Assembly (NCBI RefSeq): GCF_030680395.1
Contig: NZ_JAUXVR010000005.1
Location: forward strand, 1 to 64,000
Reading direction: 5' to 3'
Length of the DNA: 64,000 nucleotides
Source of the DNA: Methylobacter sp.
Lineage (GTDB): Bacteria > Pseudomonadota > Gammaproteobacteria > Methylococcales > Methylomonadaceae
Part shown: positions 1 to 64,000 of the stretch, piece by piece
How positions within the stretch are numbered: position 1 is the stretch's first letter
Layout: the number at the start of each line of letters is the position of its first letter
Notes under the pieces: generated by a model
Seen by the model: the letters and a program-made list of their open reading frames with translations, nothing else
What the model was told of the DNA's origin: nothing
The model's database searches: none
Made by a program: the position numbers and the translations under genes

Positions 1-1
1 T

Positions 2-208
2 GATAAAACCATTTTTGTATTGCATTGGGATTTAACGCCGAAAAAAGTCGTGCACAGTGCGCTGCACTTATTAAGTAAAGACGGTCATATGAATATTGCC
101 GGAATTGTCTTGCAGAAAGTTAACTTGCAACAATACGGCCGCTATGGCTATGGCGATTCCGGCTATTATTATCATTATGGTCGCTATAGCCAGTATTACA
201 CCAGCTAA
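2..208 (+). CDS. C-terminal end of a Wzc/GumC-type polysaccharide co-polymerase tyrosine kinase (partial)
   Basis: The reading frame is open from the left window edge and ends at the TAA at 206-208, so only about 68 residues are visible. They contain a segment reading NIAGIVLQKVNL followed by a Tyr-rich tail (YGRYGYGDSGYYYHYGRY). That arrangement is typical of bacterial tyrosine autokinases that control exopolysaccharide chain length, where the C-terminal Tyr cluster is the autophosphorylation site. The inner-membrane and ATPase domains would lie outside the window. An internal ATG at 20 exists but lies inside the conserved part and is not a real start. The next two genes continue the EPS theme. 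Confidence 0.75.
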   Translation, partial: DKTIFVLHWDLTPKKVVHSALHLLSKDGHMNIAGIVLQKVNLQQYGRYGYGDSGYYYHYGRYSQYYTS

Positions 209-216
209 CAACGGTC

Positions 217-927
217 ATGCTAAAAACCAATGCCTTGAGTCATGAAAGGATTATTGCCGGTTTTGGGGTAGTTGTTTGTTGTGGGCTACTGATGTTGGCG
301 GTTCCACGGTTTATAGCAAGCTTATACGCCCTTTATCCGGAAGCCGCGTTTAAACAAACAGAGACAAAACTTCCTGTAGAAGTTTATCAAAAAAGTATTG
401 CCCATTTAACACAAGCCCTGTCTTGGTATCAAGACCCTGAATACTGGCAAACACTGGCCTTTTTTTATTTAGCGCTATTCAATGCGTCGCCGTCACAGCC
501 GCTTGCAAAAGAACAAGAGCTGCTTAAACAGGCCCAACAATCGGTTATTCAAGGCTTAAAATTATCGCCAGTCGACCCTTATGCATGGTTCCGATTGGCA
601 ACGGTCGATAAAAGGCTTCAGACGCCCACACTTCAAATCATTAATGCCTTACGACTGTCTTTTTACGCCGGACGCGTCGAACCTGACTTATTAATACCCC
701 GCCTATCATTTAGTTATTATTACTATAATGAGTTTAACGAAGAAATGCAGCGGTTATGGCAAAACCAGATCCCTGTTACCTGGACTTTTCAGCCTGAACA
801 ACTCGTTAAATTCGTCGCGCTGCACTTAGAAACTAAATCTCTTGTTGAAGAGGCGTTAGCCAACTCCCCCGACGACTGGAAAAAATTCTCTGTTGACCTT
901 GAAAGCTATATTCAAAAAAATCCTTAA
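217..927 (+). CDS. Membrane-anchored helical-repeat protein of EPS locus (VpsP-like)
   Basis: This 236-residue protein has one clear membrane segment at about residues 11-33, followed by an alpha-helical region rich in Trp, Tyr and Leu that resembles tetratricopeptide-like repeats (for example around YWQTLAFFYLALF and DPYAWFRLATV). It starts 8 bases after the tyrosine kinase stop, so it is probably in the same transcription unit. Small anchored proteins of this kind, called VpsP-like in some EPS clusters, accompany polysaccharide co-polymerases. I infer an accessory role in EPS assembly or secretion from position and topology. No catalytic motif is visible. Confidence 0.5.
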   Translation: MLKTNALSHERIIAGFGVVVCCGLLMLAVPRFIASLYALYPEAAFKQTETKLPVEVYQKSIAHLTQALSWYQDPEYWQTLAFFYLALFNASPSQPLAKEQELLKQAQQSVIQGLKLSPVDPYAWFRLATVDKRLQTPTLQIINALRLSFYAGRVEPDLLIPRLSFSYYYYNEFNEEMQRLWQNQIPVTWTFQPEQLVKFVALHLETKSLVEEALANSPDDWKKFSVDLESYIQKNP

Positions 928-1660
928 TCGCAAGCAAAGTGAACCTCAACCGGTCGGCTTGCCACAAAACCATAGACTCTATTGTATTGGAGATATACAT
1001 GGTCGTTTAGATCTGCTGCAGGAAGTGCATCAAAAGATCGCCAGTGATGCAGCGGCTTTTGATGGCATCAAGATCCTGGTTTACCTGGGCGATTACATCG
1101 ACCGAGGCCTACATTCCAAGCAAGTTATCGATTGCTTATCAGAAAATAATTTTCCTGAATTTAAGACAGTGTTTTTATTGGGTAATCATGAGCAAGTGTT
1201 GTTGGAATTTTTAAATAATAAAGATCCTTCAATTGCCCATGAGTGGTTTAGGTTTGGAGGGTTACCGACCTTGGCAAGTTACGGCGTTACCGTTAAGGGT
1301 ATACCTACTACAAAAGATTTAGAGCGATTACGGGCCGAATTTAAAGAAAAAATGCCTGCTGCGCATTTAGCTTTTTTTGAACGTTTAGTCCTTAATTACG
1401 AAATAGGCGGATACTTTTTCGTGCATGCCGGTATCAGGCCTAAAATTAAACTGCATCGCCAACGTCCCGAAGATATTCTGTGGATTCGCGAAGAGTTTTT
1501 AAATAGCGATGTGTTTCACGGCAGAGTGATCGTGCATGGGCATTCAATCACCGATGAACCGGAAATTCGCCATAACCGTATCGGTTTGGATACCGGGGCG
1601 TATGCATCGGGAAAATTGACATGCGCTGTTTTTGAAGAATTAGCGTGCCGATTTTTATAA
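893..1660 (+). CDS. PPP-family metallophosphoesterase (serine/threonine phosphatase-like)
   Basis: The 255-residue product carries the metal-binding motifs of the PPP phosphatase family in order: GDIHG at residues 33-37, GDYIDRG at 66-72 and GNHE at 97-100, then FVHAG and VHGHS further on. It should be a two-metal cytoplasmic phosphatase acting on phosphoproteins or small phosphate esters (known for the family). The open frame begins with a TTG that overlaps the preceding gene by 35 bases; no better start lies before GDIHG. Its position directly behind an EPS kinase gene suggests it may oppose tyrosine or serine phosphorylation in EPS control, which is inference. Confidence 0.8.
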   Translation: MTLKAIFKKILNRKQSEPQPVGLPQNHRLYCIGDIHGRLDLLQEVHQKIASDAAAFDGIKILVYLGDYIDRGLHSKQVIDCLSENNFPEFKTVFLLGNHEQVLLEFLNNKDPSIAHEWFRFGGLPTLASYGVTVKGIPTTKDLERLRAEFKEKMPAAHLAFFERLVLNYEIGGYFFVHAGIRPKIKLHRQRPEDILWIREEFLNSDVFHGRVIVHGHSITDEPEIRHNRIGLDTGAYASGKLTCAVFEELACRFL

Positions 1661-1710
1661 GATACGGTTTTCATTGATGTTCCTCAAGTTTAACCAGGCC
1701 AGCTACCCTA

Positions 1711-1741
1711 GACCTTCCAGGTTTTAAAAACCTGGAAGGTC
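1711..1741. repeat. Perfect 31-base inverted repeat in the gap after the phosphatase gene
   Basis: Two 15-base arms, GACCTTCCAGGTTTT and its exact complement, flank a single A. The palindrome lies in the 285-base gap between the phosphatase and the methyltransferase-like gene. It could act as a bidirectional transcription terminator, although no long T run follows on the + strand, or it could be a dispersed palindromic repeat. I see no gene in the rest of this gap. Confidence 0.55.
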
Positions 1742-1946
1742 TTGCTTGTATCGTCCCGGCAGGTTTGGCGCGTGATCAGGAACCAAGGCCCACGCTTGGG
1801 AGGCTGCGGATAGAGTTCGCGTTGCCGGCGGCAATAGTTTCGATCGGTTCGCAAGTAGTCGCTAATACGTGGTCAAAACCGGCTCAAAACGGGGCTTCTG
1901 TCGCGGCCTTGAATATTTTAAAGATAGCGCTACTGGAGATAACACT

Positions 1947-2960
1947 ATGAAAAACAGTCTGGACGAACTCAAAAATATTGTTCAGGCAATTTTGAATCCT
2001 GAAAAACAACCCAAAGACCTGCTCCCAGAAGCTCACGCCTTGAGGGACTTGTTCGAGACATGGACGAATTTTCAAATCGATCCCGACGGAGGAATCGGTG
2101 CGGGAGAAACCCGCTTGGATAGCGGCCTTGCCATTTCGCCGACTACAGCAGCCATGTGCATAAGAGAATTATTCAGGACGACTGCATTCATCCGGGGACA
2201 CGGAGATGCAATCCGGGAGGCTATCAATCCTGACCGGCCGGTTCGCGTGCTTTATGCCGGTTGCGGCCCCTATGCCTTGCTGGCAGTGCCGCTGATGACG
2301 GTGTTTTCAAAAGAGCAGGTCGTTTTTACGCTATTGGACATCCATCAGCAGTGTCTCGACGACGCAATGAAACTGATCCAATCACTGGGTCTTTCCGGTC
2401 ATGTGGAAGAATGCCTTTGCGTCGACGCCACCACATACCGGATCCCGACGGATAAAAAGCCGGACATCATCGTCAGCGAAACTATGTCCGTCGCTCTGCA
2501 TAACGAACCGCAAGTCTCAATAGCCCGAAACCTGCTTTCTCAGGCTCCGGAAGCAAAAATGATACCCCAGCAGGTCAGCGTAGAAGCCTGTTTGTTAAAC
2601 GGGGCAAAAGAGCATGTTTTTATGCCGGCGGATTTTGTCGGCGAATTTCCTGAGCCTGAACGGGACAGGATTTACCTCGGAAAAATATTCGAACTGGATG
2701 CCGCCAATATAAAGCGCTGGGAAGAAATCGACGGTGACCGTCTTCCCGCGGGCAAAGTAAAAATTCCATTACCCCTGGAGACGCGCTACCGGCCGCATCT
2801 ATTGACCAAGATCACCGTTTACGGCGAAACCTGTTTGGATGATTACGATTGCAGTCTGACTATGCCGAAGCGCCTTCGCGGAGAGATTAAGGAAGGGGAT
2901 GAATTGCAATTCTATTACCAGTTTGGAAATCATCCGGAACTACGGTATAAAACGGCTTAA
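1947..2960 (+). CDS. Class I SAM-dependent methyltransferase-like protein
   Basis: The 337-residue product has a Rossmann-type SAM-binding motif, VLYAGCGPYALL, followed by an acidic strand end (TLLDIH) and a segment SETMSVALHNEP that resembles the double-E region of protein arginine methyltransferase-like folds. The ATG at 1947 is chosen because GGAG lies about 9 bases upstream; an upstream in-frame extension exists but looks non-coding. The substrate is unknown. It converges on the sulfotransferase gene on the other strand, so its link to the peptide locus to the right is uncertain. Confidence 0.6.
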   Translation: MKNSLDELKNIVQAILNPEKQPKDLLPEAHALRDLFETWTNFQIDPDGGIGAGETRLDSGLAISPTTAAMCIRELFRTTAFIRGHGDAIREAINPDRPVRVLYAGCGPYALLAVPLMTVFSKEQVVFTLLDIHQQCLDDAMKLIQSLGLSGHVEECLCVDATTYRIPTDKKPDIIVSETMSVALHNEPQVSIARNLLSQAPEAKMIPQQVSVEACLLNGAKEHVFMPADFVGEFPEPERDRIYLGKIFELDAANIKRWEEIDGDRLPAGKVKIPLPLETRYRPHLLTKITVYGETCLDDYDCSLTMPKRLRGEIKEGDELQFYYQFGNHPELRYKTA

Positions 2961-3014
2961 TCCTAAAAGAGCCGTTGGCGCGATTGGAGGATTTGGCCGA
3001 TGTCTTAATGGATT

Positions 3015-4025
3015 TCACCGCGTTTGCCGATTTACAAGGTTGGAGGTGTGATTCAAGCGCAACTGCTCCAGCTTCTCGTAATAAGGATAGACCGTTGCGC
3101 ATAATTCAATGTTTGCGTCATGCGCCGCTGGTTCCGGATCGCCGGTGAATTTTGCCGCATTTTTCGAATGCGAACCGGAGCGGTTTTTCATGGCCTCCAA
3201 TTCTGCCGGAGAGGGCGCTATTGAAAACAAATCCAGCAGGTCGGTCCAAACAATTTGCGGCAACTGGTTGTAGTTCAGCAAAATCAACTCATCCGCCTGA
3301 TCGCAAGCTGCCTTGAAAAAATGCCTCAGCACTTTCACGGAATATTTGTCCAACTCACCCGGCTCCAGTGGCTCGGAATCCAAGTCCAGCATAGCAGTAT
3401 CTACCAGGCCCGGCACCATTTGCGGCCCTCTTTGCCGTTGATGGGACGCCAATACCTCTTCCGGTTTTCGGTACATAAAAATAAAAGGCGTACCGGGAAA
3501 AGCCTTGCGAAACAGCGGGAGGCTTTTTATATGCCAGCTATCGAGTTTAATGAAAAAATGGTGTTCTTCCGCGAAACGTCTTTGTCCTAATGCACAAACC
3601 AATTGCTGCAATGTTTTTTTCGCGACGCTTTGTTCAGGTTGGGCATGGTAGAGGCTTAGATAGGAATCGATAATCGGCGGTTCCGACATTACGACGCAGT
3701 TGGACAGGGAGGCGAACAATTGCGACAGCAGCGTCGAACCGCAACGAGAGGTATGGAAAATGAAAGCCGTTGGCGCCATCGAGTTCTCGAATGCATTCAG
3801 TGCATTGAAAGACGTTTGTACGCAGAGCCTTTTATCCTGATTGAGACTGGAGACACTATCGTAAAAAAAAGGTTCGCTGAAGCGTTTTTCGCCGAAGAAG
3901 CGCCACCACAGTTTATCATTCCTGGCTACAACCGGATACCAGCCCGACAGGGATGCCAATTGTTCAAACGGCACATCCTGACCGCGAAGCAATGAGCGCT
4001 CGTTGGCGGAAAAGTTTTCATTCAT
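3015..4025 (-). CDS. Sulfotransferase family protein (first of two)
   Basis: The protein (336 residues from the ATG ending at 4025; 345 from an upstream TTG at 4052) has a PAPS-binding loop, FHTSRCGSTLLSQ, at about residues 90-102, and later a FMYRKPEEVLASH segment resembling the 3'-phosphate-binding region. It should transfer a sulfuryl group from PAPS to a hydroxyl or amine. It follows the beta-hydroxylase-like gene directly: the TTG start would overlap it by 20 bases, the ATG lies 7 bases beyond its stop. The two form a leftward operon diverging from the tail-collar/peptide operon. A hydroxylase followed by a sulfotransferase suggests hydroxylation and then O-sulfation, which is inference. 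Confidence 0.75.
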   Translation of the reverse strand: MNENFSANERSLLRGQDVPFEQLASLSGWYPVVARNDKLWWRFFGEKRFSEPFFYDSVSSLNQDKRLCVQTSFNALNAFENSMAPTAFIFHTSRCGSTLLSQLFASLSNCVVMSEPPIIDSYLSLYHAQPEQSVAKKTLQQLVCALGQRRFAEEHHFFIKLDSWHIKSLPLFRKAFPGTPFIFMYRKPEEVLASHQRQRGPQMVPGLVDTAMLDLDSEPLEPGELDKYSVKVLRHFFKAACDQADELILLNYNQLPQIVWTDLLDLFSIAPSPAELEAMKNRSGSHSKNAAKFTGDPEPAAHDANIELCATVYPYYEKLEQLRLNHTSNLVNRQTR

Positions 4026-4032
4026 GAGGTTG

Positions 4033-4737
4033 TTACTGATTTTGAATGGCAATCAATCTTGCGGCCATCTGTTTTGCAGGCTCATTATTCATGGCGATTA
4101 AGCTCGAGATAATCGCCCCCACGTTGTTATCGTTAATCGAAGCATCGCCGTATTTGGGCGGAGCGTCCGGTACAAAACCGGCGTCCAGAAAAACCTTTTC
4201 TAGCCAAGGATTGACGATGCAATCCAGCATCAGGTGGATTCTTGGATTTTTACTTTCGTTGTTTACGCCATGCAGGCAATTGGCATTCAAATACCAAGTA
4301 TTGCCGGCGGAAAAGTGAACCTCTTCATCTTCGATTGTGAAGCAAATATCCGGTGTAGTGATGATTGGAACATGCAGCCGCGCCATGCCGTCTTCGAATG
4401 AGGTTCCCTTATCCGTATGCATTTTAATGCGGCTTCCCGCCCCCAGAGCCATCAACCGAACCGAAGTTTTTTCGCACTCGAACGTATCGATGACTCCCTG
4501 AAAATAAGGGCAACGCCTGAGGATGTCCGTATCCTCGTAATGCATATCAGATAAGGAAAGAATGTGCTCCTGCCTTCCATTCAAAGAGCGTAGCGGGACA
4601 CAATTCCATGCGTTTTCATAGGCAGCGGCATTGAAATGTTCGATCCATTCTGTTTTCCTTATTTTTTTCAGGTCCTTATTTAAGCCGCAGGCATCGAAAA
4701 AGAAGGGTAATTTCAAGTATCTGGTTTTATGAATCAT
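4033..4737 (-). CDS. Aspartyl/asparaginyl beta-hydroxylase-like 2-oxoglutarate/Fe(II) oxygenase
   Basis: This 234-residue protein shows the iron and 2-oxoglutarate ligands of the aspartyl/asparaginyl beta-hydroxylase family: KMHTDKG around residues 105-111 (His107, Asp109), LHVPI at 121-125, LHGVNN at 155-160 (His156) and RIH with Arg166. Family members hydroxylate the beta carbon of Asp or Asn in peptides and proteins. The gene is the first of a leftward two-gene unit with a sulfotransferase and is divergent from the collar/precursor operon across a 249-base gap. The precursor core contains one Asn and one Asp, so it is a possible substrate, as are the collar proteins. Confidence 0.75.
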   Translation of the reverse strand: MIHKTRYLKLPFFFDACGLNKDLKKIRKTEWIEHFNAAAYENAWNCVPLRSLNGRQEHILSLSDMHYEDTDILRRCPYFQGVIDTFECEKTSVRLMALGAGSRIKMHTDKGTSFEDGMARLHVPIITTPDICFTIEDEEVHFSAGNTWYLNANCLHGVNNESKNPRIHLMLDCIVNPWLEKVFLDAGFVPDAPPKYGDASINDNNVGAIISSLIAMNNEPAKQMAARLIAIQNQ

Positions 4738-4891
4738 CGAGTAAGCCTTTTTTATAATGTATTTTCATCGATTCTTCCCAAGACTGACAGAAAATTTATT
4801 CGGGCAGCGTCTTAATTCGCCATTTTCTTGGCTTGGGGCTTTCGCCTCGCTCAGGCTCATGTGTCATTAGACAAGGCTTCTTCTTGTTTTT

Positions 4892-4909
4892 TTAACAATA
4901 ATTTGTTAA
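4892..4909. promoter_or_regulatory. Candidate operator: TTAACAA palindrome in the divergent intergenic region
   Basis: Two perfect 7-base arms, TTAACAA and TTGTTAA, are separated by TAAT. The site sits in the 249-base gap between the leftward oxygenase/sulfotransferase pair and the rightward collar/precursor operon, about 80 bases before the first collar start. Its size and symmetry fit a dimeric repressor or activator site that could control both operons. No regulator gene is seen nearby, so this is inference from position and symmetry. Confidence 0.35.
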
Positions 4910-4919
4910 CGTCCCACCT

Positions 4920-4952
4920 GCTGCGCAAGCAGCTCGTTCGTTTCAGAACGAA
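4920..4952 (+). promoter_or_regulatory. Two small hairpins in the leader of the collar operon
   Basis: A GCTGC-GCAA-GCAGC stem-loop (4920-4933) is followed by TTCGTT-TCAG-AACGAA (4937-4952). Both lie in the likely 5' leader of the first collar gene, whose AGGAA ribosome-binding site is at 4976-4980. They may stabilise the mRNA or act as a translational control element. No T run follows either, so a terminator is less likely. Confidence 0.3.
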
Positions 4953-4986
4953 GTTTAAGGTTATATCTCAACCATAGGAAGCGATA

Positions 4987-5538
4987 ATGAGTGATTATTT
5001 TTTAGGCGAAATCAGGGCTTTTGCTTTTGGCTTGGTGCCTCAAGACTGGCTACCCTGCGAAGGCCAAATACTTCAGGTTCAACAATATACGGCGCTTTTT
5101 TCATTGATTCGTAATGAATTTGGCGGCGATGGGCAAAAGACTTTTGCTCTGCCCGATTTAAGAGGCAGAGTCATCGTAGGCTATGGTAGATATACCGATA
5201 CAGACGGTCAAATATATACCTATAGTTATGGCAATGCAGGCGGTGCTGAAACGGTCGCTTTAACTTCGGCGCAAATACCGGCTCATAATCATTATTTAAT
5301 GGGCAGTACGGCTGCGGGCAATACCGGAAATCCCAACGCTAATTATATCTCCTCTTGGGGGACTAGTACTCCAGTACCTCAATCGCAAAACCTATATGCC
5401 GCACCGGGCACTGTAGTGCCCTTGAACCCAGGCAGTCTGGAGGCGACAGGCGGCGGGCAAGGGCATAGTAATGTACAGCCATTCTTGGCCATCAATTACT
5501 GCATCGCTACTGTTGGCATTTATCCTGCCCGCAACTAA
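4987..5538 (+). CDS. Phage tail collar-domain protein, MdpB-like (paralogue 1)
   Basis: This 183-residue protein begins with the collar-domain signature: GEIRAFAFGLVPQDWLPCEG, then FGGDGQKTFALPDLRGR. A PAHNHY segment lies mid-protein and the C-terminus returns to a conserved QPFLAINYCIATVGIYP. Proteins of this type occur in phage tail fibres and, outside phages, as 'microcystin-dependent protein' homologues of unknown role. There are no other phage genes here, so it is not simply a prophage remnant. It is the first gene of an operon that continues through two paralogues into the peptide precursor and its enzymes. Confidence 0.85.
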   Translation: MSDYFLGEIRAFAFGLVPQDWLPCEGQILQVQQYTALFSLIRNEFGGDGQKTFALPDLRGRVIVGYGRYTDTDGQIYTYSYGNAGGAETVALTSAQIPAHNHYLMGSTAAGNTGNPNANYISSWGTSTPVPQSQNLYAAPGTVVPLNPGSLEATGGGQGHSNVQPFLAINYCIATVGIYPARN

Positions 5539-5560
5539 ACCTAAGAATTAGGAAAAGATT

Positions 5561-6124
5561 ATGTCAGATTATTATGTAGGTGAAATACGCGCCATGGCAG
5601 GCCTGGTGAGCGGGAACGCGCCCCAAGGCTGGAGAAAATGCGACGGCTCATTGCTTCCAGTGTCTCAATTTCAAGCCTTGTTTGCATTGCTTGGCACGAC
5701 TTACGGTGGCGATGGAGTGAATAGCTTTGCGCTGCCTGATTTAAGAAGCCGTTTACCCATGGGGAATGGGCAGGGTGTTGCGGGCGCAACGCAGCTCACC
5801 AAGAGAACCTTAGGTGAAAAAGGCGGTACTGAATCCGTCGCCTTAACGGCTGCGACGATGCCCGCGCATACGCATAATTTAAATACCGCAGGTGTGGATG
5901 CAACCAGTCCAACCGTGGCAAGCAATGTCACCTTCGCCAATGTCACGGGACAAAATGTTACTTATCTCAATGCGACCGTTACCGGAGGTACGGCAACCCA
6001 AGTGAATCCAGCCCCAACCACGGTTGGCAATGCCGGTGCCGGCCTGTCGCACGCGAACATCATGCCCGGCATGGGCTTGTATTACATCATCGCCACCAAT
6101 GGCTCTTTTCCAACTCAAGCATAG
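5561..6124 (+). CDS. Phage tail collar-domain protein, MdpB-like (paralogue 2)
   Basis: This 187-residue paralogue starts MSDYYVGEIRAMAG and carries GTTYGGDGVNSFALPDLR, PAHTHNL and a C-terminal MPGMGLYYIIATNG. The central part is a Thr/Asn/Val-rich stretch (TVASNVTFANVTGQN) like the beta-structured shafts of tail fibres. AGGAAAAG lies just before the ATG and the gene follows paralogue 1 by 22 bases. The conserved ends and divergent centre suggest that the three copies differ in what they bind. Confidence 0.85.
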   Translation: MSDYYVGEIRAMAGLVSGNAPQGWRKCDGSLLPVSQFQALFALLGTTYGGDGVNSFALPDLRSRLPMGNGQGVAGATQLTKRTLGEKGGTESVALTAATMPAHTHNLNTAGVDATSPTVASNVTFANVTGQNVTYLNATVTGGTATQVNPAPTTVGNAGAGLSHANIMPGMGLYYIIATNGSFPTQA

Positions 6125-6133
6125 GAGATAATC

Positions 6134-6718
6134 ATGGATGCATTCATAGGCGAAGTTCGCGCTTTCCCATATTCTTATATTCCACAGGGCTGGTTTGCTT
6201 GCGATGGCAGCTTGCAAAGCATCGCTAGCTATCAAGCCTTATACTCCCTTTTAGGCACGACCTATGGTGGCGATGGAAGAGCGACTTTTGGTTTGCCCAA
6301 TCTTCAGGGTAGAACCGTGATAGGCATAGGCCAAGGGCCTGGACTTCAAGATATCACCAAGGGTGAAAAGCTTGGCGCCGTCCACGTGGCATTAACATCG
6401 ATCAATCAATTGCCTGCCCACAACCATGCCATAGTAGAAGAAATTATTCCACCTTCCACAGGTACGTCTAATATGACGGCAAAACCAACCGTCGGCAGCT
6501 CCTGGCTGTCACGTTGTATGCAAGTCACCGGTCGGACTGCTGCAAATACAATAAATTCTTATGTTAAACCGGCGGCAGGGATATCGGCCGACACGCCTTT
6601 GCATCCCAACAGCATAGGTTATAATGCCGGCGGCTCTCAAGGCCATGAGAATAGACAACCTTATTTGACCATGGTCTATTGCATCAATTACGATGGCGTA
6701 TATCCTATTTCCTCATAA
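6134..6718 (+). CDS. Phage tail collar-domain protein, MdpB-like (paralogue 3)
   Basis: The third copy (194 residues) has GEVRAFPYSYIPQGWFACDG, GTTYGGDGRATFGLPNLQGR, PAHNHA and a C-terminal QPYLTMVYCINYDGVYP. An AGGAG ribosome-binding site precedes the ATG. Its TAA stop shares a base with the ATG of the peptide precursor (TAATG at 6716-6720), so the two are probably translated in a coupled way. This tight link is the best evidence that the collar proteins and the modified peptide belong to one system. Confidence 0.85.
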   Translation: MDAFIGEVRAFPYSYIPQGWFACDGSLQSIASYQALYSLLGTTYGGDGRATFGLPNLQGRTVIGIGQGPGLQDITKGEKLGAVHVALTSINQLPAHNHAIVEEIIPPSTGTSNMTAKPTVGSSWLSRCMQVTGRTAANTINSYVKPAAGISADTPLHPNSIGYNAGGSQGHENRQPYLTMVYCINYDGVYPISS

Positions 6719-6879
6719 TGAAAATCATGTTAAAAACTGAAACTATTCAAGAAAAAACTGCCTACAAGAAGCCGTGGGTTACACCTGAGATATGCGATCA
6801 GCAGATCATGGATGTGACTCAGGGGTGTAAAAATACGGCTTGTGGAGCTGAGGATGCTTTTACTGGTACTGGTTCTTGA
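6718..6879 (+). CDS. RiPP (lasso-like) precursor peptide, 53 residues
   Basis: The peptide starts at the ATG overlapping the collar 3 stop (a second ATG at 6727 gives 50 residues). The leader has a YxxP motif, Tyr16-Lys-Lys-Pro19, the element bound by PqqD-like recognition proteins in lasso systems, and Thr34 placed two residues before Gly36. The predicted core, Gly36 to Ser53 (GCKNTACGAEDAFTGTGS), has two Cys, and its only acidic residues are Glu45 and Asp46, core positions 10 and 11. Known lasso rings close at 7-9; starting at Cys37 would put Glu45 at 9. The C-terminal Ser fits phosphorylation by the adjacent HprK-like kinase, as described for paeninodin. Confidence 0.75.
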   Translation: MKIMLKTETIQEKTAYKKPWVTPEICDQQIMDVTQGCKNTACGAEDAFTGTGS

Positions 6880-7811
6880 TTAAAGCTTTGATTAAACAGC
6901 ATGCTTATTTGATCTCGGGCTTGAGCGTCGCCTCGGAGATAGAATTATCCGGAGTGACGTCAAGTCCGACCATCGCTTCGAAACCTCAGGTCTGTATATT
7001 CAAGGGCAAAGTGCCGGAAAGCTTGCCTGAAGCAAGCGCCACCGGAGTTAACTGGGCGCTTACAAAAGATACTTTCTTGCTGCAAATTCCCAGAATCGCC
7101 AGGTTTTACGTTTCTCAGGGTTCTGAAATTATCGTAGAACCCCGCCCTAGTGTAGATGACGCTGCAATCGTGCCGTTCTTGCTGAGTACCGCATTTGGCG
7201 CATTGCTGCATCAGCGCGGCGAATGCGTGTTGCATGCCTCGGTTGTCAGCCATGAAAATAAAGCCGTCGCCTTATGCGGAAACACAGGCATTGGCAAATC
7301 CACCCTGTGCGCCGCATTATGCTTTGCAGGTTACCGTTTCATCGCCGATGACATGGCCTTGATTCGATTAGATAAACAGCAAAAGCCAAGCGTCCTGGCC
7401 GATAGCCGTCAGCATCGTTTATGGCAGGATGCGATACATCTGCTTGGCTTGAATGAACGCAAGGGCGAGCCGGTGCGCGATTGCATTGAAAAATACCATA
7501 TCGCCCCGGTATCGGGCATCGTCACCGATTCTATTACGCTTAAAACCATCATCTTGCTTAAACGAGCCGAGGTGAGAGATCAGCTACCGGAAATCAAACG
7601 GCTGCGTGTCGCCGATGCTGCGGCGCTATTGCGCAATGAAGTTTTCCGCCCCAATTTAGCGAGCAAAATGGGCAGAGATGCCGATTTATTTCAACAAATC
7701 GCGCAATTATTAAAACACGTGGACGTTTTCATGTTGACGCGTCCCCAGGAGATCAACCAACTGGATGCCGTGGTTAAACTGGCGCAGCAAACCATCGAAG
7801 AGTTGGGTTAA
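6876..7811 (+). CDS. HprK-related kinase (lasso-peptide K-type / HPr-rel-A type)
   Basis: This 311-residue protein begins at a TTG that overlaps the precursor stop (TTGA at 6876-6879), implying coupled translation. It has a P-loop GNTGIGKST at residues 135-143, preceded by LHASVV, and an acidic ADDM at 157-160, the order seen in HPr kinase C-terminal domains. In paeninodin-type lasso loci such kinases phosphorylate the C-terminal Ser of the precursor, and the precursor here ends in Ser. Related kinases beside PqqD-like proteins are also known as the HPr-rel-A system, whose substrate is less clear. Confidence 0.8.
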   Translation: MIKALIKQHAYLISGLSVASEIELSGVTSSPTIASKPQVCIFKGKVPESLPEASATGVNWALTKDTFLLQIPRIARFYVSQGSEIIVEPRPSVDDAAIVPFLLSTAFGALLHQRGECVLHASVVSHENKAVALCGNTGIGKSTLCAALCFAGYRFIADDMALIRLDKQQKPSVLADSRQHRLWQDAIHLLGLNERKGEPVRDCIEKYHIAPVSGIVTDSITLKTIILLKRAEVRDQLPEIKRLRVADAAALLRNEVFRPNLASKMGRDADLFQQIAQLLKHVDVFMLTRPQEINQLDAVVKLAQQTIEELG

Positions 7812-8653
7812 TGACGGGTTCCATCGTTTGGCTGGCTTCTTATCCAAAATCAGGCAGTGTATGGATGCGTTTGCTTATCGCCAATCTGATCACCGCTTCA
7901 AAATACGATTTCAATCGTTTGGATTTGATTTGGCGAACACCTCATTCGCGGCATAATTTTGAGCGCATCAGCCTGATCGATTCAAGCCTGTTATTGCAAG
8001 ATGAGATCGATGAATTGCGCCCCAGCGTGACCGAAGCCATGGCGCAGGAAGAAACCGGCAATGTATATTTTTGGCTGCACGATGCTTATCAAATCCTTGC
8101 AAACGGACAGCCTTTATCGGGAAAAGCGCCGACCAGAATCGCTTTTTATATGCTGCGCGATCCGCGCGACGTGGCGGTTTCGTTTGCTTATCACTCAGGT
8201 GTTTCAGTCGATGAAGCGATCACGGTGTTGAATAATCCCAAACAATTTCTTTGCCTGCAAAAAAAGCGCTATCAGCCGCAAGTACATCAAATGATTGGCG
8301 ATTGGAGCCATCATGTTGCAAGCTGGACCGAGCAACAAGATGTTCCTGTCATACTGATACGTTATGAAGATTTATACCGTGAACCTATTCCTATCTTACA
8401 AAATGTCGCCGAATGGCTTGGAATTAAAGGCTCCCAAACTGCATTGGAACAAGCGATTCGACACGCTGAATTTAGCGAATTGCAGCGCCAGGAAAAGCAA
8501 TATGGATTTAGCAATAGACCTGTTCAATCAACTCAACCTTATTTTCGCTCCGGCAAAGCAGGCGCCTGGAAAGAAGTTTTAACATTACAGCAACAACGCT
8601 TAATCGAACAAAAACACCATGATATGATGGTACGGTATGGTTATTTAGATTGA
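7811..8653 (+). CDS. Sulfotransferase domain protein (second of two)
   Basis: This 280-residue classical sulfotransferase has a PAPS 5'-phosphosulfate loop at the N-terminus, SYPKSGSVWMR (residues 10-20), and a 3'-phosphate-binding LRDPRDVAVSF (about 115-125). Its ATG overlaps the kinase stop by one base (TAATG). It lies between the kinase and the PqqD-like gene, so I infer a tailoring role: sulfating the precursor (Thr, Ser or a hydroxylated residue) or the collar proteins. It is not closely similar to the sulfotransferase at 3015, so the two are not a recent duplication. Confidence 0.8.
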   Translation: MTGSIVWLASYPKSGSVWMRLLIANLITASKYDFNRLDLIWRTPHSRHNFERISLIDSSLLLQDEIDELRPSVTEAMAQEETGNVYFWLHDAYQILANGQPLSGKAPTRIAFYMLRDPRDVAVSFAYHSGVSVDEAITVLNNPKQFLCLQKKRYQPQVHQMIGDWSHHVASWTEQQDVPVILIRYEDLYREPIPILQNVAEWLGIKGSQTALEQAIRHAEFSELQRQEKQYGFSNRPVQSTQPYFRSGKAGAWKEVLTLQQQRLIEQKHHDMMVRYGYLD

Positions 8654-8659
8654 GGTCTT

Positions 8660-8923
8660 ATGTTTGAGCAAAAATTAAAGCGCGCCGATGATTTATTGAG
8701 TGCGGCGCTCGATGATGAATTATTGATGATGAACATAGAAAAAGGCAGTTATTACAGCCTGAATTCAGTCGGCGCGCGTATTTGGGAGTTATTGGAAAAC
8801 CCCATGGCTTTCGATGAACTCGTAGCGAGATTACTGGAAGAATACGATATTTCCGCCGAAACCTGCCGACTTGAAGTAGAAAACTTTGTCCATGCCTTAA
8901 GGGCAAGAGGGCTGTTGACTTAA
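8660..8923 (+). CDS. PqqD-like RiPP recognition protein (lasso B1-type)
   Basis: This 87-residue protein has the winged-helix PqqD fold pattern: a first part with MMNIEKGSYYSLNSVGARIWELLE, then a second helical part (LLEEYDISAETCRLEVENFVHALRARGLL). Stand-alone PqqD-like proteins bind the leader peptide, here probably through its YxxP motif, and deliver it to the B2 protease and the cyclase. It closes the rightward operon 6 bases after the sulfotransferase. In paeninodin-type loci B1 and B2 are separate proteins; the likely B2 partner is at 13993-14529. Confidence 0.85.
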   Translation: MFEQKLKRADDLLSAALDDELLMMNIEKGSYYSLNSVGARIWELLENPMAFDELVARLLEEYDISAETCRLEVENFVHALRARGLLT

Positions 8924-8938
8924 TAGGGCATAAGTATC

Positions 8939-8970
8939 TATATAGCTTTTTGCATTATAAATACAATGAG
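8939..8970. repeat. Degenerate half of the 'cataagtatcta' palindromic repeat
   Basis: The sequence GCATAAGTATCTA and the following TTTTTGCAT resemble the left arm of the perfect 27-base-arm palindrome at 33913-33971 (GCATAAGTATCTA...TTTCTGCAT), but the right arm is lost. It starts 15 bases after the PqqD-like gene. The two related repeats bracket the stretch from the end of the B1 gene to the start of the exporter gene. Confidence 0.4.
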
Positions 8971-9148
8971 TTACAGGTCATCCTGGCTCCCTCTCCTGCT
9001 GGAGAGGGTTGGGGTGACGACTGCACGGGCAGATATTTGCTCCTCGGCAACTACTTAGGGAAGTGACAATAAATACTGTCCCAGCTATCGTTCCCACGCT
9101 CCGGCGTCGCTGCCACTAAATTTAAACGCTGGTTCCCAAGCTCCAGCT

Positions 9149-9398
9149 CTCGTCGTTATACACATCTCGACGTAGGCCGGAATAAGCCTGTCCGCGCGTT
9201 AAGCGCAGGACTGGTGTTTCCGGCGCTCCGATTGCCGGAAAAGCTTCCGCTCCTGCTCACGCTCCTTACCTACATCCATGTAGGCAACATCCGCCCTTGC
9301 TGACGCCGGGCGGACTTATTCCGGCCTACATCCAGGGCCGCCGTTTCAGCTTTCATGCCTAAATGACGGTCTTGAACAGACTTGTGTATAACGACGAG
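9149..9398. repeat. Outer inverted repeat enclosing a MITE-like element
   Basis: Two exact 16-base arms, CTCGTCGTTATACACA at 9149-9164 and its complement at 9383-9398, enclose the MITE-like element at 9173-9328. The structure suggests one small element inserted inside another. The region between the PqqD-like gene and the cyclase gene (8924-9433) holds only repeats like this, plus copies of a 'gttcccacgct' motif at about 9091, and no gene that I can see. Confidence 0.55.
9173..9328. mobile_element. MITE-like element, copy 1
   Basis: The element is bounded by terminal inverted repeats TAGGCCGGAATAAG and CTTATTCCGGCCTA and contains a central CCTACATCCATGTAGG palindrome. A second copy lies at 57029-57190 in the opposite orientation. 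About 58 bases, running from the 'attgccggaaaagc' part to 'catgtaggcaac', match that copy with a single difference. It codes for nothing and fits a non-autonomous miniature element mobilised in trans. Confidence 0.65.
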
Positions 9399-9433
9399 CG
9401 ACCGGACAGAAAACCGGCTTTGCGTAACATCGG

Positions 9434-11263
9434 TTAGTAATGTTGTTGAATATAACGGGCGGCACGAAAAATACGCAATAATGCTAACGATTCGCTAGCT
9501 GTATGATCGGAACGAAGCAATTTCTCGATGGCTTTTAAATCAAAAAGGTTTGAGATATTCGGATGATGATGGAGTTCGTCCAGCCAAGCCAAAATGGATT
9601 GGCGTTGTTGGGCCGGCAAGCCCGGAACTTCGGGAAAAGGCGTAAGTTTATTATGGCGCCAGCGGATTTCTTCGGGCAGCACATGAGCCATCGCGTCGCG
9701 GAAAACCCGTCTCTTAAAGCCGCCGCGTAAAAATAGATGGCTAGGCAAGGATAAAGAAAGTTCGATAACGCGTCTATCGAGCATGGGGAAACTAACGGCC
9801 AAACCATATCTTGCCGCCATTAATGCCCAGCGTTCGGCTCGTCTGCTTAAATGTGGACTATTTAATAACTCGAATCGATTTAATGTTGCATTTGAGCCTA
9901 TTCCTATTCCAAGTCCGAAGCTTTTTTGCATAAATTCAGGCCGTAAAAGTTCCGGAACGACATTCGTAATCGATTGATGGTTTTTTCTAAAAAAGCGGCG
10001 TAGCCAAAATTTTAAATCGTCGGAAAGCAGATAGTTGAGTAATTCGCCTTGGGTTATATGAAGGAACGACCAATGGCGTGTTTTAGTTAGCGCTTGGTAT
10101 TCTTTTAATAAATAATACCAACGACCATTGAGCAAGGCTTCAGCCAAAGCGCCGCGGCCATTGAAGGTTGCGCCTTCGTCTCCACCCCACCCTGATAGCA
10201 GCATGGAGGCGCCGTTGCGTGCCGCATCGGCACAAACCCGTATGTCGGGCTCTGTCAAATCATGGGGGAACAATTGATCGCAATCCATGTTAGGCATGAG
10301 CAATGCATTGAAATCGGTCAGTGTAATTGGCTTCCAAATCAAATCCGTTTCTTGTTTTAACACCGCTTCGACAAAAGGACGTTCGTCTTCCTCATCCTGA
10401 AGCGTTGATAGGAAAGAATAAGCCAATAAAGGCTGTTTCTTTTCCCGTAAAAGCCGAGCGGCCAGAATAGTGATCGCCGAGGAATCCAATCCGCCGCTAA
10501 GATGGGCTGCAACCGAACCTGCGATGGGTAAACGGCAACGCACGGCCTCGGTAAAGGTTTCGGCAAGGGCGCTAGCTGCTGTTTCTGGGGTATGACGGCT
10601 TTTGCCGGCATTGGAAAAATCAAGTTTCCAATAAGCTTCGGAACGTATGGATTGTGCCGAGACCTGTAAAAAATGCGCCGGCGGCAGTCTTGAAATGTCT
10701 CGAAACAAAGAGCGTTCCGGTCTGGCAAAAGTCCCTAACAATTCATCGGCAAGATAGCTTTCATCGAGTTGACGTAATGCAAAGCCTCCGGCATGTAAGG
10801 CCCGTGGTAATGAGGCAAAGGCAAAATCAACGTTCTCTTTTTGTGTCGTGAAAAGCGGACGTATGCCCATGGCGTCACGGGCGCAGAGCAGAGAGCGGGT
10901 TTGCGGATTCCAGGCGGCAAAGGCAAAATCCCCCAGGATTTTGTTTAAGCCCTCCGTTCCCCATTGCTGTAAAGCATGCAGCAATAAATCATCCTGTTGA
11001 GCCGAAACATTAAGCGCCGCAGCTAACTTATCCGGCTCATCAAGTCTGCAATCCGCGGCTAATAAAAGACCATTTTCACTTTTGACGATTTCAATGGCTT
11101 TTGGGCTGGCAAAGTCAAGAATAGCCAGAGCAAGCGAATCTTCGATTATATGTGCAATTTGTGGGGTGAGGCCCGGTTCAATCATGGATTGAACCATAAG
11201 GTCAAGCCGGCTTTTTTCGGCAGCCCGGCCGTTAAGATGATAAAAGCCGCAGATTAAGCGCAT
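9434..11263 (-). CDS. Asparagine synthetase-like lasso cyclase (C protein)
   Basis: This 609-residue protein has an N-terminal glutaminase-like domain starting MRLICGFYHLNG, with Cys at position 5 rather than directly after Met, and a synthetase domain with the ATP-pyrophosphatase motif SGGLDSS at 256-262 and GWGGDEG later. In lasso systems the homologous C protein adenylates the acidic side chain and joins it to the freed N-terminus. The first-domain style ('GFYHLNG') resembles paeninodin-type cyclases. It follows the ATP-grasp gene by 3 bases on the minus strand, convergent with the PqqD-like gene across a repeat-rich gap. A plain asparagine synthetase is less likely given B1, B2 and the precursor. 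Confidence 0.8.
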   Translation of the reverse strand: MRLICGFYHLNGRAAEKSRLDLMVQSMIEPGLTPQIAHIIEDSLALAILDFASPKAIEIVKSENGLLLAADCRLDEPDKLAAALNVSAQQDDLLLHALQQWGTEGLNKILGDFAFAAWNPQTRSLLCARDAMGIRPLFTTQKENVDFAFASLPRALHAGGFALRQLDESYLADELLGTFARPERSLFRDISRLPPAHFLQVSAQSIRSEAYWKLDFSNAGKSRHTPETAASALAETFTEAVRCRLPIAGSVAAHLSGGLDSSAITILAARLLREKKQPLLAYSFLSTLQDEEDERPFVEAVLKQETDLIWKPITLTDFNALLMPNMDCDQLFPHDLTEPDIRVCADAARNGASMLLSGWGGDEGATFNGRGALAEALLNGRWYYLLKEYQALTKTRHWSFLHITQGELLNYLLSDDLKFWLRRFFRKNHQSITNVVPELLRPEFMQKSFGLGIGIGSNATLNRFELLNSPHLSRRAERWALMAARYGLAVSFPMLDRRVIELSLSLPSHLFLRGGFKRRVFRDAMAHVLPEEIRWRHNKLTPFPEVPGLPAQQRQSILAWLDELHHHPNISNLFDLKAIEKLLRSDHTASESLALLRIFRAARYIQQHY

Positions 11264-11266
11264 GAA

Positions 11267-12520
11267 TTAGCCTTTAATTTCGATATATTGGGAGACAATT
11301 TTGGGGAATAGGGTATGACCTAACGGGACATCGTCAATCAGTTGATGGTGAAAAAAATCAGGGCCCGAGTTAGTTTCAATCAATACAGGTCCATCAGGCG
11401 TAATGGCAACATCCCAACCTAAAAAAACAAATCGGGAAAAGGCTTGTTGATGCGCACGCTTGACGAGTCCGAGTGTTTCCGGCCAAAAAGGAATGGTCAC
11501 TTCGGCGATTAGCGCGTGCGTTTCCGGGTGCCGTTCAACAGGTTCTCTTTTAGGCGTAAATGCGCATATGACGCGGCCCTCTTCATCTAATTTGCATAGT
11601 ATGGAAAATGACCGATTGGCAAAGCCCCCCCAGGGCAGCGTCATTAAGTGGGTAATCACATGCACTTGTCCGTTGGATTCAATTCCGGTAATAATCCGGA
11701 AATCGACTAAGCTGCCATCGGATAAACAGTTTAATTGAGGATGGTTGCTTAATACAGGTTGAACCAAGCAGTCTCGTAACAGCCATGATTTTGCTAATTC
11801 TTCAGGAGTTTGTGTTTTTCCTTGATTATCATGATACAGGTTTTCTCGTAACCGCCATTGGTTTGCGCCGCTTCTCTGGCTGCCGGTGATATCTTTTACC
11901 CAGATGCAATCTTTATCCGGTATAAATCGTTCATCAGGTGTGGTTTGTCGGCCATTTTGGTAAATAGCTAGCGTTGGAATGTATGGTAAATCATACCGTT
12001 TGCAGATCACCGCAAAGTGGCCTTTATCTTGTACGTCATTGTTGTCGGCGCCGTTGCGATCATTCAAAATTCGCAGGATATTATTTTCACTCCAATAAAG
12101 GTAGTCTTTGGCCCAGGCGCGGCGATTCGGTTCGTAAAGTCGATAGACTATATATTGAATGGGCATTACGTTTTCAGTCAACGCCAAGGCATACATATGG
12201 CCGACACGGGCTAAGGAGATGAATAAGTTTTGCGGGCGCTCCAAGTGGGTGAAATGAAAAATCGTATCAATTAAAGCGCCTATCGGCCAGCTGAAAGTCA
12301 TGATGGAACGCATGATATAACGTTTGATGCGGGATAAATGCGCGTATTCTTCCATGCGTCCAAGTGCGCGCAATTGCCGCATGTTGCTTCCCTGTCCGCT
12401 AGGTAGCATGAAAGGAAAGCCTCGTTTGCTTAGATTATAAAATTTTGCAAATAGCGGCCAACGTTGATGCAGAGTTCGACTTAACCGGAATGGGCGACTT
12501 TGGGGAGTATTTTTAGTCAT
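11267..12520 (-). CDS. Sugar-transfer-associated ATP-grasp family protein
   Basis: This 417-residue protein matches the ATP-grasp fold found next to sugar-transfer genes. There is a Lys-containing segment around CIWVKDITGSQRSG, a central DFRIITGI, and a C-terminal metal-binding segment GPVLIETNSGPDFFHHQ with the Glu and Asn expected for Mg-ATP. Such enzymes form amide or ester bonds through acyl phosphates. Its stop is 3 bases from the cyclase start, so the two are one transcript. ATP-grasp proteins of this group occur in both EPS clusters and lasso-like loci; the substrate here is unknown. Confidence 0.7.
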   Translation of the reverse strand: MTKNTPQSRPFRLSRTLHQRWPLFAKFYNLSKRGFPFMLPSGQGSNMRQLRALGRMEEYAHLSRIKRYIMRSIMTFSWPIGALIDTIFHFTHLERPQNLFISLARVGHMYALALTENVMPIQYIVYRLYEPNRRAWAKDYLYWSENNILRILNDRNGADNNDVQDKGHFAVICKRYDLPYIPTLAIYQNGRQTTPDERFIPDKDCIWVKDITGSQRSGANQWRLRENLYHDNQGKTQTPEELAKSWLLRDCLVQPVLSNHPQLNCLSDGSLVDFRIITGIESNGQVHVITHLMTLPWGGFANRSFSILCKLDEEGRVICAFTPKREPVERHPETHALIAEVTIPFWPETLGLVKRAHQQAFSRFVFLGWDVAITPDGPVLIETNSGPDFFHHQLIDDVPLGHTLFPKIVSQYIEIKG

Positions 12521-12619
12521 TAATTGCTACGGGCTGAGGATTGGGGCGACGATATCAACAATTGATCGCAAAGCGAGAGTGTTCGAATGCGCCGGAAGGA
12601 CAGGTTATGGGAATAAGCT

Positions 12620-13480
12620 TTATAGCATAAATTGTTCAATCTCGGATTTGGACAAGCCTGTCGCTTGAGTAATGATGTCGATAGCAGTGCCTGCTTTCAG
12701 CAAATTGAGCGCTATGGCTCTCGCGGCTTTATCCATGCCCTGGGCTATACCCCGCTCCATGCCTCTCTCTTCCGCCGAAGCAATCTTGCTTCCCACTTCA
12801 GCCAAAGCTTGCATGCGCACTTCATAAATTAAACGCTCGTCCTCCTCAAACATGCGGTCTACCGCTTCGATCGCTTTAACAATCGCCCAGTCTTCGACGA
12901 GTTCTTTGGGCACATGATTTTTGCCCAACTTGTCCACCTTGGTTAAAAAAGTGACCCATCTATCCAACGCGCTGCTGATTTGCTGATACGATTTGGTAAA
13001 TTTTTTCAACTCGATGTAATGGAGCTCGAAAATGTCGTGCAACTTATCGTCTTTGCCGGTTGCGACATTAATGATCTTATAGAGATTATGCAGTTCTTGA
13101 TTGTCGGGTATGAAATTGAAATCCAGGATATTGATGCTGATGGTCTTTTTGAGCTCCTTGAACATCATGCCTTCGCTGAGCTGTTCGGTGACGAGTTTTG
13201 CCCAGTAGTAAATGGCGCGTTTATCGAAGTGATAATCTTCGCTGATCTGCATTTCGACGTTGAACCAACGTCCGTTTTCGCCTTTGGCTTTAATGTCGAG
13301 TACCGGCATCTTGCCGGCTTGATAAGCGGCGAGATTGTAGGGATTTCTTAATTCGATTTCGACGACTTGCTCTTCTTTTGAAACAATGGCGTTGATGAGC
13401 GAGATTAAAAGGTCTTTTTTTTCTTCGCTGCCAAACAGCTTCTTGAAGGCAAAATCGACTCTGGGATTTATTCTGCACAT
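12620..13480 (-). CDS. Rpn/PD-(D/E)XK-family nuclease-transposase
   Basis: This 286-residue protein starts MCRINPRVDFAFKKLFG and has an endonuclease core with Asp62 (PVLDIKAKG) and Glu76-Met-Gln78 (NVEMQIS), the D...ExQ variant typical of Rpn recombination-promoting nucleases (PDDEXK_2). The C-terminus repeats 'ERGMERGIAQGMDKAAR', also typical. It lies between the B2/acetyltransferase pair and the ATP-grasp/cyclase pair on the same strand, so it probably inserted into a once-continuous operon. It appears intact. Confidence 0.85.
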   Translation of the reverse strand: MCRINPRVDFAFKKLFGSEEKKDLLISLINAIVSKEEQVVEIELRNPYNLAAYQAGKMPVLDIKAKGENGRWFNVEMQISEDYHFDKRAIYYWAKLVTEQLSEGMMFKELKKTISINILDFNFIPDNQELHNLYKIINVATGKDDKLHDIFELHYIELKKFTKSYQQISSALDRWVTFLTKVDKLGKNHVPKELVEDWAIVKAIEAVDRMFEEDERLIYEVRMQALAEVGSKIASAEERGMERGIAQGMDKAARAIALNLLKAGTAIDIITQATGLSKSEIEQFML

Positions 13481-13591
13481 AGTTCACGGCCTTATTGTTG
13501 GGTCATTTGGGGATTTGCTTTCCATCGCACATCAAATTTCGGCACATTATCTTCTCATTCTCAGGAGGTTGCCGTAAAAGTCAAAACAGAA

Positions 13592-13620
13592 CCCTCTTCC
13601 GCGAGGAGAGGGAGATTTTT
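13592..13620 (+). terminator. Terminator-like hairpin upstream of the Rpn gene
   Basis: CCCTCTTCC pairs imperfectly (one bulged T) with GGAGAGGG across a GCGA loop and is followed by AGATTTTTC. The shape fits a weak rho-independent terminator read rightward, but a similar 'ccctctcctgctggagaggg' motif near 8990 suggests a dispersed repeat. The rest of the 512-base gap 13481-13992 shows no convincing gene. Confidence 0.3.
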
Positions 13621-13992
13621 CTTAACTTAATAGCAGTCAGGTCGGGCATGCTGTTTATGCCGCTCTATATCGGCCCCTAAAGAATGAATAAATCCGTTCG
13701 ATACATTCGTGTATTGGATTACAAGCCGGCTACAGGGTAAACGGGCTTGTGCGCAAGCAGAGTACATTGTCGGTAACCTTACCAATCCGACCCGCTCAGC
13801 GCAGCAGTGCAATAATTGTCCTATTGAATCGGAATAAGCTTGATTGCTTTGTTTTTTAGATCGGTCTGGATATGCTCTGGGTGTTCACGTTTTCAGTTTT
13901 TACAAGTTTGCAACTTTCACGGTAATAAACCGAAAACCTGACCGTTTAAAGTATGTGTGGCTGTGAGTTTGCTTCAAATCCATGCGCATGAC

Positions 13993-14529
13993 TTATTCCG
14001 AAAACTGCCGGCTCATGGTTAACAAACGGGCGGAGACGAAACAGCCCACCACGGTAAATTGATTGAAGCTCATGCCTCCCGTGACTCGCACTCGGCCGGC
14101 AGCCACCCAGGCATGCGCAGCCAGCGTTACATCTTCGGCATTGCGATTGACACCGAAGAACAAGCTGTACGGAACGCCGTAAAGCCCGAGCAAAATCCTT
14201 GCTGTTATAGCTTGAGGAAAACAGTTCGATTTCCAGGGCGTGTAATTTGCCGCCATCCGCACTACTCTTGAAATGGATAAGGCTCTGGCTTCAGCGCGGG
14301 CATCGACGAGCGGCACCCAAGGGGCAATTCCCTCATGCGCTCCAAGCCGGAGCGCTAAATGCCTGAATGGAATTGTCAGGATAACGAAACGGCTTATCCC
14401 CAGCAATAACCAGACGGGAAGAAACCATACTTTCTCAAACCACGGTCTGTGCGCGAAACCCCGCACTTTACGAACAAGTGTCGAAAAAATCGTCGCGGGA
14501 GTGAATGTCCGGCTATCCGGGAGAGACAT
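13993..14529 (-). CDS. Lasso-peptide B2-type transglutaminase-like leader protease
   Basis: From the ATG ending at 14529 (AAAGGA lies 8 bases upstream) the protein has 178 residues. The C-terminal half carries the B2 papain-like pattern: SNCFPQAITARILL with the catalytic Cys103, AAHAWV with His139, then VTGG and FTVVGCF, an arrangement I associate with paeninodin-type B2 proteins. The third triad residue is not obvious, since no Asp directly follows HAWV. B2 removes the leader peptide with B1 help before cyclisation. A longer frame start would overlap the acetyltransferase gene by 47 bases and is less likely. Confidence 0.8.
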   Translation of the reverse strand: MSLPDSRTFTPATIFSTLVRKVRGFAHRPWFEKVWFLPVWLLLGISRFVILTIPFRHLALRLGAHEGIAPWVPLVDARAEARALSISRVVRMAANYTPWKSNCFPQAITARILLGLYGVPYSLFFGVNRNAEDVTLAAHAWVAAGRVRVTGGMSFNQFTVVGCFVSARLLTMSRQFSE

Positions 14530-14533
14530 TTGA

Positions 14534-15025
14534 TTAATCCTTTGCTTGACCAAGCCAGACCATCTCCAAGTTAGCGCCATCGTTATTTTTAACTTGAAAC
14601 CCCGAGGACAGATAAAGATGCTTGGCCTGCATATTCTGCGGGTCTACCGAGAGCTTGATCGGTTTGTTCGCGCCTGACGCTTCGGTTTGCAACGCTTGAA
14701 TCAAGCGGCGGCCATGCCCCCGATTGCGTTCGTGCGGTAAAAAAGCGATGTAAACCAGTCTGATGGCTTCATCGCCCTTATCTATGACCAAGTAACCTAT
14801 GGCTTCACCTTTTTTTTCAACGATTGAATAGTCGGCATCAGGAAATTGCATGCGGTAGCCGGTTTGCTGCGCTTGGAGCTGCATTTGGATCAGGTTATCG
14901 ATGAGTGCTTCAGCCAAACCGAACTGTAACAAATCTTCTCTCGTTGAACGATAAAGTCTTTCGACAAAGGCCGTATCCTGCTCGACTTCAGGGCGGATGT
15001 TCAAATCTGTATTGTTGATGTTCAT
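14534..15025 (-). CDS. GNAT-family N-acetyltransferase
   Basis: This 163-residue protein shows the acetyl-CoA-binding signature of GNAT enzymes, VYIAFLPHERNRGHGRRLIQ, followed by IKLSVDPQNMQAKHLYLSSGF. Its stop is 4 bases before the B2 start, so the two genes form an operon. Acetyltransferases accompany some RiPP loci as tailoring or self-protection enzymes; here the peptide's Lys could be a target. Since GNATs are widespread, an unrelated role is possible. Confidence 0.8.
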   Translation of the reverse strand: MNINNTDLNIRPEVEQDTAFVERLYRSTREDLLQFGLAEALIDNLIQMQLQAQQTGYRMQFPDADYSIVEKKGEAIGYLVIDKGDEAIRLVYIAFLPHERNRGHGRRLIQALQTEASGANKPIKLSVDPQNMQAKHLYLSSGFQVKNNDGANLEMVWLGQAKD

Positions 15026-15473
15026 GGAGCAAGTCGTTTGGTGGGCGTGCTTTCATTGTAACTGCTGATTGCTTTATTGAAAACCGATCGATTCCTACGC
15101 CCTGCTTAAGCAGTATCATGATTCAATATTTGAAGTGTTCCGGCATATGTCACAAAGCAAGAGTGACTATCCTATTTCGTGACGTTATACTTCAGGTAGG
15201 CATGTTTTTGTTTTTGCAATTCCATAGTGGGGTACGCTGTGCGTACGAGACTGTTAAAGTATTGTAAAGTCACCTTAAAAAATCTGTTTATTAGTTATAA
15301 GCTGTTGATTAATAAATTAAGTACCAGAGTGCAAACCTAGGCTTGCGCTCCAGATTATTAATATTTTTACCGTCTCGCACCCTACCCGAAAAACGAAGAC
15401 TTGACCGTTCAGAGCATGGTTAGCGTCTGCACTGACAGGTAAAGATATTCAGTTGTTTTATTCATTAATTCCT
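15026..15473. other. Divergent intergenic region with a 24-base palindrome
   Basis: This gap lies between the leftward acetyltransferase and the rightward O-antigen ligase-like gene. I see no gene. At 15327-15350 the arms GAGTGCAA and TTGCGCTC (one mismatch) enclose ACCTAGGC, giving a near-palindrome centred on CCTAGG that could be an operator. The rest is AT-rich and should hold promoters for both directions, none of which I can place with confidence. Confidence 0.4.
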
Positions 15474-16823
15474 ATGTTCAAAATATTTTTATATGCAATC
15501 TTGCTGGCGCCTATTCCCTTTGGCGCTAACCGTGCGTGGGCATGGAGTTTATACGCGATTCTGCTGGCATTATTCGGTCTAACTGCCTGTGTGACGGTAT
15601 TATCAGGTCGAGCGGATATGCGCGTTAGTCTAAAAGCCGTCAGGTATTCGCTTTATCTGATCTGTATCCCCATCGCCTGGAGTTTGTTGCAGCTTTCCAG
15701 TTTTGCCCCGGACAGCTGGATGCATCCTTTTTGGCAATTAGCCGGCGAACAGCTGCCGGAACCTATCGAGGCGCATATCAGCCTTGCGCCGCAAGAAACA
15801 GGGACCGCGCTAATGAAGCTGGGGAGTTATTTATTGGTATTTTTTATCAGCTTACAATTTAACCGTGACAGTGAACAGGCGGCGCTCACCTTTAAAGGTA
15901 TTGCTTATGCAGGGTTGATCTATGCTGTTTATGGCTTGATTATCTATTTTGGCCATTTTAATACGATATTATGGTTTGAAAAGTGGACTTATCGGGAGTC
16001 CTTGACCAGTACGTTTGTTAATCGTAATTCCTATGCCACTTATGCAGGCTTAACGCTGCTGGCCGGCTTTCCGCTGCTATTTGAAAAAATTCAATCCAGT
16101 TTTCAATATGGCATTAAAAATCATTATGGTAGGCAGTATTTTTTTGAGCGTGTGTTTGTTCGAGGCTGGTTCCCACTATTGCTGATCATTATTATTATGA
16201 CAGCGTTATGTTTGAGTTTGTCTCGCGGTGGATTTTTGAGTACCGCTTTGGCTGTAGTTGCGTTTCTTATCGTCTTGCTATTGAGTCGTAAAATTAAAAA
16301 TAATGCCGCAGTGATACTGTTATTGGTAAGTATTAGCGTGATTTCCTGGGGCGTGTCGAGTCAAAGCGGCGATCAATTACTTGAGCGTCTTGACATGATC
16401 TTGTCAGAAAATCAGGATCGTTGGTTGGTTTATGACATTTTATCAAAAGCGAATGTTGAAAATCGCTGGTTGGGTGTGGGTTATGGCAGTTTTGAAAAAA
16501 GCTTCAGGCTATATCGCGATGAAACCATCTCTGGTTATTACGATAAAGCACACAATACGTATTTGGAAAACATGTTTGAATTGGGCTTGTTTCAAGCCTC
16601 TGCCTTATTTGCAGCCATTTCTCTAACCGCTTTAATATGTCTTCGAGGCGTTTGGATTCGGCGCAAGCATTGGATTTATCCGGCTATTGGTTTTTCTGCA
16701 AGCCTGTTAGTCGGCGCGCATGCCTTGGTGGATTTCAGCTTACAAATACCTGCTGTGGCTTTTACTTACGCATTGCTAATGGGGGCTGCCGTTGGGCAAG
16801 CTTTACCGACGCGAAGAGTTTGA
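15474..16823 (+). CDS. O-antigen ligase/polymerase family membrane protein
   Basis: The product (449 residues from the ATG at 15474; a TTG 21 bases upstream would add 7) is a polytopic membrane protein with about ten hydrophobic segments and a large loop containing FVNRNSYATYAGL and SRGGFLS, features of the Wzy_C/O-antigen ligase family. A late loop segment, YDKAHNTYLENMFELG, contains the conserved His of this family. It should polymerise or ligate lipid-linked oligosaccharides at the periplasmic face. It is the only rightward gene of the EPS cluster and converges on the initiating transferase gene. Confidence 0.8.
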   Translation: MFKIFLYAILLAPIPFGANRAWAWSLYAILLALFGLTACVTVLSGRADMRVSLKAVRYSLYLICIPIAWSLLQLSSFAPDSWMHPFWQLAGEQLPEPIEAHISLAPQETGTALMKLGSYLLVFFISLQFNRDSEQAALTFKGIAYAGLIYAVYGLIIYFGHFNTILWFEKWTYRESLTSTFVNRNSYATYAGLTLLAGFPLLFEKIQSSFQYGIKNHYGRQYFFERVFVRGWFPLLLIIIIMTALCLSLSRGGFLSTALAVVAFLIVLLLSRKIKNNAAVILLLVSISVISWGVSSQSGDQLLERLDMILSENQDRWLVYDILSKANVENRWLGVGYGSFEKSFRLYRDETISGYYDKAHNTYLENMFELGLFQASALFAAISLTALICLRGVWIRRKHWIYPAIGFSASLLVGAHALVDFSLQIPAVAFTYALLMGAAVGQALPTRRV

Positions 16824-16900
16824 AGAAGAGGCGCTGTTCGAGTCGAGAGCGACTCTCCGGAACAACTAACATTCAGCCCGAGACAGACGCTGAGCATGAA

Positions 16901-18304
16901 CTAATAGGCGTTTTTGCCGGTAAATCCGCGCAACACAGTCAGAGTGATGATTTTCAGGTCGAACCATAAAGACCAATTTTGGATGTATTCCAAGTCATAC
17001 TCGACACGTTTTTGCATCTTTTCCAGCGTATCCGTTTCTCCCCGCCAACCGTTTACCTGAGCCCATCCGGTAATGCCCGGCTTAACCTTGTGCCGTAACA
17101 TATAGCCCTTAATCAACTTGCGATACTGTTCGCTGTGTACCAATGCATGCGGACGCGGACCTACCACCGACATCGAACCTTGTAACACATTAATAAATTG
17201 AGGTAACTCATCCAGAGATGTCCGCCGCAAAAATGCTCCCAACAGTGTAATGCGTATATCGCCTTTTTTCGCCTGCGGAACGTTTTCGTCATCCTCGCAC
17301 ACGGTCATGGAACGAAACTTCCATACCTCCACAACCGTGCCGTTCAGCCCGTAACGTCTCTGCTTGAATAATACCGGACCGGACGACGTTGCTTTAATGG
17401 CAAGCGCAATCGCAACCATAAGAGGAGAAATCAACAGTAAAATTAAATAGCCTAAGATGAAATCTTCCATCTGCTTTGCCCATCCATATAGGCCATAAAA
17501 CGGAGTCTCATATACACTCACCAGCGCTACCCCGCCGAAATTAACCCAACGCGAATGCATCAATTCTGAAATGAAAAGATCCGGCACCACATAGACCGAT
17601 ACCGTAGTGTCCGCAAACTGGTTGATCAATTCTTCAATGAGCTGCTCGCTTTGAAGCGGTAACGCAACATACACAGAATCAACTGCGCCGGTACGCGCCT
17701 TCTGAACCAGATCATCTATTGACCCCAAGGAATATGTCGAGTTTCCGACAGTCACTGACAACTCTTCACTTTGATGGTTATCGAAAATCCCATTGACCAC
17801 TAAACCGGACCATGGCATCGAATCAAAATGTTTAATAAGCCGATGTCCAACCGGATTGTGCCCAACCACAGCAACCGTACGAATATTTGTGCCGTGCCGG
17901 CGAACATATCGTAGTATCCCGCGCACAGCCAGCCTGACAATCACCAATGCAACCGGAGCGGCAATGATCCATGTAAACACGACCAGCCGGGAAAATACTT
18001 CCGATGTTTTGGTCGCAAATGCCAGCATCAGCAGTATAAAAACCACTATCAGCCAGATAGTCAGTAATACACGAACCTCATCAACCAGCGAATTGATGCG
18101 CCAAGAGTTATAAAGTCCTTTCATCTCGGCGAAAAGCGCAAAAAAGACGGCTGCCAACACCGATACCAAAATTCGCCTGGTATCCCATTCTCCGTCATGC
18201 AGAACAAATCCCACCCAGTAAACAAAAAAAATCAGGAAGGCATCCAGCAAGCGCTGCAGGAAAGAAATTCCGGATGAATATGGACGCAAAAAATCCTTAG
18301 TCAT
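16901..18304 (-). CDS. Undecaprenyl-phosphate sugar phosphotransferase (WcaJ/WbaP-type, EPS initiation)
   Basis: This 467-residue protein has four or five N-terminal membrane segments, a central nucleotide-binding-like domain (VAVVGHNPVGHRL), another membrane segment at about 285-305, and the C-terminal bacterial sugar transferase domain with FKQRRYGLNG, VWKFRSM, RRTSLDELPQ and VGPRPHA. It should transfer hexose-1-phosphate to undecaprenyl phosphate, the first step of repeat-unit synthesis. It is the most downstream gene of the long leftward EPS operon and overlaps the glycosyltransferase gene by 8 bases. Confidence 0.9.
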   Translation of the reverse strand: MTKDFLRPYSSGISFLQRLLDAFLIFFVYWVGFVLHDGEWDTRRILVSVLAAVFFALFAEMKGLYNSWRINSLVDEVRVLLTIWLIVVFILLMLAFATKTSEVFSRLVVFTWIIAAPVALVIVRLAVRGILRYVRRHGTNIRTVAVVGHNPVGHRLIKHFDSMPWSGLVVNGIFDNHQSEELSVTVGNSTYSLGSIDDLVQKARTGAVDSVYVALPLQSEQLIEELINQFADTTVSVYVVPDLFISELMHSRWVNFGGVALVSVYETPFYGLYGWAKQMEDFILGYLILLLISPLMVAIALAIKATSSGPVLFKQRRYGLNGTVVEVWKFRSMTVCEDDENVPQAKKGDIRITLLGAFLRRTSLDELPQFINVLQGSMSVVGPRPHALVHSEQYRKLIKGYMLRHKVKPGITGWAQVNGWRGETDTLEKMQKRVEYDLEYIQNWSLWFDLKIITLTVLRGFTGKNAY

Positions 18305-19544
18305 GGCAAAGTTCTTTTAATTCTTGCTCAAACTTTCTCAATACAACCTCCTTCGAAAATTGCTTTTCTGCAATTCGCCTCCCTACCATTCCCAGCTTTT
18401 TTCGCTTATCCGGATCACTTGCCAATGAGGTTAACACAACTGAAAGTGCATGGGGATCATCTGAAAAAGAGACGATGCCGCATTGAGATACGACTCCGCC
18501 CACTTGCGTATCGGCATGAGCATTGGTTAATACAGGACGGCCGCTCGCCAACATTCCCAGCAGCTTGGAAGGCATAACCATATCTGCAACATCGCCACGT
18601 TGCGGCAGCAAATGCATATCAGCCAGATTCAGCAATTCGTTAAGCACCTCCAATGGCTGTAACGGTAGCCAAACAACATTTGCCAAACCTGTATATTTTT
18701 TCTGCAAACGTAATCTGGAGGTACCATCGCCACATAAAACAAACCGAATATCGGAATCTTTCTGAAGCAGGGCAGCCGCTTCCAAAACAATTTCCAGGCC
18801 TTGCTTTTCACCCATGTTGCCTGAATACAAAGCAACGACATGGTTGGGCAATATGCCCAATCTGTCTCTAAACTCACTCTCTGTCGCCAAAGGATGAATT
18901 TCACCCAAGTCCACCCAATTCGGGAAAAAAAAAGTCCTGTTAGATTCCACTCCTTTGCTACCCAACCTCTCCAGCATCTTGAAAGAAATCGTAGAAACCC
19001 GGTCAAAGCGACGGATCAACAACCGTTCGGCAACAAGCAGCCATCGTTGCAACCCGCCGGCAGGCAACATGCCAAGGCCAAAAGCGGCATCAATTTCAAA
19101 ATCCTGGATATGTAGCCACGCTTTCGCGCCAGACAATCGCGCCACCAACCACGCTTGCGGCACACAGAATAATGCAGGCTTGACAACCAGCACCACGTCG
19201 GACCGCCAGAAAATTTGACGAAGCATGACCGGAAAGCTGGACAGCATAAAACTGGCTAAATGAAGCAAACGTTTCGGGCCGGAAGGTTCGGCTGGAACCC
19301 ATAACGGACAGCGATACACCGTCAGCCCCTTCTTTTCCCTGGGTTGCCGCCTTCTGTCCTTATGCCACCTATTCGCATAGCCATCACTTATTTGCCACTG
19401 CGGATAGTAAGGCGGAGCCGTCACTACCCGGACCTCATGCCCTTGTGCAACCAACCACTCCGCCATTTCTGCGGAATATTTACCAATCCCTACCAGGTCA
19501 GGAGAGAAATTAATGCTGTGGATCAGTATCTTCATTGTAACCAT
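18297..19544 (-). CDS. WcaI-like family 4 glycosyltransferase
   Basis: This 415-residue protein starts MKILIHSINFSPDLVGIGKYSAEM after three leading residues and has GHEVRVVTAPPYYPQW, the pattern of WcaI-type colanic acid glycosyltransferases. The C-terminal Rossmann half includes ALYSGNMGEKQGLE and DMVMPSKLLGMLASGRPVL. It should add a sugar to the lipid-linked EPS intermediate in the cytoplasm. An AGGAG lies close upstream of the first ATG. Confidence 0.85.
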   Translation of the reverse strand: MVTMKILIHSINFSPDLVGIGKYSAEMAEWLVAQGHEVRVVTAPPYYPQWQISDGYANRWHKDRRRQPREKKGLTVYRCPLWVPAEPSGPKRLLHLASFMLSSFPVMLRQIFWRSDVVLVVKPALFCVPQAWLVARLSGAKAWLHIQDFEIDAAFGLGMLPAGGLQRWLLVAERLLIRRFDRVSTISFKMLERLGSKGVESNRTFFFPNWVDLGEIHPLATESEFRDRLGILPNHVVALYSGNMGEKQGLEIVLEAAALLQKDSDIRFVLCGDGTSRLRLQKKYTGLANVVWLPLQPLEVLNELLNLADMHLLPQRGDVADMVMPSKLLGMLASGRPVLTNAHADTQVGGVVSQCGIVSFSDDPHALSVVLTSLASDPDKRKKLGMVGRRIAEKQFSKEVVLRKFEQELKELCHD

Positions 19545-19550
19545 TTACTC

Positions 19551-20288
19551 CTAAGCGTTGGTCATATAACTGAACAGAAAGTCCGCCTGTACGGCTTGTC
19601 CTTGATGATCGTAAACGAAATTAAATACCCCAATGAGACGGAAGCCCCTGGCTGAAAGCCAGTCGATAACTTCCCATGCCAATTTTTGACCTGAATAAAG
19701 CTCAACGAAAGAACACTCGCAATATACCCGATCAAAACGCTCAAGTAATGACTCGCAGCCTCTAAGCGCATCGAATTCGAAACCTTGGACATCAAGCTTC
19801 AGCATGGCAGGCATTTGCAAATCATCTGCGCTCACAAATTCATCAAGCGGCGCTGTGCGCACCTCAATGGTCGCAGTCTCCTCTGTGCCTGGAAACATAG
19901 TTGTCTGAAGCGAAGAAATGGGTAACAACGATGACGAATCGTCTTTGGCGGAAACATGCATTTTCCGCCTCATGGATTCCGGCCCGATCGCAGCCTGATG
20001 TAGAATCACTTGGTCATCACCGGAAAAAACGCGGCGAAAAACAGCGACAGGAACAGCCAGCGGCTCAAACGATACGATTTGTGCCTGGGGAGCCCATCGG
20101 CGAGCAGCCAAGGCAAACTGGCCTCGGTTGGCGCCGATATCAACCACCATTTTCAGATCGCGCGATAAAACATATCGATGTTCGGCGCCGGCGAGTACTC
20201 GCTGACGAAGCAAGGCTAAGAACAAGCGCTTGGAGAGTATGGTTTGACTCAGTTTATCCAGCCTGTTCAGGAACGTTTGAAGTCTCAT
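19551..20288 (-). CDS. FkbM-family methyltransferase (first of three)
   Basis: This 245-residue protein contains the FkbM signature: VDIGANRGQFALAARR, IVSFEPLAVP and the later LKLDVQGFEFDALRG. Family members methylate sugar hydroxyls or other oxygen atoms using SAM. It overlaps the upstream glycosyltransferase start-stop by 4 bases and probably decorates the polysaccharide. Two more FkbM genes lie at 28885 and 29592. Confidence 0.85.
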   Translation of the reverse strand: MRLQTFLNRLDKLSQTILSKRLFLALLRQRVLAGAEHRYVLSRDLKMVVDIGANRGQFALAARRWAPQAQIVSFEPLAVPVAVFRRVFSGDDQVILHQAAIGPESMRRKMHVSAKDDSSSLLPISSLQTTMFPGTEETATIEVRTAPLDEFVSADDLQMPAMLKLDVQGFEFDALRGCESLLERFDRVYCECSFVELYSGQKLAWEVIDWLSARGFRLIGVFNFVYDHQGQAVQADFLFSYMTNA

Positions 20289-21211
20289 AGCAATGGGTTA
20301 ATTCCGAATTCACGCTGAATAGCTTCAACACAATCAATTCCTTCTGCGCGCATTCTGTGTTCCACTTCCCGTACCTTTATATCCACCAGGAAGCGATACC
20401 AAAATCCCTGTAAAAAATGAAAAATGACCCCATCTATTCCATCCAGGATACCAAGGCGGAAAGTCATCCTAAAGATGAAAAGCATAAATGCCCGCACTCC
20501 TAGCGGCAAACGCAAATACAAATTCTCCTTTAGCCATCGTGTGTAGTGAGTTTGGCGGGTAAGGATGTAGTTGCCTGAAGAAGCCGATAGAAATCCATAT
20601 TTCTTGTTCAGCAGATCAATTGCTTCGCGGGTTGAATAATTATTATGCTTATTAGTCCACCAGGTAATATTGTTCAAATTGTTGTCAAAATATTTTCCGC
20701 CAAGACGCTTCATGCCTCCGCTATTGAGTACCATGTGTTCATCCATCCAGCGCGGTTCCACCTTCGCGGTGCCTTTGCGCCAGATCCTCAGCACCCAATG
20801 AGAAACGCCTCCGTAACGAATTACCTTTCCATTAAAGCAAACAAGCCGGTAAACAAGATAACCGCCGGTTTCTGCACAAGCCAAAGACAGTTTTTCTCGT
20901 ATTTCCTCGGCCAAAATGGGTGAAATCACTTCATCCGCATCCACCCGCATCACCCATTCGGTATCAACCGGCAGATTTTCCAAAGCCCAGGCAAGCTGAT
21001 TTGCATGATTTTTAAATTCATGCTGCCAGACCTTTACACCTAATTTTTCTGCATTTTCAACAGTACTATCCGTAGAAAAAGAATCTACCAGAAAAACTTG
21101 TTTGCTAACTTGGAAAACACTATGCAGGCAGCGCTCTATGTGCAGTTCTTCGTTAAAAGTCAAAATGATGACTGTCAGACTAGGCATTTCCACATAACTT
21201 ATATTATTCAT
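20285..21211 (-). CDS. Family 2 glycosyltransferase
   Basis: This 308-residue GT-A-fold enzyme has LTVIILTFNEELHIERCLHSV at the N-terminus, VDSFSTDST, and the metal-binding MRVDADEVISP. The middle has many Trp and Arg residues (RWMDEHMVL), as in glycosyltransferases of LPS core and EPS synthesis. Its last bases overlap the FkbM start by 4, indicating an operon. Confidence 0.85.
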   Translation of the reverse strand: MNNISYVEMPSLTVIILTFNEELHIERCLHSVFQVSKQVFLVDSFSTDSTVENAEKLGVKVWQHEFKNHANQLAWALENLPVDTEWVMRVDADEVISPILAEEIREKLSLACAETGGYLVYRLVCFNGKVIRYGGVSHWVLRIWRKGTAKVEPRWMDEHMVLNSGGMKRLGGKYFDNNLNNITWWTNKHNNYSTREAIDLLNKKYGFLSASSGNYILTRQTHYTRWLKENLYLRLPLGVRAFMLFIFRMTFRLGILDGIDGVIFHFLQGFWYRFLVDIKVREVEHRMRAEGIDCVEAIQREFGINPLL

Positions 21212-21228
21212 AGCAATTCGTTACCGCT

Positions 21229-21861
21229 TCAATCACGCAACTTTGCGGTTACTATCATGCTCTTCCATAAACCATAGACTCGACCGGCACCCTTGAATCC
21301 AACAACGTCAAAACCATTTGTTTCAAGCAATTTTGACAATGAGCGGTATGACCAGAATTTGATATGGCCTCCATCCCACAAAGAGGTATGGTGACTATCC
21401 CACTTTCCCGCCAGGCAGATCAGCACATTTTTTAAATAGCCGTGGTAAGGCGTCGAGATAATCAAATGCCCTCCAGGTTTTAGCACCGCGCGGGCAAAAG
21501 CTGGAAGAGCTGCCGGCAAAAACAAGTGTTCTATAACCTCAGTCGAGATCACCACGTCGAAATCTTTCTGAGCTAATACCCTCGGCATATCATAAACACC
21601 AGCTTGCTTGAATACTGCACCTGAGTTACCGGATGTCGCCAGCTCTATGCCTCTCTGGTCGGAATCGCAACCAACTACATTAAATCCATGCCTATGCAAA
21701 TAATGGCTCATCGCGCCATTACCGCACCCCAAATCGAGTATTCGCCGGGCATTCAATTTGTTAAGGATATTGAGAATTGGTTTTGCTAAATATAGTTGCG
21801 AATATTTAGGTTCGGCGTCTTGCCATCCGTAATCAGCCACTACATCAACTTCGTTAGCCAT
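21229..21861 (-). CDS. Class I SAM-dependent methyltransferase
   Basis: This 210-residue protein has motif I ILDLGCGNGAMSHYL, the acidic motif VGCDSDQRGIELA and LKPGGHLIISTPYHGY, as in UbiG-like small-molecule methyltransferases. Given its place among EPS genes it may methylate a sugar intermediate. It is separated from the neighbouring glycosyltransferase genes by only 12-17 bases on each side. Confidence 0.8.
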   Translation of the reverse strand: MANEVDVVADYGWQDAEPKYSQLYLAKPILNILNKLNARRILDLGCGNGAMSHYLHRHGFNVVGCDSDQRGIELATSGNSGAVFKQAGVYDMPRVLAQKDFDVVISTEVIEHLFLPAALPAFARAVLKPGGHLIISTPYHGYLKNVLICLAGKWDSHHTSLWDGGHIKFWSYRSLSKLLETNGFDVVGFKGAGRVYGLWKSMIVTAKLRD

Positions 21862-21873
21862 ACAGTTTCCATT

Positions 21874-23022
21874 TCAGTACAAAACAAGAGACTTGTATAT
21901 CTCCATCATTTTCTTAGCGTGAATATTCCACGAGAATTCATGCATCATCCAATCTCTGCCGCGTTCCCCCATTTTCAGCAAATCCATGGTTCGAACTCTT
22001 GCTATCGCAAACGCCAAAGAATCCGGGCTATTATTGACCCAAAGGCCACAACGTTTGCCCTCAATTTCTGCCCATGGCGTACCCTGACTGGCAATAACCG
22101 GCACCCCATGGATCAGTGCTTCAGCAACCACCATACAAAAACATTCCGTGTAGGATGGCACTATACAAACATCTGAATGATAAAAAGCCTGATCTTTTTT
22201 ATCTCCATCCACATGTCCGATAAAAAACACATTTTTATTTAGCAATCCAAGCTTATCCGCCAAATCAAGCAGGCTTTCATCGTAAACAGCATCCCCTACC
22301 CCATAAACAGACAGCACAACGGTTTGGTCATTAAGTAGCGCCATTGCATGAAGCAGATTCTCTATCCCTTTTTTCGGCGACAAACGTCCCAAGTATAACA
22401 GCCTTAACTTGCCCTCCGGCATCCAGCTTTTTTCAGCAATAACATTGGGTAGATTTATTCCATTCGGGACAATCACTGCGTTGGCCTTGGGTATCCTGGC
22501 TTGTGTTGGGATACGCTCGCGCTCGGATATCACATGCGTTACAACTCTTCCCGGAGCAATCAAAATATTGCACAAAATTTCCCAAGCGCGCTTTAATCCC
22601 TTTCGCTTAGACCCAGTCCACTCGTATGCATCCTGTACCGCGCCATGAGGTGACCAAACAACTGGCTTACGAAGCACCCGGCAAATTAACAATGTCGGTA
22701 TAGTGGGAAACGAATAAATAGCCGTCAGATGAATTACATCTGCCCAACGTACCAAGGACGGCAACTGCCATAGCATCTCAATCGATACGGATATCCCTGC
22801 TATTCGGGGCACCATAATAACCTCTTGATTCGGGTAAAGGTCAATAAGCTGTGAATGATCCAGTCGTTGTGACAATTTTGGGCCTGCGGTGTCAGTGGTT
22901 AACACTCTCAGTGTTACCCCGGACATCTCGGCCAACGCATTATTCAGCGCATATACGGTAAATATCGGCCCTCCCCAATAAGTGGCAGGATAACATGCGG
23001 GAGTAATGTGAAGGATTTTCAT
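21874..23022 (-). CDS. Family 4 glycosyltransferase
   Basis: This 382-residue GT-B enzyme starts MKILHITPACYPATYWGGP, has the nucleotide-sugar-binding half with LLYLGRLSPKKGIENLLHAM, and the EX7E region VCIVPSYTECFCMVVAEALIHGVPVIAS. It should add one sugar to the growing lipid-linked unit at the cytoplasmic membrane. Confidence 0.9.
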   Translation of the reverse strand: MKILHITPACYPATYWGGPIFTVYALNNALAEMSGVTLRVLTTDTAGPKLSQRLDHSQLIDLYPNQEVIMVPRIAGISVSIEMLWQLPSLVRWADVIHLTAIYSFPTIPTLLICRVLRKPVVWSPHGAVQDAYEWTGSKRKGLKRAWEILCNILIAPGRVVTHVISERERIPTQARIPKANAVIVPNGINLPNVIAEKSWMPEGKLRLLYLGRLSPKKGIENLLHAMALLNDQTVVLSVYGVGDAVYDESLLDLADKLGLLNKNVFFIGHVDGDKKDQAFYHSDVCIVPSYTECFCMVVAEALIHGVPVIASQGTPWAEIEGKRCGLWVNNSPDSLAFAIARVRTMDLLKMGERGRDWMMHEFSWNIHAKKMMEIYKSLVLY

Positions 23023-23061
23023 GACGTAAACTTGATCATGTTTGTGAAGAAGAACCTGAGT

Positions 23062-23490
23062 TCAGATCGAGCGTTTTTTAGCAATGACGGCAAAAGTATT
23101 TTTCATACTCAATATAAAGCCTATGGGCTGAAACAAACTACCTTGGTTAACGATAATGCCGCTGAAATCTTCACACCGCACTTCCAACATTTCGCCAACG
23201 CCAAAATCCAAGACCGTGGAAGTCTGCGTGTGCTTTTTAGCATTGTCGAAAACCTGCCCAACCAAGCCGTAAAACTTTCTCAATATGCCGCACTTAACAT
23301 GCGGCGCACCATCGACATATTTGATGCCGGCTTCCGTATCATATGCCAGAGTAGCTATTCGATTGAGTCTTTCGTCCATTGTTATCCCGTTTAAATTTCG
23401 GTGCAGCGCATCAGCGAGACCAATTTTCGATTGGCATTCAGGGAATGATCCGGAATAAAGCGCAGCGTATTCAATATTGCCATCAATCAT
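23062..23490 (-). pseudogene. Remnant of a SAM-dependent methyltransferase
   Basis: A 142-residue frame keeps the N-terminal part of a methyltransferase (GILRKFYGLVGQVFDNAKKHTQTSTVLDFGVGE). Directly after the SAM-motif start it jumps to a segment that looks like a later part of such a protein (LEVRCEDFSG). The usual glycine-rich loop, the acidic strand and most of the C-terminal half are missing. I read this as an in-frame internal deletion leaving a non-functional gene. It overlaps the next glycosyltransferase gene by 8 bases. Confidence 0.55.
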
Positions 23491-24562
23491 TTCCCCTCAG
23501 CGTTGCCAACATCAACTTCGACTTCCATACCAACGTGTTCGTCCACTGTTCCGGCGTAAACTGCAAAGACATCCGATAGCCGTTTTCACCCATTTTCTTC
23601 CGTTCATTGCGGCTCAACGAGGCATAGCACAGCATGGCCTGCGCCAGCTCATCGACATCCCCGGTTTCGACGATATAGCCGTTATAGCCATCCTGAACAA
23701 GATGAACGGAAGCCCCCACTGCATCGGAAACAATCAGGCCCATCCCCGCAGCAGCGGCCTCATGGACTACGATAGCCCATCCGTCATAAGTGCTTGGCAA
23801 AATCAGGCAGTTCGCCTCCATAAACTGATTGGGTAAATCGTCAGGCTGACAAAAACCCTTTCGCTCTATGCCATTCACATCTTCCAGCAGACCGCTCAAT
23901 GGCCCGTCGCCATAACATTTCAGCGGCCAAGGATCGGCACACATGCTTCGGTATAGCCCATACGCCTGAACTAAAACATCCAGCCCTTTTTCAGGAGAAA
24001 ACCTGCCAACATAAACAAATGTGCGCGGCTCTGATAATAACTTTTTCCGTTCGTAATAAATTGCTGAAAATTTTTCGTGATCGCAACTTAATAGGCCTCG
24101 TAATATATTCTGTTGTTTAAAGCCCATTTTTCGTGCAAAAATCGCCTGCCTCTCTCCAGCAACAAAAATGGCTTCGCAAATCGGGTGAAGATATAACCGC
24201 GATGTAATAACGCCCAACCATTGCTTGGGCGTTCCCAACCAAGGCCTGTCCGAAGTAAATATTCGGACGGATCGTCCCTTGAAGTGTTTCAGGGTCTTTC
24301 GGTACCCTTTTTTATGCCAGTTGGCGCAAAGAATCACATCAGGCTGAAACTGCTCAAGACGGGGAATCAATTCACCGATATCAACCTCATCCGCCCACTG
24401 ATAACGGTTTTCTATCCAGGAAAAAATAGCTTCCGCAAAAGGCGCCTCCTTTACAGAATACATATTCACCACAAACAACTCGACCCCTTCGGTTGCGGCC
24501 AACGATTTGAGACAGGCATTCAGGTAGCCTGACAATCCGGTCCACAATACAGCGATTCTCAC
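23483..24562 (-). CDS. Family 4 glycosyltransferase
   Basis: I choose the GTG ending at 24562 because GGAGG lies just upstream and the start overlaps the preceding stop by 4 bases (GTGA). That gives 359 residues beginning with VRIAVLWTGLSGYLNACLK. The donor-binding half contains FVYVGRFSPEKGLDVLVQAYG and CLILPSTYDGWAIVVHEAAAAGMGLIVS, a standard GT4 pattern. A longer frame upstream runs into the neighbouring gene and is not needed. Confidence 0.85.
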   Translation of the reverse strand: MRIAVLWTGLSGYLNACLKSLAATEGVELFVVNMYSVKEAPFAEAIFSWIENRYQWADEVDIGELIPRLEQFQPDVILCANWHKKGYRKTLKHFKGRSVRIFTSDRPWLGTPKQWLGVITSRLYLHPICEAIFVAGERQAIFARKMGFKQQNILRGLLSCDHEKFSAIYYERKKLLSEPRTFVYVGRFSPEKGLDVLVQAYGLYRSMCADPWPLKCYGDGPLSGLLEDVNGIERKGFCQPDDLPNQFMEANCLILPSTYDGWAIVVHEAAAAGMGLIVSDAVGASVHLVQDGYNGYIVETGDVDELAQAMLCYASLSRNERKKMGENGYRMSLQFTPEQWTNTLVWKSKLMLATLRGND

Positions 24563-25356
24563 TTTCCTCCACCTACTGCCCAGATGATGCGCGCCAAGGT
24601 CGCTTGCGGATTTATAAGCCATTTCTCCAGCCGATAGATAGGTATCAGCAGTCTATCCAGTACATTCATTTCACGCCTCATCGCCTTCATGAACAGACGA
24701 TTGCAATCATTTCTGTATAACTCGACCAACCGCCCGGAACCGCTGATTGATGTCTCATGAATCCTGAAAGTGGCGACATCCTCGTAAAGAACGCCAAATT
24801 TTCGACCATTAATCGCCATGTCGAGCAGCAATTCCCCATCCCAGCAAGTCCGATTATCTTTATTGAAGCCTCTCGTCTCCACAAAAGCACTTTTCCTGAA
24901 AAAGACACCCTGCTGAAAAAGCGTCACAGCCCCGTAAATGAACAATCTTTTTGAAAACCGGGTAGGCATCATCCTTTTAATTACCCTATCAACGGCATCT
25001 ACTTTAAATCCGCTGCCGCAGACTACGTCAGCTTGCGGATTTCTTTCGAAATAGTCCGCAACCTTCCTTAACGCCCCCGGAAGAAGTGCATCGTCTGCAT
25101 TGATAAAGCCGAGAATGTCTCCGCTCGCATGCGAAAAGCCCTTGTTCAAACCATCCGCCGGCCCACGATCCGGTTCATATATGACTTTGGCCATTTTAGC
25201 TCGATTGCGCTCGATAATGTCGCGGCTTCCATCGGTCGATCCCGGATCAACCACGATATATTCCAAGTCATCGTAATCCTGCTGAATGATTGAACAAATC
25301 GCCCGCTCCAGAAACTGAACCTGATTGTATGAGATGGTAACGATTGAAATCTTCAC
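24559..25356 (-). CDS. Family 2 glycosyltransferase
   Basis: This 265-residue GT-A enzyme starts MKISIVTISYNQVQFLERAI and has VDPGSTDGSRDII, GFINADDALLPGAL (the DxD-like acidic motif) and TCWDGELLLDMA. It overlaps both neighbours by 4 bases, so it sits firmly within the EPS operon. It should extend the oligosaccharide unit in the cytoplasm. Confidence 0.9.
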   Translation of the reverse strand: MKISIVTISYNQVQFLERAICSIIQQDYDDLEYIVVDPGSTDGSRDIIERNRAKMAKVIYEPDRGPADGLNKGFSHASGDILGFINADDALLPGALRKVADYFERNPQADVVCGSGFKVDAVDRVIKRMMPTRFSKRLFIYGAVTLFQQGVFFRKSAFVETRGFNKDNRTCWDGELLLDMAINGRKFGVLYEDVATFRIHETSISGSGRLVELYRNDCNRLFMKAMRREMNVLDRLLIPIYRLEKWLINPQATLARIIWAVGGGK

Positions 25357-26654
25357 ACTAATCTCTTTGTTTTTATTGAACGTATCGATAGGGTCAAGGC
25401 AAATATCATCAGAGATAAATCGTACGCCGCGTACAAACGACCTTCAGCCCCGAAAGGCGAGAACAGAATATTCCACAGCAAGTTAAACGCTACAAATGCT
25501 ATCAGCGGTACCAAGCTTGAATTTGCGCCATACGTCGCAATCAGAGTGCGCACGATGAGCATTAGCCCCCAAAACCAGAAAATCGCTCCGACAAAACCCG
25601 CTTCCACCCAAGCTCCCATCATGTACGAATGGGATGGGATCAAATCGCTTTCGCTCATCCCTTGAAACTGATATCCATGCTGGAGTAGGCCGTACGCCAT
25701 AATATCAGCATATTTCTGATCCTTCGCCCATGAGCCATGACCGATGATCGGGGAATCGATCACCGCTTGACCCGATGCCAGAATTTCAGAACGCCCCCCC
25801 ACCATAATTCCCATATCTCCAGAGGATTGCAGCAGATACTTATCGCGCACCTCCTCACCGAACCAGCCTGCATTCACGGTATAACCGTAAAGTGCGGTAA
25901 TGCCATAAAGTGCAACCCCGCCCAATAAAATCAGCATCGCGACCTCACTCCGTTTCAGTTTTCTGAAATCAAATCCATTCGATTTCCTAACCAATAAAAA
26001 CCCTCCTGTCAGCAAACAAACCAATCCAAGCGAGCGGAAATCCAAATAAAAATTTAATATTCCCATACCCAGAATGATAAAAGATTGGAATAATTTCTTT
26101 TTTTCGAGAACCTTGATTTGCGAAACCAGCACGACAAGAAACGTGATTGCCATACCATACCCGAATTTCCAAGGGTAGTTTTCTACAAAAACATTAGGAT
26201 TAAGAAAATAAGCCAGTATTTGCCCTAAAGCGATTCCTACTGCAAACCAGAAGAACCGCTTTTCTTTTCCATTGAGATATAAATAAATAGCCGAAAAATT
26301 CAACAGCAGAAAAGCAATCTTCGACCATCCCCTGCTCCAATCCTCAAGTGGCGCGTCCCTAATAACATCAGTCACCATCTGGGCCAACAGCCATGCCCCC
26401 CCGAGCAACATAAGTTTCCTCGGCAAAGGAGCCAGCAATAAACGCCCACGTGTCCACAACAAAAACGGTAACATGCATAGAAGCAGAATCTCGGACAGAA
26501 ACAAGCGGCCAACGAGATCCATTTCTACGAACATCAGCATTGGAATGACGCATGCGAAAGCATTCCCAAAGAAGTCTGAGCGTGAAGACCGGGTTCCCGA
26601 CTGCTTCCAAACCGCCGGTGTAACAAAAGGTTCAGTCAATTTTTCTGGATTCAT
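25353..26654 (-). CDS. O-antigen polymerase/ligase-like membrane protein (second)
   Basis: This 433-residue polytopic protein has about ten hydrophobic segments and a periplasmic loop containing GGRSEILASGQAVIDSPIIGHGSW and SHSYMMGAWVEAGFVGAIFWFW, the His-containing pattern of Wzy/WaaL proteins. With the protein at 15474 there are two such proteins; one is probably the EPS polymerase, the other a ligase or a second polymerase. Confidence 0.8.
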   Translation of the reverse strand: MNPEKLTEPFVTPAVWKQSGTRSSRSDFFGNAFACVIPMLMFVEMDLVGRLFLSEILLLCMLPFLLWTRGRLLLAPLPRKLMLLGGAWLLAQMVTDVIRDAPLEDWSRGWSKIAFLLLNFSAIYLYLNGKEKRFFWFAVGIALGQILAYFLNPNVFVENYPWKFGYGMAITFLVVLVSQIKVLEKKKLFQSFIILGMGILNFYLDFRSLGLVCLLTGGFLLVRKSNGFDFRKLKRSEVAMLILLGGVALYGITALYGYTVNAGWFGEEVRDKYLLQSSGDMGIMVGGRSEILASGQAVIDSPIIGHGSWAKDQKYADIMAYGLLQHGYQFQGMSESDLIPSHSYMMGAWVEAGFVGAIFWFWGLMLIVRTLIATYGANSSLVPLIAFVAFNLLWNILFSPFGAEGRLYAAYDLSLMIFALTLSIRSIKTKRLV

Positions 26655-27931
26655 AATTCAATTTTTTTACTGTGTGCTTCTTTCTCTACAGAAGCAAGAT
26701 ATGCTGGAGGCTCCATAAGCATCTTGTAGATCGTCATTAAACCATTTCCATAATGACTCTGTGTATAGCGTGATTTAATCAAATTCGCGTTCCTGCGCCC
26801 GACAGCAGGAATCATATCCTGGTTCAGAAAGCTTTCTCTAAGCGCAGCTTCCAACGCATCCACATCGCCCGGCGCGACAATTTTTCCATGTATTTCATCC
26901 TGAACAACGGAACCGCTGTTTGGCGTGGTAATCACGTAGCATCCGCACGCCATAGCCATAAAAACAATCCGTGCCGATCCTTCCGCTAATGATGGAAACA
27001 CAAAAATATCAGCCATATTCATATGCTCAGCAAGTTCATCCCATGGCAAATGGCCGGTCACCGTAACACGTTCATCTGTAAAAAAATCAGGGAAATCATT
27101 TCGCAAGCTCGGATCGATGGAACCAATCGCCTCAAATTGCCAAGACAAATCACGGATGCGCATAAGTGCTTCCAATAAAATTCGTCCTCCTTTCCTGGCT
27201 CCCATATCGCCTGCGAACAAAAGCCTGATGGGTCGCCCTGTGAAAGATGGATAAGAGCGCGGCGGAATCAAAGACAAGAATCGATCATCGATACCGGTAT
27301 ACAGAACTAAAATCCGGCTTGCATCGTAGCCAAAATGAATAAAAGTTTCTTTAACGAAATCCGAATTCACAAGCAGATAATCTGCTTGGTCCGTATCTTT
27401 GAGAATGTTACGCCACAACCTGTTGATAGGTCCATCCTGCCCGAGCGGCGGCAGTTTCCCGCCATTTAAAATGAGGTACTCCAATGCTGCCGGGTGTGCA
27501 ATCGAGTGATCGCAAAGAGCAACCATGCCTTTTTGTTTGGCAATTTGCACAGAATCGCGACCATATCCGGAACGATAGTGATAAATCCTGCCCGGTAAAT
27601 TGCGGACAATAGACTCGGCCTGCCATGCATAGAATTGGAAGCCATAGTCGGCCTCAAAATGCGGCACTCGTCTGGCAATAATACGGGTAATGCCATAAAT
27701 TAACTCTGAGAGCCATAAAGAGTGGACAAAGACATCCGGCAGGTTTTCCTGGCGTTGTAATAACCGTTTAATCGGCGCATACCTGTCCAATTTTAACCCT
27801 ATAATCAATCGCCTAAGTTTTGGTGTTGGGTAACCGGCCGTAATAAATCCTGCCAACACATTATTCTTATAGGCCTCGGCCGCCGCCATGCCGGTGATAA
27901 ATTTATGATGTCCGTTTGATACAATAATCAT
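26651..27931 (-). CDS. Family 4 glycosyltransferase
   Basis: This 426-residue GT-B-like enzyme has LLFAGDMGARKGGRILLEAL in the donor-binding half and DIFVFPSLAEGSARIVFMAMACGCYVI near the C-terminus, with the Glu pair expected for GT4. It overlaps the membrane protein gene by 4 bases. The start MIIVSNGHHKFITGMAAAEA is atypical for GT4 but occurs in similar EPS transferases. Confidence 0.8.
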   Translation of the reverse strand: MIIVSNGHHKFITGMAAAEAYKNNVLAGFITAGYPTPKLRRLIIGLKLDRYAPIKRLLQRQENLPDVFVHSLWLSELIYGITRIIARRVPHFEADYGFQFYAWQAESIVRNLPGRIYHYRSGYGRDSVQIAKQKGMVALCDHSIAHPAALEYLILNGGKLPPLGQDGPINRLWRNILKDTDQADYLLVNSDFVKETFIHFGYDASRILVLYTGIDDRFLSLIPPRSYPSFTGRPIRLLFAGDMGARKGGRILLEALMRIRDLSWQFEAIGSIDPSLRNDFPDFFTDERVTVTGHLPWDELAEHMNMADIFVFPSLAEGSARIVFMAMACGCYVITTPNSGSVVQDEIHGKIVAPGDVDALEAALRESFLNQDMIPAVGRRNANLIKSRYTQSHYGNGLMTIYKMLMEPPAYLASVEKEAHSKKIEL

Positions 27932-27940
27932 AACACTATT

Positions 27941-28885
27941 TTAACCGGCCTTACGTTGTTGCAGCCATTCCCATGTTTTAACTAAACCCTCTTTAAGAGG
28001 AACCTGCGGCTGCCATAAGAGCTCTCTCCGGGCTCGGGAAATATCGAGAGAATTGAAAGGCACATCCAGCTTGCGCGCAGCCGAATACCGGACAATCGGT
28101 GTCCTGCCGGTTATCGTTTGTATGACGCTTAACAGCTCATTCAAGGTATGTGGAACTCCGCTGCCAATATTATAGATTCTCAAGGGCGTATCTTTTTCAA
28201 TCGCAGCCAATACCGCTGAAACCAGATCGCTAATGTAAAAGTAATCCCTTGCAACTGTGCCATCGCCCCAAATTGATATGGGTTCCCCTTTCAGAATTTG
28301 CCATAAGAAGACAGTTACAGCGCCTTGGCCGGACATCGGGTCTTGCCTGCTGCCATACGGATTGGCGAAACGCAGGACGGTGTAATCTAAGCCATAAAGG
28401 TGATGGTAGAGGTGCAAATATTTTTCAGTCGTTAACTTGGCAATTCCATGCGAGCAGATTGGGGTCGTCGGATGCGTCTCGGCGATAGGCTGAAATTGCG
28501 GTGCGCCGTATACTGTGCCGCCTGATGAGGCGAAGATGATCTTACGTATCCCAACCTGTTTGACGAGGTTCAGCAGCCTTATGGTTCCTATGACATTGGT
28601 CTCAATATCGTAGACCACATTGTCATTTGATGACTTGGGCAACGTCGTAGTTACCAGATGAACAACAACATCCATCCCGGCCAGGGCCCGACATAGATCA
28701 TTTTCGTTTAAGAAATCCCCATGCATTAGCTCAATGCGGCCCAATACATGCGCAATATTTCGAGTATTAACATTCTGCCGCTCGAACACCCGAACGCTGT
28801 GGCCTTGCCCGACTAAGGCGTCAACAACATGAGAGCCGATGAAGCCTCCGCCTCCTAGAACGACACACTTTAGCGGACTGATCAT
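27941..28885 (-). CDS. NAD-dependent nucleotide-sugar epimerase/dehydratase with altered active site
   Basis: This 314-residue short-chain dehydrogenase-like protein has the NAD loop GGGGFIGSHVVDAL and the catalytic region ASSGGTVYG. The usual YxxxK is HGIAK (segment CSHGIAKLTTEKY), so the catalytic Tyr is His. One base change (TAT to CAT) accounts for it. In the extended SDR family Tyr is the base for oxidation at C4, so activity may be reduced, shifted or lost. The frame is otherwise intact and sits between FkbM and glycosyltransferase genes of the EPS operon. Confidence 0.8.
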   Translation of the reverse strand: MISPLKCVVLGGGGFIGSHVVDALVGQGHSVRVFERQNVNTRNIAHVLGRIELMHGDFLNENDLCRALAGMDVVVHLVTTTLPKSSNDNVVYDIETNVIGTIRLLNLVKQVGIRKIIFASSGGTVYGAPQFQPIAETHPTTPICSHGIAKLTTEKYLHLYHHLYGLDYTVLRFANPYGSRQDPMSGQGAVTVFLWQILKGEPISIWGDGTVARDYFYISDLVSAVLAAIEKDTPLRIYNIGSGVPHTLNELLSVIQTITGRTPIVRYSAARKLDVPFNSLDISRARRELLWQPQVPLKEGLVKTWEWLQQRKAG

Positions 28886-29604
28886 TACCGACGCTTCCCG
28901 CTGTCTAATTTATCAGTCTTGCTATGGCGCTTTAATATTCTTTTAACACCAATGTAATATTTCTTAAAAAGAAGATCGATTTTAACAGCCGAATTCACAG
29001 CGTGAACTTTGGTGTTAATGAAAAGGCAATCCGAATAGTCATAGTGAGAGAGCTTTACAAAATAAAATCCATACTCCTGTATTCTCCGCACAACATCCTG
29101 AATTCGCGGCACTTCAGCCTTATCCAGGAAGTCATGGAATTCAACGGTTATTTGTCCTACCGTGGCAAGAAACTCAGGCGGCAGTTTTTCCAGCACCTCT
29201 ATTTCCGCCCCCTCGATGTCGAGTTTTAACAGGTCAATTTTGTTTAATTTTTTTTTACTACAAAAATCATTCAGTTTCGTGGACTTGACTGTCACGGCGG
29301 TTTGCCCGGCCTCCTCGGAAAAGTAGGCGGAACTGCACTTTTCTTCGCCCAAATTCAGAATCAGGTTTGCCCCTGAACCGGAGACAGCCGAATTAAAAAA
29401 AGTCACATTTTCCAGTTCAGGCAACATTGGAAAAAGCCGTGGGTCAGGCTCAAAACCATAGACTGTAGCCAAGTGTTCTTTAGCCAGACAAGTTGAAAAT
29501 GCGCCATAATTTGCGCCACAATCGACAACTGACGGGGTTGCGCCTAAAAACTCTTTTACAAATGTATGACCGCATACGCTAAGCAATTCCATTACCAGCT
29601 CCAA
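28885..29604 (-). CDS. FkbM-family methyltransferase (second)
   Basis: This 239-residue protein has SVVDCGANYGAFSTCLAK, YGFEPDPRLF and LLKLDIEGAEIEVLEKL, the FkbM pattern. It overlaps the third FkbM gene by 13 bases and the epimerase stop-start by 1. It probably methylates a sugar hydroxyl. The C-terminus is very basic (RILKRHSKTDKL). Confidence 0.85.
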   Translation of the reverse strand: MELVMELLSVCGHTFVKEFLGATPSVVDCGANYGAFSTCLAKEHLATVYGFEPDPRLFPMLPELENVTFFNSAVSGSGANLILNLGEEKCSSAYFSEEAGQTAVTVKSTKLNDFCSKKKLNKIDLLKLDIEGAEIEVLEKLPPEFLATVGQITVEFHDFLDKAEVPRIQDVVRRIQEYGFYFVKLSHYDYSDCLFINTKVHAVNSAVKIDLLFKKYYIGVKRILKRHSKTDKLDSGKRR

Positions 29605-30395
29605 ATATTGTTAAGTAACGATTTCTTGCAAAAAATCACGTCTCGCTCCCAAGCATGGGGACCCAATGACACTCCGTAATTCCTGAACATAACGGGATAA
29701 AGATCAAAGTCAGTCAAAAACCCGGCCACATGCGCAAATGATGGAGAAATATTCTCGTATTCCGCCAGAAAAGAACATTCGACGAGCAAAACATCAATGT
29801 CCGGCAAAGTACTAACCGCGCCGTGAAGCACACTCAACTCATGGCCTTGAACGTCAATTTTCAAGAATTTTCTGGTGGCCGGTCTCGTTCCAAGCCCGAA
29901 ACTGTCCAATGTATCGAGATAGGCGTTTTGAGTTCCTTCAACCTTAACTTGCAATGCGGGCTGTGTCGCTACGTAATCATATAACGATGAATGCGCAGAA
30001 CGTTCGGCAACGTGAATCTCCACCTGTTCTTTTTTATTTGACAAGCCGACGTTATGGACTTCAACGTTATCGGTTTTCTGGAAACGCTGCTTGTACTCCT
30101 CGAATTCTTGCCGCAAAGGTTCGAATGCAACAACACGGGTGTTGGGAAAGAACTCCAAAAAAGACTCGCACCAGTACCCTGTATTTCCACCGACATCTAT
30201 CAACAGATTATTCTCGCGGGGATCAAGCAGTCTTAACAAGAGAATTTTGTCGTCATAGCTGTGCGGGCATTTCAGAACCCGGGGTATGATTCGCTTTGGA
30301 ATGGTTTTTCCCGAGCGAACAGCGCGTTCTAACTCGCAAATCAAACTGAAGCGCAGATCTATCGCATGAGCATAGTGTTGTAAAAATCGAAACAT
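29592..30395 (-). CDS. FkbM-family methyltransferase (third)
   Basis: This 267-residue protein has LLIDVGGNTGYWCESF, VVAFEPLRQEF and KFLKIDVQGHELSVLHGA. It follows the flippase gene by 15 bases. Three FkbM enzymes in one cluster imply a polysaccharide with several methylated positions or alternative acceptor sugars (inference). Confidence 0.85.
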   Translation of the reverse strand: MFRFLQHYAHAIDLRFSLICELERAVRSGKTIPKRIIPRVLKCPHSYDDKILLLRLLDPRENNLLIDVGGNTGYWCESFLEFFPNTRVVAFEPLRQEFEEYKQRFQKTDNVEVHNVGLSNKKEQVEIHVAERSAHSSLYDYVATQPALQVKVEGTQNAYLDTLDSFGLGTRPATRKFLKIDVQGHELSVLHGAVSTLPDIDVLLVECSFLAEYENISPSFAHVAGFLTDFDLYPVMFRNYGVSLGPHAWERDVIFCKKSLLNNIWSW

Positions 30396-30410
30396 ATCTC
30401 TCTTCTGAAT

Positions 30411-31904
30411 TTAGAAACGGAACGCAACCGTAAGCCGACAGCCGATTACCTTGCTCAAAGGATGCATCCAAACCGAGGGGGCTATAGCAGCGATACACAT
30501 AATCAAGCTCAGCCCTGCTTTTGCAACAGCCCCCCCCTCCAGCTTTAATAAGTAGAATGAAGCCCATCCTGCCATCAAGCCAATGCAACAGGCAACGCAT
30601 AATTGCCTACTTTCGCGCGGTAATAGTTCTACTAGCGGTATGTGATAATCACGATGATAGCCAAAAATGACAAAACCGCTGCCGATCACCAATGCCAACA
30701 GGTATCCAAAGGCAACGCCCTCGCCGCCTAAAAAGGCCCCCAAAAAATAGCCTAACGCAAGATTCAAAGGAGCCATAACAACGTATTCCAACGTATTCCA
30801 ACGCAATAAGCCCGTGCCTAGGTTAATGAAGTAAGCGGGCCCACTAAGCGTATTGAACCAATATGCCATGGATATAAGAGCGGCATAAATAACGAAACTC
30901 TGCTCATAATGCCCGATCCAGAGCTCGCTGGCTAATGGTGCAACGGCCGCTACACCGGCATAGAGCGGCAGTGAGAGAAAAAATATGACCCGGTAAGAAT
31001 CCAAGTATATTTTAGAAATTTCTTCGGGTGCATTTTCGTGAAGATTGGCGATGTGCGGAACCATCACCTGATTGGCAGAAACCAACAGCGAGCGGAACTG
31101 CGTGACCATCCGATTTGCCATCTCATAGTAAGCGACCGTGGACAATCCGCCGAATTTCGTCATCAGCATCTTGGTTGTAGGATCAACCAACATGCCAAAA
31201 ATAGAAATAAGCTGGAAATTAAATCCGTACCGGAACATCTCCTCAAAGAGTGATAAACGCCAAGTACAAACCACTACCGGCAATGAAGGAAGCTCACGCC
31301 TAAGTAATACCCAGCTCCCGAACAACATCAACAGCCCCTGCCCGATCTGCGCCCAAGCCAAGCCGACTAATCCATGCGCTGGAACAAATATCAACGTAAG
31401 CAGCCAAAGAAGCACAGTCGCCAACATCGACACCAGCACACGCAAATCGATGCGTTGACAGCCGTCCAGGCCGGAAAGAAACACACTGGCAACTGTCCCA
31501 ATCCACACCGACACCAACGCATAGGGGAGAATTGCGAGCGCATCCGAAATATGCTGAAGCGGAATTAATTTGCCCATCATCCATGTAATAAGCGGATAGC
31601 CCCCCGCAAGAACGCAAGCCAAAACAACACCGATGGTAACGGCTGTTGTCTGGATAACTTCCGAGGCTTTATTTTTGTCGCCACGCGCGATGTATTTAGC
31701 CGTGTATTTCACAGCGCTTCCGGTAAACCCCATCTCGCTGATTCTTGAAGCCGATACAGTAGCCAACACAATAGCCCAGATACCCACCTGTTCGGATCCG
31801 ATCGTCCTCAACAAGTAGCGGTACAACAGGAACAGAACGCCCCCGGAGACTACCACTTGAGCAACCGCCATGATGGCATTTCGGGTTAAGCGGTTACCAT
31901 TCAT
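30411..31904 (-). CDS. Wzx-type oligosaccharide flippase
   Basis: This 497-residue protein has 12 or more hydrophobic segments and no soluble domain, with early motifs NAIMAVAQVVVSGGVLFLL and VGIWAIVLATVSASRISEMG, typical of the MOP-family O-antigen/EPS flippases. It should move the undecaprenyl-linked repeat unit to the periplasmic face. It is the first gene of the leftward EPS operon as I read it. Confidence 0.85.
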   Translation of the reverse strand: MNGNRLTRNAIMAVAQVVVSGGVLFLLYRYLLRTIGSEQVGIWAIVLATVSASRISEMGFTGSAVKYTAKYIARGDKNKASEVIQTTAVTIGVVLACVLAGGYPLITWMMGKLIPLQHISDALAILPYALVSVWIGTVASVFLSGLDGCQRIDLRVLVSMLATVLLWLLTLIFVPAHGLVGLAWAQIGQGLLMLFGSWVLLRRELPSLPVVVCTWRLSLFEEMFRYGFNFQLISIFGMLVDPTTKMLMTKFGGLSTVAYYEMANRMVTQFRSLLVSANQVMVPHIANLHENAPEEISKIYLDSYRVIFFLSLPLYAGVAAVAPLASELWIGHYEQSFVIYAALISMAYWFNTLSGPAYFINLGTGLLRWNTLEYVVMAPLNLALGYFLGAFLGGEGVAFGYLLALVIGSGFVIFGYHRDYHIPLVELLPRESRQLCVACCIGLMAGWASFYLLKLEGGAVAKAGLSLIMCIAAIAPSVWMHPLSKVIGCRLTVAFRF

Positions 31905-32073
31905 TTTTTATGAACAAAACTGTCAATTCGCGCCGGGCGTAGAGCAAAATGCCGGTATCCGAATCGGAACAAAACTGATGACCTCTTGTTTGCAGGCGCT
32001 CGCGCAGCTCCCGGTAATTGTAAATTTCGCCGTTGAGACGATGGTAAGCGAATATCGCCGCCAAGCCGCACAT
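31894..32073 (-). pseudogene. Remnant of an asparagine synthetase (glutaminase domain)
   Basis: The frame reads MCGLAAIFAYH, the start of a glutamine-dependent asparagine synthetase with its catalytic Cys2, and then jumps directly to RLNGEIYNYRELRERLQTRGH, which normally lies about 70 residues later. It then ends. An internal deletion and loss of the synthetase domain leave a non-functional stub. It lies between the flippase and the ABC exporter. Confidence 0.7.
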
Positions 32074-32113
32074 TAAGATAAGACTCTCCATCATCGCGGC
32101 TATCCCGGCGACG

Positions 32114-33889
32114 CTATGCCGCAAATAGGCTATGCGCATAATGACTTTCCTGCACATCACTCCAGCTACCTTGTACAACAATATTTCCGGCCTCCATCAC
32201 CAACACTTGGTCGGCATGCTGCAAAGTCGCCATCCGATGCCCGATTGCGACAACTGTCAGGTCGCCGTGCAGATTAACGATGGCCTGGCGGATGCGTTCT
32301 TCATTGTCCATGTCCAGCGCGCTGGTCGCTTCATCCAGAATCAGCAGCGACGGTTTTCCCAGTAAAGCTCGGGCCAGTGCGATACGCTGGCGTTCGCCGC
32401 CGGAAAGGCGCAGCCCTTGATCTCCAACGATGGTATCCAGGCCATGAGGCAGCTGGCGCACAAAATCGGCGGCTGCTTTATCCAGCGCTTGCCAGTGCTC
32501 GTCATCTGTAGCGTGAGGCATGGCCCAAAGCAGGTTTGCCCTGATCGAGTCGTTAAACAGAATAGTTTCCTGCGGCACATACGCGACCGATCGCCGCCAA
32601 CGCAATCGTTCAGCGTCATCCAGTATTTTCCCGTCGATGCAGATGCTGCCCGTATCCGGCCGCAGCAGTCCCATCAACACGTCAGCCAGCGTACTTTTAC
32701 CGGCCCCGGATGCGCCGATAATGGCGGTTGTCGATTTGGCAGGAAGGCGAAGGTTGATTTCGCTCAAAGCATGGTGTTCTCGGCCGGGATAGATAAAACT
32801 CACCAAGTTCAATGTTAAATCGTGTTGCAGGCACAAAGGTGGCAGGGACACGTCGCCAGCCGGTTCGGCAGCACTACGGCATTCGGCCAGCAAGCGGTTG
32901 GCGGTTGTTAATGCCGGCAAGGTATGCAGCCAATGGTGCAGTTGTTGTTGCAGTTGCGAGCCTAACGGCATCAGCCGGGCAAAAACAAAAATCAAGGTAG
33001 CCAGCTCGGCTATCGGCAAGCGCCAGACTGCAATGCCGACGTAGAGCAGGACAACCAGAATAACCACGCTGCCCAACTGCATTCTGGCCCTTGAACGGCT
33101 GGAGCTGCGCTGGAAATCCAACTGGTGCAGCCGGAATGCCTGCATCGATTGCTGGAATTTATATAAGTGGCGTTCTTCATTGCCAAGGATTTTGGCTAAT
33201 TTCATGCCTGTCAAGCTTTCCTGTACGACGCTATGCAAGCTGTGCGAGGTCTGGCCGATATGGTTGCCCAGCAATAAAGCCTCGCGCCGCAAACCGTTTT
33301 CGGCCAGGACGAATATCAGTCCCAACGCCAGCACTAGCAGCGCGATCGGCCAGGACAGCCACAATGCCGCCAGCGAATAAGCCAGCATTAATGCCGATCC
33401 GCTGCATAGCTGTAAGAAAAAATTGACTCCGACGCCAACGCGGTTGATGTCGGTCAGCAATAAATTGGCGTACTCCGCGTTATTGCGTTGCGACAGCCAA
33501 TACCATTCGCTACGCAGTACCGCCATGAAGCAACGTTTGCGCAGCCGGTCGACCAGATCGAACTGAAAACGGTTGGATATCACTTCACGACTGCTCTGTA
33601 AAACGATTCTCAGCGCCTGCAAGAACAGGAAAAGCAGCAGCACACTAACGCTCTGATAAGGTATGCCCGTCCATTCAAAAAAACGGCCGAACTGCGTAGC
33701 TATGCCTGTAGTTGGCGTGACGCTATCTTGCAATAACTCAAGCAGGGGCACCAGGAGCGTGATCCCGAAACCCTCGCTCAAACTGCCCAGCAACATGCAG
33801 CTAAAAACCAGCAACATCGGTCGATGCGGTTCGTTAGCTAACAGATGAAAAAAGGGAATGGCAGCTTGGGAAATGGAAAAATGTTTCAT
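32114..33889 (-). CDS. ABC transporter, fused permease and ATPase (lasso D-type exporter)
   Basis: The ATG ending at 33889, preceded by AAGGGG, gives 591 residues. The N-terminal half has about six membrane segments; the C-terminal half has Walker A GASGAGKST at 392-400, the signature LSGGERQRIALARALL and Walker B LLILDEATSALD. It is a homodimeric exporter of the MsbA/peptide-exporter type with no C39 peptidase domain. Paeninodin-type lasso loci contain such an exporter next to a nucleotidyltransferase, as here. Lipid or EPS export is the alternative. Confidence 0.8.
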   Translation of the reverse strand: MKHFSISQAAIPFFHLLANEPHRPMLLVFSCMLLGSLSEGFGITLLVPLLELLQDSVTPTTGIATQFGRFFEWTGIPYQSVSVLLLFLFLQALRIVLQSSREVISNRFQFDLVDRLRKRCFMAVLRSEWYWLSQRNNAEYANLLLTDINRVGVGVNFFLQLCSGSALMLAYSLAALWLSWPIALLVLALGLIFVLAENGLRREALLLGNHIGQTSHSLHSVVQESLTGMKLAKILGNEERHLYKFQQSMQAFRLHQLDFQRSSSRSRARMQLGSVVILVVLLYVGIAVWRLPIAELATLIFVFARLMPLGSQLQQQLHHWLHTLPALTTANRLLAECRSAAEPAGDVSLPPLCLQHDLTLNLVSFIYPGREHHALSEINLRLPAKSTTAIIGASGAGKSTLADVLMGLLRPDTGSICIDGKILDDAERLRWRRSVAYVPQETILFNDSIRANLLWAMPHATDDEHWQALDKAAADFVRQLPHGLDTIVGDQGLRLSGGERQRIALARALLGKPSLLILDEATSALDMDNEERIRQAIVNLHGDLTVVAIGHRMATLQHADQVLVMEAGNIVVQGSWSDVQESHYAHSLFAA

Positions 33890-33912
33890 ACCGGCCCCTT
33901 CTCCCTTGAGGC

Positions 33913-33971
33913 ATAAGTATCTACACAACCTTTCTGCATCGATAATGCAGAAAGGTTGTGTAGATACTTAT
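33913..33971. repeat. Perfect 27-base-arm palindrome upstream of the exporter
   Basis: The arms begin ATAAGTATCTACACAACC and end TTTCTGCAT; they are exact complements and are separated by CGATA. The palindrome lies 23 bases upstream of the exporter start on the opposite side from its coding region. A decayed relative of the left arm lies at 8939. Perfect arms imply recent insertion or strong selection. Confidence 0.75.
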
Positions 33972-34220
33972 ATTTAACGACTATGCGCATCAGTCTAAAT
34001 ATTAGACATAGGGGCAGGCGTTGCAAATAGACAGGCAACATCGATCTGATACGGTGGGTTACAATAAGACATGAAATCATTCAACTGTGCTTTGGGGCGT
34101 CACATCATAAGCTTAATAAATAGCAACTTGCAACATGCGCTGCCCGGACATAGCCGAGCTGTCGGGCATCCCGGGATGTTATACTGCTATTGGAATGTCC
34201 AATTTACCTGAATTCTGTTC

Positions 34221-35459
34221 ATGATTTCCCATTACCATCGTATCTTTGAATGCCCGTTGGATCCTGCTGAGCAAGGGCCTGAATTTGAGCTGGTGCTCAC
34301 CTGCTGCCGCCCCAAACCGAGCGAGGCACATTTTCTGCGTCAGCAGGAATTGGCTGCCGTCGGGCTGGATACGGCCAAGGTGCTGGAGCTTGGTATCAGG
34401 CACAAGATTTCGCCATTGCTGCACTGCAATTTACGCTGCCATCCGGTCGGCACGTTTTCGGCCGAGTTGCTGGACAAACTGGCTGAGCAGCATAAACGCA
34501 ATAGGTATCGCGCATTGCAAGCATTGCAAGCGACGCACGAATTGCTGCGTGCCGGTCAAGGCCTTCGCTTAATTGTAATGAAAGGGCTCGATGTTGCCGC
34601 CCGCGCTTATGGCGATCTGGCCGTCCGGCATGTCGGCGATATCGATATTCTGGTCGATCCGGAGCAACTTGGAGAAGCGATAACAATATTAAAAGCACAG
34701 GGATGGAGCCTTGATCAACCTGAAATTTTTTCTGCATTAAATAGAAAGATTTTGCTGCGAAGTCACCATGATTGGACTTTGATCAGAAAAAGGTTCCCGC
34801 ATATGGAGTTACACTGGAGAGCCATGCATAGCCCATTTGAATTTCCGATTGACGACTGGCGATCCTCGACATTATCGAAAAAGTCAAATCTCGGTATACT
34901 TGGTTTGAATAATGAAGACTTGCTTATTTACCTGTGCTTACACGGCGCCAAACATAAATGGGGACGCTTGAAATGGCTTTTCGACCTGCCTAATTTATTG
35001 GATACGCATGACTTGGACTGGTCACAGCTCTGGCAACGCGCTGACCAGTTAGGTGCCGGGTTGGCAGTACAGCAGGGACTGTTGATGGCTCAGCAATATT
35101 GTGGCTTAGACTTGAGCCCGGCAATTAAAAGCGGATTCGGATTCAGCATTAGTCCATCCAGCTGGAGGGCAATTTGTACATTTCAACAGGATCCTGATTT
35201 GTGGATGGAGCAGCAAACTCATACGGATGCGTGGGTAAACCATATATTAGGAACACGTAAAATAAATATCCTATTATGGTATTTTGCAACGATTTTTTAC
35301 CCGAACGCCAGTGATTATCGGCTGCTCAAACTCCCCTCCTGGCTGCACATGCTCTATTTTCCGCTACGTCCGATATTATGGAGCATACGCCAAGTCCAAA
35401 TCCGGCAAGCGTGTAAGCTGAAAACCATGGGCGCGCGGCCAATAGTCCCAGAACGTTAA
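34221..35459 (+). CDS. Uncharacterised nucleotidyltransferase (NTP_transf_5, lasso N-type)
   Basis: This 412-residue protein has a nucleotidyltransferase core, VMKGLDVAARAYGDLAVRHVGDIDILVD, in which the D-x-D of DIDILV should bind the metals. It belongs to the family of uncharacterised nucleotidyltransferases that, as I recall, occurs in paeninodin-type lasso loci and beside HprK-related kinases and PqqD-like proteins. It is divergent from the exporter. A likely partner is the phosphorylated or otherwise modified peptide, which is inference. Confidence 0.75.
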   Translation: MISHYHRIFECPLDPAEQGPEFELVLTCCRPKPSEAHFLRQQELAAVGLDTAKVLELGIRHKISPLLHCNLRCHPVGTFSAELLDKLAEQHKRNRYRALQALQATHELLRAGQGLRLIVMKGLDVAARAYGDLAVRHVGDIDILVDPEQLGEAITILKAQGWSLDQPEIFSALNRKILLRSHHDWTLIRKRFPHMELHWRAMHSPFEFPIDDWRSSTLSKKSNLGILGLNNEDLLIYLCLHGAKHKWGRLKWLFDLPNLLDTHDLDWSQLWQRADQLGAGLAVQQGLLMAQQYCGLDLSPAIKSGFGFSISPSSWRAICTFQQDPDLWMEQQTHTDAWVNHILGTRKINILLWYFATIFYPNASDYRLLKLPSWLHMLYFPLRPILWSIRQVQIRQACKLKTMGARPIVPER

Positions 35460-35822
35460 TAGACTGTAAGTAAATCGTCGATCACTATAAGTAAGCCTCG
35501 GCTTTTCCAGTTGGATTTGCCGGCAAGCGTTTATTAAAAATAAGGTGGAAAGGACCAATATGCACTTTTTTCGCATAAAATAAAACGAGTGTACTTTGCA
35601 GCGGATAAAGCTTTCAATAGATATACTTTAAACAGTCAGATTTTCGGTTTTTTCAGAAAACAGTTGGAATTTCAAGACCGTCAAAGTTTGCATATTCGCT
35701 TTGAAACGGGTTGATCACGTTTAGCCCAAGCAAATAAATCATCTTAAATTTTAACCTAAATTTAGGCGTTGCTTTACGCTTAAAACTGCCGACTCAATAT
35801 CCAACTCAAGTGGTGCAACCCC
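35460..35822. other. Intergenic region with no visible gene
   Basis: This 363-base AT-rich stretch lies between the nucleotidyltransferase and the phosphorylase-like gene. I see no convincing coding frame. It presumably holds the promoter of the large downstream gene, but no clear -35/-10 pair stands out. The start of that gene is a GTG without a strong ribosome-binding site. Confidence 0.5.
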
Positions 35823-38800
35823 GTGAATCAAAATTACTATTCCCTAAATGGTGATAATCGCTTCGTCATTGATCAGTACAACGACCTTGCTCCTTTCGCC
35901 AGTTTTTTGCCCGGTATCGCCGGTACCCTGGGTCGCCCGACTTGGGTATTTTATGTCAACCGGGGCCAGGCCGTAGCCAGTTTTGGGGTACGCAACAAAG
36001 ACGGAGCTTTTTTAGAGTTTTTTCCTGCCGACAAAGCTTATCAACTGACGCCATCCCGGGGTTTTAGGACTTTCCTGAAGATTGCCGATGGCGATCAATC
36101 CCTGACACACGAGCCTTTCCAGCGGGGGGCGGGGCCGGAGGTCAAGCAACGCCTTTACGTCACGCCTCATGAAGTCGGTGTGGAAGAGATTAATCCGCAC
36201 CTGGGATTCAGCATTCGCGCCGATATGTTCACGTTGCCCGAAGCTCCGGTGGCCGGTTTGCTGCGGCGTGTCGAGATCGTCAATACCTCCGGGCAGACTA
36301 AAAAAATAGAGATCGTCGACGGCTTGCCGCAAGTGCTTCCTTATGCTCTCAATCAATGGGTTGTGAAATTCATGAGCCGAACCTCGGAAGCTTTCATGCG
36401 GGTCGAGGGGGTGACGGAAAACTTGCCTTTTTACCGGCTGAAAGTATGGCCCAGCGATAGCCCACAAGTGGAGCCGGTTATTGCATGCAATTTTTTCGCC
36501 GGTTTTTTGAATGGCGGACGCACCCGCGTACTGGTGGACGCGGAGAGGATTTTCGGCTTGGCGGGAGATTTTTCCAGACCGGAACGGTTTTTTGCCAGTG
36601 ATAGTCTGGATTTCGCTAATCAAGTGGCGGGCAACCAAACGCCGGCGGCTTTCCAGGCGTTGGCCGTCGAACTCCAGCCGGGACAAAGCCAAATCTTTTA
36701 CGGCTTTTACGGCCACGCCGAATCTCAGTCGGTGTTTGAGCAATTCATAGCGGAAGCGGACAAAAAAGATTACTTTGAAACCAAGCGAGAGGTGAATCGC
36801 CAACTGGTTGAAGGCATCACGCAACGAATATTTACCGCGACGGCCAAGCCGCTGTTCGATGCCCATGCCCGGCAATGTTATCTGGACAACGGTTTGCGCG
36901 GCGGCTTTCCCAGAGAAGTGCCGGGCGGTGCGCAATTATATTTGTTCGGCCGCAAACACGGCGATCTGGAACGGGATTACAACGATTTTCTGTTGCAGGA
37001 TACGCCGTTTTCCGAAGGCAACGGCGATTTTCGCGACGTGCTGCAAAACCGCCGGATGGACGTGTTCTTCGATCCTGCGCTGGATGCCAAAAACATCCGC
37101 TATTTCTTCAATCTGGTTCAGCCTGACGGCTACAATCCCTGTTCGTTGCGGAACTCGCGTTTTGTCGTGGACGCTCCACTAACCCTTTCGCATCATTTCG
37201 CCCGGTTTGCAGGTCTGGAACAACTGCTGTCCCGTGAGTTTAAATATGCGGAATTATGGCAAGTGCTACAAAGCGCCGAAAACCCGGAACCGATCATCAA
37301 GGAAATTTTGGCGCAAGCGCAGGAAGTGGAAGATGCCGAATTCGACCGGGGCTATTGGTCGGATCACTGGACTTATTTGGTGGACTTGCTGATCAGTTAC
37401 GCGGCGATTTTCCCGGATCGATTGCCCGGCTTGTTCCGGGAAAAGACCTACACCTTCTTTGATTCCACCCATTTTGTCGTTCCGCGCCGCCAAAAATACG
37501 TGGTGACGCCCAACGGCGTTCGCCAATACGGCGCGGTGCAAGGCAGCCCCGAGAAGGAATCCCTGATAAACTCCCGTACCCGTCGCCGTCACCAAGCCCG
37601 TTCGCAAGGTGGTCACGGCGAGATCGTCTACACCACGCTGCTCGGAAAAATCCTCACCCTGGTCGCCAACAAGCTGTCCACCCTGGACCCGTTCGGCGTC
37701 GGCATAGAAATGGAGGCGGACCGCCCAGGCTGGTGCGATGCCTTGAACGGCCTGCCCGGCATTTTCGGGTCCTCGGTCAATGAAACCATCGAACTCAAGC
37801 GGCTGGTGGACTTTACCTTGAAAATACTCGCCGATGTCGATGGAAACATTCCCCTGCCGGCTGAACTGGCGGATTTTATAGCCGGATTGAAAGCGCTGTT
37901 AAATCGTCCCAACCTGACACCCGATTTATTCTGGCAGGAAAGCGGAGCCCAAAAGGAAACCTATCGGAAAAAGGTGTTCATGGGCTTTGACGGTGCCGAA
38001 CAAGTCCTTCCTGTTGCAACAGTGCAAAACTTCCTGGCGACGGTTTCAAACTATCTGGATGCTGCGATCGACAAAGCCCGGACGCCGGAAGGTATCGTCA
38101 CCTATTTTTCCTATGAAGCCGAGCAGTACCAGGAAATCGCGGACGGCAAGGCCGCTGTTACCCGCTTCAAGCAAAAACCGATACCGCTGTTTCTAGAAGG
38201 CTTCGTCCATGCCCTGCGCATCGCCGAACCGGCGGAAGTCCGGCGGCTTTACGACGCGGCGCGCAACTCCGAACTCTTCGACCAAAAGTTGGGCATGTAC
38301 CGCGTCAATGAACCATTGGGGGAAAATGCGCTGGACTTGGGGCGGATCGGGGTTTTCAACTACGGCTGGCTGGAAAACGGTTCCATCTTCCTGCACATGC
38401 ATTACAAGTTCGTGCTGGAAATGGTTCGGGCCGGGTTAATCGAGGAGTTTTACGGCCAAATTGAACAGCTGATGGTGGCTTTTCGCGATCCGATGGAATA
38501 CGGACGCAACCCGGTTGAAAACTCCAGCTTCCTGGTCAGCAGCGGTTTCGCTATCGATCCGCGGCAACACGGACGGGGCTGCGTAGCTCGTCTTTCGGGT
38601 TCCACGGTAGAATTTTTGCATCTTTGGACTCATCTTTTCCTGGGGGCTAGTCCCTTTGTGTTCGAGGAAGGGAGGTTGCTATTCAGACCCGCGCCCGTCT
38701 TGTCGAAGACATTCTTCTCAACGGACGAGCAATGCGCCAATCCCTTCGGTTTTGAAGAAACATTGCCAGAAGGCAGCGCAGCCTGCGCTTTATTGGGGGC

Positions 38801-39002
38801 AACCTTGTTGGTCTATATCAACCCCGAGCGCCAAGACACCTTCGGCGACGCCGCCGTAAAGCCCTGCCGCTATCTGTTACATGGGCGGGATGGTGTTATG
38901 CAAACCGTGGAAGGTGAGCATTGGGAGGGCCAAACCGCTGAAGCGCTACGCCAAGGCCAATTCCGCCGGGTGGATGTGTTACTTAATACCCAACAGTTGT
39001 AA
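35823..39002 (+). CDS. GH94-like glycoside phosphorylase (cellobiose/glucan phosphorylase family)
   Basis: This 1059-residue protein has the C-terminal signature of GH94-like phosphorylases, YGRNPVENSSFLVSSGF, then HGRGCVARLSGSTVEFLHLW. Near residue 638 a segment EADRPGWCDALNG resembles the GDWND motif that carries the catalytic Asp. No signal peptide is seen, so it is cytoplasmic. The enzymes cleave beta-glucosidic bonds with phosphate to give sugar-1-phosphate; cellobiose-type, beta-1,3-glucan (GH161-like) and other specificities cannot be told apart here. The start is a GTG. A GH30 glycosidase gene lies 3 kb downstream on the other strand. Confidence 0.7.
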   Translation: MNQNYYSLNGDNRFVIDQYNDLAPFASFLPGIAGTLGRPTWVFYVNRGQAVASFGVRNKDGAFLEFFPADKAYQLTPSRGFRTFLKIADGDQSLTHEPFQRGAGPEVKQRLYVTPHEVGVEEINPHLGFSIRADMFTLPEAPVAGLLRRVEIVNTSGQTKKIEIVDGLPQVLPYALNQWVVKFMSRTSEAFMRVEGVTENLPFYRLKVWPSDSPQVEPVIACNFFAGFLNGGRTRVLVDAERIFGLAGDFSRPERFFASDSLDFANQVAGNQTPAAFQALAVELQPGQSQIFYGFYGHAESQSVFEQFIAEADKKDYFETKREVNRQLVEGITQRIFTATAKPLFDAHARQCYLDNGLRGGFPREVPGGAQLYLFGRKHGDLERDYNDFLLQDTPFSEGNGDFRDVLQNRRMDVFFDPALDAKNIRYFFNLVQPDGYNPCSLRNSRFVVDAPLTLSHHFARFAGLEQLLSREFKYAELWQVLQSAENPEPIIKEILAQAQEVEDAEFDRGYWSDHWTYLVDLLISYAAIFPDRLPGLFREKTYTFFDSTHFVVPRRQKYVVTPNGVRQYGAVQGSPEKESLINSRTRRRHQARSQGGHGEIVYTTLLGKILTLVANKLSTLDPFGVGIEMEADRPGWCDALNGLPGIFGSSVNETIELKRLVDFTLKILADVDGNIPLPAELADFIAGLKALLNRPNLTPDLFWQESGAQKETYRKKVFMGFDGAEQVLPVATVQNFLATVSNYLDAAIDKARTPEGIVTYFSYEAEQYQEIADGKAAVTRFKQKPIPLFLEGFVHALRIAEPAEVRRLYDAARNSELFDQKLGMYRVNEPLGENALDLGRIGVFNYGWLENGSIFLHMHYKFVLEMVRAGLIEEFYGQIEQLMVAFRDPMEYGRNPVENSSFLVSSGFAIDPRQHGRGCVARLSGSTVEFLHLWTHLFLGASPFVFEEGRLLFRPAPVLSKTFFSTDEQCANPFGFEETLPEGSAACALLGATLLVYINPERQDTFGDAAVKPCRYLLHGRDGVMQTVEGEHWEGQTAEALRQGQFRRVDVLLNTQQL

Positions 39003-39011
39003 TCAAACGTC

Positions 39012-39110
39012 ATTCCGGCAGGGATTGCCGGAATCCAGAAGCCAGGGATGGCAAAGTTCCGAACACATCCATGTATTCTGGATACCGGCAGTCCCTGCCG
39101 GTATGACGCG
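39012..39110. repeat. Palindromic intergenic repeat downstream of the phosphorylase gene
   Basis: Two hairpins, TTCCGGCAGGGATTGCCGGAA and ATACCGGCAGTCCCTGCCGGTAT, face each other with flanking matches (GGAATCCAG and CTGGAT), and an ACATCCATGT centre lies between them. The arrangement fits a dispersed REP or small inverted-repeat element. It could also terminate the phosphorylase transcript. Confidence 0.55.
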
Positions 39111-39164
39111 CTATTACAAAATGATAGATGTTAAGAGGGCTGCTGTTTGTGTACCCTAGCTTTT

Positions 39165-39336
39165 TAAGTTAGTATTTTCCGACGGAAAAATACGCCAAAT
39201 TAATCGACAAAATTCTTCGTGGGACTTCTCAGATGCGGATATTCCATTCGATGATCTTCGGGGCTTATTGATTCGTCTAGGCTTTGATGAGCGGATACGC
39301 GGAAGCCATATCAGGTTCGGCAAGTCAGATTCATAA
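39165..39336 (+). pseudogene. hicA: Decayed HicA toxin
   Basis: Two frames together reconstruct a HicA-like protein. The first gives KYAKLIDKILRGTS; after a shift of two bases near 39229 the second continues DADIPFDDLRGLLIRLGF, then RGSHIRF with the conserved His of HicA RNases, ending at the TAA at 39334-39336. No start codon is visible in the first frame. The gene is therefore broken, while the antitoxin partner downstream is intact. The shift could be a sequencing error, but the missing start also argues for decay. Confidence 0.6.
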
Positions 39337-39364
39337 TCATTAAGTACCATTTAGCGGATGAAAT

Positions 39365-39580
39365 ATGACATACAAATACGAGACCATTTTATATTGGAGC
39401 CAGGAAGATAACGCTTTTATCGCCGAAGTCCCGGAACTTCCCGGCTGCATGGCGCATAGCAACTCCCAAGAAGAAGCGCTGGCGAATGTAAATGAGGCTA
39501 TTGGGCTTTGGCTGGATACGGCAAAAGAATTCGGCGACCCGATTCCTGAACCTAAGGGGCGTCGGCTTATGTATGCTTAA
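39365..39580 (+). CDS. hicB: HicB-family antitoxin
   Basis: This 71-residue protein matches the HicB N-terminal domain: YETILYWSQEDNAFIAEVPELPGCMAHSNSQEEALANVNEAI. It would bind and inhibit HicA. No separate DNA-binding domain is visible, as in the short form of the family. It now stands alone because the hicA partner just upstream is frameshifted. Confidence 0.8.
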   Translation: MTYKYETILYWSQEDNAFIAEVPELPGCMAHSNSQEEALANVNEAIGLWLDTAKEFGDPIPEPKGRRLMYA

Positions 39581-39629
39581 ATGTTGGGCAACGAAAAGAT
39601 GTTGCCCAATATTAGCTTGAGGAAAAAGC

Positions 39630-40691
39630 GTGACCATTAAATTCATTGAGAAAAACGAGCACCTAAAGATTGAGCAGGATGGCAAAGAGTTACTTTCTAT
39701 ACCCAGCCAAAGCTTGGGTGACTCAGATTTGAAGTATTACTCTGAGGATATAGATAAGGAGCTTTCCTTAAAAATATGTAGTTCACTAGCAAGCGATATT
39801 CCAAAAGGATTAGGCTATTTTTCTGAATTTGAATCGGAAATATTTCCTAATGCGAATTGGATTGACTTTAAAAAAGAAAATGGATCTGTACAAGTCAAAC
39901 TTTCTATTACGTTTTCTTGGGAAGAATGGAATCACCCATTTACTATTCAGGAGTTTTTGGAGAGCTACAAGAATGAAATGTCTGATATTGGGTTTAAAAC
40001 CGAAATAAATAAGGACGACGGTTGGGCATATTTTGATATTATTTTCTTTGTACTTGATGGGATAGTCTTGCATAGAATTGATGAAGTAATTCATGCGGCA
40101 AAGAAAGAATATCAATCATTGGTAGTGAAACTTGCAAGAGCCGGTTCAGAAAATATATTCGTGAAAGTATTTAATTTTCCCAAAGAATACGAGTCTATTT
40201 GTACTCAATATTTGGTCTGGTTTGGAGAGTTTCTTCTTAATTTGGGGATAGATGCTGATGTATCGGCTGAAAATAATAGACATCAAACATCGTTAATTGT
40301 TTCGCCAAAGGAAGCTCCAGAACTTTTAATTAAAATAGAACAATTATTCTATCAGTACCTATCGTTGCCATATATCGAGTACTCACCTGCACAAGCGGTG
40401 TCAGCCTCAGTTGAAGATAAATATCTTCTTCAAATGCTTTTTAGCCAAGTTGAAAACTTTAAGAACCAGATTCAAATGAAAGACGCTGTTATAGAAATGA
40501 AGGAATTATCTATTGCCTCTTTAAAAGAAAACCTTCATGAAAAAGAGGAAAAGATACTTTTGATTCAAAGCATGAAGAATGCTAAAGACATTGAAATATT
40601 TGGAGGCGCAATAAGCCTAGGTGAAATTAAACTGGGGCCACTAAAGTTAGATCCGAAAAAATTGTTAGATGCATTTAAAGGTGATGTATAA
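39630..40691 (+). CDS. AT-rich orphan gene with C-terminal coiled coil, unknown function
   Basis: This 353-residue protein matches no family that I recognise. It is clearly richer in A and T than its neighbours, uses many Lys, Glu and Ile codons, and lacks a signal peptide. Residues about 265-315 form a likely coiled coil (KNQIQMKDAVIEMKELSIAS), followed by a short Gly/Leu-rich segment with repeats (LGEIKLGPLKLDPKK). The start at 39630 is a GTG about 50 bases after hicB. Base composition and flanking mobile remnants suggest acquisition by transfer. Confidence 0.6.
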   Translation: MTIKFIEKNEHLKIEQDGKELLSIPSQSLGDSDLKYYSEDIDKELSLKICSSLASDIPKGLGYFSEFESEIFPNANWIDFKKENGSVQVKLSITFSWEEWNHPFTIQEFLESYKNEMSDIGFKTEINKDDGWAYFDIIFFVLDGIVLHRIDEVIHAAKKEYQSLVVKLARAGSENIFVKVFNFPKEYESICTQYLVWFGEFLLNLGIDADVSAENNRHQTSLIVSPKEAPELLIKIEQLFYQYLSLPYIEYSPAQAVSASVEDKYLLQMLFSQVENFKNQIQMKDAVIEMKELSIASLKENLHEKEEKILLIQSMKNAKDIEIFGGAISLGEIKLGPLKLDPKKLLDAFKGDV

Positions 40692-40744
40692 AAACATTTA
40701 TCGTTCCCACGCTGGAGCGCTCGTCGTTACCCCAAACGCTGTAA

Positions 40745-40883
40745 GGCGGATTCGCGCCAGCAATCCGCCATGATCGGGATGATCTAAGTTGATCCTTGCT
40801 CGGATTTTCCAAGCGGGGATTTTTTATGTTCGATTGTATTGGATATTGTGCGTTGATTGGCGGTTTGCTAAAGCGAAACCGCC
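40745..40883. repeat. Pair of REP hairpins beside a RAYT remnant
   Basis: GGCGGATT...AATCCGCC (40745-40769) and GGCGGTTT...AAACCGCC (40859-40883) share the same stem consensus and spacing. They lie just upstream of the REP-associated transposase remnant. RAYT proteins act on REP sequences of this kind, so the three parts probably form a decayed REPtron-like unit. Confidence 0.6.
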
Positions 40884-40916
40884 CTACGTAATTTTTCAAA
40901 CTTTTGATAGTGCGAC

Positions 40917-41468
40917 ATGGTGTTATATCGGCGGAACCGGGTTGCTGGAGGGACGTATTTCTTTACGGTGACGTTGCGGGATCGTTCTTCCGATGCGCTG
41001 GTACGACACGTCGGGCTGCTGCGAAACGCATTCCGCACGGTGCTGGCGGAACGGCCTTTCACCATCGACGCCATTGTTATTCTGCCGGATCACTTGCATG
41101 CTGTTTGGACGTTGCCTGATGGCGATGCCGATTATACTCGGGACGCTGGCGGGCGATAAAATCCAACTTTACACACGAACTGTGACTATCGGGAATGCCG
41201 TTAACTCGCGACAAACGTGGTGAATATCGGCTTTGGCAGCGGCGATTCCTTCGACAGGCTTCCTTCGACAGGCTCAGGACAGGTTTGGGAACATACGATC
41301 CGCGATGACACTGATCTTCAAAGGCATGTCTATTATATCCACTGGAATCCGGTAAAACACGGATTGAGTCAATGCGTTGCCGACTGGCCGTATTCTTCGT
41401 TCCATACTTACGTCCGCCTTGGCTTGCTGTCGGCTGAATGGGCTGCCACTGTCAACGAAACCATGTAG
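40917..41468 (+). pseudogene. REP-associated tyrosine transposase (RAYT), frameshifted and interrupted
   Basis: The first frame gives YRRNRVAGGTYFFTVTL and IDAIVILPDHLHAVWTLP, the His-hydrophobic-His (HLH) metal motif of Y1 transposases. The frame then breaks near 41140, and the C-terminal half resumes as WEHTIRDDTDLQRHVYYIHWNPVKHGL to the stop at 41468. Between them, at about 41247-41285, a short insertion carries two copies of CCTTCGACAGGCT. The gene is non-functional. The C-terminal part (WPYSSFH) is typical of the family. Confidence 0.8.
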
Positions 41469-41548
41469 CGTAGCCTATAAGACTTCTGATATGCGTATAT
41501 CTAGCGACTCAATGGCATGCACAGAGCGCCCTACAGTAATAGCGGTTA

Positions 41549-41926
41549 TCAATGCTTCAGGTCCTGTTGCAAGGCTTGCTTCAATTCATCTTTGGCATTT
41601 GTGTATGTCTCAAACTGTTCCGGTGTCAGTACGCTACGCAAGGTATCATCTTTCTGTTCCAAAATGGCTTTGATGTCACGCATTTTAAGGAAACCGATGC
41701 TTGAGCTTTTTAATACGGGTTCTACTTTTTCAGCATATTCCTGATTGATTTCCTGAACCTTGGTAATCTCATCCTGAGAGAGGTTGAGTTTTGTTTTCAT
41801 GAAGCGAGTTTGTGATGCCGCTCTTTCTGTCGGCGTGGAGTTGAGCAGGAATGCCATCTCTTCGGCATGTGCAATGGGAATGGACAGCGAAAAAGATAAT
41901 GCAATTGTGAGTGTTAATGTGCGCAT
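41549..41926 (-). CDS. Small periplasmic helical protein (Spy/CpxP-like), unknown function
   Basis: This 125-residue protein has a clear signal peptide (MRTLTLTIALSFSLSIPIAHA, cleavage after about residue 21). The mature part is helical with LNLSQDEITKVQEINQEYAEK and LTPEQFETYTNAKDELKQ, resembling the LTxxQ-type helices of Spy/CpxP stress chaperones, although the family is not certain. It is preceded by decayed mobile DNA and stands alone. Confidence 0.6.
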   Translation of the reverse strand: MRTLTLTIALSFSLSIPIAHAEEMAFLLNSTPTERAASQTRFMKTKLNLSQDEITKVQEINQEYAEKVEPVLKSSSIGFLKMRDIKAILEQKDDTLRSVLTPEQFETYTNAKDELKQALQQDLKH

Positions 41927-42074
41927 CGTGCCTCCGGGAAGTTGATATTTATTTTATTGTTCCCACGCTGGAGTGACTAGTATTAAGCCCCTCATCGCGG
42001 GCATGGCCCGCTCCTACATCGCTTAACTTAATAACAGCGTGGGTAAATTGAGGTTTTTAGGCCCATAGAAACTT

Positions 42075-43463
42075 TTACGCTGTCCTCCAAACATAAGTAG
42101 CCACTGCGTTTGGCGGCAGTGTGGCTGCTGCATTTTTTCCTTGAAATTGGATAGTAAAGGATCGGGGTTCAGCTCCATCATTAAGCACAATCAGCACGAT
42201 GTCGCCCGCGGGCGTCAAAAAAGCCACATTCGGCAAGGATGCTTGTTGATCGGAATAAATCCTTACCGAACCGGGGCGTACGAATTTCGAGGCATGGGCG
42301 ATCACATAATAGGCGACGTTACGGGTAACCTCTTCGCCTAGGGTCAAAGCGCCGACGCAACTGGCCTCACCGCCGGGCGTATGGGGACAGCAAAACGGGT
42401 CGGAGGCCAGGTTCCATTCAAGCACTACCCTGCTCCAGTTGCGTAGGGAACCAATCAGGACATTTTTCACGTGCCACATTAAATCCCCTCCGAACTGACC
42501 ATCCGAACCTACCCACTGCTCGGTAAAATACAGTTTCATTTCCGGGTAAAGCTGATGCACTTCGGAAAGGGCCGAAATGTCGCCCCCGTACAGATGCCAG
42601 GCCGATCCGGTCAGATAACGACGCGCGTCGGCATCGGCGAAGATTTCCAAAGGATACTCCGGGACATCGCAATTATGGTCCCAACAAAACAGTTCCACAT
42701 CGGCCAATCCGGCTGACTGCAAAGCCGGTCCCAGATGATTTTTGATGAACTCGGCCTGCTCGCTCGCTTCCATGATCATGCTGGGTTCGTTTTTTTGATT
42801 CAAGGGTTCGTTCTGCGGGGTGATGGCGTGAACGGTGATGCCTCTCCCCCGCATGGCTTGCAGGTATTTGATCAAGTAAGCAGCGTAAACAGCGTAGCAA
42901 TCCGGTCTGAGTTTGCCGCCGCAGAAACTTTGGTTGGTTTTCATCCAAGTCGGCGCCGACCACGCCGTGGCCATGATCTTGATCCCGGGGTTGATAGCCA
43001 AAATTTCCCGTAACAGGGGAGTGACTTCAAGGTCCCCGGCCTCGATGTCGAAATGGATCAGCTCGGGATCCGGTTGTCCGTCCGGCCTGTCGTCATAGGA
43101 AAAACAGCGCTCGCTCAGGTCCGACGCACCGATGCTCAGACGCAAAAAACTGATGCCGATGCCGTCCCCATCCGGCAAGAACAATTCCCGCAACAATGCG
43201 CTCCTGTCAGGGGCAGGCAAGCGGCTGATCAACATGGCGCTGCCGCCGGTCAAGGAAAACCCGAAGCCTTCGATGACCTGATACTTCCGCTCGGTATCAA
43301 CGGTTAGCGCAGGGAAATCATTGGCGTTGTCGGCAAAGCGAAGATCATCCGTCTGCCGTTGAAACAAAAAGGTTTGATCGGCACTGGTCAGCCAAACCGC
43401 CACAGAAGAAGGATCTTCCGAAACAGGAAGAATTGGATCATAAGGATTAGTTTGTTCAGGCAT
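42075..43463 (-). CDS. GH30-family glycoside hydrolase
   Basis: This 462-residue protein matches GH30 (glucosylceramidase/beta-1,6-glucanase type). The N-terminal part has VIEGFGFSLTGGSA, then FLRLSIGASDLS, MATAWSAPTWMKTN, the acid/base Glu in ITPQNEPLN and the nucleophile Glu in LYFTEQWVG. A C-terminal beta domain ends the protein. No signal peptide is visible, so it should act in the cytoplasm on imported or internal glucosides. Together with the phosphorylase upstream it could process beta-glucans, which is inference. Confidence 0.85.
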   Translation of the reverse strand: MPEQTNPYDPILPVSEDPSSVAVWLTSADQTFLFQRQTDDLRFADNANDFPALTVDTERKYQVIEGFGFSLTGGSAMLISRLPAPDRSALLRELFLPDGDGIGISFLRLSIGASDLSERCFSYDDRPDGQPDPELIHFDIEAGDLEVTPLLREILAINPGIKIMATAWSAPTWMKTNQSFCGGKLRPDCYAVYAAYLIKYLQAMRGRGITVHAITPQNEPLNQKNEPSMIMEASEQAEFIKNHLGPALQSAGLADVELFCWDHNCDVPEYPLEIFADADARRYLTGSAWHLYGGDISALSEVHQLYPEMKLYFTEQWVGSDGQFGGDLMWHVKNVLIGSLRNWSRVVLEWNLASDPFCCPHTPGGEASCVGALTLGEEVTRNVAYYVIAHASKFVRPGSVRIYSDQQASLPNVAFLTPAGDIVLIVLNDGAEPRSFTIQFQGKNAAATLPPNAVATYVWRTA

Positions 43464-44086
43464 GGAAGTCCTTTTGGCGGAATACTTTACTTATTAATAT
43501 GAAAGCCTCACAGGCTGTGATGTCGCCTACAAAATCACTTTTCTTCACAACAAAAAATTGAATAGTACGGCGAGAAAACCGGTTTACGATCTGCATTTAA
43601 TATACAACTTCAGGCTCAGTATAGCTTGTTATCAAGTGCCTTGATTTGGTTCCGGCAGCTGCGCGGACCAATATATCGATCCAAAGGTCTTTATACCGCA
43701 ACCGCGCAAGCTGTTGAAATACCGGTCGCAGTCTCGATAATGAAATCGTTGCAGCTCCGATGCCGCCCTCATCAATCGACATGCTTGTTCTGCAATGGGT
43801 AGTGTTTAGGCATATCATCTATTCGTCAATATGACTTTTTACAGTCACTTTGAATGTCTAGAACATGTTTTTAAAAAAGCCTTATCGATCGAGTTTGTAC
43901 AGGGCAATACGGTTGAATGCCTCGCTGGATTTGGTAAGCGCATCATCTTTGCTCAACGAAATAATGCGTGCTCTTTTTTAGAGCAAGATTTTGATGCTGT
44001 TTGACATCTACACGGTTTTCAACTGCAAGCTGATGTGGATGTACGGTATAATTGTTTTATATACTAATTTACTTAAGCACTCATAA
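43464..44086. other. Intergenic region, no gene recognised
   Basis: This 623-base gap separates divergent genes. A 73-residue leftward frame at 43597-43818 has no family that I recognise and no clear ribosome-binding site, so it is left out. The last 50 bases contain TATAAT at 44047-44052, which could be the -10 box of the following Sua5/YciO gene; a TTGACA at 44001 is too far away to pair with it. Confidence 0.4.
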
Positions 44087-44710
44087 ATGGCTCAATTTTT
44101 TGAAATACACCCGGAGAGTCCGCAGCTGCGCTTGATACATCGTGCGGTGGAAATAATCCGTAAAGGTGGCGTTATCGTTTATCCGACCGATTCATCTTAT
44201 GCGATTGCCTGCCAGATAGGCGATAAGCAAGCGCTGGATAAAATCCGTCGTATCAGGCAATTGGACGATAAACACAATTTTACCTTGGTGTGCAAAGATT
44301 TAACCCAGGTGTCAATGTTCACCAAAATCAGCAATGATGCTTATCGACTGATTAAGGCTTTAACGCCGGGAGCCTTTACCTTTATTTTGGAAGCTACGCG
44401 CGAAGTGCCTCGCCGGTTACAGCATCCCAAGAAAAAAACGGTAGGAATACGGGTTCCCAACCATCCTGTCGCACAATTGTTGGTTCAGGAATTGGGTGAA
44501 CCCTTGTTCAGTTCTACCTTGATGCTGCCGGGAGAGGATGAGGCATTGACCGATCCTTATGAGATCAGGAATAAACTTGAATATGAGCTGGATCTGATAA
44601 TTGACGCCGGTATTATTGAGTTTGAGCAAACGACTATTATCGAATTTTCCAGTAGCGGTGTGGAGATCGTCAGGCAGGGCAAGGGTCTTGCTCCGATGTT
44701 GGTTGGGTGA
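44087..44710 (+). CDS. L-threonylcarbamoyladenylate synthase-type protein (Sua5/YciO/YrdC)
   Basis: This 207-residue YrdC-fold protein has GGVIVYPTDSSYAIACQIGDKQAL, LTPGAFTFILEATREVPRRL, KKKTVGIRVPNHPVAQ and a final PFSSTLM-like segment (LFSSTLMLPG). Family members make threonylcarbamoyl-AMP for tRNA t6A, or belong to the YciO branch of less certain role; I lean to YciO because of the neighbour genes and length. Ten bases separate it from the site-2 protease gene. Confidence 0.85.
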   Translation: MAQFFEIHPESPQLRLIHRAVEIIRKGGVIVYPTDSSYAIACQIGDKQALDKIRRIRQLDDKHNFTLVCKDLTQVSMFTKISNDAYRLIKALTPGAFTFILEATREVPRRLQHPKKKTVGIRVPNHPVAQLLVQELGEPLFSSTLMLPGEDEALTDPYEIRNKLEYELDLIIDAGIIEFEQTTIIEFSSSGVEIVRQGKGLAPMLVG

Positions 44711-44720
44711 GGATGCAGGC

Positions 44721-45380
44721 ATGATGGATGAATTGACACTTTTGCAGCGTATAGTGGTCTGGATATTGCCGGTAGTTTTTGCGATTACCGTGCATGAAGT
44801 GGCCCATGGCTGGATGGCGAAAAAATATGGTGATAATACCGCCTCGGCATTGGGCCGGTTAACCTTAAATCCGATTAAACATATTGATTTGATTGGAACC
44901 ATTATTCTTCCGGGAATATTGCTAATGACGGGCACGGGTTTTATTTTTGGCTGGGCAAAGCCCGTTCCTGTCGATGCACGGAATTTTAAAAATCCAAGGC
45001 GTGATATGGCAATGGTCGCTTTGGCCGGTCCTGTTGCTAACTTCTTGATGGCTATCGGTTGGGCGTTAATAGTCCGGTTAGGGGTGACGATAGGCGCGCA
45101 AACCGAAGCCATCTCATTGCCGTTGATTTATACCGGGATTGCCGGTATTTCAATTAATCTGGTATTGGCATTGATTAATTTATTGCCTATTCCGCCGTTG
45201 GACGGCAGCCGCATTTTGACAGGCATTCTGCCTAGTTATTGGGCGTGGCAATATAACCGTCTGGAACGCTTCGGATTTATTATTTTATTGGTGCTGTTAT
45301 ACACTAATACTTTGGGTTCGATTTTGGCTTATCCGATGTTTGTTGCGCAGAAAGTGTTTTTTTCAATTGCCGGGCTATAG
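44721..45380 (+). CDS. Site-2 protease family membrane metalloprotease
   Basis: This 219-residue protein has the zinc motif HEVAHGW (HExxH) in the first membrane segment and NLLPIPPLDGSRIL, the second zinc ligand region (LDG), near residue 155-165. Five or six membrane segments are visible. It belongs to the small M50 proteases that lack PDZ domains and cleave within membranes. The ATG at 44721 follows GAGG; a second ATG follows at once. The order YciO-like, protease, scpA, scpB, rluB is a known gammaproteobacterial neighbourhood. Confidence 0.85.
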   Translation: MMDELTLLQRIVVWILPVVFAITVHEVAHGWMAKKYGDNTASALGRLTLNPIKHIDLIGTIILPGILLMTGTGFIFGWAKPVPVDARNFKNPRRDMAMVALAGPVANFLMAIGWALIVRLGVTIGAQTEAISLPLIYTGIAGISINLVLALINLLPIPPLDGSRILTGILPSYWAWQYNRLERFGFIILLVLLYTNTLGSILAYPMFVAQKVFFSIAGL

Positions 45381-45440
45381 GTTGATTTTTGCACGGGTTT
45401 TCAAATTCCAGCTTCCTTTCCGTATTCGTGAAGCTAGGGC

Positions 45441-46382
45441 ATGAACGAAAATATGAATCAAAACACGGCTGAAGCTCTAGAGCAGTCGCCGGTCGTGGCT
45501 ATGCAGTCGTCGGCAACTGCTCCATGCGTTGCTCTACCTCCTGATCTGACCTCCATGGATGGAGGAAATGCCGCAAGACTGCCGGGAGCAGGTGCGGCCA
45601 TGCAGTCGTTCGCGATGGTTAACGGCGCACCGTTTGACAAATTGCCGGACGATCTTTATATCCCGCCGGATGCCCTGGAAGTGCTGCTGGACACCTTTGA
45701 AGGACCGCTGGATTTATTGCTGTATTTGATACGCAGGCAGAATCTGGATATTGTTAACATACCGATAGCGCAGATTACCCATCAATATATCGCCTATATC
45801 CAGATAATGGGGGTGTTGAATCTGGAGTTGGCAGCGGAGTACCTGGTAATGGCCGCATTGTTGGCGGAAATCAAGTCGAGAATGCTGTTGCCCAGACAGT
45901 CTGATGTTGAAGACGATGAGGAAGATCCGAGAGCAACCTTGATTCGCAGACTGCAAGAATATGAGCTGATTAAAAATGCGGCTGAAGAAATTGATCAGTT
46001 GCCTAGAATTGAACGTGATATATTTGAAGTCGGCGTTGATGTTTCGACGCTAAAGAATTCCGAACAAAACTTGCCTGATATCCAGCTAAAAGAAATGCTG
46101 TTGGCATTTCAGGATGTACTTAAAAGAGTTGAGCAGCTCAGCCATCATCAAATTACCAAAGAGCCCTTATCTGTCCGTGAACGCATGTCAACCATTTTGG
46201 AAAACCTTAAAGGAGCGGATAGTCTCCTTTTCTCGCAGTTATTTATCCGAAAAGAAGGTCGACACGGAGTCGTTGTCTCGTTTCTGGCAATCCTCGAACT
46301 CAGCAAAGAACGACTCATCGACATTATCCAGTCAGAACCCTTTGCCGAAATACGCGTCAGAACCGCCGCCACCGATAGCTGA
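45441..46382 (+). CDS. scpA: Segregation and condensation protein A
   Basis: This 313-residue kleisin has an N-terminal extension of about 75 residues, then the conserved TFEGPLDLLLYLIRRQNLDI, LEYLVMAALLAEIKSRMLLP and a C-terminal FLAILELSKERLIDI. ScpA bridges the heads of SMC (MukB in some relatives) with ScpB in the condensin complex that organises the chromosome. The Ala/Met-rich extension is unusual and may be disordered. Confidence 0.9.
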   Translation: MNENMNQNTAEALEQSPVVAMQSSATAPCVALPPDLTSMDGGNAARLPGAGAAMQSFAMVNGAPFDKLPDDLYIPPDALEVLLDTFEGPLDLLLYLIRRQNLDIVNIPIAQITHQYIAYIQIMGVLNLELAAEYLVMAALLAEIKSRMLLPRQSDVEDDEEDPRATLIRRLQEYELIKNAAEEIDQLPRIERDIFEVGVDVSTLKNSEQNLPDIQLKEMLLAFQDVLKRVEQLSHHQITKEPLSVRERMSTILENLKGADSLLFSQLFIRKEGRHGVVVSFLAILELSKERLIDIIQSEPFAEIRVRTAATDS

Positions 46383-46419
46383 GCCGTCACCTCCCGTAAC
46401 TGAACAACGTGAAATTAAT

Positions 46420-47112
46420 GTGGAAATTAAACGTGTAGTTGAAGCAATTTTATTTGCTGCAAATCGTCCCATGACCTGTAAGCAGGTACAACAGGTTTTT
46501 CCTGAAATTGAACAGCCGGACCTACAGGAAATACAGGCAGCTTGTGAGGCGATCAAGGAGGATTACAGACTCAGGCCTGTTGAATTAAAACAGGTGGCCA
46601 GCGGTTATCGGTTTCAGGTCAGGAAGGAGTTGTCGCGCTGGGTATCACGATTGTTTGAAGAAAAGCCGCCAAAATATTCGCGTGCATTATTGGAGACGCT
46701 GGCCATTATTGCCTACCGTCAACCGGCAACACGCGGAGATATTGAGGATATTCGCGGCGTCGGCGTCAGTTCCAGCATTATTCATACACTGCTTGAGCGT
46801 GAGTGGATTCGGGTGGTGGCGCACAAAGAGGTGCCGGGCAGACCGGCTTTATACGGTACGACCAAACAATTTCTGGATTATTTTAATATTACGTCATTAA
46901 ATGAACTGCCGACATTGCAAGAGATTCAAGAGCTTGACTTGTCGTTAGATACTACGCAACAACCCATGCAGGTAAAGAGTGAAGAGCAAGAAACAACCGA
47001 ACAGATCGCCAAAACAACCGTCGAGCAGTTCAGCGAAACAGCCGAGCAGATCACCGAAACTATCGGGCAGACCGCTAAAACCGTCGCAAGGCTCAGCACA
47101 ACAACCGAATAA
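46420..47112 (+). CDS. scpB: Segregation and condensation protein B
   Basis: I use the GTG at 46420, which gives a family-like start (VEIKRVVEAILFAANRPMT). The open frame runs upstream into scpA, and a TTG at 46342 would add a Pro-rich 26-residue extension. The two winged-helix domains include LLETLAIIAYRQPATRGDIEDIRGV and ALYGTTKQFLDYFNI. The last 50 residues are a Thr/Gln/Glu repeat region that overlaps the next gene by 134 bases. ScpB forms a dimer that binds ScpA. Confidence 0.85.
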   Translation: MEIKRVVEAILFAANRPMTCKQVQQVFPEIEQPDLQEIQAACEAIKEDYRLRPVELKQVASGYRFQVRKELSRWVSRLFEEKPPKYSRALLETLAIIAYRQPATRGDIEDIRGVGVSSSIIHTLLEREWIRVVAHKEVPGRPALYGTTKQFLDYFNITSLNELPTLQEIQELDLSLDTTQQPMQVKSEEQETTEQIAKTTVEQFSETAEQITETIGQTAKTVARLSTTTE

Positions 47113-47977
47113 TCCTCCGCAGCAATCCTCCCCTTTGCAAAAGGGGAGGCAACGAGGGGAGGATGCTAATTCGTCGGTTGACGGAGAACGTATCCAAAAA
47201 GTGCTGGCGCGCGGCGGCGTTGGTTCCAGGCGGGAAATTGAACGCTGGATCAATGAAGGGCGGTTGAAGATTAACGGTAAGCCTGTTGACTTGGGCGACC
47301 GATTGAAAAACGGCGATCATCTGCTGATTAATGATCGGATTGTTCATTGGGAAAAATTTGTCGAACAGCCTACCCGAGTGCTGCTTTATCACAAACCTGT
47401 CGGCGAAGTCGTTACGCGTCGCGATCCGGAAGGTCGTCCGGTGGTGTTTACGCAATTGCCGAAGTTGGCTATCAGCCGCTGGATAGCTGTTGGCCGCCTG
47501 GACATCAATACCTCAGGATTATTATTGGTTACCAATAATGGTGAGCTGGCTAATCGATTAATGCATCCGTCAACGCAAGTGGAGCGTGAATATGCGGTGC
47601 GTATTTTGGGAGAGGTTTCAGAAGCCACCATCGCAAAACTCAAACAGGGTGTAGAGCTTGAGGACGGTAAAGCCAAGTTTGACGACATTAAGTTTTTCGG
47701 TGGTGAAGGTGCTAATAAATGGTACAACGTTATCGTTGCCGAAGGCCGCAACAGGCTGGTAAGGCGTTTATGGGAATCGCAGGAAGTTATCGTCAGCCGT
47801 TTAATGCGGGTGCGCTATGGGCCTGTGGTATTGCCGGAACGGTTGAAAGCCCGCACGTTTTATGAATTGACCGATAAAGAACTGGACTTGCTGTTTGAAT
47901 TTGCCGGTATGGCAGGTGAAAAGCCGGCCATTGCCGCCAAGCCTGAATTCAAGGCGCATAAGTCCGGGAAACGTTAA
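46979..47977 (+). CDS. rluB: 23S rRNA pseudouridine synthase B
   Basis: This 332-residue protein has a Lys/Ser/Pro/Gln-rich N-terminal tail (about 65 residues), an S4 RNA-binding domain (RIQKVLARGGVGSRREIERWI) and the RsuA/RluB catalytic domain with VGRLDINTSGLLLVTNNGEL, in which Asp is the nucleophile. It should convert U2605 of 23S rRNA to pseudouridine. Its start lies inside scpB, so the low-complexity tail and the scpB tail are read in two frames. A later start near the S4 domain would remove the overlap but has no good candidate codon. Confidence 0.85.
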   Translation: MKSKKQPNRSPKQPSSSSAKQPSRSPKLSGRPLKPSQGSAQQPNNPPQQSSPLQKGRQRGEDANSSVDGERIQKVLARGGVGSRREIERWINEGRLKINGKPVDLGDRLKNGDHLLINDRIVHWEKFVEQPTRVLLYHKPVGEVVTRRDPEGRPVVFTQLPKLAISRWIAVGRLDINTSGLLLVTNNGELANRLMHPSTQVEREYAVRILGEVSEATIAKLKQGVELEDGKAKFDDIKFFGGEGANKWYNVIVAEGRNRLVRRLWESQEVIVSRLMRVRYGPVVLPERLKARTFYELTDKELDLLFEFAGMAGEKPAIAAKPEFKAHKSGKR

Positions 47978-48040
47978 CGGCGCGGGTCGGATTGCTCTGA
48001 AGGCGCAAGAGCTTGGTGTAATCCGACATCTGCCGTTAAT

Positions 48041-48964
48041 TTATTTGGCCACGACAACTTGGTTTCTGCCTTTGTTTTTGGCTACATACATGGCTTTATC
48101 CGCGCGCAGAATGAACGACTCGATCGTATCATTGTCACGTAAGGTGCTGACGCCCATGCTCGCAGTGATCTTGATGGTTTCCATGCCATAAGCTATTGTA
48201 TGGTTCTCAATCGAGGCGCGAATTCGTTCTGCCAGCAATTCTGCGCCGTTGGTGTCCGTGTCGCTTAATAAAATCACGAATTCTTCCCCTCCGTAACGGA
48301 AAATAATATCGCTATCTCTTAGGTTTTCTTTAATCCATTTGGCACCAAAAGCCAGAGTGGTGTCGCCGCACTCGTGGCCGTATGTATCATTGATGGTTTT
48401 GAAATGGTCGATGTCAAAGAAAATCAGTGATAATTTTTTGGTATTCCGTGTAGCCAGGCTCATTTCCCGTTTAATGGAATCATTAAACGCAGCTCTGTTA
48501 TGGGTTTGGGTCAACGGATCGGTGTAAGCCATCTTTAAAGCTTGATGAAATAAAGTCGCATTTTTCAAGGGATAAATTAAACAGCAAAGTAGAGTTTCCA
48601 GTAACTGGAGATCCGTATCGCTGAATCTATGGTTGCGCATCAGTTTCAATTCACCCAACTGTTGCTGCTCAACTTTAAGTGCGTAGTTGCAGGAATGCCG
48701 TGTAAAAACCCCGCTTTTTACTTCCAGTCCAAATTCTGCATTTGTATAAACAAAGGCGCTATGAGGAATCTTATTTGCGATTTTGCTGCTGAAAATCATG
48801 ATCAGTTCATTAAATTCCAAAGTCGTTTGTAAGGCGCTGCTGATGTCATAATGATGAAGATTAACCGCTTTTGTCGCTTCAAAAGTGTTATTGCTGATAA
48901 TCGCTAGGTTTGCTGATTTATGGTTCATGGACGCTTCCTCGTGATTGGAACTATTACGTTGCAA
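48041..48964 (-). CDS. GGDEF-domain diguanylate cyclase
   Basis: This 307-residue protein has a C-terminal GGDEF domain: DPLTQTHNRAAFNDSI, LSLIFFDIDHFKTINDTYGHECGD and RYGGEEFVILLSDT, where GGEEF is an active form. The N-terminal 140 residues look like a GAF-like sensor domain without a membrane segment. It should make cyclic di-GMP in response to an internal or soluble signal. Cyclic di-GMP often controls EPS synthesis, so a link with the EPS cluster is plausible. It converges on rluB. Confidence 0.9.
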   Translation of the reverse strand: MQRNSSNHEEASMNHKSANLAIISNNTFEATKAVNLHHYDISSALQTTLEFNELIMIFSSKIANKIPHSAFVYTNAEFGLEVKSGVFTRHSCNYALKVEQQQLGELKLMRNHRFSDTDLQLLETLLCCLIYPLKNATLFHQALKMAYTDPLTQTHNRAAFNDSIKREMSLATRNTKKLSLIFFDIDHFKTINDTYGHECGDTTLAFGAKWIKENLRDSDIIFRYGGEEFVILLSDTDTNGAELLAERIRASIENHTIAYGMETIKITASMGVSTLRDNDTIESFILRADKAMYVAKNKGRNQVVVAK

Positions 48965-49747
48965 TAACTAAAGCGAAGGATGTGCCATTTTTCAAAATAT
49001 CAATAACAATCAGTATATTGTCGAATATATTATATTTTGGTTTAATTGGCGTCATAAAGTTGACGTTGCAAAGTGGCAAGGTATTGCCGGTGGGACGACT
49101 TAAGCGGTTGTTCTGCTGCCGTCATGTTTACTCCCAAGTTATTTTTCTTCTTAGTCATCGATATTACCCTATTTCTTTAAACGGTGGATTTTTCGGTTCT
49201 ACATTTGGCGAAAATATTGTAAAAAGAGCGGGCGATTAACGTACTGAATGCCCATGATTACCCTCGAACTGACCGAAAAACAACTGGACGAACTTGATGA
49301 CGGGATGTTGTCCAAGGTAAACGCATTTGACTTTTTAAACCGTCGTAAAATCAATTAGCTACGCTGAAATAGCAAATAATTATGGCTTTTTGTATGTTTA
49401 TCCCTTTGATTTTAAATGCTAAATATTTATATGTGTTTGCCCTATCGAAACCTGCCTTTCCCATCTAGGATTTCTCGATCGCTTGGGTGTCGCAGAATGG
49501 CCGAAAATAGCCGGTCAACATAGCCCTGCCAAAAATATTTATTACAGATCAGAAATGAACCGAAAAGTTGCGATGTTGGTGACCGTAAAATCTAACTTGA
49601 TGAAAAATGAACAATTAAGTCTCGCCGAATCACTTCCAATAGTGGATGAGAGCTACATTGCCGTTTTACGGAAAGAATGGGCGTTTAGCGGAGAACCGGA
49701 AGCACAAATAAAAAAGACCCCGATCAGATCGGAGCCTTTGGAATTCA
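48965..49747. other. Intergenic region with small unrecognised frames
   Basis: About 780 bases lie between the cyclase gene and the tRNA pair. A short rightward frame at about 49250-49359 (beginning MITLELTEKQLDELDDGM) and another at 49483-49746 are open, but neither has a family that I recognise, and the second runs into the tRNA region. They may be fragments of former genes. I would not call either a gene without more evidence. Confidence 0.35.
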
Positions 49748-49823
<76 letters not shown>

Positions 49824-49850
49824 ATTTTGAGATGTTACTGATTTTTGCAG

Positions 49851-49926
<76 letters not shown>

Positions 49927-49987
49927 GGAACTACAAAAGAGCGCCATTAGACTCGATTATGTGCCGACAGTCAATAAATAATGTTTT

Positions 49988-50626
49988 TTATTGGGGCGGA
50001 TTTTGGCCGGTCGGGGTGTTTTCGTTCTGAAACAGGTTAATAATAAAACCGAAAACCTTTTTCACGCCCATCCATATCCGCGGCAACAGCCAGATCATCA
50101 GCAGGATAAAACCCGCCAATGCTATTAAAAACAGTATCGGATGATTGATGCATGCCCAGACGCCGGTTATCACGACGACATCCTCGCTGATTGATGCAAT
50201 CCAGTTGCTAAACGGTTCCGGCGAGGTGTTGATCAACACCCGCGTTCCGGCTTTGGTCGCATGCGACCCTGCCGCCAGACCGCCGCCCATGATAGCTGCG
50301 GCCAATTCAACGGCAGGATTTAAGTCGCCGATCGCCCCGGCCGCGAGCATGGCTCCTGCCGGAATACGGATAAAGGTATGTATCGCATCCCAGCCGGTAT
50401 CTACGCCCGGCATCTTATCGGCAAAAAATTCAATAAAATACATGAGGCCGGCCGCGCTCATGACCATCGGGTTGGCGACTATTTGCAAATCCGGCGGTAA
50501 ATCGATGTTGCCGGTATTGGCAAGGTAACCCAAAGTAAACAACGTCGCATACAGATTAATGCCGCTGGCCCACGCCAGGCCCATTGTTAATGCCAGGGTT
50601 GTTGATATTTGATCCAGTGCGTCCAT
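49988..50626 (-). CDS. DUF4126-family membrane protein
   Basis: This 212-residue protein has several hydrophobic segments (ALTMGLAWASGINLYATLFTLG, AAAIMGGGLAAGSHATKAGTRVLIN) and a Gly/Ala-rich core repeated in DUF4126 proteins. The function of the family is unknown. It diverges from hslV, with 166 bases between the two. Confidence 0.75.
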   Translation of the reverse strand: MDALDQISTTLALTMGLAWASGINLYATLFTLGYLANTGNIDLPPDLQIVANPMVMSAAGLMYFIEFFADKMPGVDTGWDAIHTFIRIPAGAMLAAGAIGDLNPAVELAAAIMGGGLAAGSHATKAGTRVLINTSPEPFSNWIASISEDVVVITGVWACINHPILFLIALAGFILLMIWLLPRIWMGVKKVFGFIINLFQNENTPTGQNPPQ

Positions 50627-50792
50627 TAGAGTGCCCTTTTCTGACTATTTTGCTCAGCGTAGCATATTTTTCTGAATCTTCGCTAAACCGTATCCAGCAC
50701 ACTAATGCGACTCTGCGCTCATTTTTTCGCACATTTAAATTCAGACCATGTAAAATTAAACTTATCTATTTGGTAATTTTGGGATATTTAAA

Positions 50793-51341
50793 GTGAGTTT
50801 TAGAGGAACAACGATACTTTCTGTTCGCCGGGGCGACAAAGTTGTGATCGGCGGTGATGGTCAGGTCACTTTAGGCAACACGGTAATGAAAGGCAATGCC
50901 CGCAAGGTGCGCCGTTTATACCACGATAAAGTCATCGCCGGTTTTGCCGGTGCAACGGCGGATGCGTTCACTTTATTTGAGCATTTTGAAGGCAAGCTGG
51001 AAAAACACCGCGGCAATTTAACCCGTGCCGCCGTGGAAATGGCTAAAGACTGGCGAACCGACCGCGCTTTACGCAAACTGGAAGCATTGCTGACTATTGC
51101 CGATGCGAGAACATCGCTGATTATTTCCGGCACCGGCGATGTGATCGAACCTGAATTCGACTTGATGGCGATAGGCTCCGGCGGCGCTTTTGCCCAAGCT
51201 GCCGCGCGTGCATTACTGGAAAACACCGATCTTAGCGCCCGCGAAATTGTCGAACGGTCTTTAAATATAGCTGCCGATATTTGTATTTATACCAATCACA
51301 ATTTGCGTATTGAAGAACTCGACGCCGAACCTAACGAGTAA
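50793..51341 (+). CDS. hslV: ATP-dependent protease proteolytic subunit HslV
   Basis: This 182-residue protein starts at GTG with [28 protein letters not shown]; the catalytic Thr becomes the N-terminus after removal of the short leader (FRG|TTI). Two hexamers of HslV stack with HslU rings to degrade heat-shock-damaged proteins. The gene is followed after 4 bases by hslU. The upstream gap probably holds its promoter; I cannot place a heat-shock promoter confidently. Confidence 0.95.
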
Positions 51342-51345
51342 ACAG

Positions 51346-52671
51346 ATGACTCAAATGACCCCCAAAGAAATCGTAAGCGAGCTCGACAAACATATTGTCG
51401 GCCAAGCCAATGCCAAGCGTTCTGTCGCCATCGCGCTACGTGACCGCTGGCGCCGCCAACAGGTCGACCCTGTCCTGCGCGAAGAAATCACCCCTAAAAA
51501 TATTTTAATGATCGGCCCTACCGGCGTTGGTAAGACTGAAATTGCCCGCCGTCTTGCGCGTCTGGCTAATGCGCCTTTTATTAAAATTGAAGCCACTAAA
51601 TTCACCGAAGTCGGTTACGTCGGCCGTGATGTCGATTCCATTATTCGCGACTTAGTCGATACTGCGGTCAAAATGACGCGCACGATCGAAATGGACAAAG
51701 TCGAAAACAAGGCTTTCGATGCTGCCGAAGACCGGATTCTGGATATTCTACTGCCCAGAGCGAATGGCGGCATGCTTTCCGACACGGAAGAATCGACCCG
51801 CCAAAAAATGCGCAAGAAATTACGCGAGGGTGATTTGAATGACAAAGAAATAGAAATCGACGTGCATCTTTCACCGGTGGGCGTTGAAATTATGGCGCCT
51901 CCCGGTATGGAAGAAATGACCAGCCAATTGCAAGGTATGTTTCAAAACCTGGGTTCGGGCAAAACCCGCTCCAGAAAAATGAAAATCGACAAAGCCTTGA
52001 AAGTTTTACAGGATGAAGAAGCGTCCAAACTGGTTAATGAAGATGACATCCGGTTACGCGCGGTCGAATCTGTAGAGCAGAACGGTATCGTGTTTCTGGA
52101 CGAAATCGACAAAATCTGCAAACGTTCCGAACTGGGCGGAGGCGGCGGTGAGGTCTCCCGCGAGGGCGTACAACGGGATTTGTTGCCGTTGGTTGAAGGC
52201 ACTACCGTCAGCACTAAATACGGATCGATCAAAACCGACCATATCTTGTTTATCGCATCGGGTGCGTTCCATTTGACCAAGCCGTCGGATCTGATCCCCG
52301 AACTGCAAGGCCGATTTCCTATTCGTGTTGAGCTGGATGCGCTTTCAGCCGATGATTTTGTGCGTATCCTGACCGAGCCGGATGCTTCGTTAACCGAGCA
52401 ATATACCGCGTTACTGGGTACCGAGGGCGTATCCCTGTCGTTTTCTGAAGATGGCATCAAGCGTATTGCCGAGCTCGGCTGGCAGGTGAACGAAACCACC
52501 GAAAATATTGGCGCCAGAAGGTTGCATACGGTTCTGGAACGTTTGCTAGAGGATATTTCTTATAACGCCCCTGACCTGATTGGCAACAACATTGTTATCG
52601 ATGCCGCTTATGTCAATGATCACTTAGTCGAGTTTGTTGAAGACGAGGATTTGAGTCGTTATATTTTGTAA
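51346..52671 (+). CDS. hslU: ATP-dependent protease ATPase subunit HslU
   Basis: This 441-residue AAA+ protein has Walker [12 protein letters not shown], Walker [11 protein letters not shown], an I-domain insert ([19 protein letters not shown]) and the C-terminal EDLSRYIL, which docks into HslV. It unfolds substrates for HslV. I use the ATG at 51346, four bases after hslV, rather than an upstream TTG inside hslV. Confidence 0.95.
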
Positions 52672-52692
52672 TTAAGGCTTTTTGATACAAAA

Positions 52693-52974
52693 ATGGAATA
52701 CGTACTAATCATTCACGAAGTCGAGGACTATGACGCGTGGAAAAAAATATTTGACGATGCTGCGCTAATTAGAAAAAGCGCAGGTGAACTGAGCTTTCAG
52801 GTTTTAAAATTGGATAACAATCCTAATAAAATCGTCCACTTTTCCAAATGGTCATCAATTTCCAACGCCAAAGCATTCTTTGAATCGGAAAAATTGGTTG
52901 AAATAAGAAAACAAGCAGCCGTTAAAGCGCCCGAATTTATTTATTTGGAACAGTTGGAAGAAGGTGTGTTGTAA
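52693..52974 (+). CDS. Small ABM-like (antibiotic biosynthesis monooxygenase fold) protein
   Basis: This 93-residue protein has the dimeric alpha/beta-barrel pattern: EYVLIIHEVEDYDAWKKIFDD at the start, then FQVLKLDNNPNKIVHFSKWSS and AKAFFESEKLVEIRKQA. Proteins of this fold range from monooxygenases to simple small-molecule binders, and no catalytic residue is evident. It follows hslU by 21 bases. Confidence 0.6.
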   Translation: MEYVLIIHEVEDYDAWKKIFDDAALIRKSAGELSFQVLKLDNNPNKIVHFSKWSSISNAKAFFESEKLVEIRKQAAVKAPEFIYLEQLEEGVL

Positions 52975-53042
52975 GCACAGAATTGTGTAGGATACGCTGT
53001 GCTTACTATATGAAAGCCGAGCATTACAAAGAGGGTATCACT

Positions 53043-53252
53043 ATGCACGTTAATTATAAGTTAAACACCAATGACCTTGATGCCAATTTTTTGGAATCGG
53101 TCAAACTCATGTTTAAAGATAAGGATATTATTATTTCAATTGCCGATACAGAAAACGATGAAGATTTTGCATTTGGTAAGGCGATAGAAAAAGGGCTTTT
53201 AAGCGAATCCGCCTCTAGAGAAGAGCTTGATAAAGTTTTATATGCGGATTGA
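53043..53252 (+). CDS. Antitoxin of a RelE/ParE-type toxin-antitoxin pair
   Basis: This 69-residue acidic protein (HVNYKLNTNDLDANFLESVKLMFKDKDIIISIAD) has the size and order of a small antitoxin. Its ATG at 53043 is preceded by GAGGG. The last bases overlap the toxin start. No named antitoxin family was recognised with certainty. Confidence 0.65.
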   Translation: MHVNYKLNTNDLDANFLESVKLMFKDKDIIISIADTENDEDFAFGKAIEKGLLSESASREELDKVLYAD

Positions 53253-53505
53253 GATAAAGGCCAGCTTTGTTAAGGATTTAAAAACCGTACATAAAGATTG
53301 CAGGGGAAAAATTGCTACCGTTATTTGCACAATGGAACAGGCTTCTAATCTTTCGAACTTAACAGGCATCAAAAAACTGAAAGGTTATCAAAATTTTTAT
53401 CGCATTCAAGTTGGGGCTTATCGATTAGGTTTTGTATTAGAAGAAAATACCATTGTGCTTGTTCGATTCTTGCACAGAAAAGAAATTTATCGATTTTTTC
53501 CATAA
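53242..53505 (+). CDS. RelE/ParE-family toxin (mRNA interferase-like)
   Basis: This 87-residue basic protein has the RelE/ParE pattern: IEIKASFVKDLKTVHKD, a middle LTGIKKLKGYQNFYRIQVGAYRLGFVLEENTIVLVRFLHRKEIYRFFP with Lys/Arg residues and the C-terminal aromatic pair. It should cleave mRNA on the ribosome or inhibit gyrase. The ATG at 53242 overlaps the antitoxin gene by 11 bases, as in typical pairs. Confidence 0.85.
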   Translation: MRIEIKASFVKDLKTVHKDCRGKIATVICTMEQASNLSNLTGIKKLKGYQNFYRIQVGAYRLGFVLEENTIVLVRFLHRKEIYRFFP

Positions 53506-53526
53506 CATTTAGAGCTACGAACCTAC

Positions 53527-53916
53527 ATGCGCATAACTGCAAAACCTGCCAATACCCACCCGACTGAAATCAAGCTGCATCAGGTTTCCAACATTGTTGA
53601 AATCAGCTTTGATGACGGTAGCGTTTTTCAGTTGCCGAGTGAATATTTGCGCGTCTACACGCCTTCGGCAGAAGCGGTAGGTCACGCGCCCGGACAGGAA
53701 GTTCTACAGGTCGGCAAGGAAGATGTCACCATTAAAGAAATCAAGCCGATAGGTAATTATGCAATAGCCCTGGTATTCAGCGACGGCCATGACAGCGGCA
53801 TTTATACCTGGGATTTGTTATATAAATTGGGCGCCGAATATCAGGCTTTATGGGCTAATTATCTCCATAATCTGGAAGCGGCCGGACATAAACGCAAAGA
53901 ACCGCTGCAAAACTAA
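53527..53916 (+). CDS. DUF971 (GBBH-like) protein
   Basis: This 129-residue protein has the gamma-butyrobetaine hydroxylase-like N-terminal domain: VSNIVEISFDDGSVFQLPSEYLRVYTPSAE and FSDGHDSGIYTWDLLYKLG. DUF971 proteins occur upstream of ubiE in many gammaproteobacteria, as here, and may bind iron or iron-sulfur. The role in ubiquinone synthesis is inferred from neighbourhood. Confidence 0.85.
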   Translation: MRITAKPANTHPTEIKLHQVSNIVEISFDDGSVFQLPSEYLRVYTPSAEAVGHAPGQEVLQVGKEDVTIKEIKPIGNYAIALVFSDGHDSGIYTWDLLYKLGAEYQALWANYLHNLEAAGHKRKEPLQN

Positions 53917-53974
53917 CTTCATCGTTGCCATGCTCCGGCAGGGTAACGGTATTTAATGACATACAGGTACAACA

Positions 53975-54721
53975 ATGACCACTAACACTACCCATTTCGG
54001 ATTCAAACAAGTAGCCACAGAAGACAAGGTCAATCTGGTACGCGGCGTATTTGATTCCGTCGCCGGACAATACGACGTCATGAATGACCTGATGTCGCTG
54101 GGCATTCACCGTATCTGGAAACGCGTTGCCGTGCAACTTAGCAATGTGCGCAAAGGCGAGCAAGTGCTCGATCTGGCCGGCGGCACCGGCGATTTAACCA
54201 CACTGTTCGAAAAGCGCGTCGGCGCGGAAGGCCAAATCGTCCTGGCCGACATTAATTCCGAGATGCTGCGTACCGGACGCGATCGGCTGATCGACAGAGG
54301 CTTGGTCGGCAATATCCGCTATGCGCAAGTCAATGCCGAATGCCTGCCCTTTGAAGACAATACTTTCGATTGCGTTTGTATTGCTTTCGGTCTGCGTAAC
54401 GTCACCGACAAAGGTGCCGCGTTGCGCTCCATGCACCGCGTTCTCAAACCAGGCGGTCGCGTTATCGTGCTGGAATTTTCGCATCCAGTCGATAAAATCA
54501 CCGAAAAAGTCTACGATTTTTATTCATTCAAGCTGCTGCCCAAGATAGGCAAAATTGTCGCCAAAGATGAAGACAGCTATCGTTATCTTGCCGAATCAAT
54601 CCGCATGCATCCCAAACAGGATGAGCTGAAAAAAATGATGGAAAACGCAGGTCTCGAGCGCTGTGAATACTTCAACATGACGCAAGGCATCGTTGCCGTC
54701 CATAGAGGTTATAAAATCTAG
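53975..54721 (+). CDS. ubiE: Ubiquinone/menaquinone biosynthesis C-methyltransferase UbiE
   Basis: This 248-residue enzyme has [21 protein letters not shown], the SAM motif [31 protein letters not shown] and [13 protein letters not shown], the UbiE signature. It methylates the ring of ubiquinone and menaquinone precursors. It is followed after 1 base by ubiJ. Confidence 0.95.
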
Positions 54722-54722
54722 C

Positions 54723-55343
54723 ATGTCCATCAAACCCTTGCTGATTGGCGCACTGGAAGCTACGCTCAATCAATATCTTGCCTTGGATCAGGACAGCGGC
54801 TATTTTTTAACGCCGCTGGCCGGTAAAGTCATTGCCGTTACCGTTCAGCCGTTTGATGAAACCATTTACCTGTGCCCGACGACCGATTCCATTCAGTGCC
54901 TGGATCAGTTCCCCAACCCGCCCGACACCCGCCTGACCGGCTCGATTTGGGCGCTGGGCTTAATGGGACTCAGTTCAACGCCGATGCGTTCTGTTTTCTC
55001 GGGCGAGGTAAAGATTGAAGGCGATATGCAAACCGGCCGCAAGTTCCAGGAACTGTTCGCCAAGCTGGACATTGATCTGGAAGAAAAACTGTCGCAGTTC
55101 ACCGGCGATATAATCGCGCATAAGGTGGCCGGTTTTTTCCGCGCCGGCCAAAGCTGGGGTAAAGATTCGCTTGAAACCTTCAGGCTGAATGCCGCAGAGT
55201 TTTTGCAGGAAGAAACCCGCGACTTGCCGTCAGCGCCTGAAGTGGATATTCATTATGCCCAGGTTGATGAATTGCGCACCGATTTTGACCGATTGCAAAG
55301 CCGGATTGATCGCCTGAAAAGTACGTTGCAAAATAAATCTTAA
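54723..55343 (+). CDS. ubiJ: Ubiquinone biosynthesis accessory factor UbiJ
   Basis: This 206-residue protein has an SCP2-like lipid-binding domain (LTGSIWALGLMGLSS, FSGEVKIEGDMQTGRKFQELFAKLDIDLEEKL) and a C-terminal coiled coil (LRTDFDRLQSRIDRLKSTLQ). It scaffolds the ubiquinone-modifying complex with UbiK and holds the lipid intermediates. The ATG at 54723 directly follows ubiE. Confidence 0.9.
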   Translation: MSIKPLLIGALEATLNQYLALDQDSGYFLTPLAGKVIAVTVQPFDETIYLCPTTDSIQCLDQFPNPPDTRLTGSIWALGLMGLSSTPMRSVFSGEVKIEGDMQTGRKFQELFAKLDIDLEEKLSQFTGDIIAHKVAGFFRAGQSWGKDSLETFRLNAAEFLQEETRDLPSAPEVDIHYAQVDELRTDFDRLQSRIDRLKSTLQNKS

Positions 55344-55348
55344 TTATT

Positions 55349-55412
55349 CACCACGAAGAACACGAAGTTTTTACCTTAGTTTTTTCTTCGTGAACTTCGT
55401 GTCTTCGTGGTG
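55349..55412. repeat. Inverted repeat between ubiJ and ubiB
   Basis: CACCACGAAGAACACGAAG and CTTCGTGTCTTCGTGGTG form a nearly perfect stem around an AT-rich centre. It may be a dispersed repeat or a terminator separating ubiJ from ubiB. Similar 'cacgaag' repeats are common in bacterial intergenic DNA. Confidence 0.5.
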
Positions 55413-55467
55413 AGACCAGCTGTTGGACGCAAAAAAGCAGTACCCACTCTACAAACAAAGGTAACTC

Positions 55468-57018
55468 GTGATCCGCCCTAAATTATTATTGCGTCTAATC
55501 CATATTAACTGGGTTCTGGTCTTTCACGGCCTGGACGAAATCGTTTTAAAAACCCATTTATTCCGACCTGTCCGCTATTTAGCGGTTTTCTCTCCCAACT
55601 TCTGGCTTAGAAACTCATCAGACTCCCGCGGCGTCAGAATCCGGCGCGCACTTGAAGATTTGGGGCCGATTTATGTCAAGTTCGGCCAGGCCTTGTCTAC
55701 CCGAAGAGATCTGTTGCCCGATGACATCGCCGATGAACTGATCAAACTACAGGACCGGGTTCCGCCTTTTGCCAACGAACTTGCGCGCAGCATTATCGAA
55801 AAAGAACTGGGCATGTCTATCAGCGACGCGTTTGCCGAGTTTGATGCCGAACCGCTGGCCTCGGCGTCAGTCGCACAAGTTCATACCGCCGTCTTGCACA
55901 GCGGCGAAAGCGTTGTCGTTAAAGTACTGCGTCCCGATATAGAAAGCCGCATACGCTCAGACATAGGACTGCTCTATGAACTGGCCCGTTTTGCCGAGCG
56001 CTTCTGGGCTGACGCAAGAAGACTGCGCCCTATGGATGTTGTTGCCGAATTTGAAAGAACCACGCTGGATGAACTCGATTTGGTCAGGGAAGCCGCCAAT
56101 GCCGCCAAATTGCGCCACAACTTCAAAAACTCCGACGTCATCTACATTCCGGAGATTCACTGGTCGCTAACGCGCCGGAAAGTTCTGGTCATGGAAAGGA
56201 TTCACGGCATACCGGTAGGTAACATCGACCAGCTTAGAGAAGGCGGCGCGGATTTTAAATTACTCGCCGAGCGCGGCGTGGAAATCTTTTTCACCCAAGT
56301 GTTCAGGGATAATTTTTTCCATGCCGACATGCATCCCGGCAATATTTTCGTCGATCTGCCGGCCAAGTATATCGCTGTCGATTTTGGTATCGTCGGCACC
56401 CTGTCATTGTCCGACCAGCATTACCTGGCGGAAAACTTTCTGGCTTTTTTCAATCGCGACTATCGTAAAGTAGCCGAAATGCATGTTGAATCGGGCTGGG
56501 TTTCCGAATCGACCCGGATAGAAGAGTTTGAATCCGCGATACGTAGCGTTTGCGAGCCGATTTTTGAAAAACCGCTTAAGGACATTTCATTCGGCCAATT
56601 GTTGCTGCGTTTATTCCAGACGGCGCGTCGTTTCGATATGCACGTCCAACCGCAACTGGTCTTACTGCAAAAAACCCTGCTTAACATCGAAGGCTTGGGG
56701 CGACAGCTTTACCCTGACCTGGATTTATGGCAAACCGCCAAGCCTTTTCTTGAAAAATGGTTTCATGAGCGCATCGGCCCTAAAGCCAAAATCGACAAAC
56801 TCATCAAACAGTTTCCTGACTTTGCCGAACAATTTCCCGAAATCCCTTCTTTGATTTATAAAGCGCTGGACAATGCCGCTCACGCAAAGCAGCATGCAGA
56901 AATGCAGAACAGGGAATTAATGCTGCTGCGCCAACAAATGGACAACAATCACCGCAGAACGGTCTGGGCTATGTTGATCAGTGCGATGGTCATCAGTGCG
57001 GCGGTGTTGTTTCAATAA
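55468..57018 (+). CDS. ubiB: Ubiquinone biosynthesis regulatory protein kinase-like UbiB
   Basis: This 516-residue protein has the atypical kinase motifs of UbiB/ADCK: the KxGQ region [16 protein letters not shown], an Ala-rich [36 protein letters not shown] and [11 protein letters not shown]-terminal membrane segment ([16 protein letters not shown]) anchors it. It supports the early steps of ubiquinone synthesis, probably as an ATPase that extracts lipid precursors. The start is GTG. Confidence 0.95.
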
Positions 57019-57028
57019 TTAAATTCTG

Positions 57029-57190
57029 TAGGCCGGAATAAGCCGGTTCGAGCGGGAGCGAGAATCAGCGTTGCCTACATGGATGTAGGTAAGGGGCGTG
57101 AGCAGGAGCGGAAGCTTTTCCGGCAATCACCATCCGGCAAGCCGGAAACGCCACCTCGCGCTACGCGCTTGGATGGTCTTATTCCGGCCC
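57029..57190. mobile_element. MITE-like element, copy 2
   Basis: This copy starts TAGGCCGGAATAAG, ends CTTATTCCGGCC and runs in the opposite orientation to the copy at 9173. About 58 bases in the middle match that copy with one difference. The last two bases of the right terminal repeat are altered. It lies 10 bases after the ubiB stop and carries no gene. Confidence 0.65.
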
Positions 57191-57246
57191 ACGCCTATCG
57201 TGGTGAATACTTCCTGCGTTTTTTCATACAAAGTTGAGGTGCAAAA

Positions 57247-57804
57247 ATGGTAACACTGGAAACGCCGATCTGTGATTTAGGCAAGAAAGCGATCGATTTT
57301 GAATTACCCGGCATTGACGGGCGCACGTGGTCTCTACAACAGTGCATGGGTAAGAAAGGCCTGTTGGTGATGTTTATCTGCAATCATTGTCCGTACGTCA
57401 AAGCCGTGCAAGACCGCATTGTCAGAGATACGCAGGAACTTAAAGCGTTGGGCATCGAATCGGTAGCGATCATGTCCAACGATACCGTTGAATACCCCGC
57501 CGATTCATTCGACAACATGAAAAAGCTATCCGATCAATTGGGTTTCAGCTTTCCTTATTTGCTTGATGAAACCCAGCAGGTCGCCAAGGCTTACGGCGCT
57601 ATCTGTACACCGGACTTTTTTGGCTATAATGCCGACTATGAACTGCAATATCGGGGACGTCTGGATGCCAGTCGCAAGGAAACCGCACCGGAAGGTACTA
57701 AACGGGAATTATTCGAGGCGATGAAACTGGTTGCAGAAACCGGTCACGGCCCCAAGGAGCAAACCAACAGTATCGGTTGCTCCATCAAATGGAAACAAGA
57801 TTAA
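57247..57804 (+). CDS. Thioredoxin-fold redoxin (AhpC/TSA-like)
   Basis: This 185-residue protein has FELPGIDGRTWSLQQCMGKKGLLVMFICNHCPYVKAV, with a CNHC active-site pair in place of the usual CxxC order, and RGRLDASRKE. It belongs to the thioredoxin/AhpC family of cytoplasmic redox proteins of no well-defined substrate. It is not clearly in an operon with ubiB, being separated by the MITE. Confidence 0.8.
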   Translation: MVTLETPICDLGKKAIDFELPGIDGRTWSLQQCMGKKGLLVMFICNHCPYVKAVQDRIVRDTQELKALGIESVAIMSNDTVEYPADSFDNMKKLSDQLGFSFPYLLDETQQVAKAYGAICTPDFFGYNADYELQYRGRLDASRKETAPEGTKRELFEAMKLVAETGHGPKEQTNSIGCSIKWKQD

Positions 57805-57861
57805 CCAAACCCAACGTTTTATTAAACGTTGAAAAAACAACCAACACAGTGAGAGCGTAAT

Positions 57862-59034
57862 ATGTCAATTAAGAGAATGGTAGATCTGGATTTGTCGGGC
57901 AAACGGGTGTTAATCCGTCAGGATCTGAATGTACCGGTAAAAGACGGCAAAGTGACCAGCGACATTCGCATCCAGGCCAGCGTGCCGACTATTGAAAAAG
58001 CCTTGGCAGCAGGTGCTGCGGTCATGTTGATGTCGCATCTGGGTCGTCCTGTTGAAGGCCAATATGATGAAGAATCTTCACTGAAACCGGTCGCCGAACG
58101 CTTATCCAGCTTGCTGGGCAAGCCGGTCAGACTGGAAAAAGACTGGATCGACGGCATCACTATAGAACCGGGCGAAGTCGTGCTTTGCGAAAACGTGCGT
58201 TTTAATGCTGGTGAAGGCAAAAACGACGATACGCTGGGCAAGAAAATGGCGGCTCTTTGCGACGTATTTGTGATGGATGCTTTCGGCACCGCACACAGAG
58301 CGCAGTCCTCAACCCATAGCGTGGCTAAATTTGCACCGATTGCTTGCGCGGGTCCGTTATTGTCCAGCGAACTGGACGCGCTCGGCAAAGCTCTGGAAAC
58401 ACCAGCCAAACCTCTGGTTGCCATTGTCGGCGGTTCCAAAGTATCCACCAAATTAACAGTATTAAAATCCCTATCGGAAAAAGTCGACCAGTTAATCGTC
58501 GGCGGCGGCATTGCCAACACCTTTATTGCAGCCGCAGGGTTCCCAGTCGGCAAATCGCTCTATGAAGCCGATCTGCTTGATGAGGCCAGACGACTGATTG
58601 CCGCAGCTAAAAGCAACGGTTCCGACATTCCCATCCCTGTTGACGTGGTTTGCGCCAAGGAATTTTCAGAAACCGCCGTCGCTACCGTTAAAAAAGTGGC
58701 CGATGTCGAAGCCGATGACATGATTATGGATATAGGCCCGGATACCGCAAAACAGTACGCCGAGATGTTAAAAACCGCCGGCACTATCGTCTGGAACGGC
58801 CCGGTCGGTGTATTTGAATTCGACCAGTTCGGCAATGGTACAAAATCTCTTGCCATGGCAATTGCCGAAAGCCACGCTTTCTCGATTGCAGGCGGCGGCG
58901 ATACCTTGGCGGCTATCGACAAATACGGCATTAACGATGAGGTGTCTTACACATCAACCGGCGGCGGCGCCTTCCTTGAATTTCTTGAAGGTAAAGAACT
59001 TCCTGCCGTTTCTGTGTTAAAATCAAAACAATAG
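57862..59034 (+). CDS. pgk: Phosphoglycerate kinase
   Basis: This 390-residue enzyme has [44 protein letters not shown] and the nucleotide-binding [13 protein letters not shown] and GGGDTLAAI. It interconverts 1,3-bisphosphoglycerate plus ADP and 3-phosphoglycerate plus ATP. Its length is normal for the bacterial family. Confidence 0.97.
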
Positions 59035-59041
59035 GCACAAG

Positions 59042-59090
59042 GCTCAGGGCGAAAGGCAAAAAAACCTTTTGTCCTGAGCTTTTCGCCTTT
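59042..59090 (+). terminator. Hairpin between pgk and rpoZ
   Basis: GCTCAGG at 59042-59048 pairs with CCTGAGC at 59073-59079, and an inner AGG/CCT pair extends the stem; TTTTCGCCTTT follows. The hairpin could terminate pgk or modulate read-through to rpoZ. The T run is short, so termination would be partial. Confidence 0.45.
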
Positions 59091-59113
59091 AACCCACTAC
59101 ATCAGGATTAAAA

Positions 59114-59356
59114 ATGGCCAGAGTCACTATCGAAGATTGTTTAGAAAATGTTGAAAATCGCTTCAAACTGGTTTTGTTAGCCAGCACCAGAGCGCGCCAA
59201 CTCAGCCACGGTGCAACTGAATTTGTGCCGCGCGGTAAAGACAAGGATACGGTTGTTGCGTTACGCGAAATTGCGGCAGGTCATGTTACGCCTGAAAACG
59301 TCAATCTCCTGCATCGTGTCGGTGAAGCGCATGATCACCATAACCCGATGTTTTAA
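59114..59356 (+). CDS. rpoZ: RNA polymerase omega subunit
   Basis: This 80-residue protein has [36 protein letters not shown] and VALREIAAG, the conserved omega core. Omega helps assemble RNA polymerase and, with SpoT-made ppGpp, takes part in the stringent response. spoT follows after 12 bases. Confidence 0.95.
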
Positions 59357-59368
59357 TCCGTAGAGCCT

Positions 59369-61537
59369 ATGCTGGAAATAGCCGACACGATCGAACTGGA
59401 ACGCCCTCAGGACAAACTGATCCGGCGTTTATGCACGACCTTGTCCGGCTATCTGGATCAAGCCCAAATCGACCAATGTGTCCGTGCTTATGAAGTCGGT
59501 GCGGATGCTCATGAAGGTCAATTTCGTAAAAGCGGCGAAGCCTATATTTGCCACCCTGTCTCTGTCGCCATCAGTCTTGCTGAAATGCGCATGGACGCCA
59601 ACGGCATCATGGCCGCAATACTGCATGATGTTATAGAAGATACCCCGGTCAGTAAAAAAGAGCTGGCCGAACAGTTCGGCACGGAAGTCGCAGAACTGGT
59701 TGACGGGGTTACCAAATTAAGCAAAATCGACAGTAAATCACATGCAGAAACGCAAGCGGAAAATGTCCGCAAAATGTTTCTGGCCATGGCCAAGGATTTA
59801 CGCGTCATCATCGTCAAACTGGCCGACCGACTGCACAACATGCAGACTCTCGGCGTTATGCCGGCTGCAAAAAAGCGGCGCATCGCCCGTGAAACCCTGG
59901 ATATTTACGCCCCGATCGCCAATCGTTTAGGCATGAATAATATCCGGCAAAAACTCGAAGCGCTGAGTTTTGAAGCAATGTACCCAATGCGCCATGCGGT
60001 GTTAAATAATGCCGTAAAAAAAGCGCGGGGCAACCGCCGTAAAATTGTCGACATCATAGAAAATACGATAAAAAACCGTTTGGAACAGGCCGGTATAGAC
60101 TGCGACGTGGCTGGACGGGAGAAAAATCTTTACAGCATTTATAAAAAAATGCTCAATAAAAAGATTTCCCTGGCCGACGTTTTTGATGTCTATGCATTCA
60201 GGATTTTTTGCGATGATGTTGATACCTGTTACCGCGTTTTAGGCGTTATGCATAACCTGTATAAGCCGATTCCCGGACGTTTCAAAGATTACATCGCCTT
60301 ACCCAAAGCCAATGGCTACCAATCCCTGCACTCCATCTTAATGGGGCCCTACGGCGTGCCTATTGAGGTTCAGATCAGAACGCATGAAATGCACCGCATG
60401 TCGGAATCGGGCATTGCCGCGCACTGGCTGTATAAATCCGATGACGATAAAATCGAAAAATTCCAGGATCGCGCTAACGAGTGGCTGAGGGATTTGCTGG
60501 AAATCCAAAAATCTGCCGGTGATTCGCTGGAATTCATCGATAACCTGAAAGTGGATCTGTTTCCGCAGGAAGTATTCGTATTTACTCCACAGGGCGCCAT
60601 TATTAAACTGCCTCGCGGCGCAACCATTATCGATTTTGCCTACGCCGTACATACCGACGTCGGTAATGCCTGTGTCTCCGCCAGAATCGACAAACAACTG
60701 GTACCGCTGCAAACCAAGCTGGAAAACGGCGTCACCGTTGAAGTCATTACCGCATCATGGGCCCGGCCCAACCCGCTTTGGCTCAATTATGTCATTACCG
60801 CCAAAGCCCGCTCCGGCATTCGCAACTATCTAAAACATTTTAAACAGCAGGAAGCGATTAATCTGGGTCGCCGTTTACTGGAAAAAGAACTGCTGTCCAT
60901 GCATCTGCATCTGGAAAATATCGACAAGGAAAAAATACAAGCCTTGCTTCAGGTTATGTCCAAACAATCGCTGGATGAATTGCTTGAAGACATCGGACTG
61001 GGCAATAAAATGCCGTTTTTGGTCGCCAAGCGCATCGCTCAGGACGATATTAATGCCACTATCAAACTGGATGACGGCGACCAATCGCAAAAGAAGCCGC
61101 TGGTCATAAAAGGCACGGAAGGCATGGTTATCACCTTGGCAAAATGTTGCAGGCCGATTCCCGGCGATTCGATTATCGGCTATTTCAACCCCGGCAAAGG
61201 CATCGTCGTGCATCATCACGAATGCCGCAACAGCAGTGTGGTCAGAAAAAAACAGACCAACTGGCTGGATGTAGAATGGAGTGCGGATGCAGCCGGCGAT
61301 TTTCCGGTTGAAATCCGCATAGAAATACTCAATCAACGCGGCTCGCTGGCGACCATCGCCTCGACTATTTCCGAACTGAATTCCAACATTGAAAATGTCA
61401 CCGTCGTCGATCAGGATGACCGTATTAGCGTCGATTTAATCACCTTAACCGTCAAAGACCGGGTGCATTTAGCCAAAATCATGCGTCGCTTGAAAGAGTT
61501 ATCGATAGTGTTAAAAATTACTCGCGTTAAAGCATAA
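59369..61537 (+). CDS. spoT: Bifunctional (p)ppGpp synthetase/hydrolase SpoT
   Basis: This 722-residue protein has the HD hydrolase domain ([30 protein letters not shown]), the synthetase domain ([19 protein letters not shown]), a TGS domain ([31 protein letters not shown]) and a C-terminal ACT domain. It makes and degrades ppGpp in response to starvation. Adjacent rpoZ and ridA are the usual neighbours. Confidence 0.96.
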
Positions 61538-61547
61538 AGGATCAAAA

Positions 61548-61952
61548 ATGACCAAACAAATTATCCAGTCCGATAAAGCGCCGCAAGCCATCGGCACCTA
61601 CTCGCAAGCGGTCAGGGTGGATCGCACGGTTTATCTTTCAGGACAAATTCCTTTGGTGCCTGAAACCATGACCATAATTGAAGGCGATATAGGCGCACAA
61701 ATCACCCAGGTATTCGACAACTTGCAAGCGGTTGCAGAAGCGGCGGGCGGTGATTTTTCGGACATCGTCAAGTTGAATGTTTTTTTGACCGATCTGGCGC
61801 ACTTCCCGTTAGTTAACGAAATCATGGGGTATTATTTTCAGGAACCCTACCCCGCACGCGCCGCTATCGGCGTTGCCGCTTTGCCTAAAGCCGCCGATGT
61901 AGAAATGGATGCGATTATGATTTTAAAGCCTCAGGAATATCCGGCTTGTTGA
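61548..61952 (+). CDS. ridA: RidA family reactive intermediate deaminase
   Basis: This 134-residue protein has [35 protein letters not shown] and [21 protein letters not shown], the RidA (YjgF) pattern, with Arg of ARAAIG binding the substrate carboxylate. It hydrolyses reactive enamine/imine intermediates made by PLP enzymes. It lies between spoT and recG as in many gammaproteobacteria. Confidence 0.95.
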
Positions 61953-61976
61953 TTACGCACTAACGTACCTCCGCTA

Positions 61977-64000
61977 ATGAATACCCTGAACCAACCGGTC
62001 GGCATTTTGACAGGGATAGGCGCTCAAACCGCAAACCGCCTGCAAAAACTCGGCCTTTGCACACTTCAGGACTTGATTTTTCACCTGCCTCTGCGTTACG
62101 AAGACCGCACCCGTGTTTATCCGATATGCTCGTTAAAGCCCGGCATGACGGTACTGATCAGCGGCAAGGTTGAGTTTATCGATATTTTACCCCGAGGCCG
62201 AAAAAGTTTGATCTGCCGAATCAGCGACGGCACCGGCTTTATCAGCCTGAAGTTCTTCCACTTTTCCGCCAGCCAGCACAATGCGCTGAAACCCGGCACA
62301 TCAATCAGTTGTTTTGCCGAAGTTCGCTACGGTTTTGCCGGACTGGAAATGGTTCATCCTGAATACAAGGTCATCGCCAATCCCGACGACTGCATAACGG
62401 AAACGCGCTTGACCCCCGTTTATCCACTGACCGAAGGGCTTAGCCAGAATGTCGTACGCAAAGCGGTCAAACAGGCTTTAGAGCTTTGCAGCCATGAACC
62501 CGAGTTGCTGACCGACTGGATACCCGAATCGATCTTAAAGCAATACCGTTACCCTGCCCTGGCAGATGCAATCCGGACCCTTCATGCGCCGGACGAATCG
62601 GTGTCGATTGAAGCTTTGCAAAACGGCAGCGTACCCGCATTAAAACGGCTGGCCTTTGAAGAACTGCTTACGCATTATTTAAGCCTGAGAATAACCCGCA
62701 ATAAAACCAAAGCATGGCAGGCACCCTCGTTCTTAGAAACTGCGACCGGCAAAGTTGCCGCAGAACATTTCATCCGCTCCCTGCCGTTTAAACTGACCGG
62801 CGCGCAGCAACGAGTGATTGCGGAAATCGAAGCCGATTGCCGCTTGCAACATCCGATGATGCGACTGGTTCAAGGCGATGTCGGCTCAGGTAAAACCATC
62901 GTCTCCGCCTACGCGGCGTTACTAGCCTTAACGGCAGGTTATCAGGTTGCGGTGATGGCTCCGACCGAGTTGCTGGCCGAACAACATAAGCGCAACTTCG
63001 ACGTCTGGTTTGACGGCTTTGAAACCCAAGTAACATACTTAACCGGACAACTCAAAGGCAATGCCAGGAAAGCCGTTTTACAAGCGCTGGAGGACGGCAG
63101 CGCGGGTATTATCATCGGCACCCATGCATTATTTCAGGACGCTGTGAACTTCCATCGACTCGGCCTGATTATTATTGATGAGCAACACCGCTTCGGCGTA
63201 CATCAGCGACTGGCGCTCAGGGAAAAAGGCCAACAGGGCGGCATCAGGCCGCACCAGTTAGTAATGACCGCCACGCCGATTCCGCGTACCCTGGCTATGC
63301 TGCAATATTCCGACCTGGATATATCCATCATCGACGAACTGCCGCCGGGTAGAAAACCGGTCGTCACCAGCGTGATTCCCGCCGAGCGACGCGCCGATGT
63401 GATCGACCGGATTAACGGCTGGGTCGACAAAAAAAAACAGGTCTATTGGGTCTGTACGCTGATTGAAGAATCGGAAGTTTTGCAATGCGAAGCGGCGGAA
63501 AAAACCGCAGAAACATTAACCCAAGCCTTGCCGAACGTACGCGTTGCGCTAATACACGGGCGCATGAAGTCAGCCGAAAAAGACGCCGTTATGCAGGCCT
63601 TTAAAAATCACCAAATTGATTTGCTGGTCGCCACAACCGTCATTGAAGTCGGTGTCGATGTGCCCAATGCCGGATTAATGATCATCGAAAACCCGGAGCG
63701 TCTCGGACTATCCCAACTGCATCAATTGCGCGGACGGGTCGGTCGCGGCAATGACGACAGTTATTGCCTGCTGATGTATCAAGCACCTTTGTCCGATACC
63801 GCCCGTCATCGTCTGGGAGTTTTACGGGACAGCAACGACGGTTTTGTCATTGCCGAAAAAGATCTTGAGTTGCGCGGCCCCGGCGAAGTCATGGGTACCC
63901 GGCAGACCGGACAAATGCATTTTAAAATTGCCGATTTGGCCAGGGATTCCGATTTGCTGGCTGTCGTTCAACAGATTGGCGACACCTTTTTCACCCACTC
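61977..64000 (+). CDS. recG: ATP-dependent DNA helicase RecG (partial, cut by the window)
   Basis: The frame starts at ATG 61977 (MNTLNQPVGILTGIGAQTANRLQKLG) and stays open to the window edge, giving about 674 residues of an expected 690 or so. It has the wedge/OB-fold region early, Walker A QGDVGSGKTIVS, the DExH box IIDEQHRFGVHQRL and the helicase motif LRGRVGRGNDDSYCLL. RecG remodels stalled replication forks and branched DNA. The stop codon lies beyond the window. Confidence 0.95.
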   Translation, partial: MNTLNQPVGILTGIGAQTANRLQKLGLCTLQDLIFHLPLRYEDRTRVYPICSLKPGMTVLISGKVEFIDILPRGRKSLICRISDGTGFISLKFFHFSASQHNALKPGTSISCFAEVRYGFAGLEMVHPEYKVIANPDDCITETRLTPVYPLTEGLSQNVVRKAVKQALELCSHEPELLTDWIPESILKQYRYPALADAIRTLHAPDESVSIEALQNGSVPALKRLAFEELLTHYLSLRITRNKTKAWQAPSFLETATGKVAAEHFIRSLPFKLTGAQQRVIAEIEADCRLQHPMMRLVQGDVGSGKTIVSAYAALLALTAGYQVAVMAPTELLAEQHKRNFDVWFDGFETQVTYLTGQLKGNARKAVLQALEDGSAGIIIGTHALFQDAVNFHRLGLIIIDEQHRFGVHQRLALREKGQQGGIRPHQLVMTATPIPRTLAMLQYSDLDISIIDELPPGRKPVVTSVIPAERRADVIDRINGWVDKKKQVYWVCTLIEESEVLQCEAAEKTAETLTQALPNVRVALIHGRMKSAEKDAVMQAFKNHQIDLLVATTVIEVGVDVPNAGLMIIENPERLGLSQLHQLRGRVGRGNDDSYCLLMYQAPLSDTARHRLGVLRDSNDGFVIAEKDLELRGPGEVMGTRQTGQMHFKIADLARDSDLLAVVQQIGDTFFTH

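Follow-up and report, generated by a model that had tools for sequence, protein, structure and literature searches.

Recurrent pairing of a tail-collar gene trio with a lasso-peptide cassette in Methylobacter and other bacteria

In Methylobacter sp., probably a methane oxidiser, three tail-collar genes share one gene run with the precursor and modifying enzymes of a lasso-type peptide, and the same pairing is found in other genomes. That it recurs in distant bacteria points towards cooperation between the two parts, and we put the probability that lasso cassette and collar trio are two modules working as one unit at roughly 0.57. This reading draws on features of the sequences: which genes are present, their recurrence, how the trios cluster by descent, how the tailoring genes sort by module, the leader motif, the C-terminal Ser and the kinase residues. 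The product would probably be a small knotted peptide, phosphorylated and sulfated.

The stretch analyzed, hereafter the window, comprises 64,000 nucleotides of contig NZ_JAUXVR010000005.1. A first-pass annotation had described a rightward run of seven genes at 4987–8923 (three collars, precursor, HprK-like kinase, sulfotransferase and PqqD-like protein), and the open reading frames match this description. Gaps of 22 and 9 nt are followed by overlaps of 1, 4 and 1 nt and a gap of 6 nt; by ORF coordinates, the overlaps are those claimed, between collar 3 and precursor, precursor and kinase, and kinase and sulfotransferase 1. The seven genes are only part of the cluster, however, which spans about 1.9–15.0 kb (Table 1). 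A polysaccharide-type region adjoins it.

Table 1. Features of the collar–lasso cluster (window positions)
Feature	Position	Strand	Remarks
Unnamed protein 'MT', methyltransferase-like by eye	1869..2960	+	no Pfam match at E 0.01
Sulfotransferase 2 (Sulfotransfer_3)	3015..4052	-	28.3 bits vs cut-off 27
Aspartyl/asparaginyl beta-hydroxylase (Fe/2OG)	4033..4737	-	PF05118, 57.8 bits vs 22.6
Collar protein 1 (T4 gp12-like)	4987..5538	+	PF07484, 90 bits; position p1
Collar protein 2	5561..6124	+	PF07484, 80.7 bits; position p2
Collar protein 3	6134..6718	+	PF07484, 89.2 bits; one stop-codon base is the precursor start base
Lasso-type precursor, 53 aa from ATG	6718..6879	+	leader motif, Thr34, C-terminal Ser53
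HprK-like lasso precursor kinase	6876..7811	+	putative TTG start; alignment A1 residues
Sulfotransferase 1	7811..8653	+	PF00685 (Sulfotransfer_1), 89.5 bits vs cut-off 22
PqqD-like RRE protein (lasso B1)	8660..8923	+	PF05402, 76.2 bits vs 23.4
Asparagine-synthase-like lasso cyclase (C protein)	9434..11263	-	PF00733, 113.8 bits vs 21
ATP-grasp protein (ATPgrasp_ST)	11267..12520	-	PF14397, 94.9 bits
PDDEXK_2 family transposase gene, inside cluster, outside the system	12620..13480	-	PF12784, 226.8 bits
Transglutaminase-like leader peptidase (lasso B2)	13993..14580	-	PF13471, 77.6 bits vs 26
GNAT acetyltransferase, beyond lasso genes on far side	14534..15025	-	PF00583, 43.4 bits

The peptide genes had been read as an undefined RiPP operon. 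The precursor and modifying genes stand, but the cyclase and B2-type peptidase had been left unconnected; together with the ATP-grasp gene, they identify the peptide part as a kinase-type (paeninodin-like) lasso cluster. Homologues of B1 (PF05402), B2 (PF13471) and C (PF00733) all score above their Pfam cut-offs, and the ATP-grasp gene is a recurrent accessory (5/22 loci with collars and lasso cassette, 5/18 with the cassette only). The kinase scores below the Pfam Hpr_kinase_C cut-off (25.5 versus 33.3) and carries the P-loop and catalytic residues H120, G135, G138, G140, K141, S142, D158 and D159 in alignment A1, whose profile was built on the window, six others and L043, which shares its contig with G335:C406. 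H120, K141, D158 and D159 supply the His, Lys, Asp and Asp of the HprK-like catalytic motif given in the available text of PMC9266682 and PMC10368454. Membership of the HPr-rel-A system (TIGR04352/TIGR04353) was not found, with scores of 56.6 versus 200 (HprK_rel_A) and 31.8 versus 35. According to the available text of PMC9266682, a conserved C-terminal Ser is the phosphorylation target of the HprK-like enzymes PadeK, ThcoK and SyanK. As far as the accessible descriptions go, paeninodin-type systems (PadeK, ThcoK, SyanK; BsfK; pseudomycoidin PsmK) share with ours an HprK-like kinase with His-Gly-Gly-Gly-Lys-Ser-Asp-Asp, B1, B2, an AsnB-type C protein, a [YW]xxPx[ILV] leader and a C-terminal Ser, whereas here most leaders have Trp for Tyr, a sulfotransferase is added, a collar trio brings in tailoring genes of its own and the window core violates the ring rule. 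BsfK differs, in the portion of its description at hand, in targeting Ser3 rather than a C-terminal Ser.

The precursor has the leader motif WVTPEI at residues 20–25, with a second candidate, YKKPWV, at 16–21. This corresponds to a YxxPxL leader with Thr at −2, with Trp in place of Tyr and Thr34 nine residues past WVTPEI, and the same spacing between leader motif and Thr was scored by eye in 12 of 21 other precursors. Its last residue is Ser53, as in kinase-type lasso precursors. Candidate precursors, chosen by leader motif and some by eye, are present in 18 of 23 collar-linked loci, 17 of them with a C-terminal Ser; the leader-motif search found none in L187, L190, L204, L206 or L207. Among the small ORFs compared, the best match to the window precursor is that of L205 (phmmer E 0.022, below the HMMER inclusion threshold). 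The 15 nt examined upstream of the precursor contain no Shine-Dalgarno-like run (0; the collars and PqqD have 4–5, and the kinase and sulfotransferase 1 have 3), which would agree with coupling to the collar 3 stop. Translational coupling of collar and precursor, proposed in the annotation, was seen in the window alone: in six related loci the precursor diverges from collar 1. In L205, a GNAT gene sits between collars and precursor.

Counted from Gly36, the first acid of the window core is Glu at position 10, which departs from the strict lasso ring size, with Asp or Glu at core 7–9. Thr at −2 plus an acid at 7–9 was found in 15 of 22 precursors scored (6.9 in shuffles; L086, L091, L203, L205 and L208 lie outside this count), the window not among the 15, and 8 of 13 scored collar-linked precursors obey the ring rule. 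The window product might instead be an unthreaded peptide that lasso-like enzymes modify in some other way, for example with a 10-membered ring or as a disulfide-bearing phosphopeptide. A cut after Thr34-Gln35 would put the first acid at core 10/11; this, the presence of Cys37 and Cys42, and NCBIfam lasso scores under cut-off (lasso_PqqD_Bac, 78.0 versus 80; lass_lactam_cya, 315.5 versus 525, E 7.8e-94) speak for such a product. Yet homologues of B1, B2 and C are all present, the precursors nearest by eye, in L205 and L147, have their acid at core 8 and 9, and a core starting at Cys37, with Thr at −3, would bring the window's acid to position 9. We regard an unthreaded product as rather doubtful.

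The collars exceed the PF07484 cut-off of 24 bits severalfold and are presumably non-phage tail-collar proteins of the MdpB type. Collar 3 weakly matches the T4 short tail fibre 1ocy (E 0.005), and H96, H98 and H171, which include an HxH motif, are invariant across 47 aligned rows. In T4 fibres, HxH binds metal. The collar-region similarity and HxH motif are shared with T4 gp12, but here there is no phage context and the three collars, of 183–194 aa, all differ. No signal peptide was seen on them by eye. The paralogues keep the order p1/p2/p3 across loci (45 changes versus 103 when shuffled), and retention of three ordered, distinct paralogues suggests that the trio probably forms one hetero-oligomer.

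Might the collar genes be left over from a prophage or an extracellular contractile injection system? The domain PF07484 belongs to phage tails, relatives of the collars occur in 253 phage records, and PF04984 sheath matches were found in 4 of 10 genomes with both modules. None of these matches, however, is near the collars (each is on a different contig or over 400 kb away), and the own genome yielded no PF04984 match. In line with the annotation, a Pfam scan of 19 proteins (217–18304) gave, collars aside, 0 phage families above cut-off. Across phyla, moreover, the trio adjoins GNAT, DUF6916 and giant ORFs. With both the scan and the sheath search negative, neighbouring tail or sheath genes were not found, and we reject this origin as highly improbable. 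A defence system was likewise rejected (0 PADLOC model matches for ten cluster proteins).

The annotation had named a lack of recurrence in related genomes as the outcome that would count against it; the pairing does recur. We found 22 loci with collars and lasso cassette, 123 with collars only and 18 with the cassette only (20 under a second, slightly different definition of 'lasso'). L183, on the contig that also carries L043, and the 100-base L202 were dropped before counting; L184, with collars, AsnB and precursor at a contig end, is outside the 22 and labelled lasso in both trees. The 22 include two pairs of near relatives (L089/L091 and L086/L148) and two pairs from a single genome each (L187/L188 and L203/L204). 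Among the matches listed, at least 10 of 41 kinase genes have a collar within 10 kb, compared with 0.17 expected; a second sample gave 8 of 42 (0.28 expected). The excess is thus ∼58-fold (collar loci among the matches listed) and ∼28-fold, with expectations based on rounded genome sizes and a manual collar-locus count and outcomes read from tables by hand. After removal of the hits from the window and G335, at least 8 of 39 kinase matches in the phylum sample, among the matches listed, are near collars. Collars also co-occur at the genome level, in 16 of 32 genomes with the kinase (P = 1.6e-4) and 13 of 21 in the second sample (P = 1e-8).

These data bear on whether an ordinary kinase-type lasso cluster simply shares a recombination hotspot or accessory island with an unrelated collar module, with no functional link. 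Each module exists alone, most of the collar loci compared lack lasso genes, gene order and strand differ widely among the 22 loci, and the window cluster contains a transposase and adjoins the polysaccharide-type region. Several of the 18 loci that have the kinase-type cassette without collars are on short contigs; one (L132, G000:C13) is in the own genome, and L147 has the same gene order on a plasmid lacking collars. Collars are therefore not required for the cassette to persist. Against chance association stand the proximity in both samples, the flanking of collars by lasso genes on both sides in 6 of 16 loci, a lasso-rich collar lineage and a shared best relative locus. One 21-row group of the last tree (SH-aLRT 100) takes in 15 of 17 lasso-linked trios, including all five newly added, and 6 of its 21 rows lack the cassette; in an earlier tree, 10 of 13 fell in an 11-row group (UFBoot 99/SH-aLRT 97). 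L070 and L185 lie outside the lasso-rich group, as did L186 in the earlier tree, the only one to include it; L187, L188, L191, L203 and L105, with fewer than three collars each, are in neither. A single origin of lasso-linked trios was not found (8 changes versus 15.8 shuffled, last tree). Among selected loci compared, L205 is the best relative for collars 1–3, precursor, kinase, sulfotransferase 1, PqqD and AsnB cyclase, its lead over the next locus being small for the collars (182 versus 167, 177 versus 165 and 158 versus 153 bits). Best matches of the hydroxylase, sulfotransferase 2, 'MT' and B2 are same-genus loci, 61–89% identical ('MT', 84% to L091; B2, 61–71% to L091 and L136), and GNAT and ATP-grasp have best relatives other than L205. 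On balance, we find an accidental pairing unlikely.

Within the joint unit, the tailoring enzymes sort by module. The pair of hydroxylase and sulfotransferase 2 tracks collars rather than lasso genes (19/123 collar-only versus 0/18 lasso-only loci), although the family profiles derive from loci around collars and could be biased towards collar neighbours, and the hydroxylase profile misses other oxygenases in lasso loci, such as an annotated 2OG-Fe(II) oxygenase in L086. By its distribution, GNAT appears to be a collar-module gene (64/123 collar-only, 18/22 combined, 0/18 lasso-only); 'MT' was found in 7/123, 2/22 and 0/18, respectively. Sulfotransferase 1 is a lasso-module gene, tracking the kinase rather than collars: it occurs in 0/123 collar-only and 9/18 lasso-only loci, and 24 of 26 homologues adjoined an HprK gene in the loci then compared. 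Hence, of the suggestion that hydroxylase and sulfotransferases modify the collars, the co-occurring pair fits and sulfotransferase 1 does not. The same distribution makes it very unlikely that the lasso kinase and sulfotransferase 1 also act on the collars, as one protein-modification system with no peptide pathway; the single run of kinase, sulfotransferase and collar genes would accord with such a system, but the C-terminal Ser is a feature of precursors. A hidden second peptide as substrate of the hydroxylase and sulfotransferase 2 was also rejected: among the groups listed of small ORFs near collars in 15 collar-only loci, DUF6916 is the sole recurrent coding candidate, the others being antisense to it or common only to the near copies L106, L110 and L111.

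Non-phage trios, with GNAT and DUF6916 as neighbours, often adjoin a giant ORF, as judged by ORF length (three were examined with Pfam). Such ORFs occur in 59 of 123 collar-only loci compared with 1 of 22 combined loci. Strict mutual exclusion with the lasso cassette, apparent initially (0/8), was abandoned, since L188 has a giant ORF adjoining both collars and lasso genes, and we claim only depletion. MdpB-type loci elsewhere carry the same ordered trio, and in the window the lasso cassette would occupy the place that a giant, probably surface-exposed protein often has there.

We propose that the PqqD-like protein binds the precursor through the WxxPxI motif. The HprK-like kinase would phosphorylate Ser53, sulfotransferase 1 would sulfate that residue or a different one, the B2-type peptidase would cleave after Thr-Gln and the AsnB-type cyclase would close the macrolactam. 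The second module would be a T4-short-tail-fibre-like trio modified by its own hydroxylase, sulfotransferase 2 and GNAT. The collar complex may be the peptide's outer partner, either a receptor-binding carrier or a knob bringing the modified peptide to a surface. A more specific picture is tentative: the trio would be a receptor-binding hetero-trimer of phage origin by which a lasso peptide with phosphate and sulfate groups is carried, displayed or delivered, in effect a fibre tip armed with a ribosomal natural product, while related trios accompany giant surface proteins.

To our knowledge, there is no functional test of a lasso-cluster sulfotransferase, in Firmicutes or here, and no earlier case of tail-fibre-type proteins serving a modified peptide. 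In literature mostly without subscription papers and preprints, we found no account of a lasso-peptide/tail-collar pairing, of any two of tail collar, HprK and PqqD together, or of the role of the widespread non-phage trios. One table in PMC10040529 (Pontixanthobacter) lists tail fibre, B2, PqqD, AsnB-type, Asp-hydroxylase and sulfotransferase clusters, without discussion in the text available, and PMC12857756 likewise mentions lasso peptide, tail fiber and gene cluster. Firmicutes lasso clusters with a putative sulfotransferase gene are described by Zhu et al. 2016c, as cited in the available portion of PMC8498205; there the gene stands at the cluster start, whereas here, in Proteobacteria, it directly follows the kinase. 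Canucin CanE, in what we have of its description, is an Fe/2OG hydroxylase of a lasso precursor, and the likeness is a hydroxylase gene in a lasso cluster; here, by contrast, the hydroxylase follows collars, not lasso genes.

The role of lasso-peptide phosphorylation is still to be unraveled, according to the part of a review at our disposal. The recurrent pair makes the questions of phosphorylated lassos and collar trios both testable in one operon, and the module logic, with hydroxylase and sulfotransferase 2 alongside collars and sulfotransferase 1 alongside the kinase, predicts substrates of uncharacterized enzymes. Should the collars bind the peptide, no earlier example of a modified peptide served by proteins of the tail-fibre type would be known to us; if collars and peptide only share a target, the collars would still help to locate where the peptide acts.

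Re-reading the window's open reading frames bore out the seven rightward genes of the first-pass annotation at the same positions, together with their overlaps: one base between the collar 3 stop and the precursor ATG, 4 nt between the precursor stop and the kinase start, and 1 nt between kinase and sulfotransferase 1. Each of the three collars matches PF07484 well over the Pfam cut-off. All seven proposed members are present, but the cluster is larger than that, with more genes on both sides (see the table). Counting the PqqD-like protein (lasso_PqqD_Bac, 78.0 bits versus a cut-off of 80), the predicted lasso B1, B2 and C set is complete. Since the source genome has a gene for a PmoA/AmoA-type protein (PF02461, E 1.6e-130), the organism probably oxidises methane.

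Features of the window and of comparison loci (L-numbers, loci from other contigs or genomes)
Feature	Position	Strand	Remarks
MT, unnamed protein	left, beyond hydroxylase and sulfotransferase 2		
Sulfotransferase 2	left of the seven genes		
Asp/Asn hydroxylase	left of the seven genes		
Seven-gene run	4987-8923		rightward
Promoter-like match	6598-6625		within collar 3
Promoter-like match	6665-6694		within collar 3
AsnB-type protein (C)	right of the seven genes	-	top NCBIfam hit is the lasso isopeptide cyclase model (E 7.8e-94), at 315.5 bits under the cut-off of 525
ATP-grasp protein	right of the seven genes	-	
PDDEXK_2-type transposase gene	12620-13480	-	between ATP-grasp and B2 genes; gives the impression of a break in the cluster
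Transglut_core3 protein (lasso B2 family)	right of the seven genes	-	
GNAT	right of the seven genes	-	
Long polysaccharide-type region	15453-34080		O-antigen ligase and sugar transferase (Pfam)
ABC-transporter-like ORF	32114-33928		in the polysaccharide-type region; read by eye; could also export the peptide
Peripla_BP_6 substrate-binding protein gene	L105 5410-6561		between PqqD and collar; family in 5 loci
Tandem precursor-like ORFs, two or three	L134 2916-3672		collar-free kinase-lasso locus
Tandem precursor-like ORFs, two or three	L193 13962-14790		collar-free kinase-lasso locus
Tandem precursor-like ORFs, two or three	L194 12278-12958		collar-free kinase-lasso locus

In paeninodin-type clusters, as passages of PMC9266682 describe them, the linear precursor is phosphorylated by an HprK-like kinase on its C-terminal Ser, a residue that is highly conserved wherever such a kinase occurs. 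BsfK, according to passages of PMC10368454, displays residues H-G-G-G-K-S-DD together with a YxxPxL leader motif, and modifies Ser3 rather than the C-terminus. In alignment, the window kinase keeps the BsfK residues (H120, G135, G138, G140, K141, S142, D158 and D159). The window precursor, MKIMLKTETIQEKTAYKKPWVTPEICDQQIMDVTQGCKNTACGAEDAFTGTGS, carries WVTPEI, a Thr nine residues on and a Ser at its end; YKKPWV, overlapping WVTPEI, is a second candidate leader motif. A C-terminal Ser is found in 17 of 18 collar-linked precursor candidates, the exception (L148) ending in Gly. Thr(-2) plus an acid at core position 7-9 occurs in 15 of the 22 precursors scored (the window's and those of related loci), versus 6.9 with shuffled tails, and in 8 of the 13 labelled collar-linked. 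The window precursor is among the seven failing this ring rule: counting from Gly36, its first acid is Glu10, and a cut one residue later (core from Cys37) would put it at 9. For this reason we call the system lasso-type only; a ring might join Gly36 to the acid at 10 or Cys37 to the acid at 9. By eye, the first core acid lies at 9 in L203 and at 8 in L205 and L208.

The first-pass annotation had made its proposal hinge in part on the pairing recurring in related genomes, and it does recur, far above the expected proximity. Collars are present in 36 of the 151 nearest genomes. The same sample gives nine kinase matches above 140 bits, from six genomes that each contain collars as well; for four of these matches a collar is found no more than 5 kb away. 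Across a phylum sample of 398 genomes (kinase at E 1e-20 or below, collars at 1e-15 or below), 32 contain the kinase, 85 collars and 16 both (P = 1.6e-4; 3.9e-4 without the window's own genome), and 10 of 41 kinase matches lie within 10 kb of a collar (expected 0.17). The corresponding numbers for 337 genomes from the class of G313 are 21, 39 and 13 (expected 2.4, P = 1e-8), with 8 of 42 kinase matches within 10 kb (expected 0.28). Six of these eight, spread over five genomes, were newly found, and in all six loci kinase, sulfotransferase 1, PqqD and AsnB stand beside one to three collars. Two genomes (G576 and G689; L213 and L214) contain five kinase matches and several collar trios; a PqqD-like gene adjoins two trios there, with no kinase in the 20 kb examined. 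Part of a table of gene clusters co-occurring with halotolerance in Pontixanthobacter (PMC10040529) places tail fibre, lasso B2, PqqD, AsnB-type, Asp-hydroxylase and sulfotransferase clusters together.

Lasso loci of related kind without collars number 18. They include L147, a plasmid locus from Hyphomicrobiales UR115 that has the same gene order and no collar anywhere on its record, and L132 (G000:C13:1-20000), a second lasso locus of the window's own genome. L132 encodes two HprK-like proteins, PqqD, AsnB and a sulfotransferase, and its precursor ends in Cys with Asp at core 9.

Translational coupling of collar and precursor, as originally proposed, was observed in the window alone among the loci compared: adjacency is frequent (8 of 18 loci having a candidate precursor), whereas overlap among these eight occurs in the window, the pair being convergent in L203 and the precursor divergent from collar 1 in L086, L148, L184, L185, L186 and L208. 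In the window, a Shine-Dalgarno-like run of 4-5 bases precedes the collars, and none was found before the precursor. Given the promoter-like matches inside collar 3, an internal promoter may lie there; the scan gave 12 matches in total, against 7.0 (sd 2.7) in shuffled sequence.

We next consider descent. A careful tree built from 77 concatenated collar trios unites 10 of the 13 lasso-linked rows with one other row (UFBoot 99, SH-aLRT 97); L070, L185 and L186 fall outside. A quick tree of 89 rows, which takes in the new loci and omits L186, places 15 of 17 lasso rows, including all five new trios (L204-L208), within a 21-row group (SH-aLRT 100); the cassette is absent from six of the 21, and again L070 and L185 do not belong to the group. 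The lasso label requires 8 changes on this tree versus 15.8 when shuffled (0/500 as low). Among the selected loci compared, a single locus, L205, whose genome belongs to another class, is the best relative (44-60% identity) of the window's three collars, kinase, sulfotransferase 1, PqqD and AsnB, and weakly also of the precursor (phmmer E 0.022). Its lead over same-genus loci is large for the enzymes (e.g. kinase, 44% versus 27-29%); for the collars its lead over the next locus is small (182 versus 167, 177 versus 165 and 158 versus 153 bits), and the concatenated collars pair with L205 in the quick tree (SH-aLRT 95). With L089, L091 and L136, loci of the same genus, the window shares 61-89% identity in hydroxylase, sulfotransferase 2, MT and B2; among the loci compared, ATP-grasp and GNAT are nearest to L147 and L123, respectively. 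The plainest reading of these selected loci would be a joint exchange of lasso cassette and collars inside a resident frame.

The 163 loci with collars or the lasso set comprise 22 collar+lasso, 123 collar-only and 18 lasso-only. Across these classes, hydroxylase or sulfotransferase 2 occurs in 7/22, 19/123 and 0/18; GNAT in 18/22, 64/123 and 0/18; DUF6916 in 12/22, 52/123 and 0/18; and sulfotransferase 1 in 20/22, 0/123 and 9/18. Same-genus single-collar operons (L106, L110 and L111) keep the order GNAT-hydroxylase-collar-sulfotransferase 2, with DUF6916 as the conserved small gene. From these counts and operons, the most likely substrates of hydroxylase and sulfotransferase 2 would be the collars or their partner, and that of sulfotransferase 1 the peptide. 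The earlier idea that the hydroxylase and sulfotransferases may modify the collars fits hydroxylase and sulfotransferase 2, which accompany collars, but not sulfotransferase 1. Hydroxylase and sulfotransferase 2 accompany collars in L011, L030, L041 and L112 as well as the three operons, some also with MT and GNAT; no lasso genes were found in these seven loci, whose hosts are Gammaproteobacteria and one Bacteroidota MAG. Giant ORFs (at least 1200 aa, no more than 3.5 kb away) lie beside 59/123 collar-only versus 1/22 collar+lasso loci; three run through Pfam were an Ig-repeat autotransporter, a T9SS-sorted protein and a DUF4347/cadherin protein.

The three collars are distinct lineages in kept order (45 changes versus 103 shuffled; 219 sequences), which suggests that the trio forms a hetero-oligomer. 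A conserved HxH (H96, H98, H171) is reminiscent of the metal-binding motif in T4 fibres. In the PDB, all four matches with E no higher than 1 are short tail fibres.

The cluster is of a known kind, a kinase-type lasso cluster. That the collars are a new recurrent partner of such clusters, tending to be inherited jointly with them, is well supported; what the collars do there is inferred. Confidence in the reading as a whole is slightly lowered by the small lead of L205 for the collars and by the position of L186 outside the lasso group.
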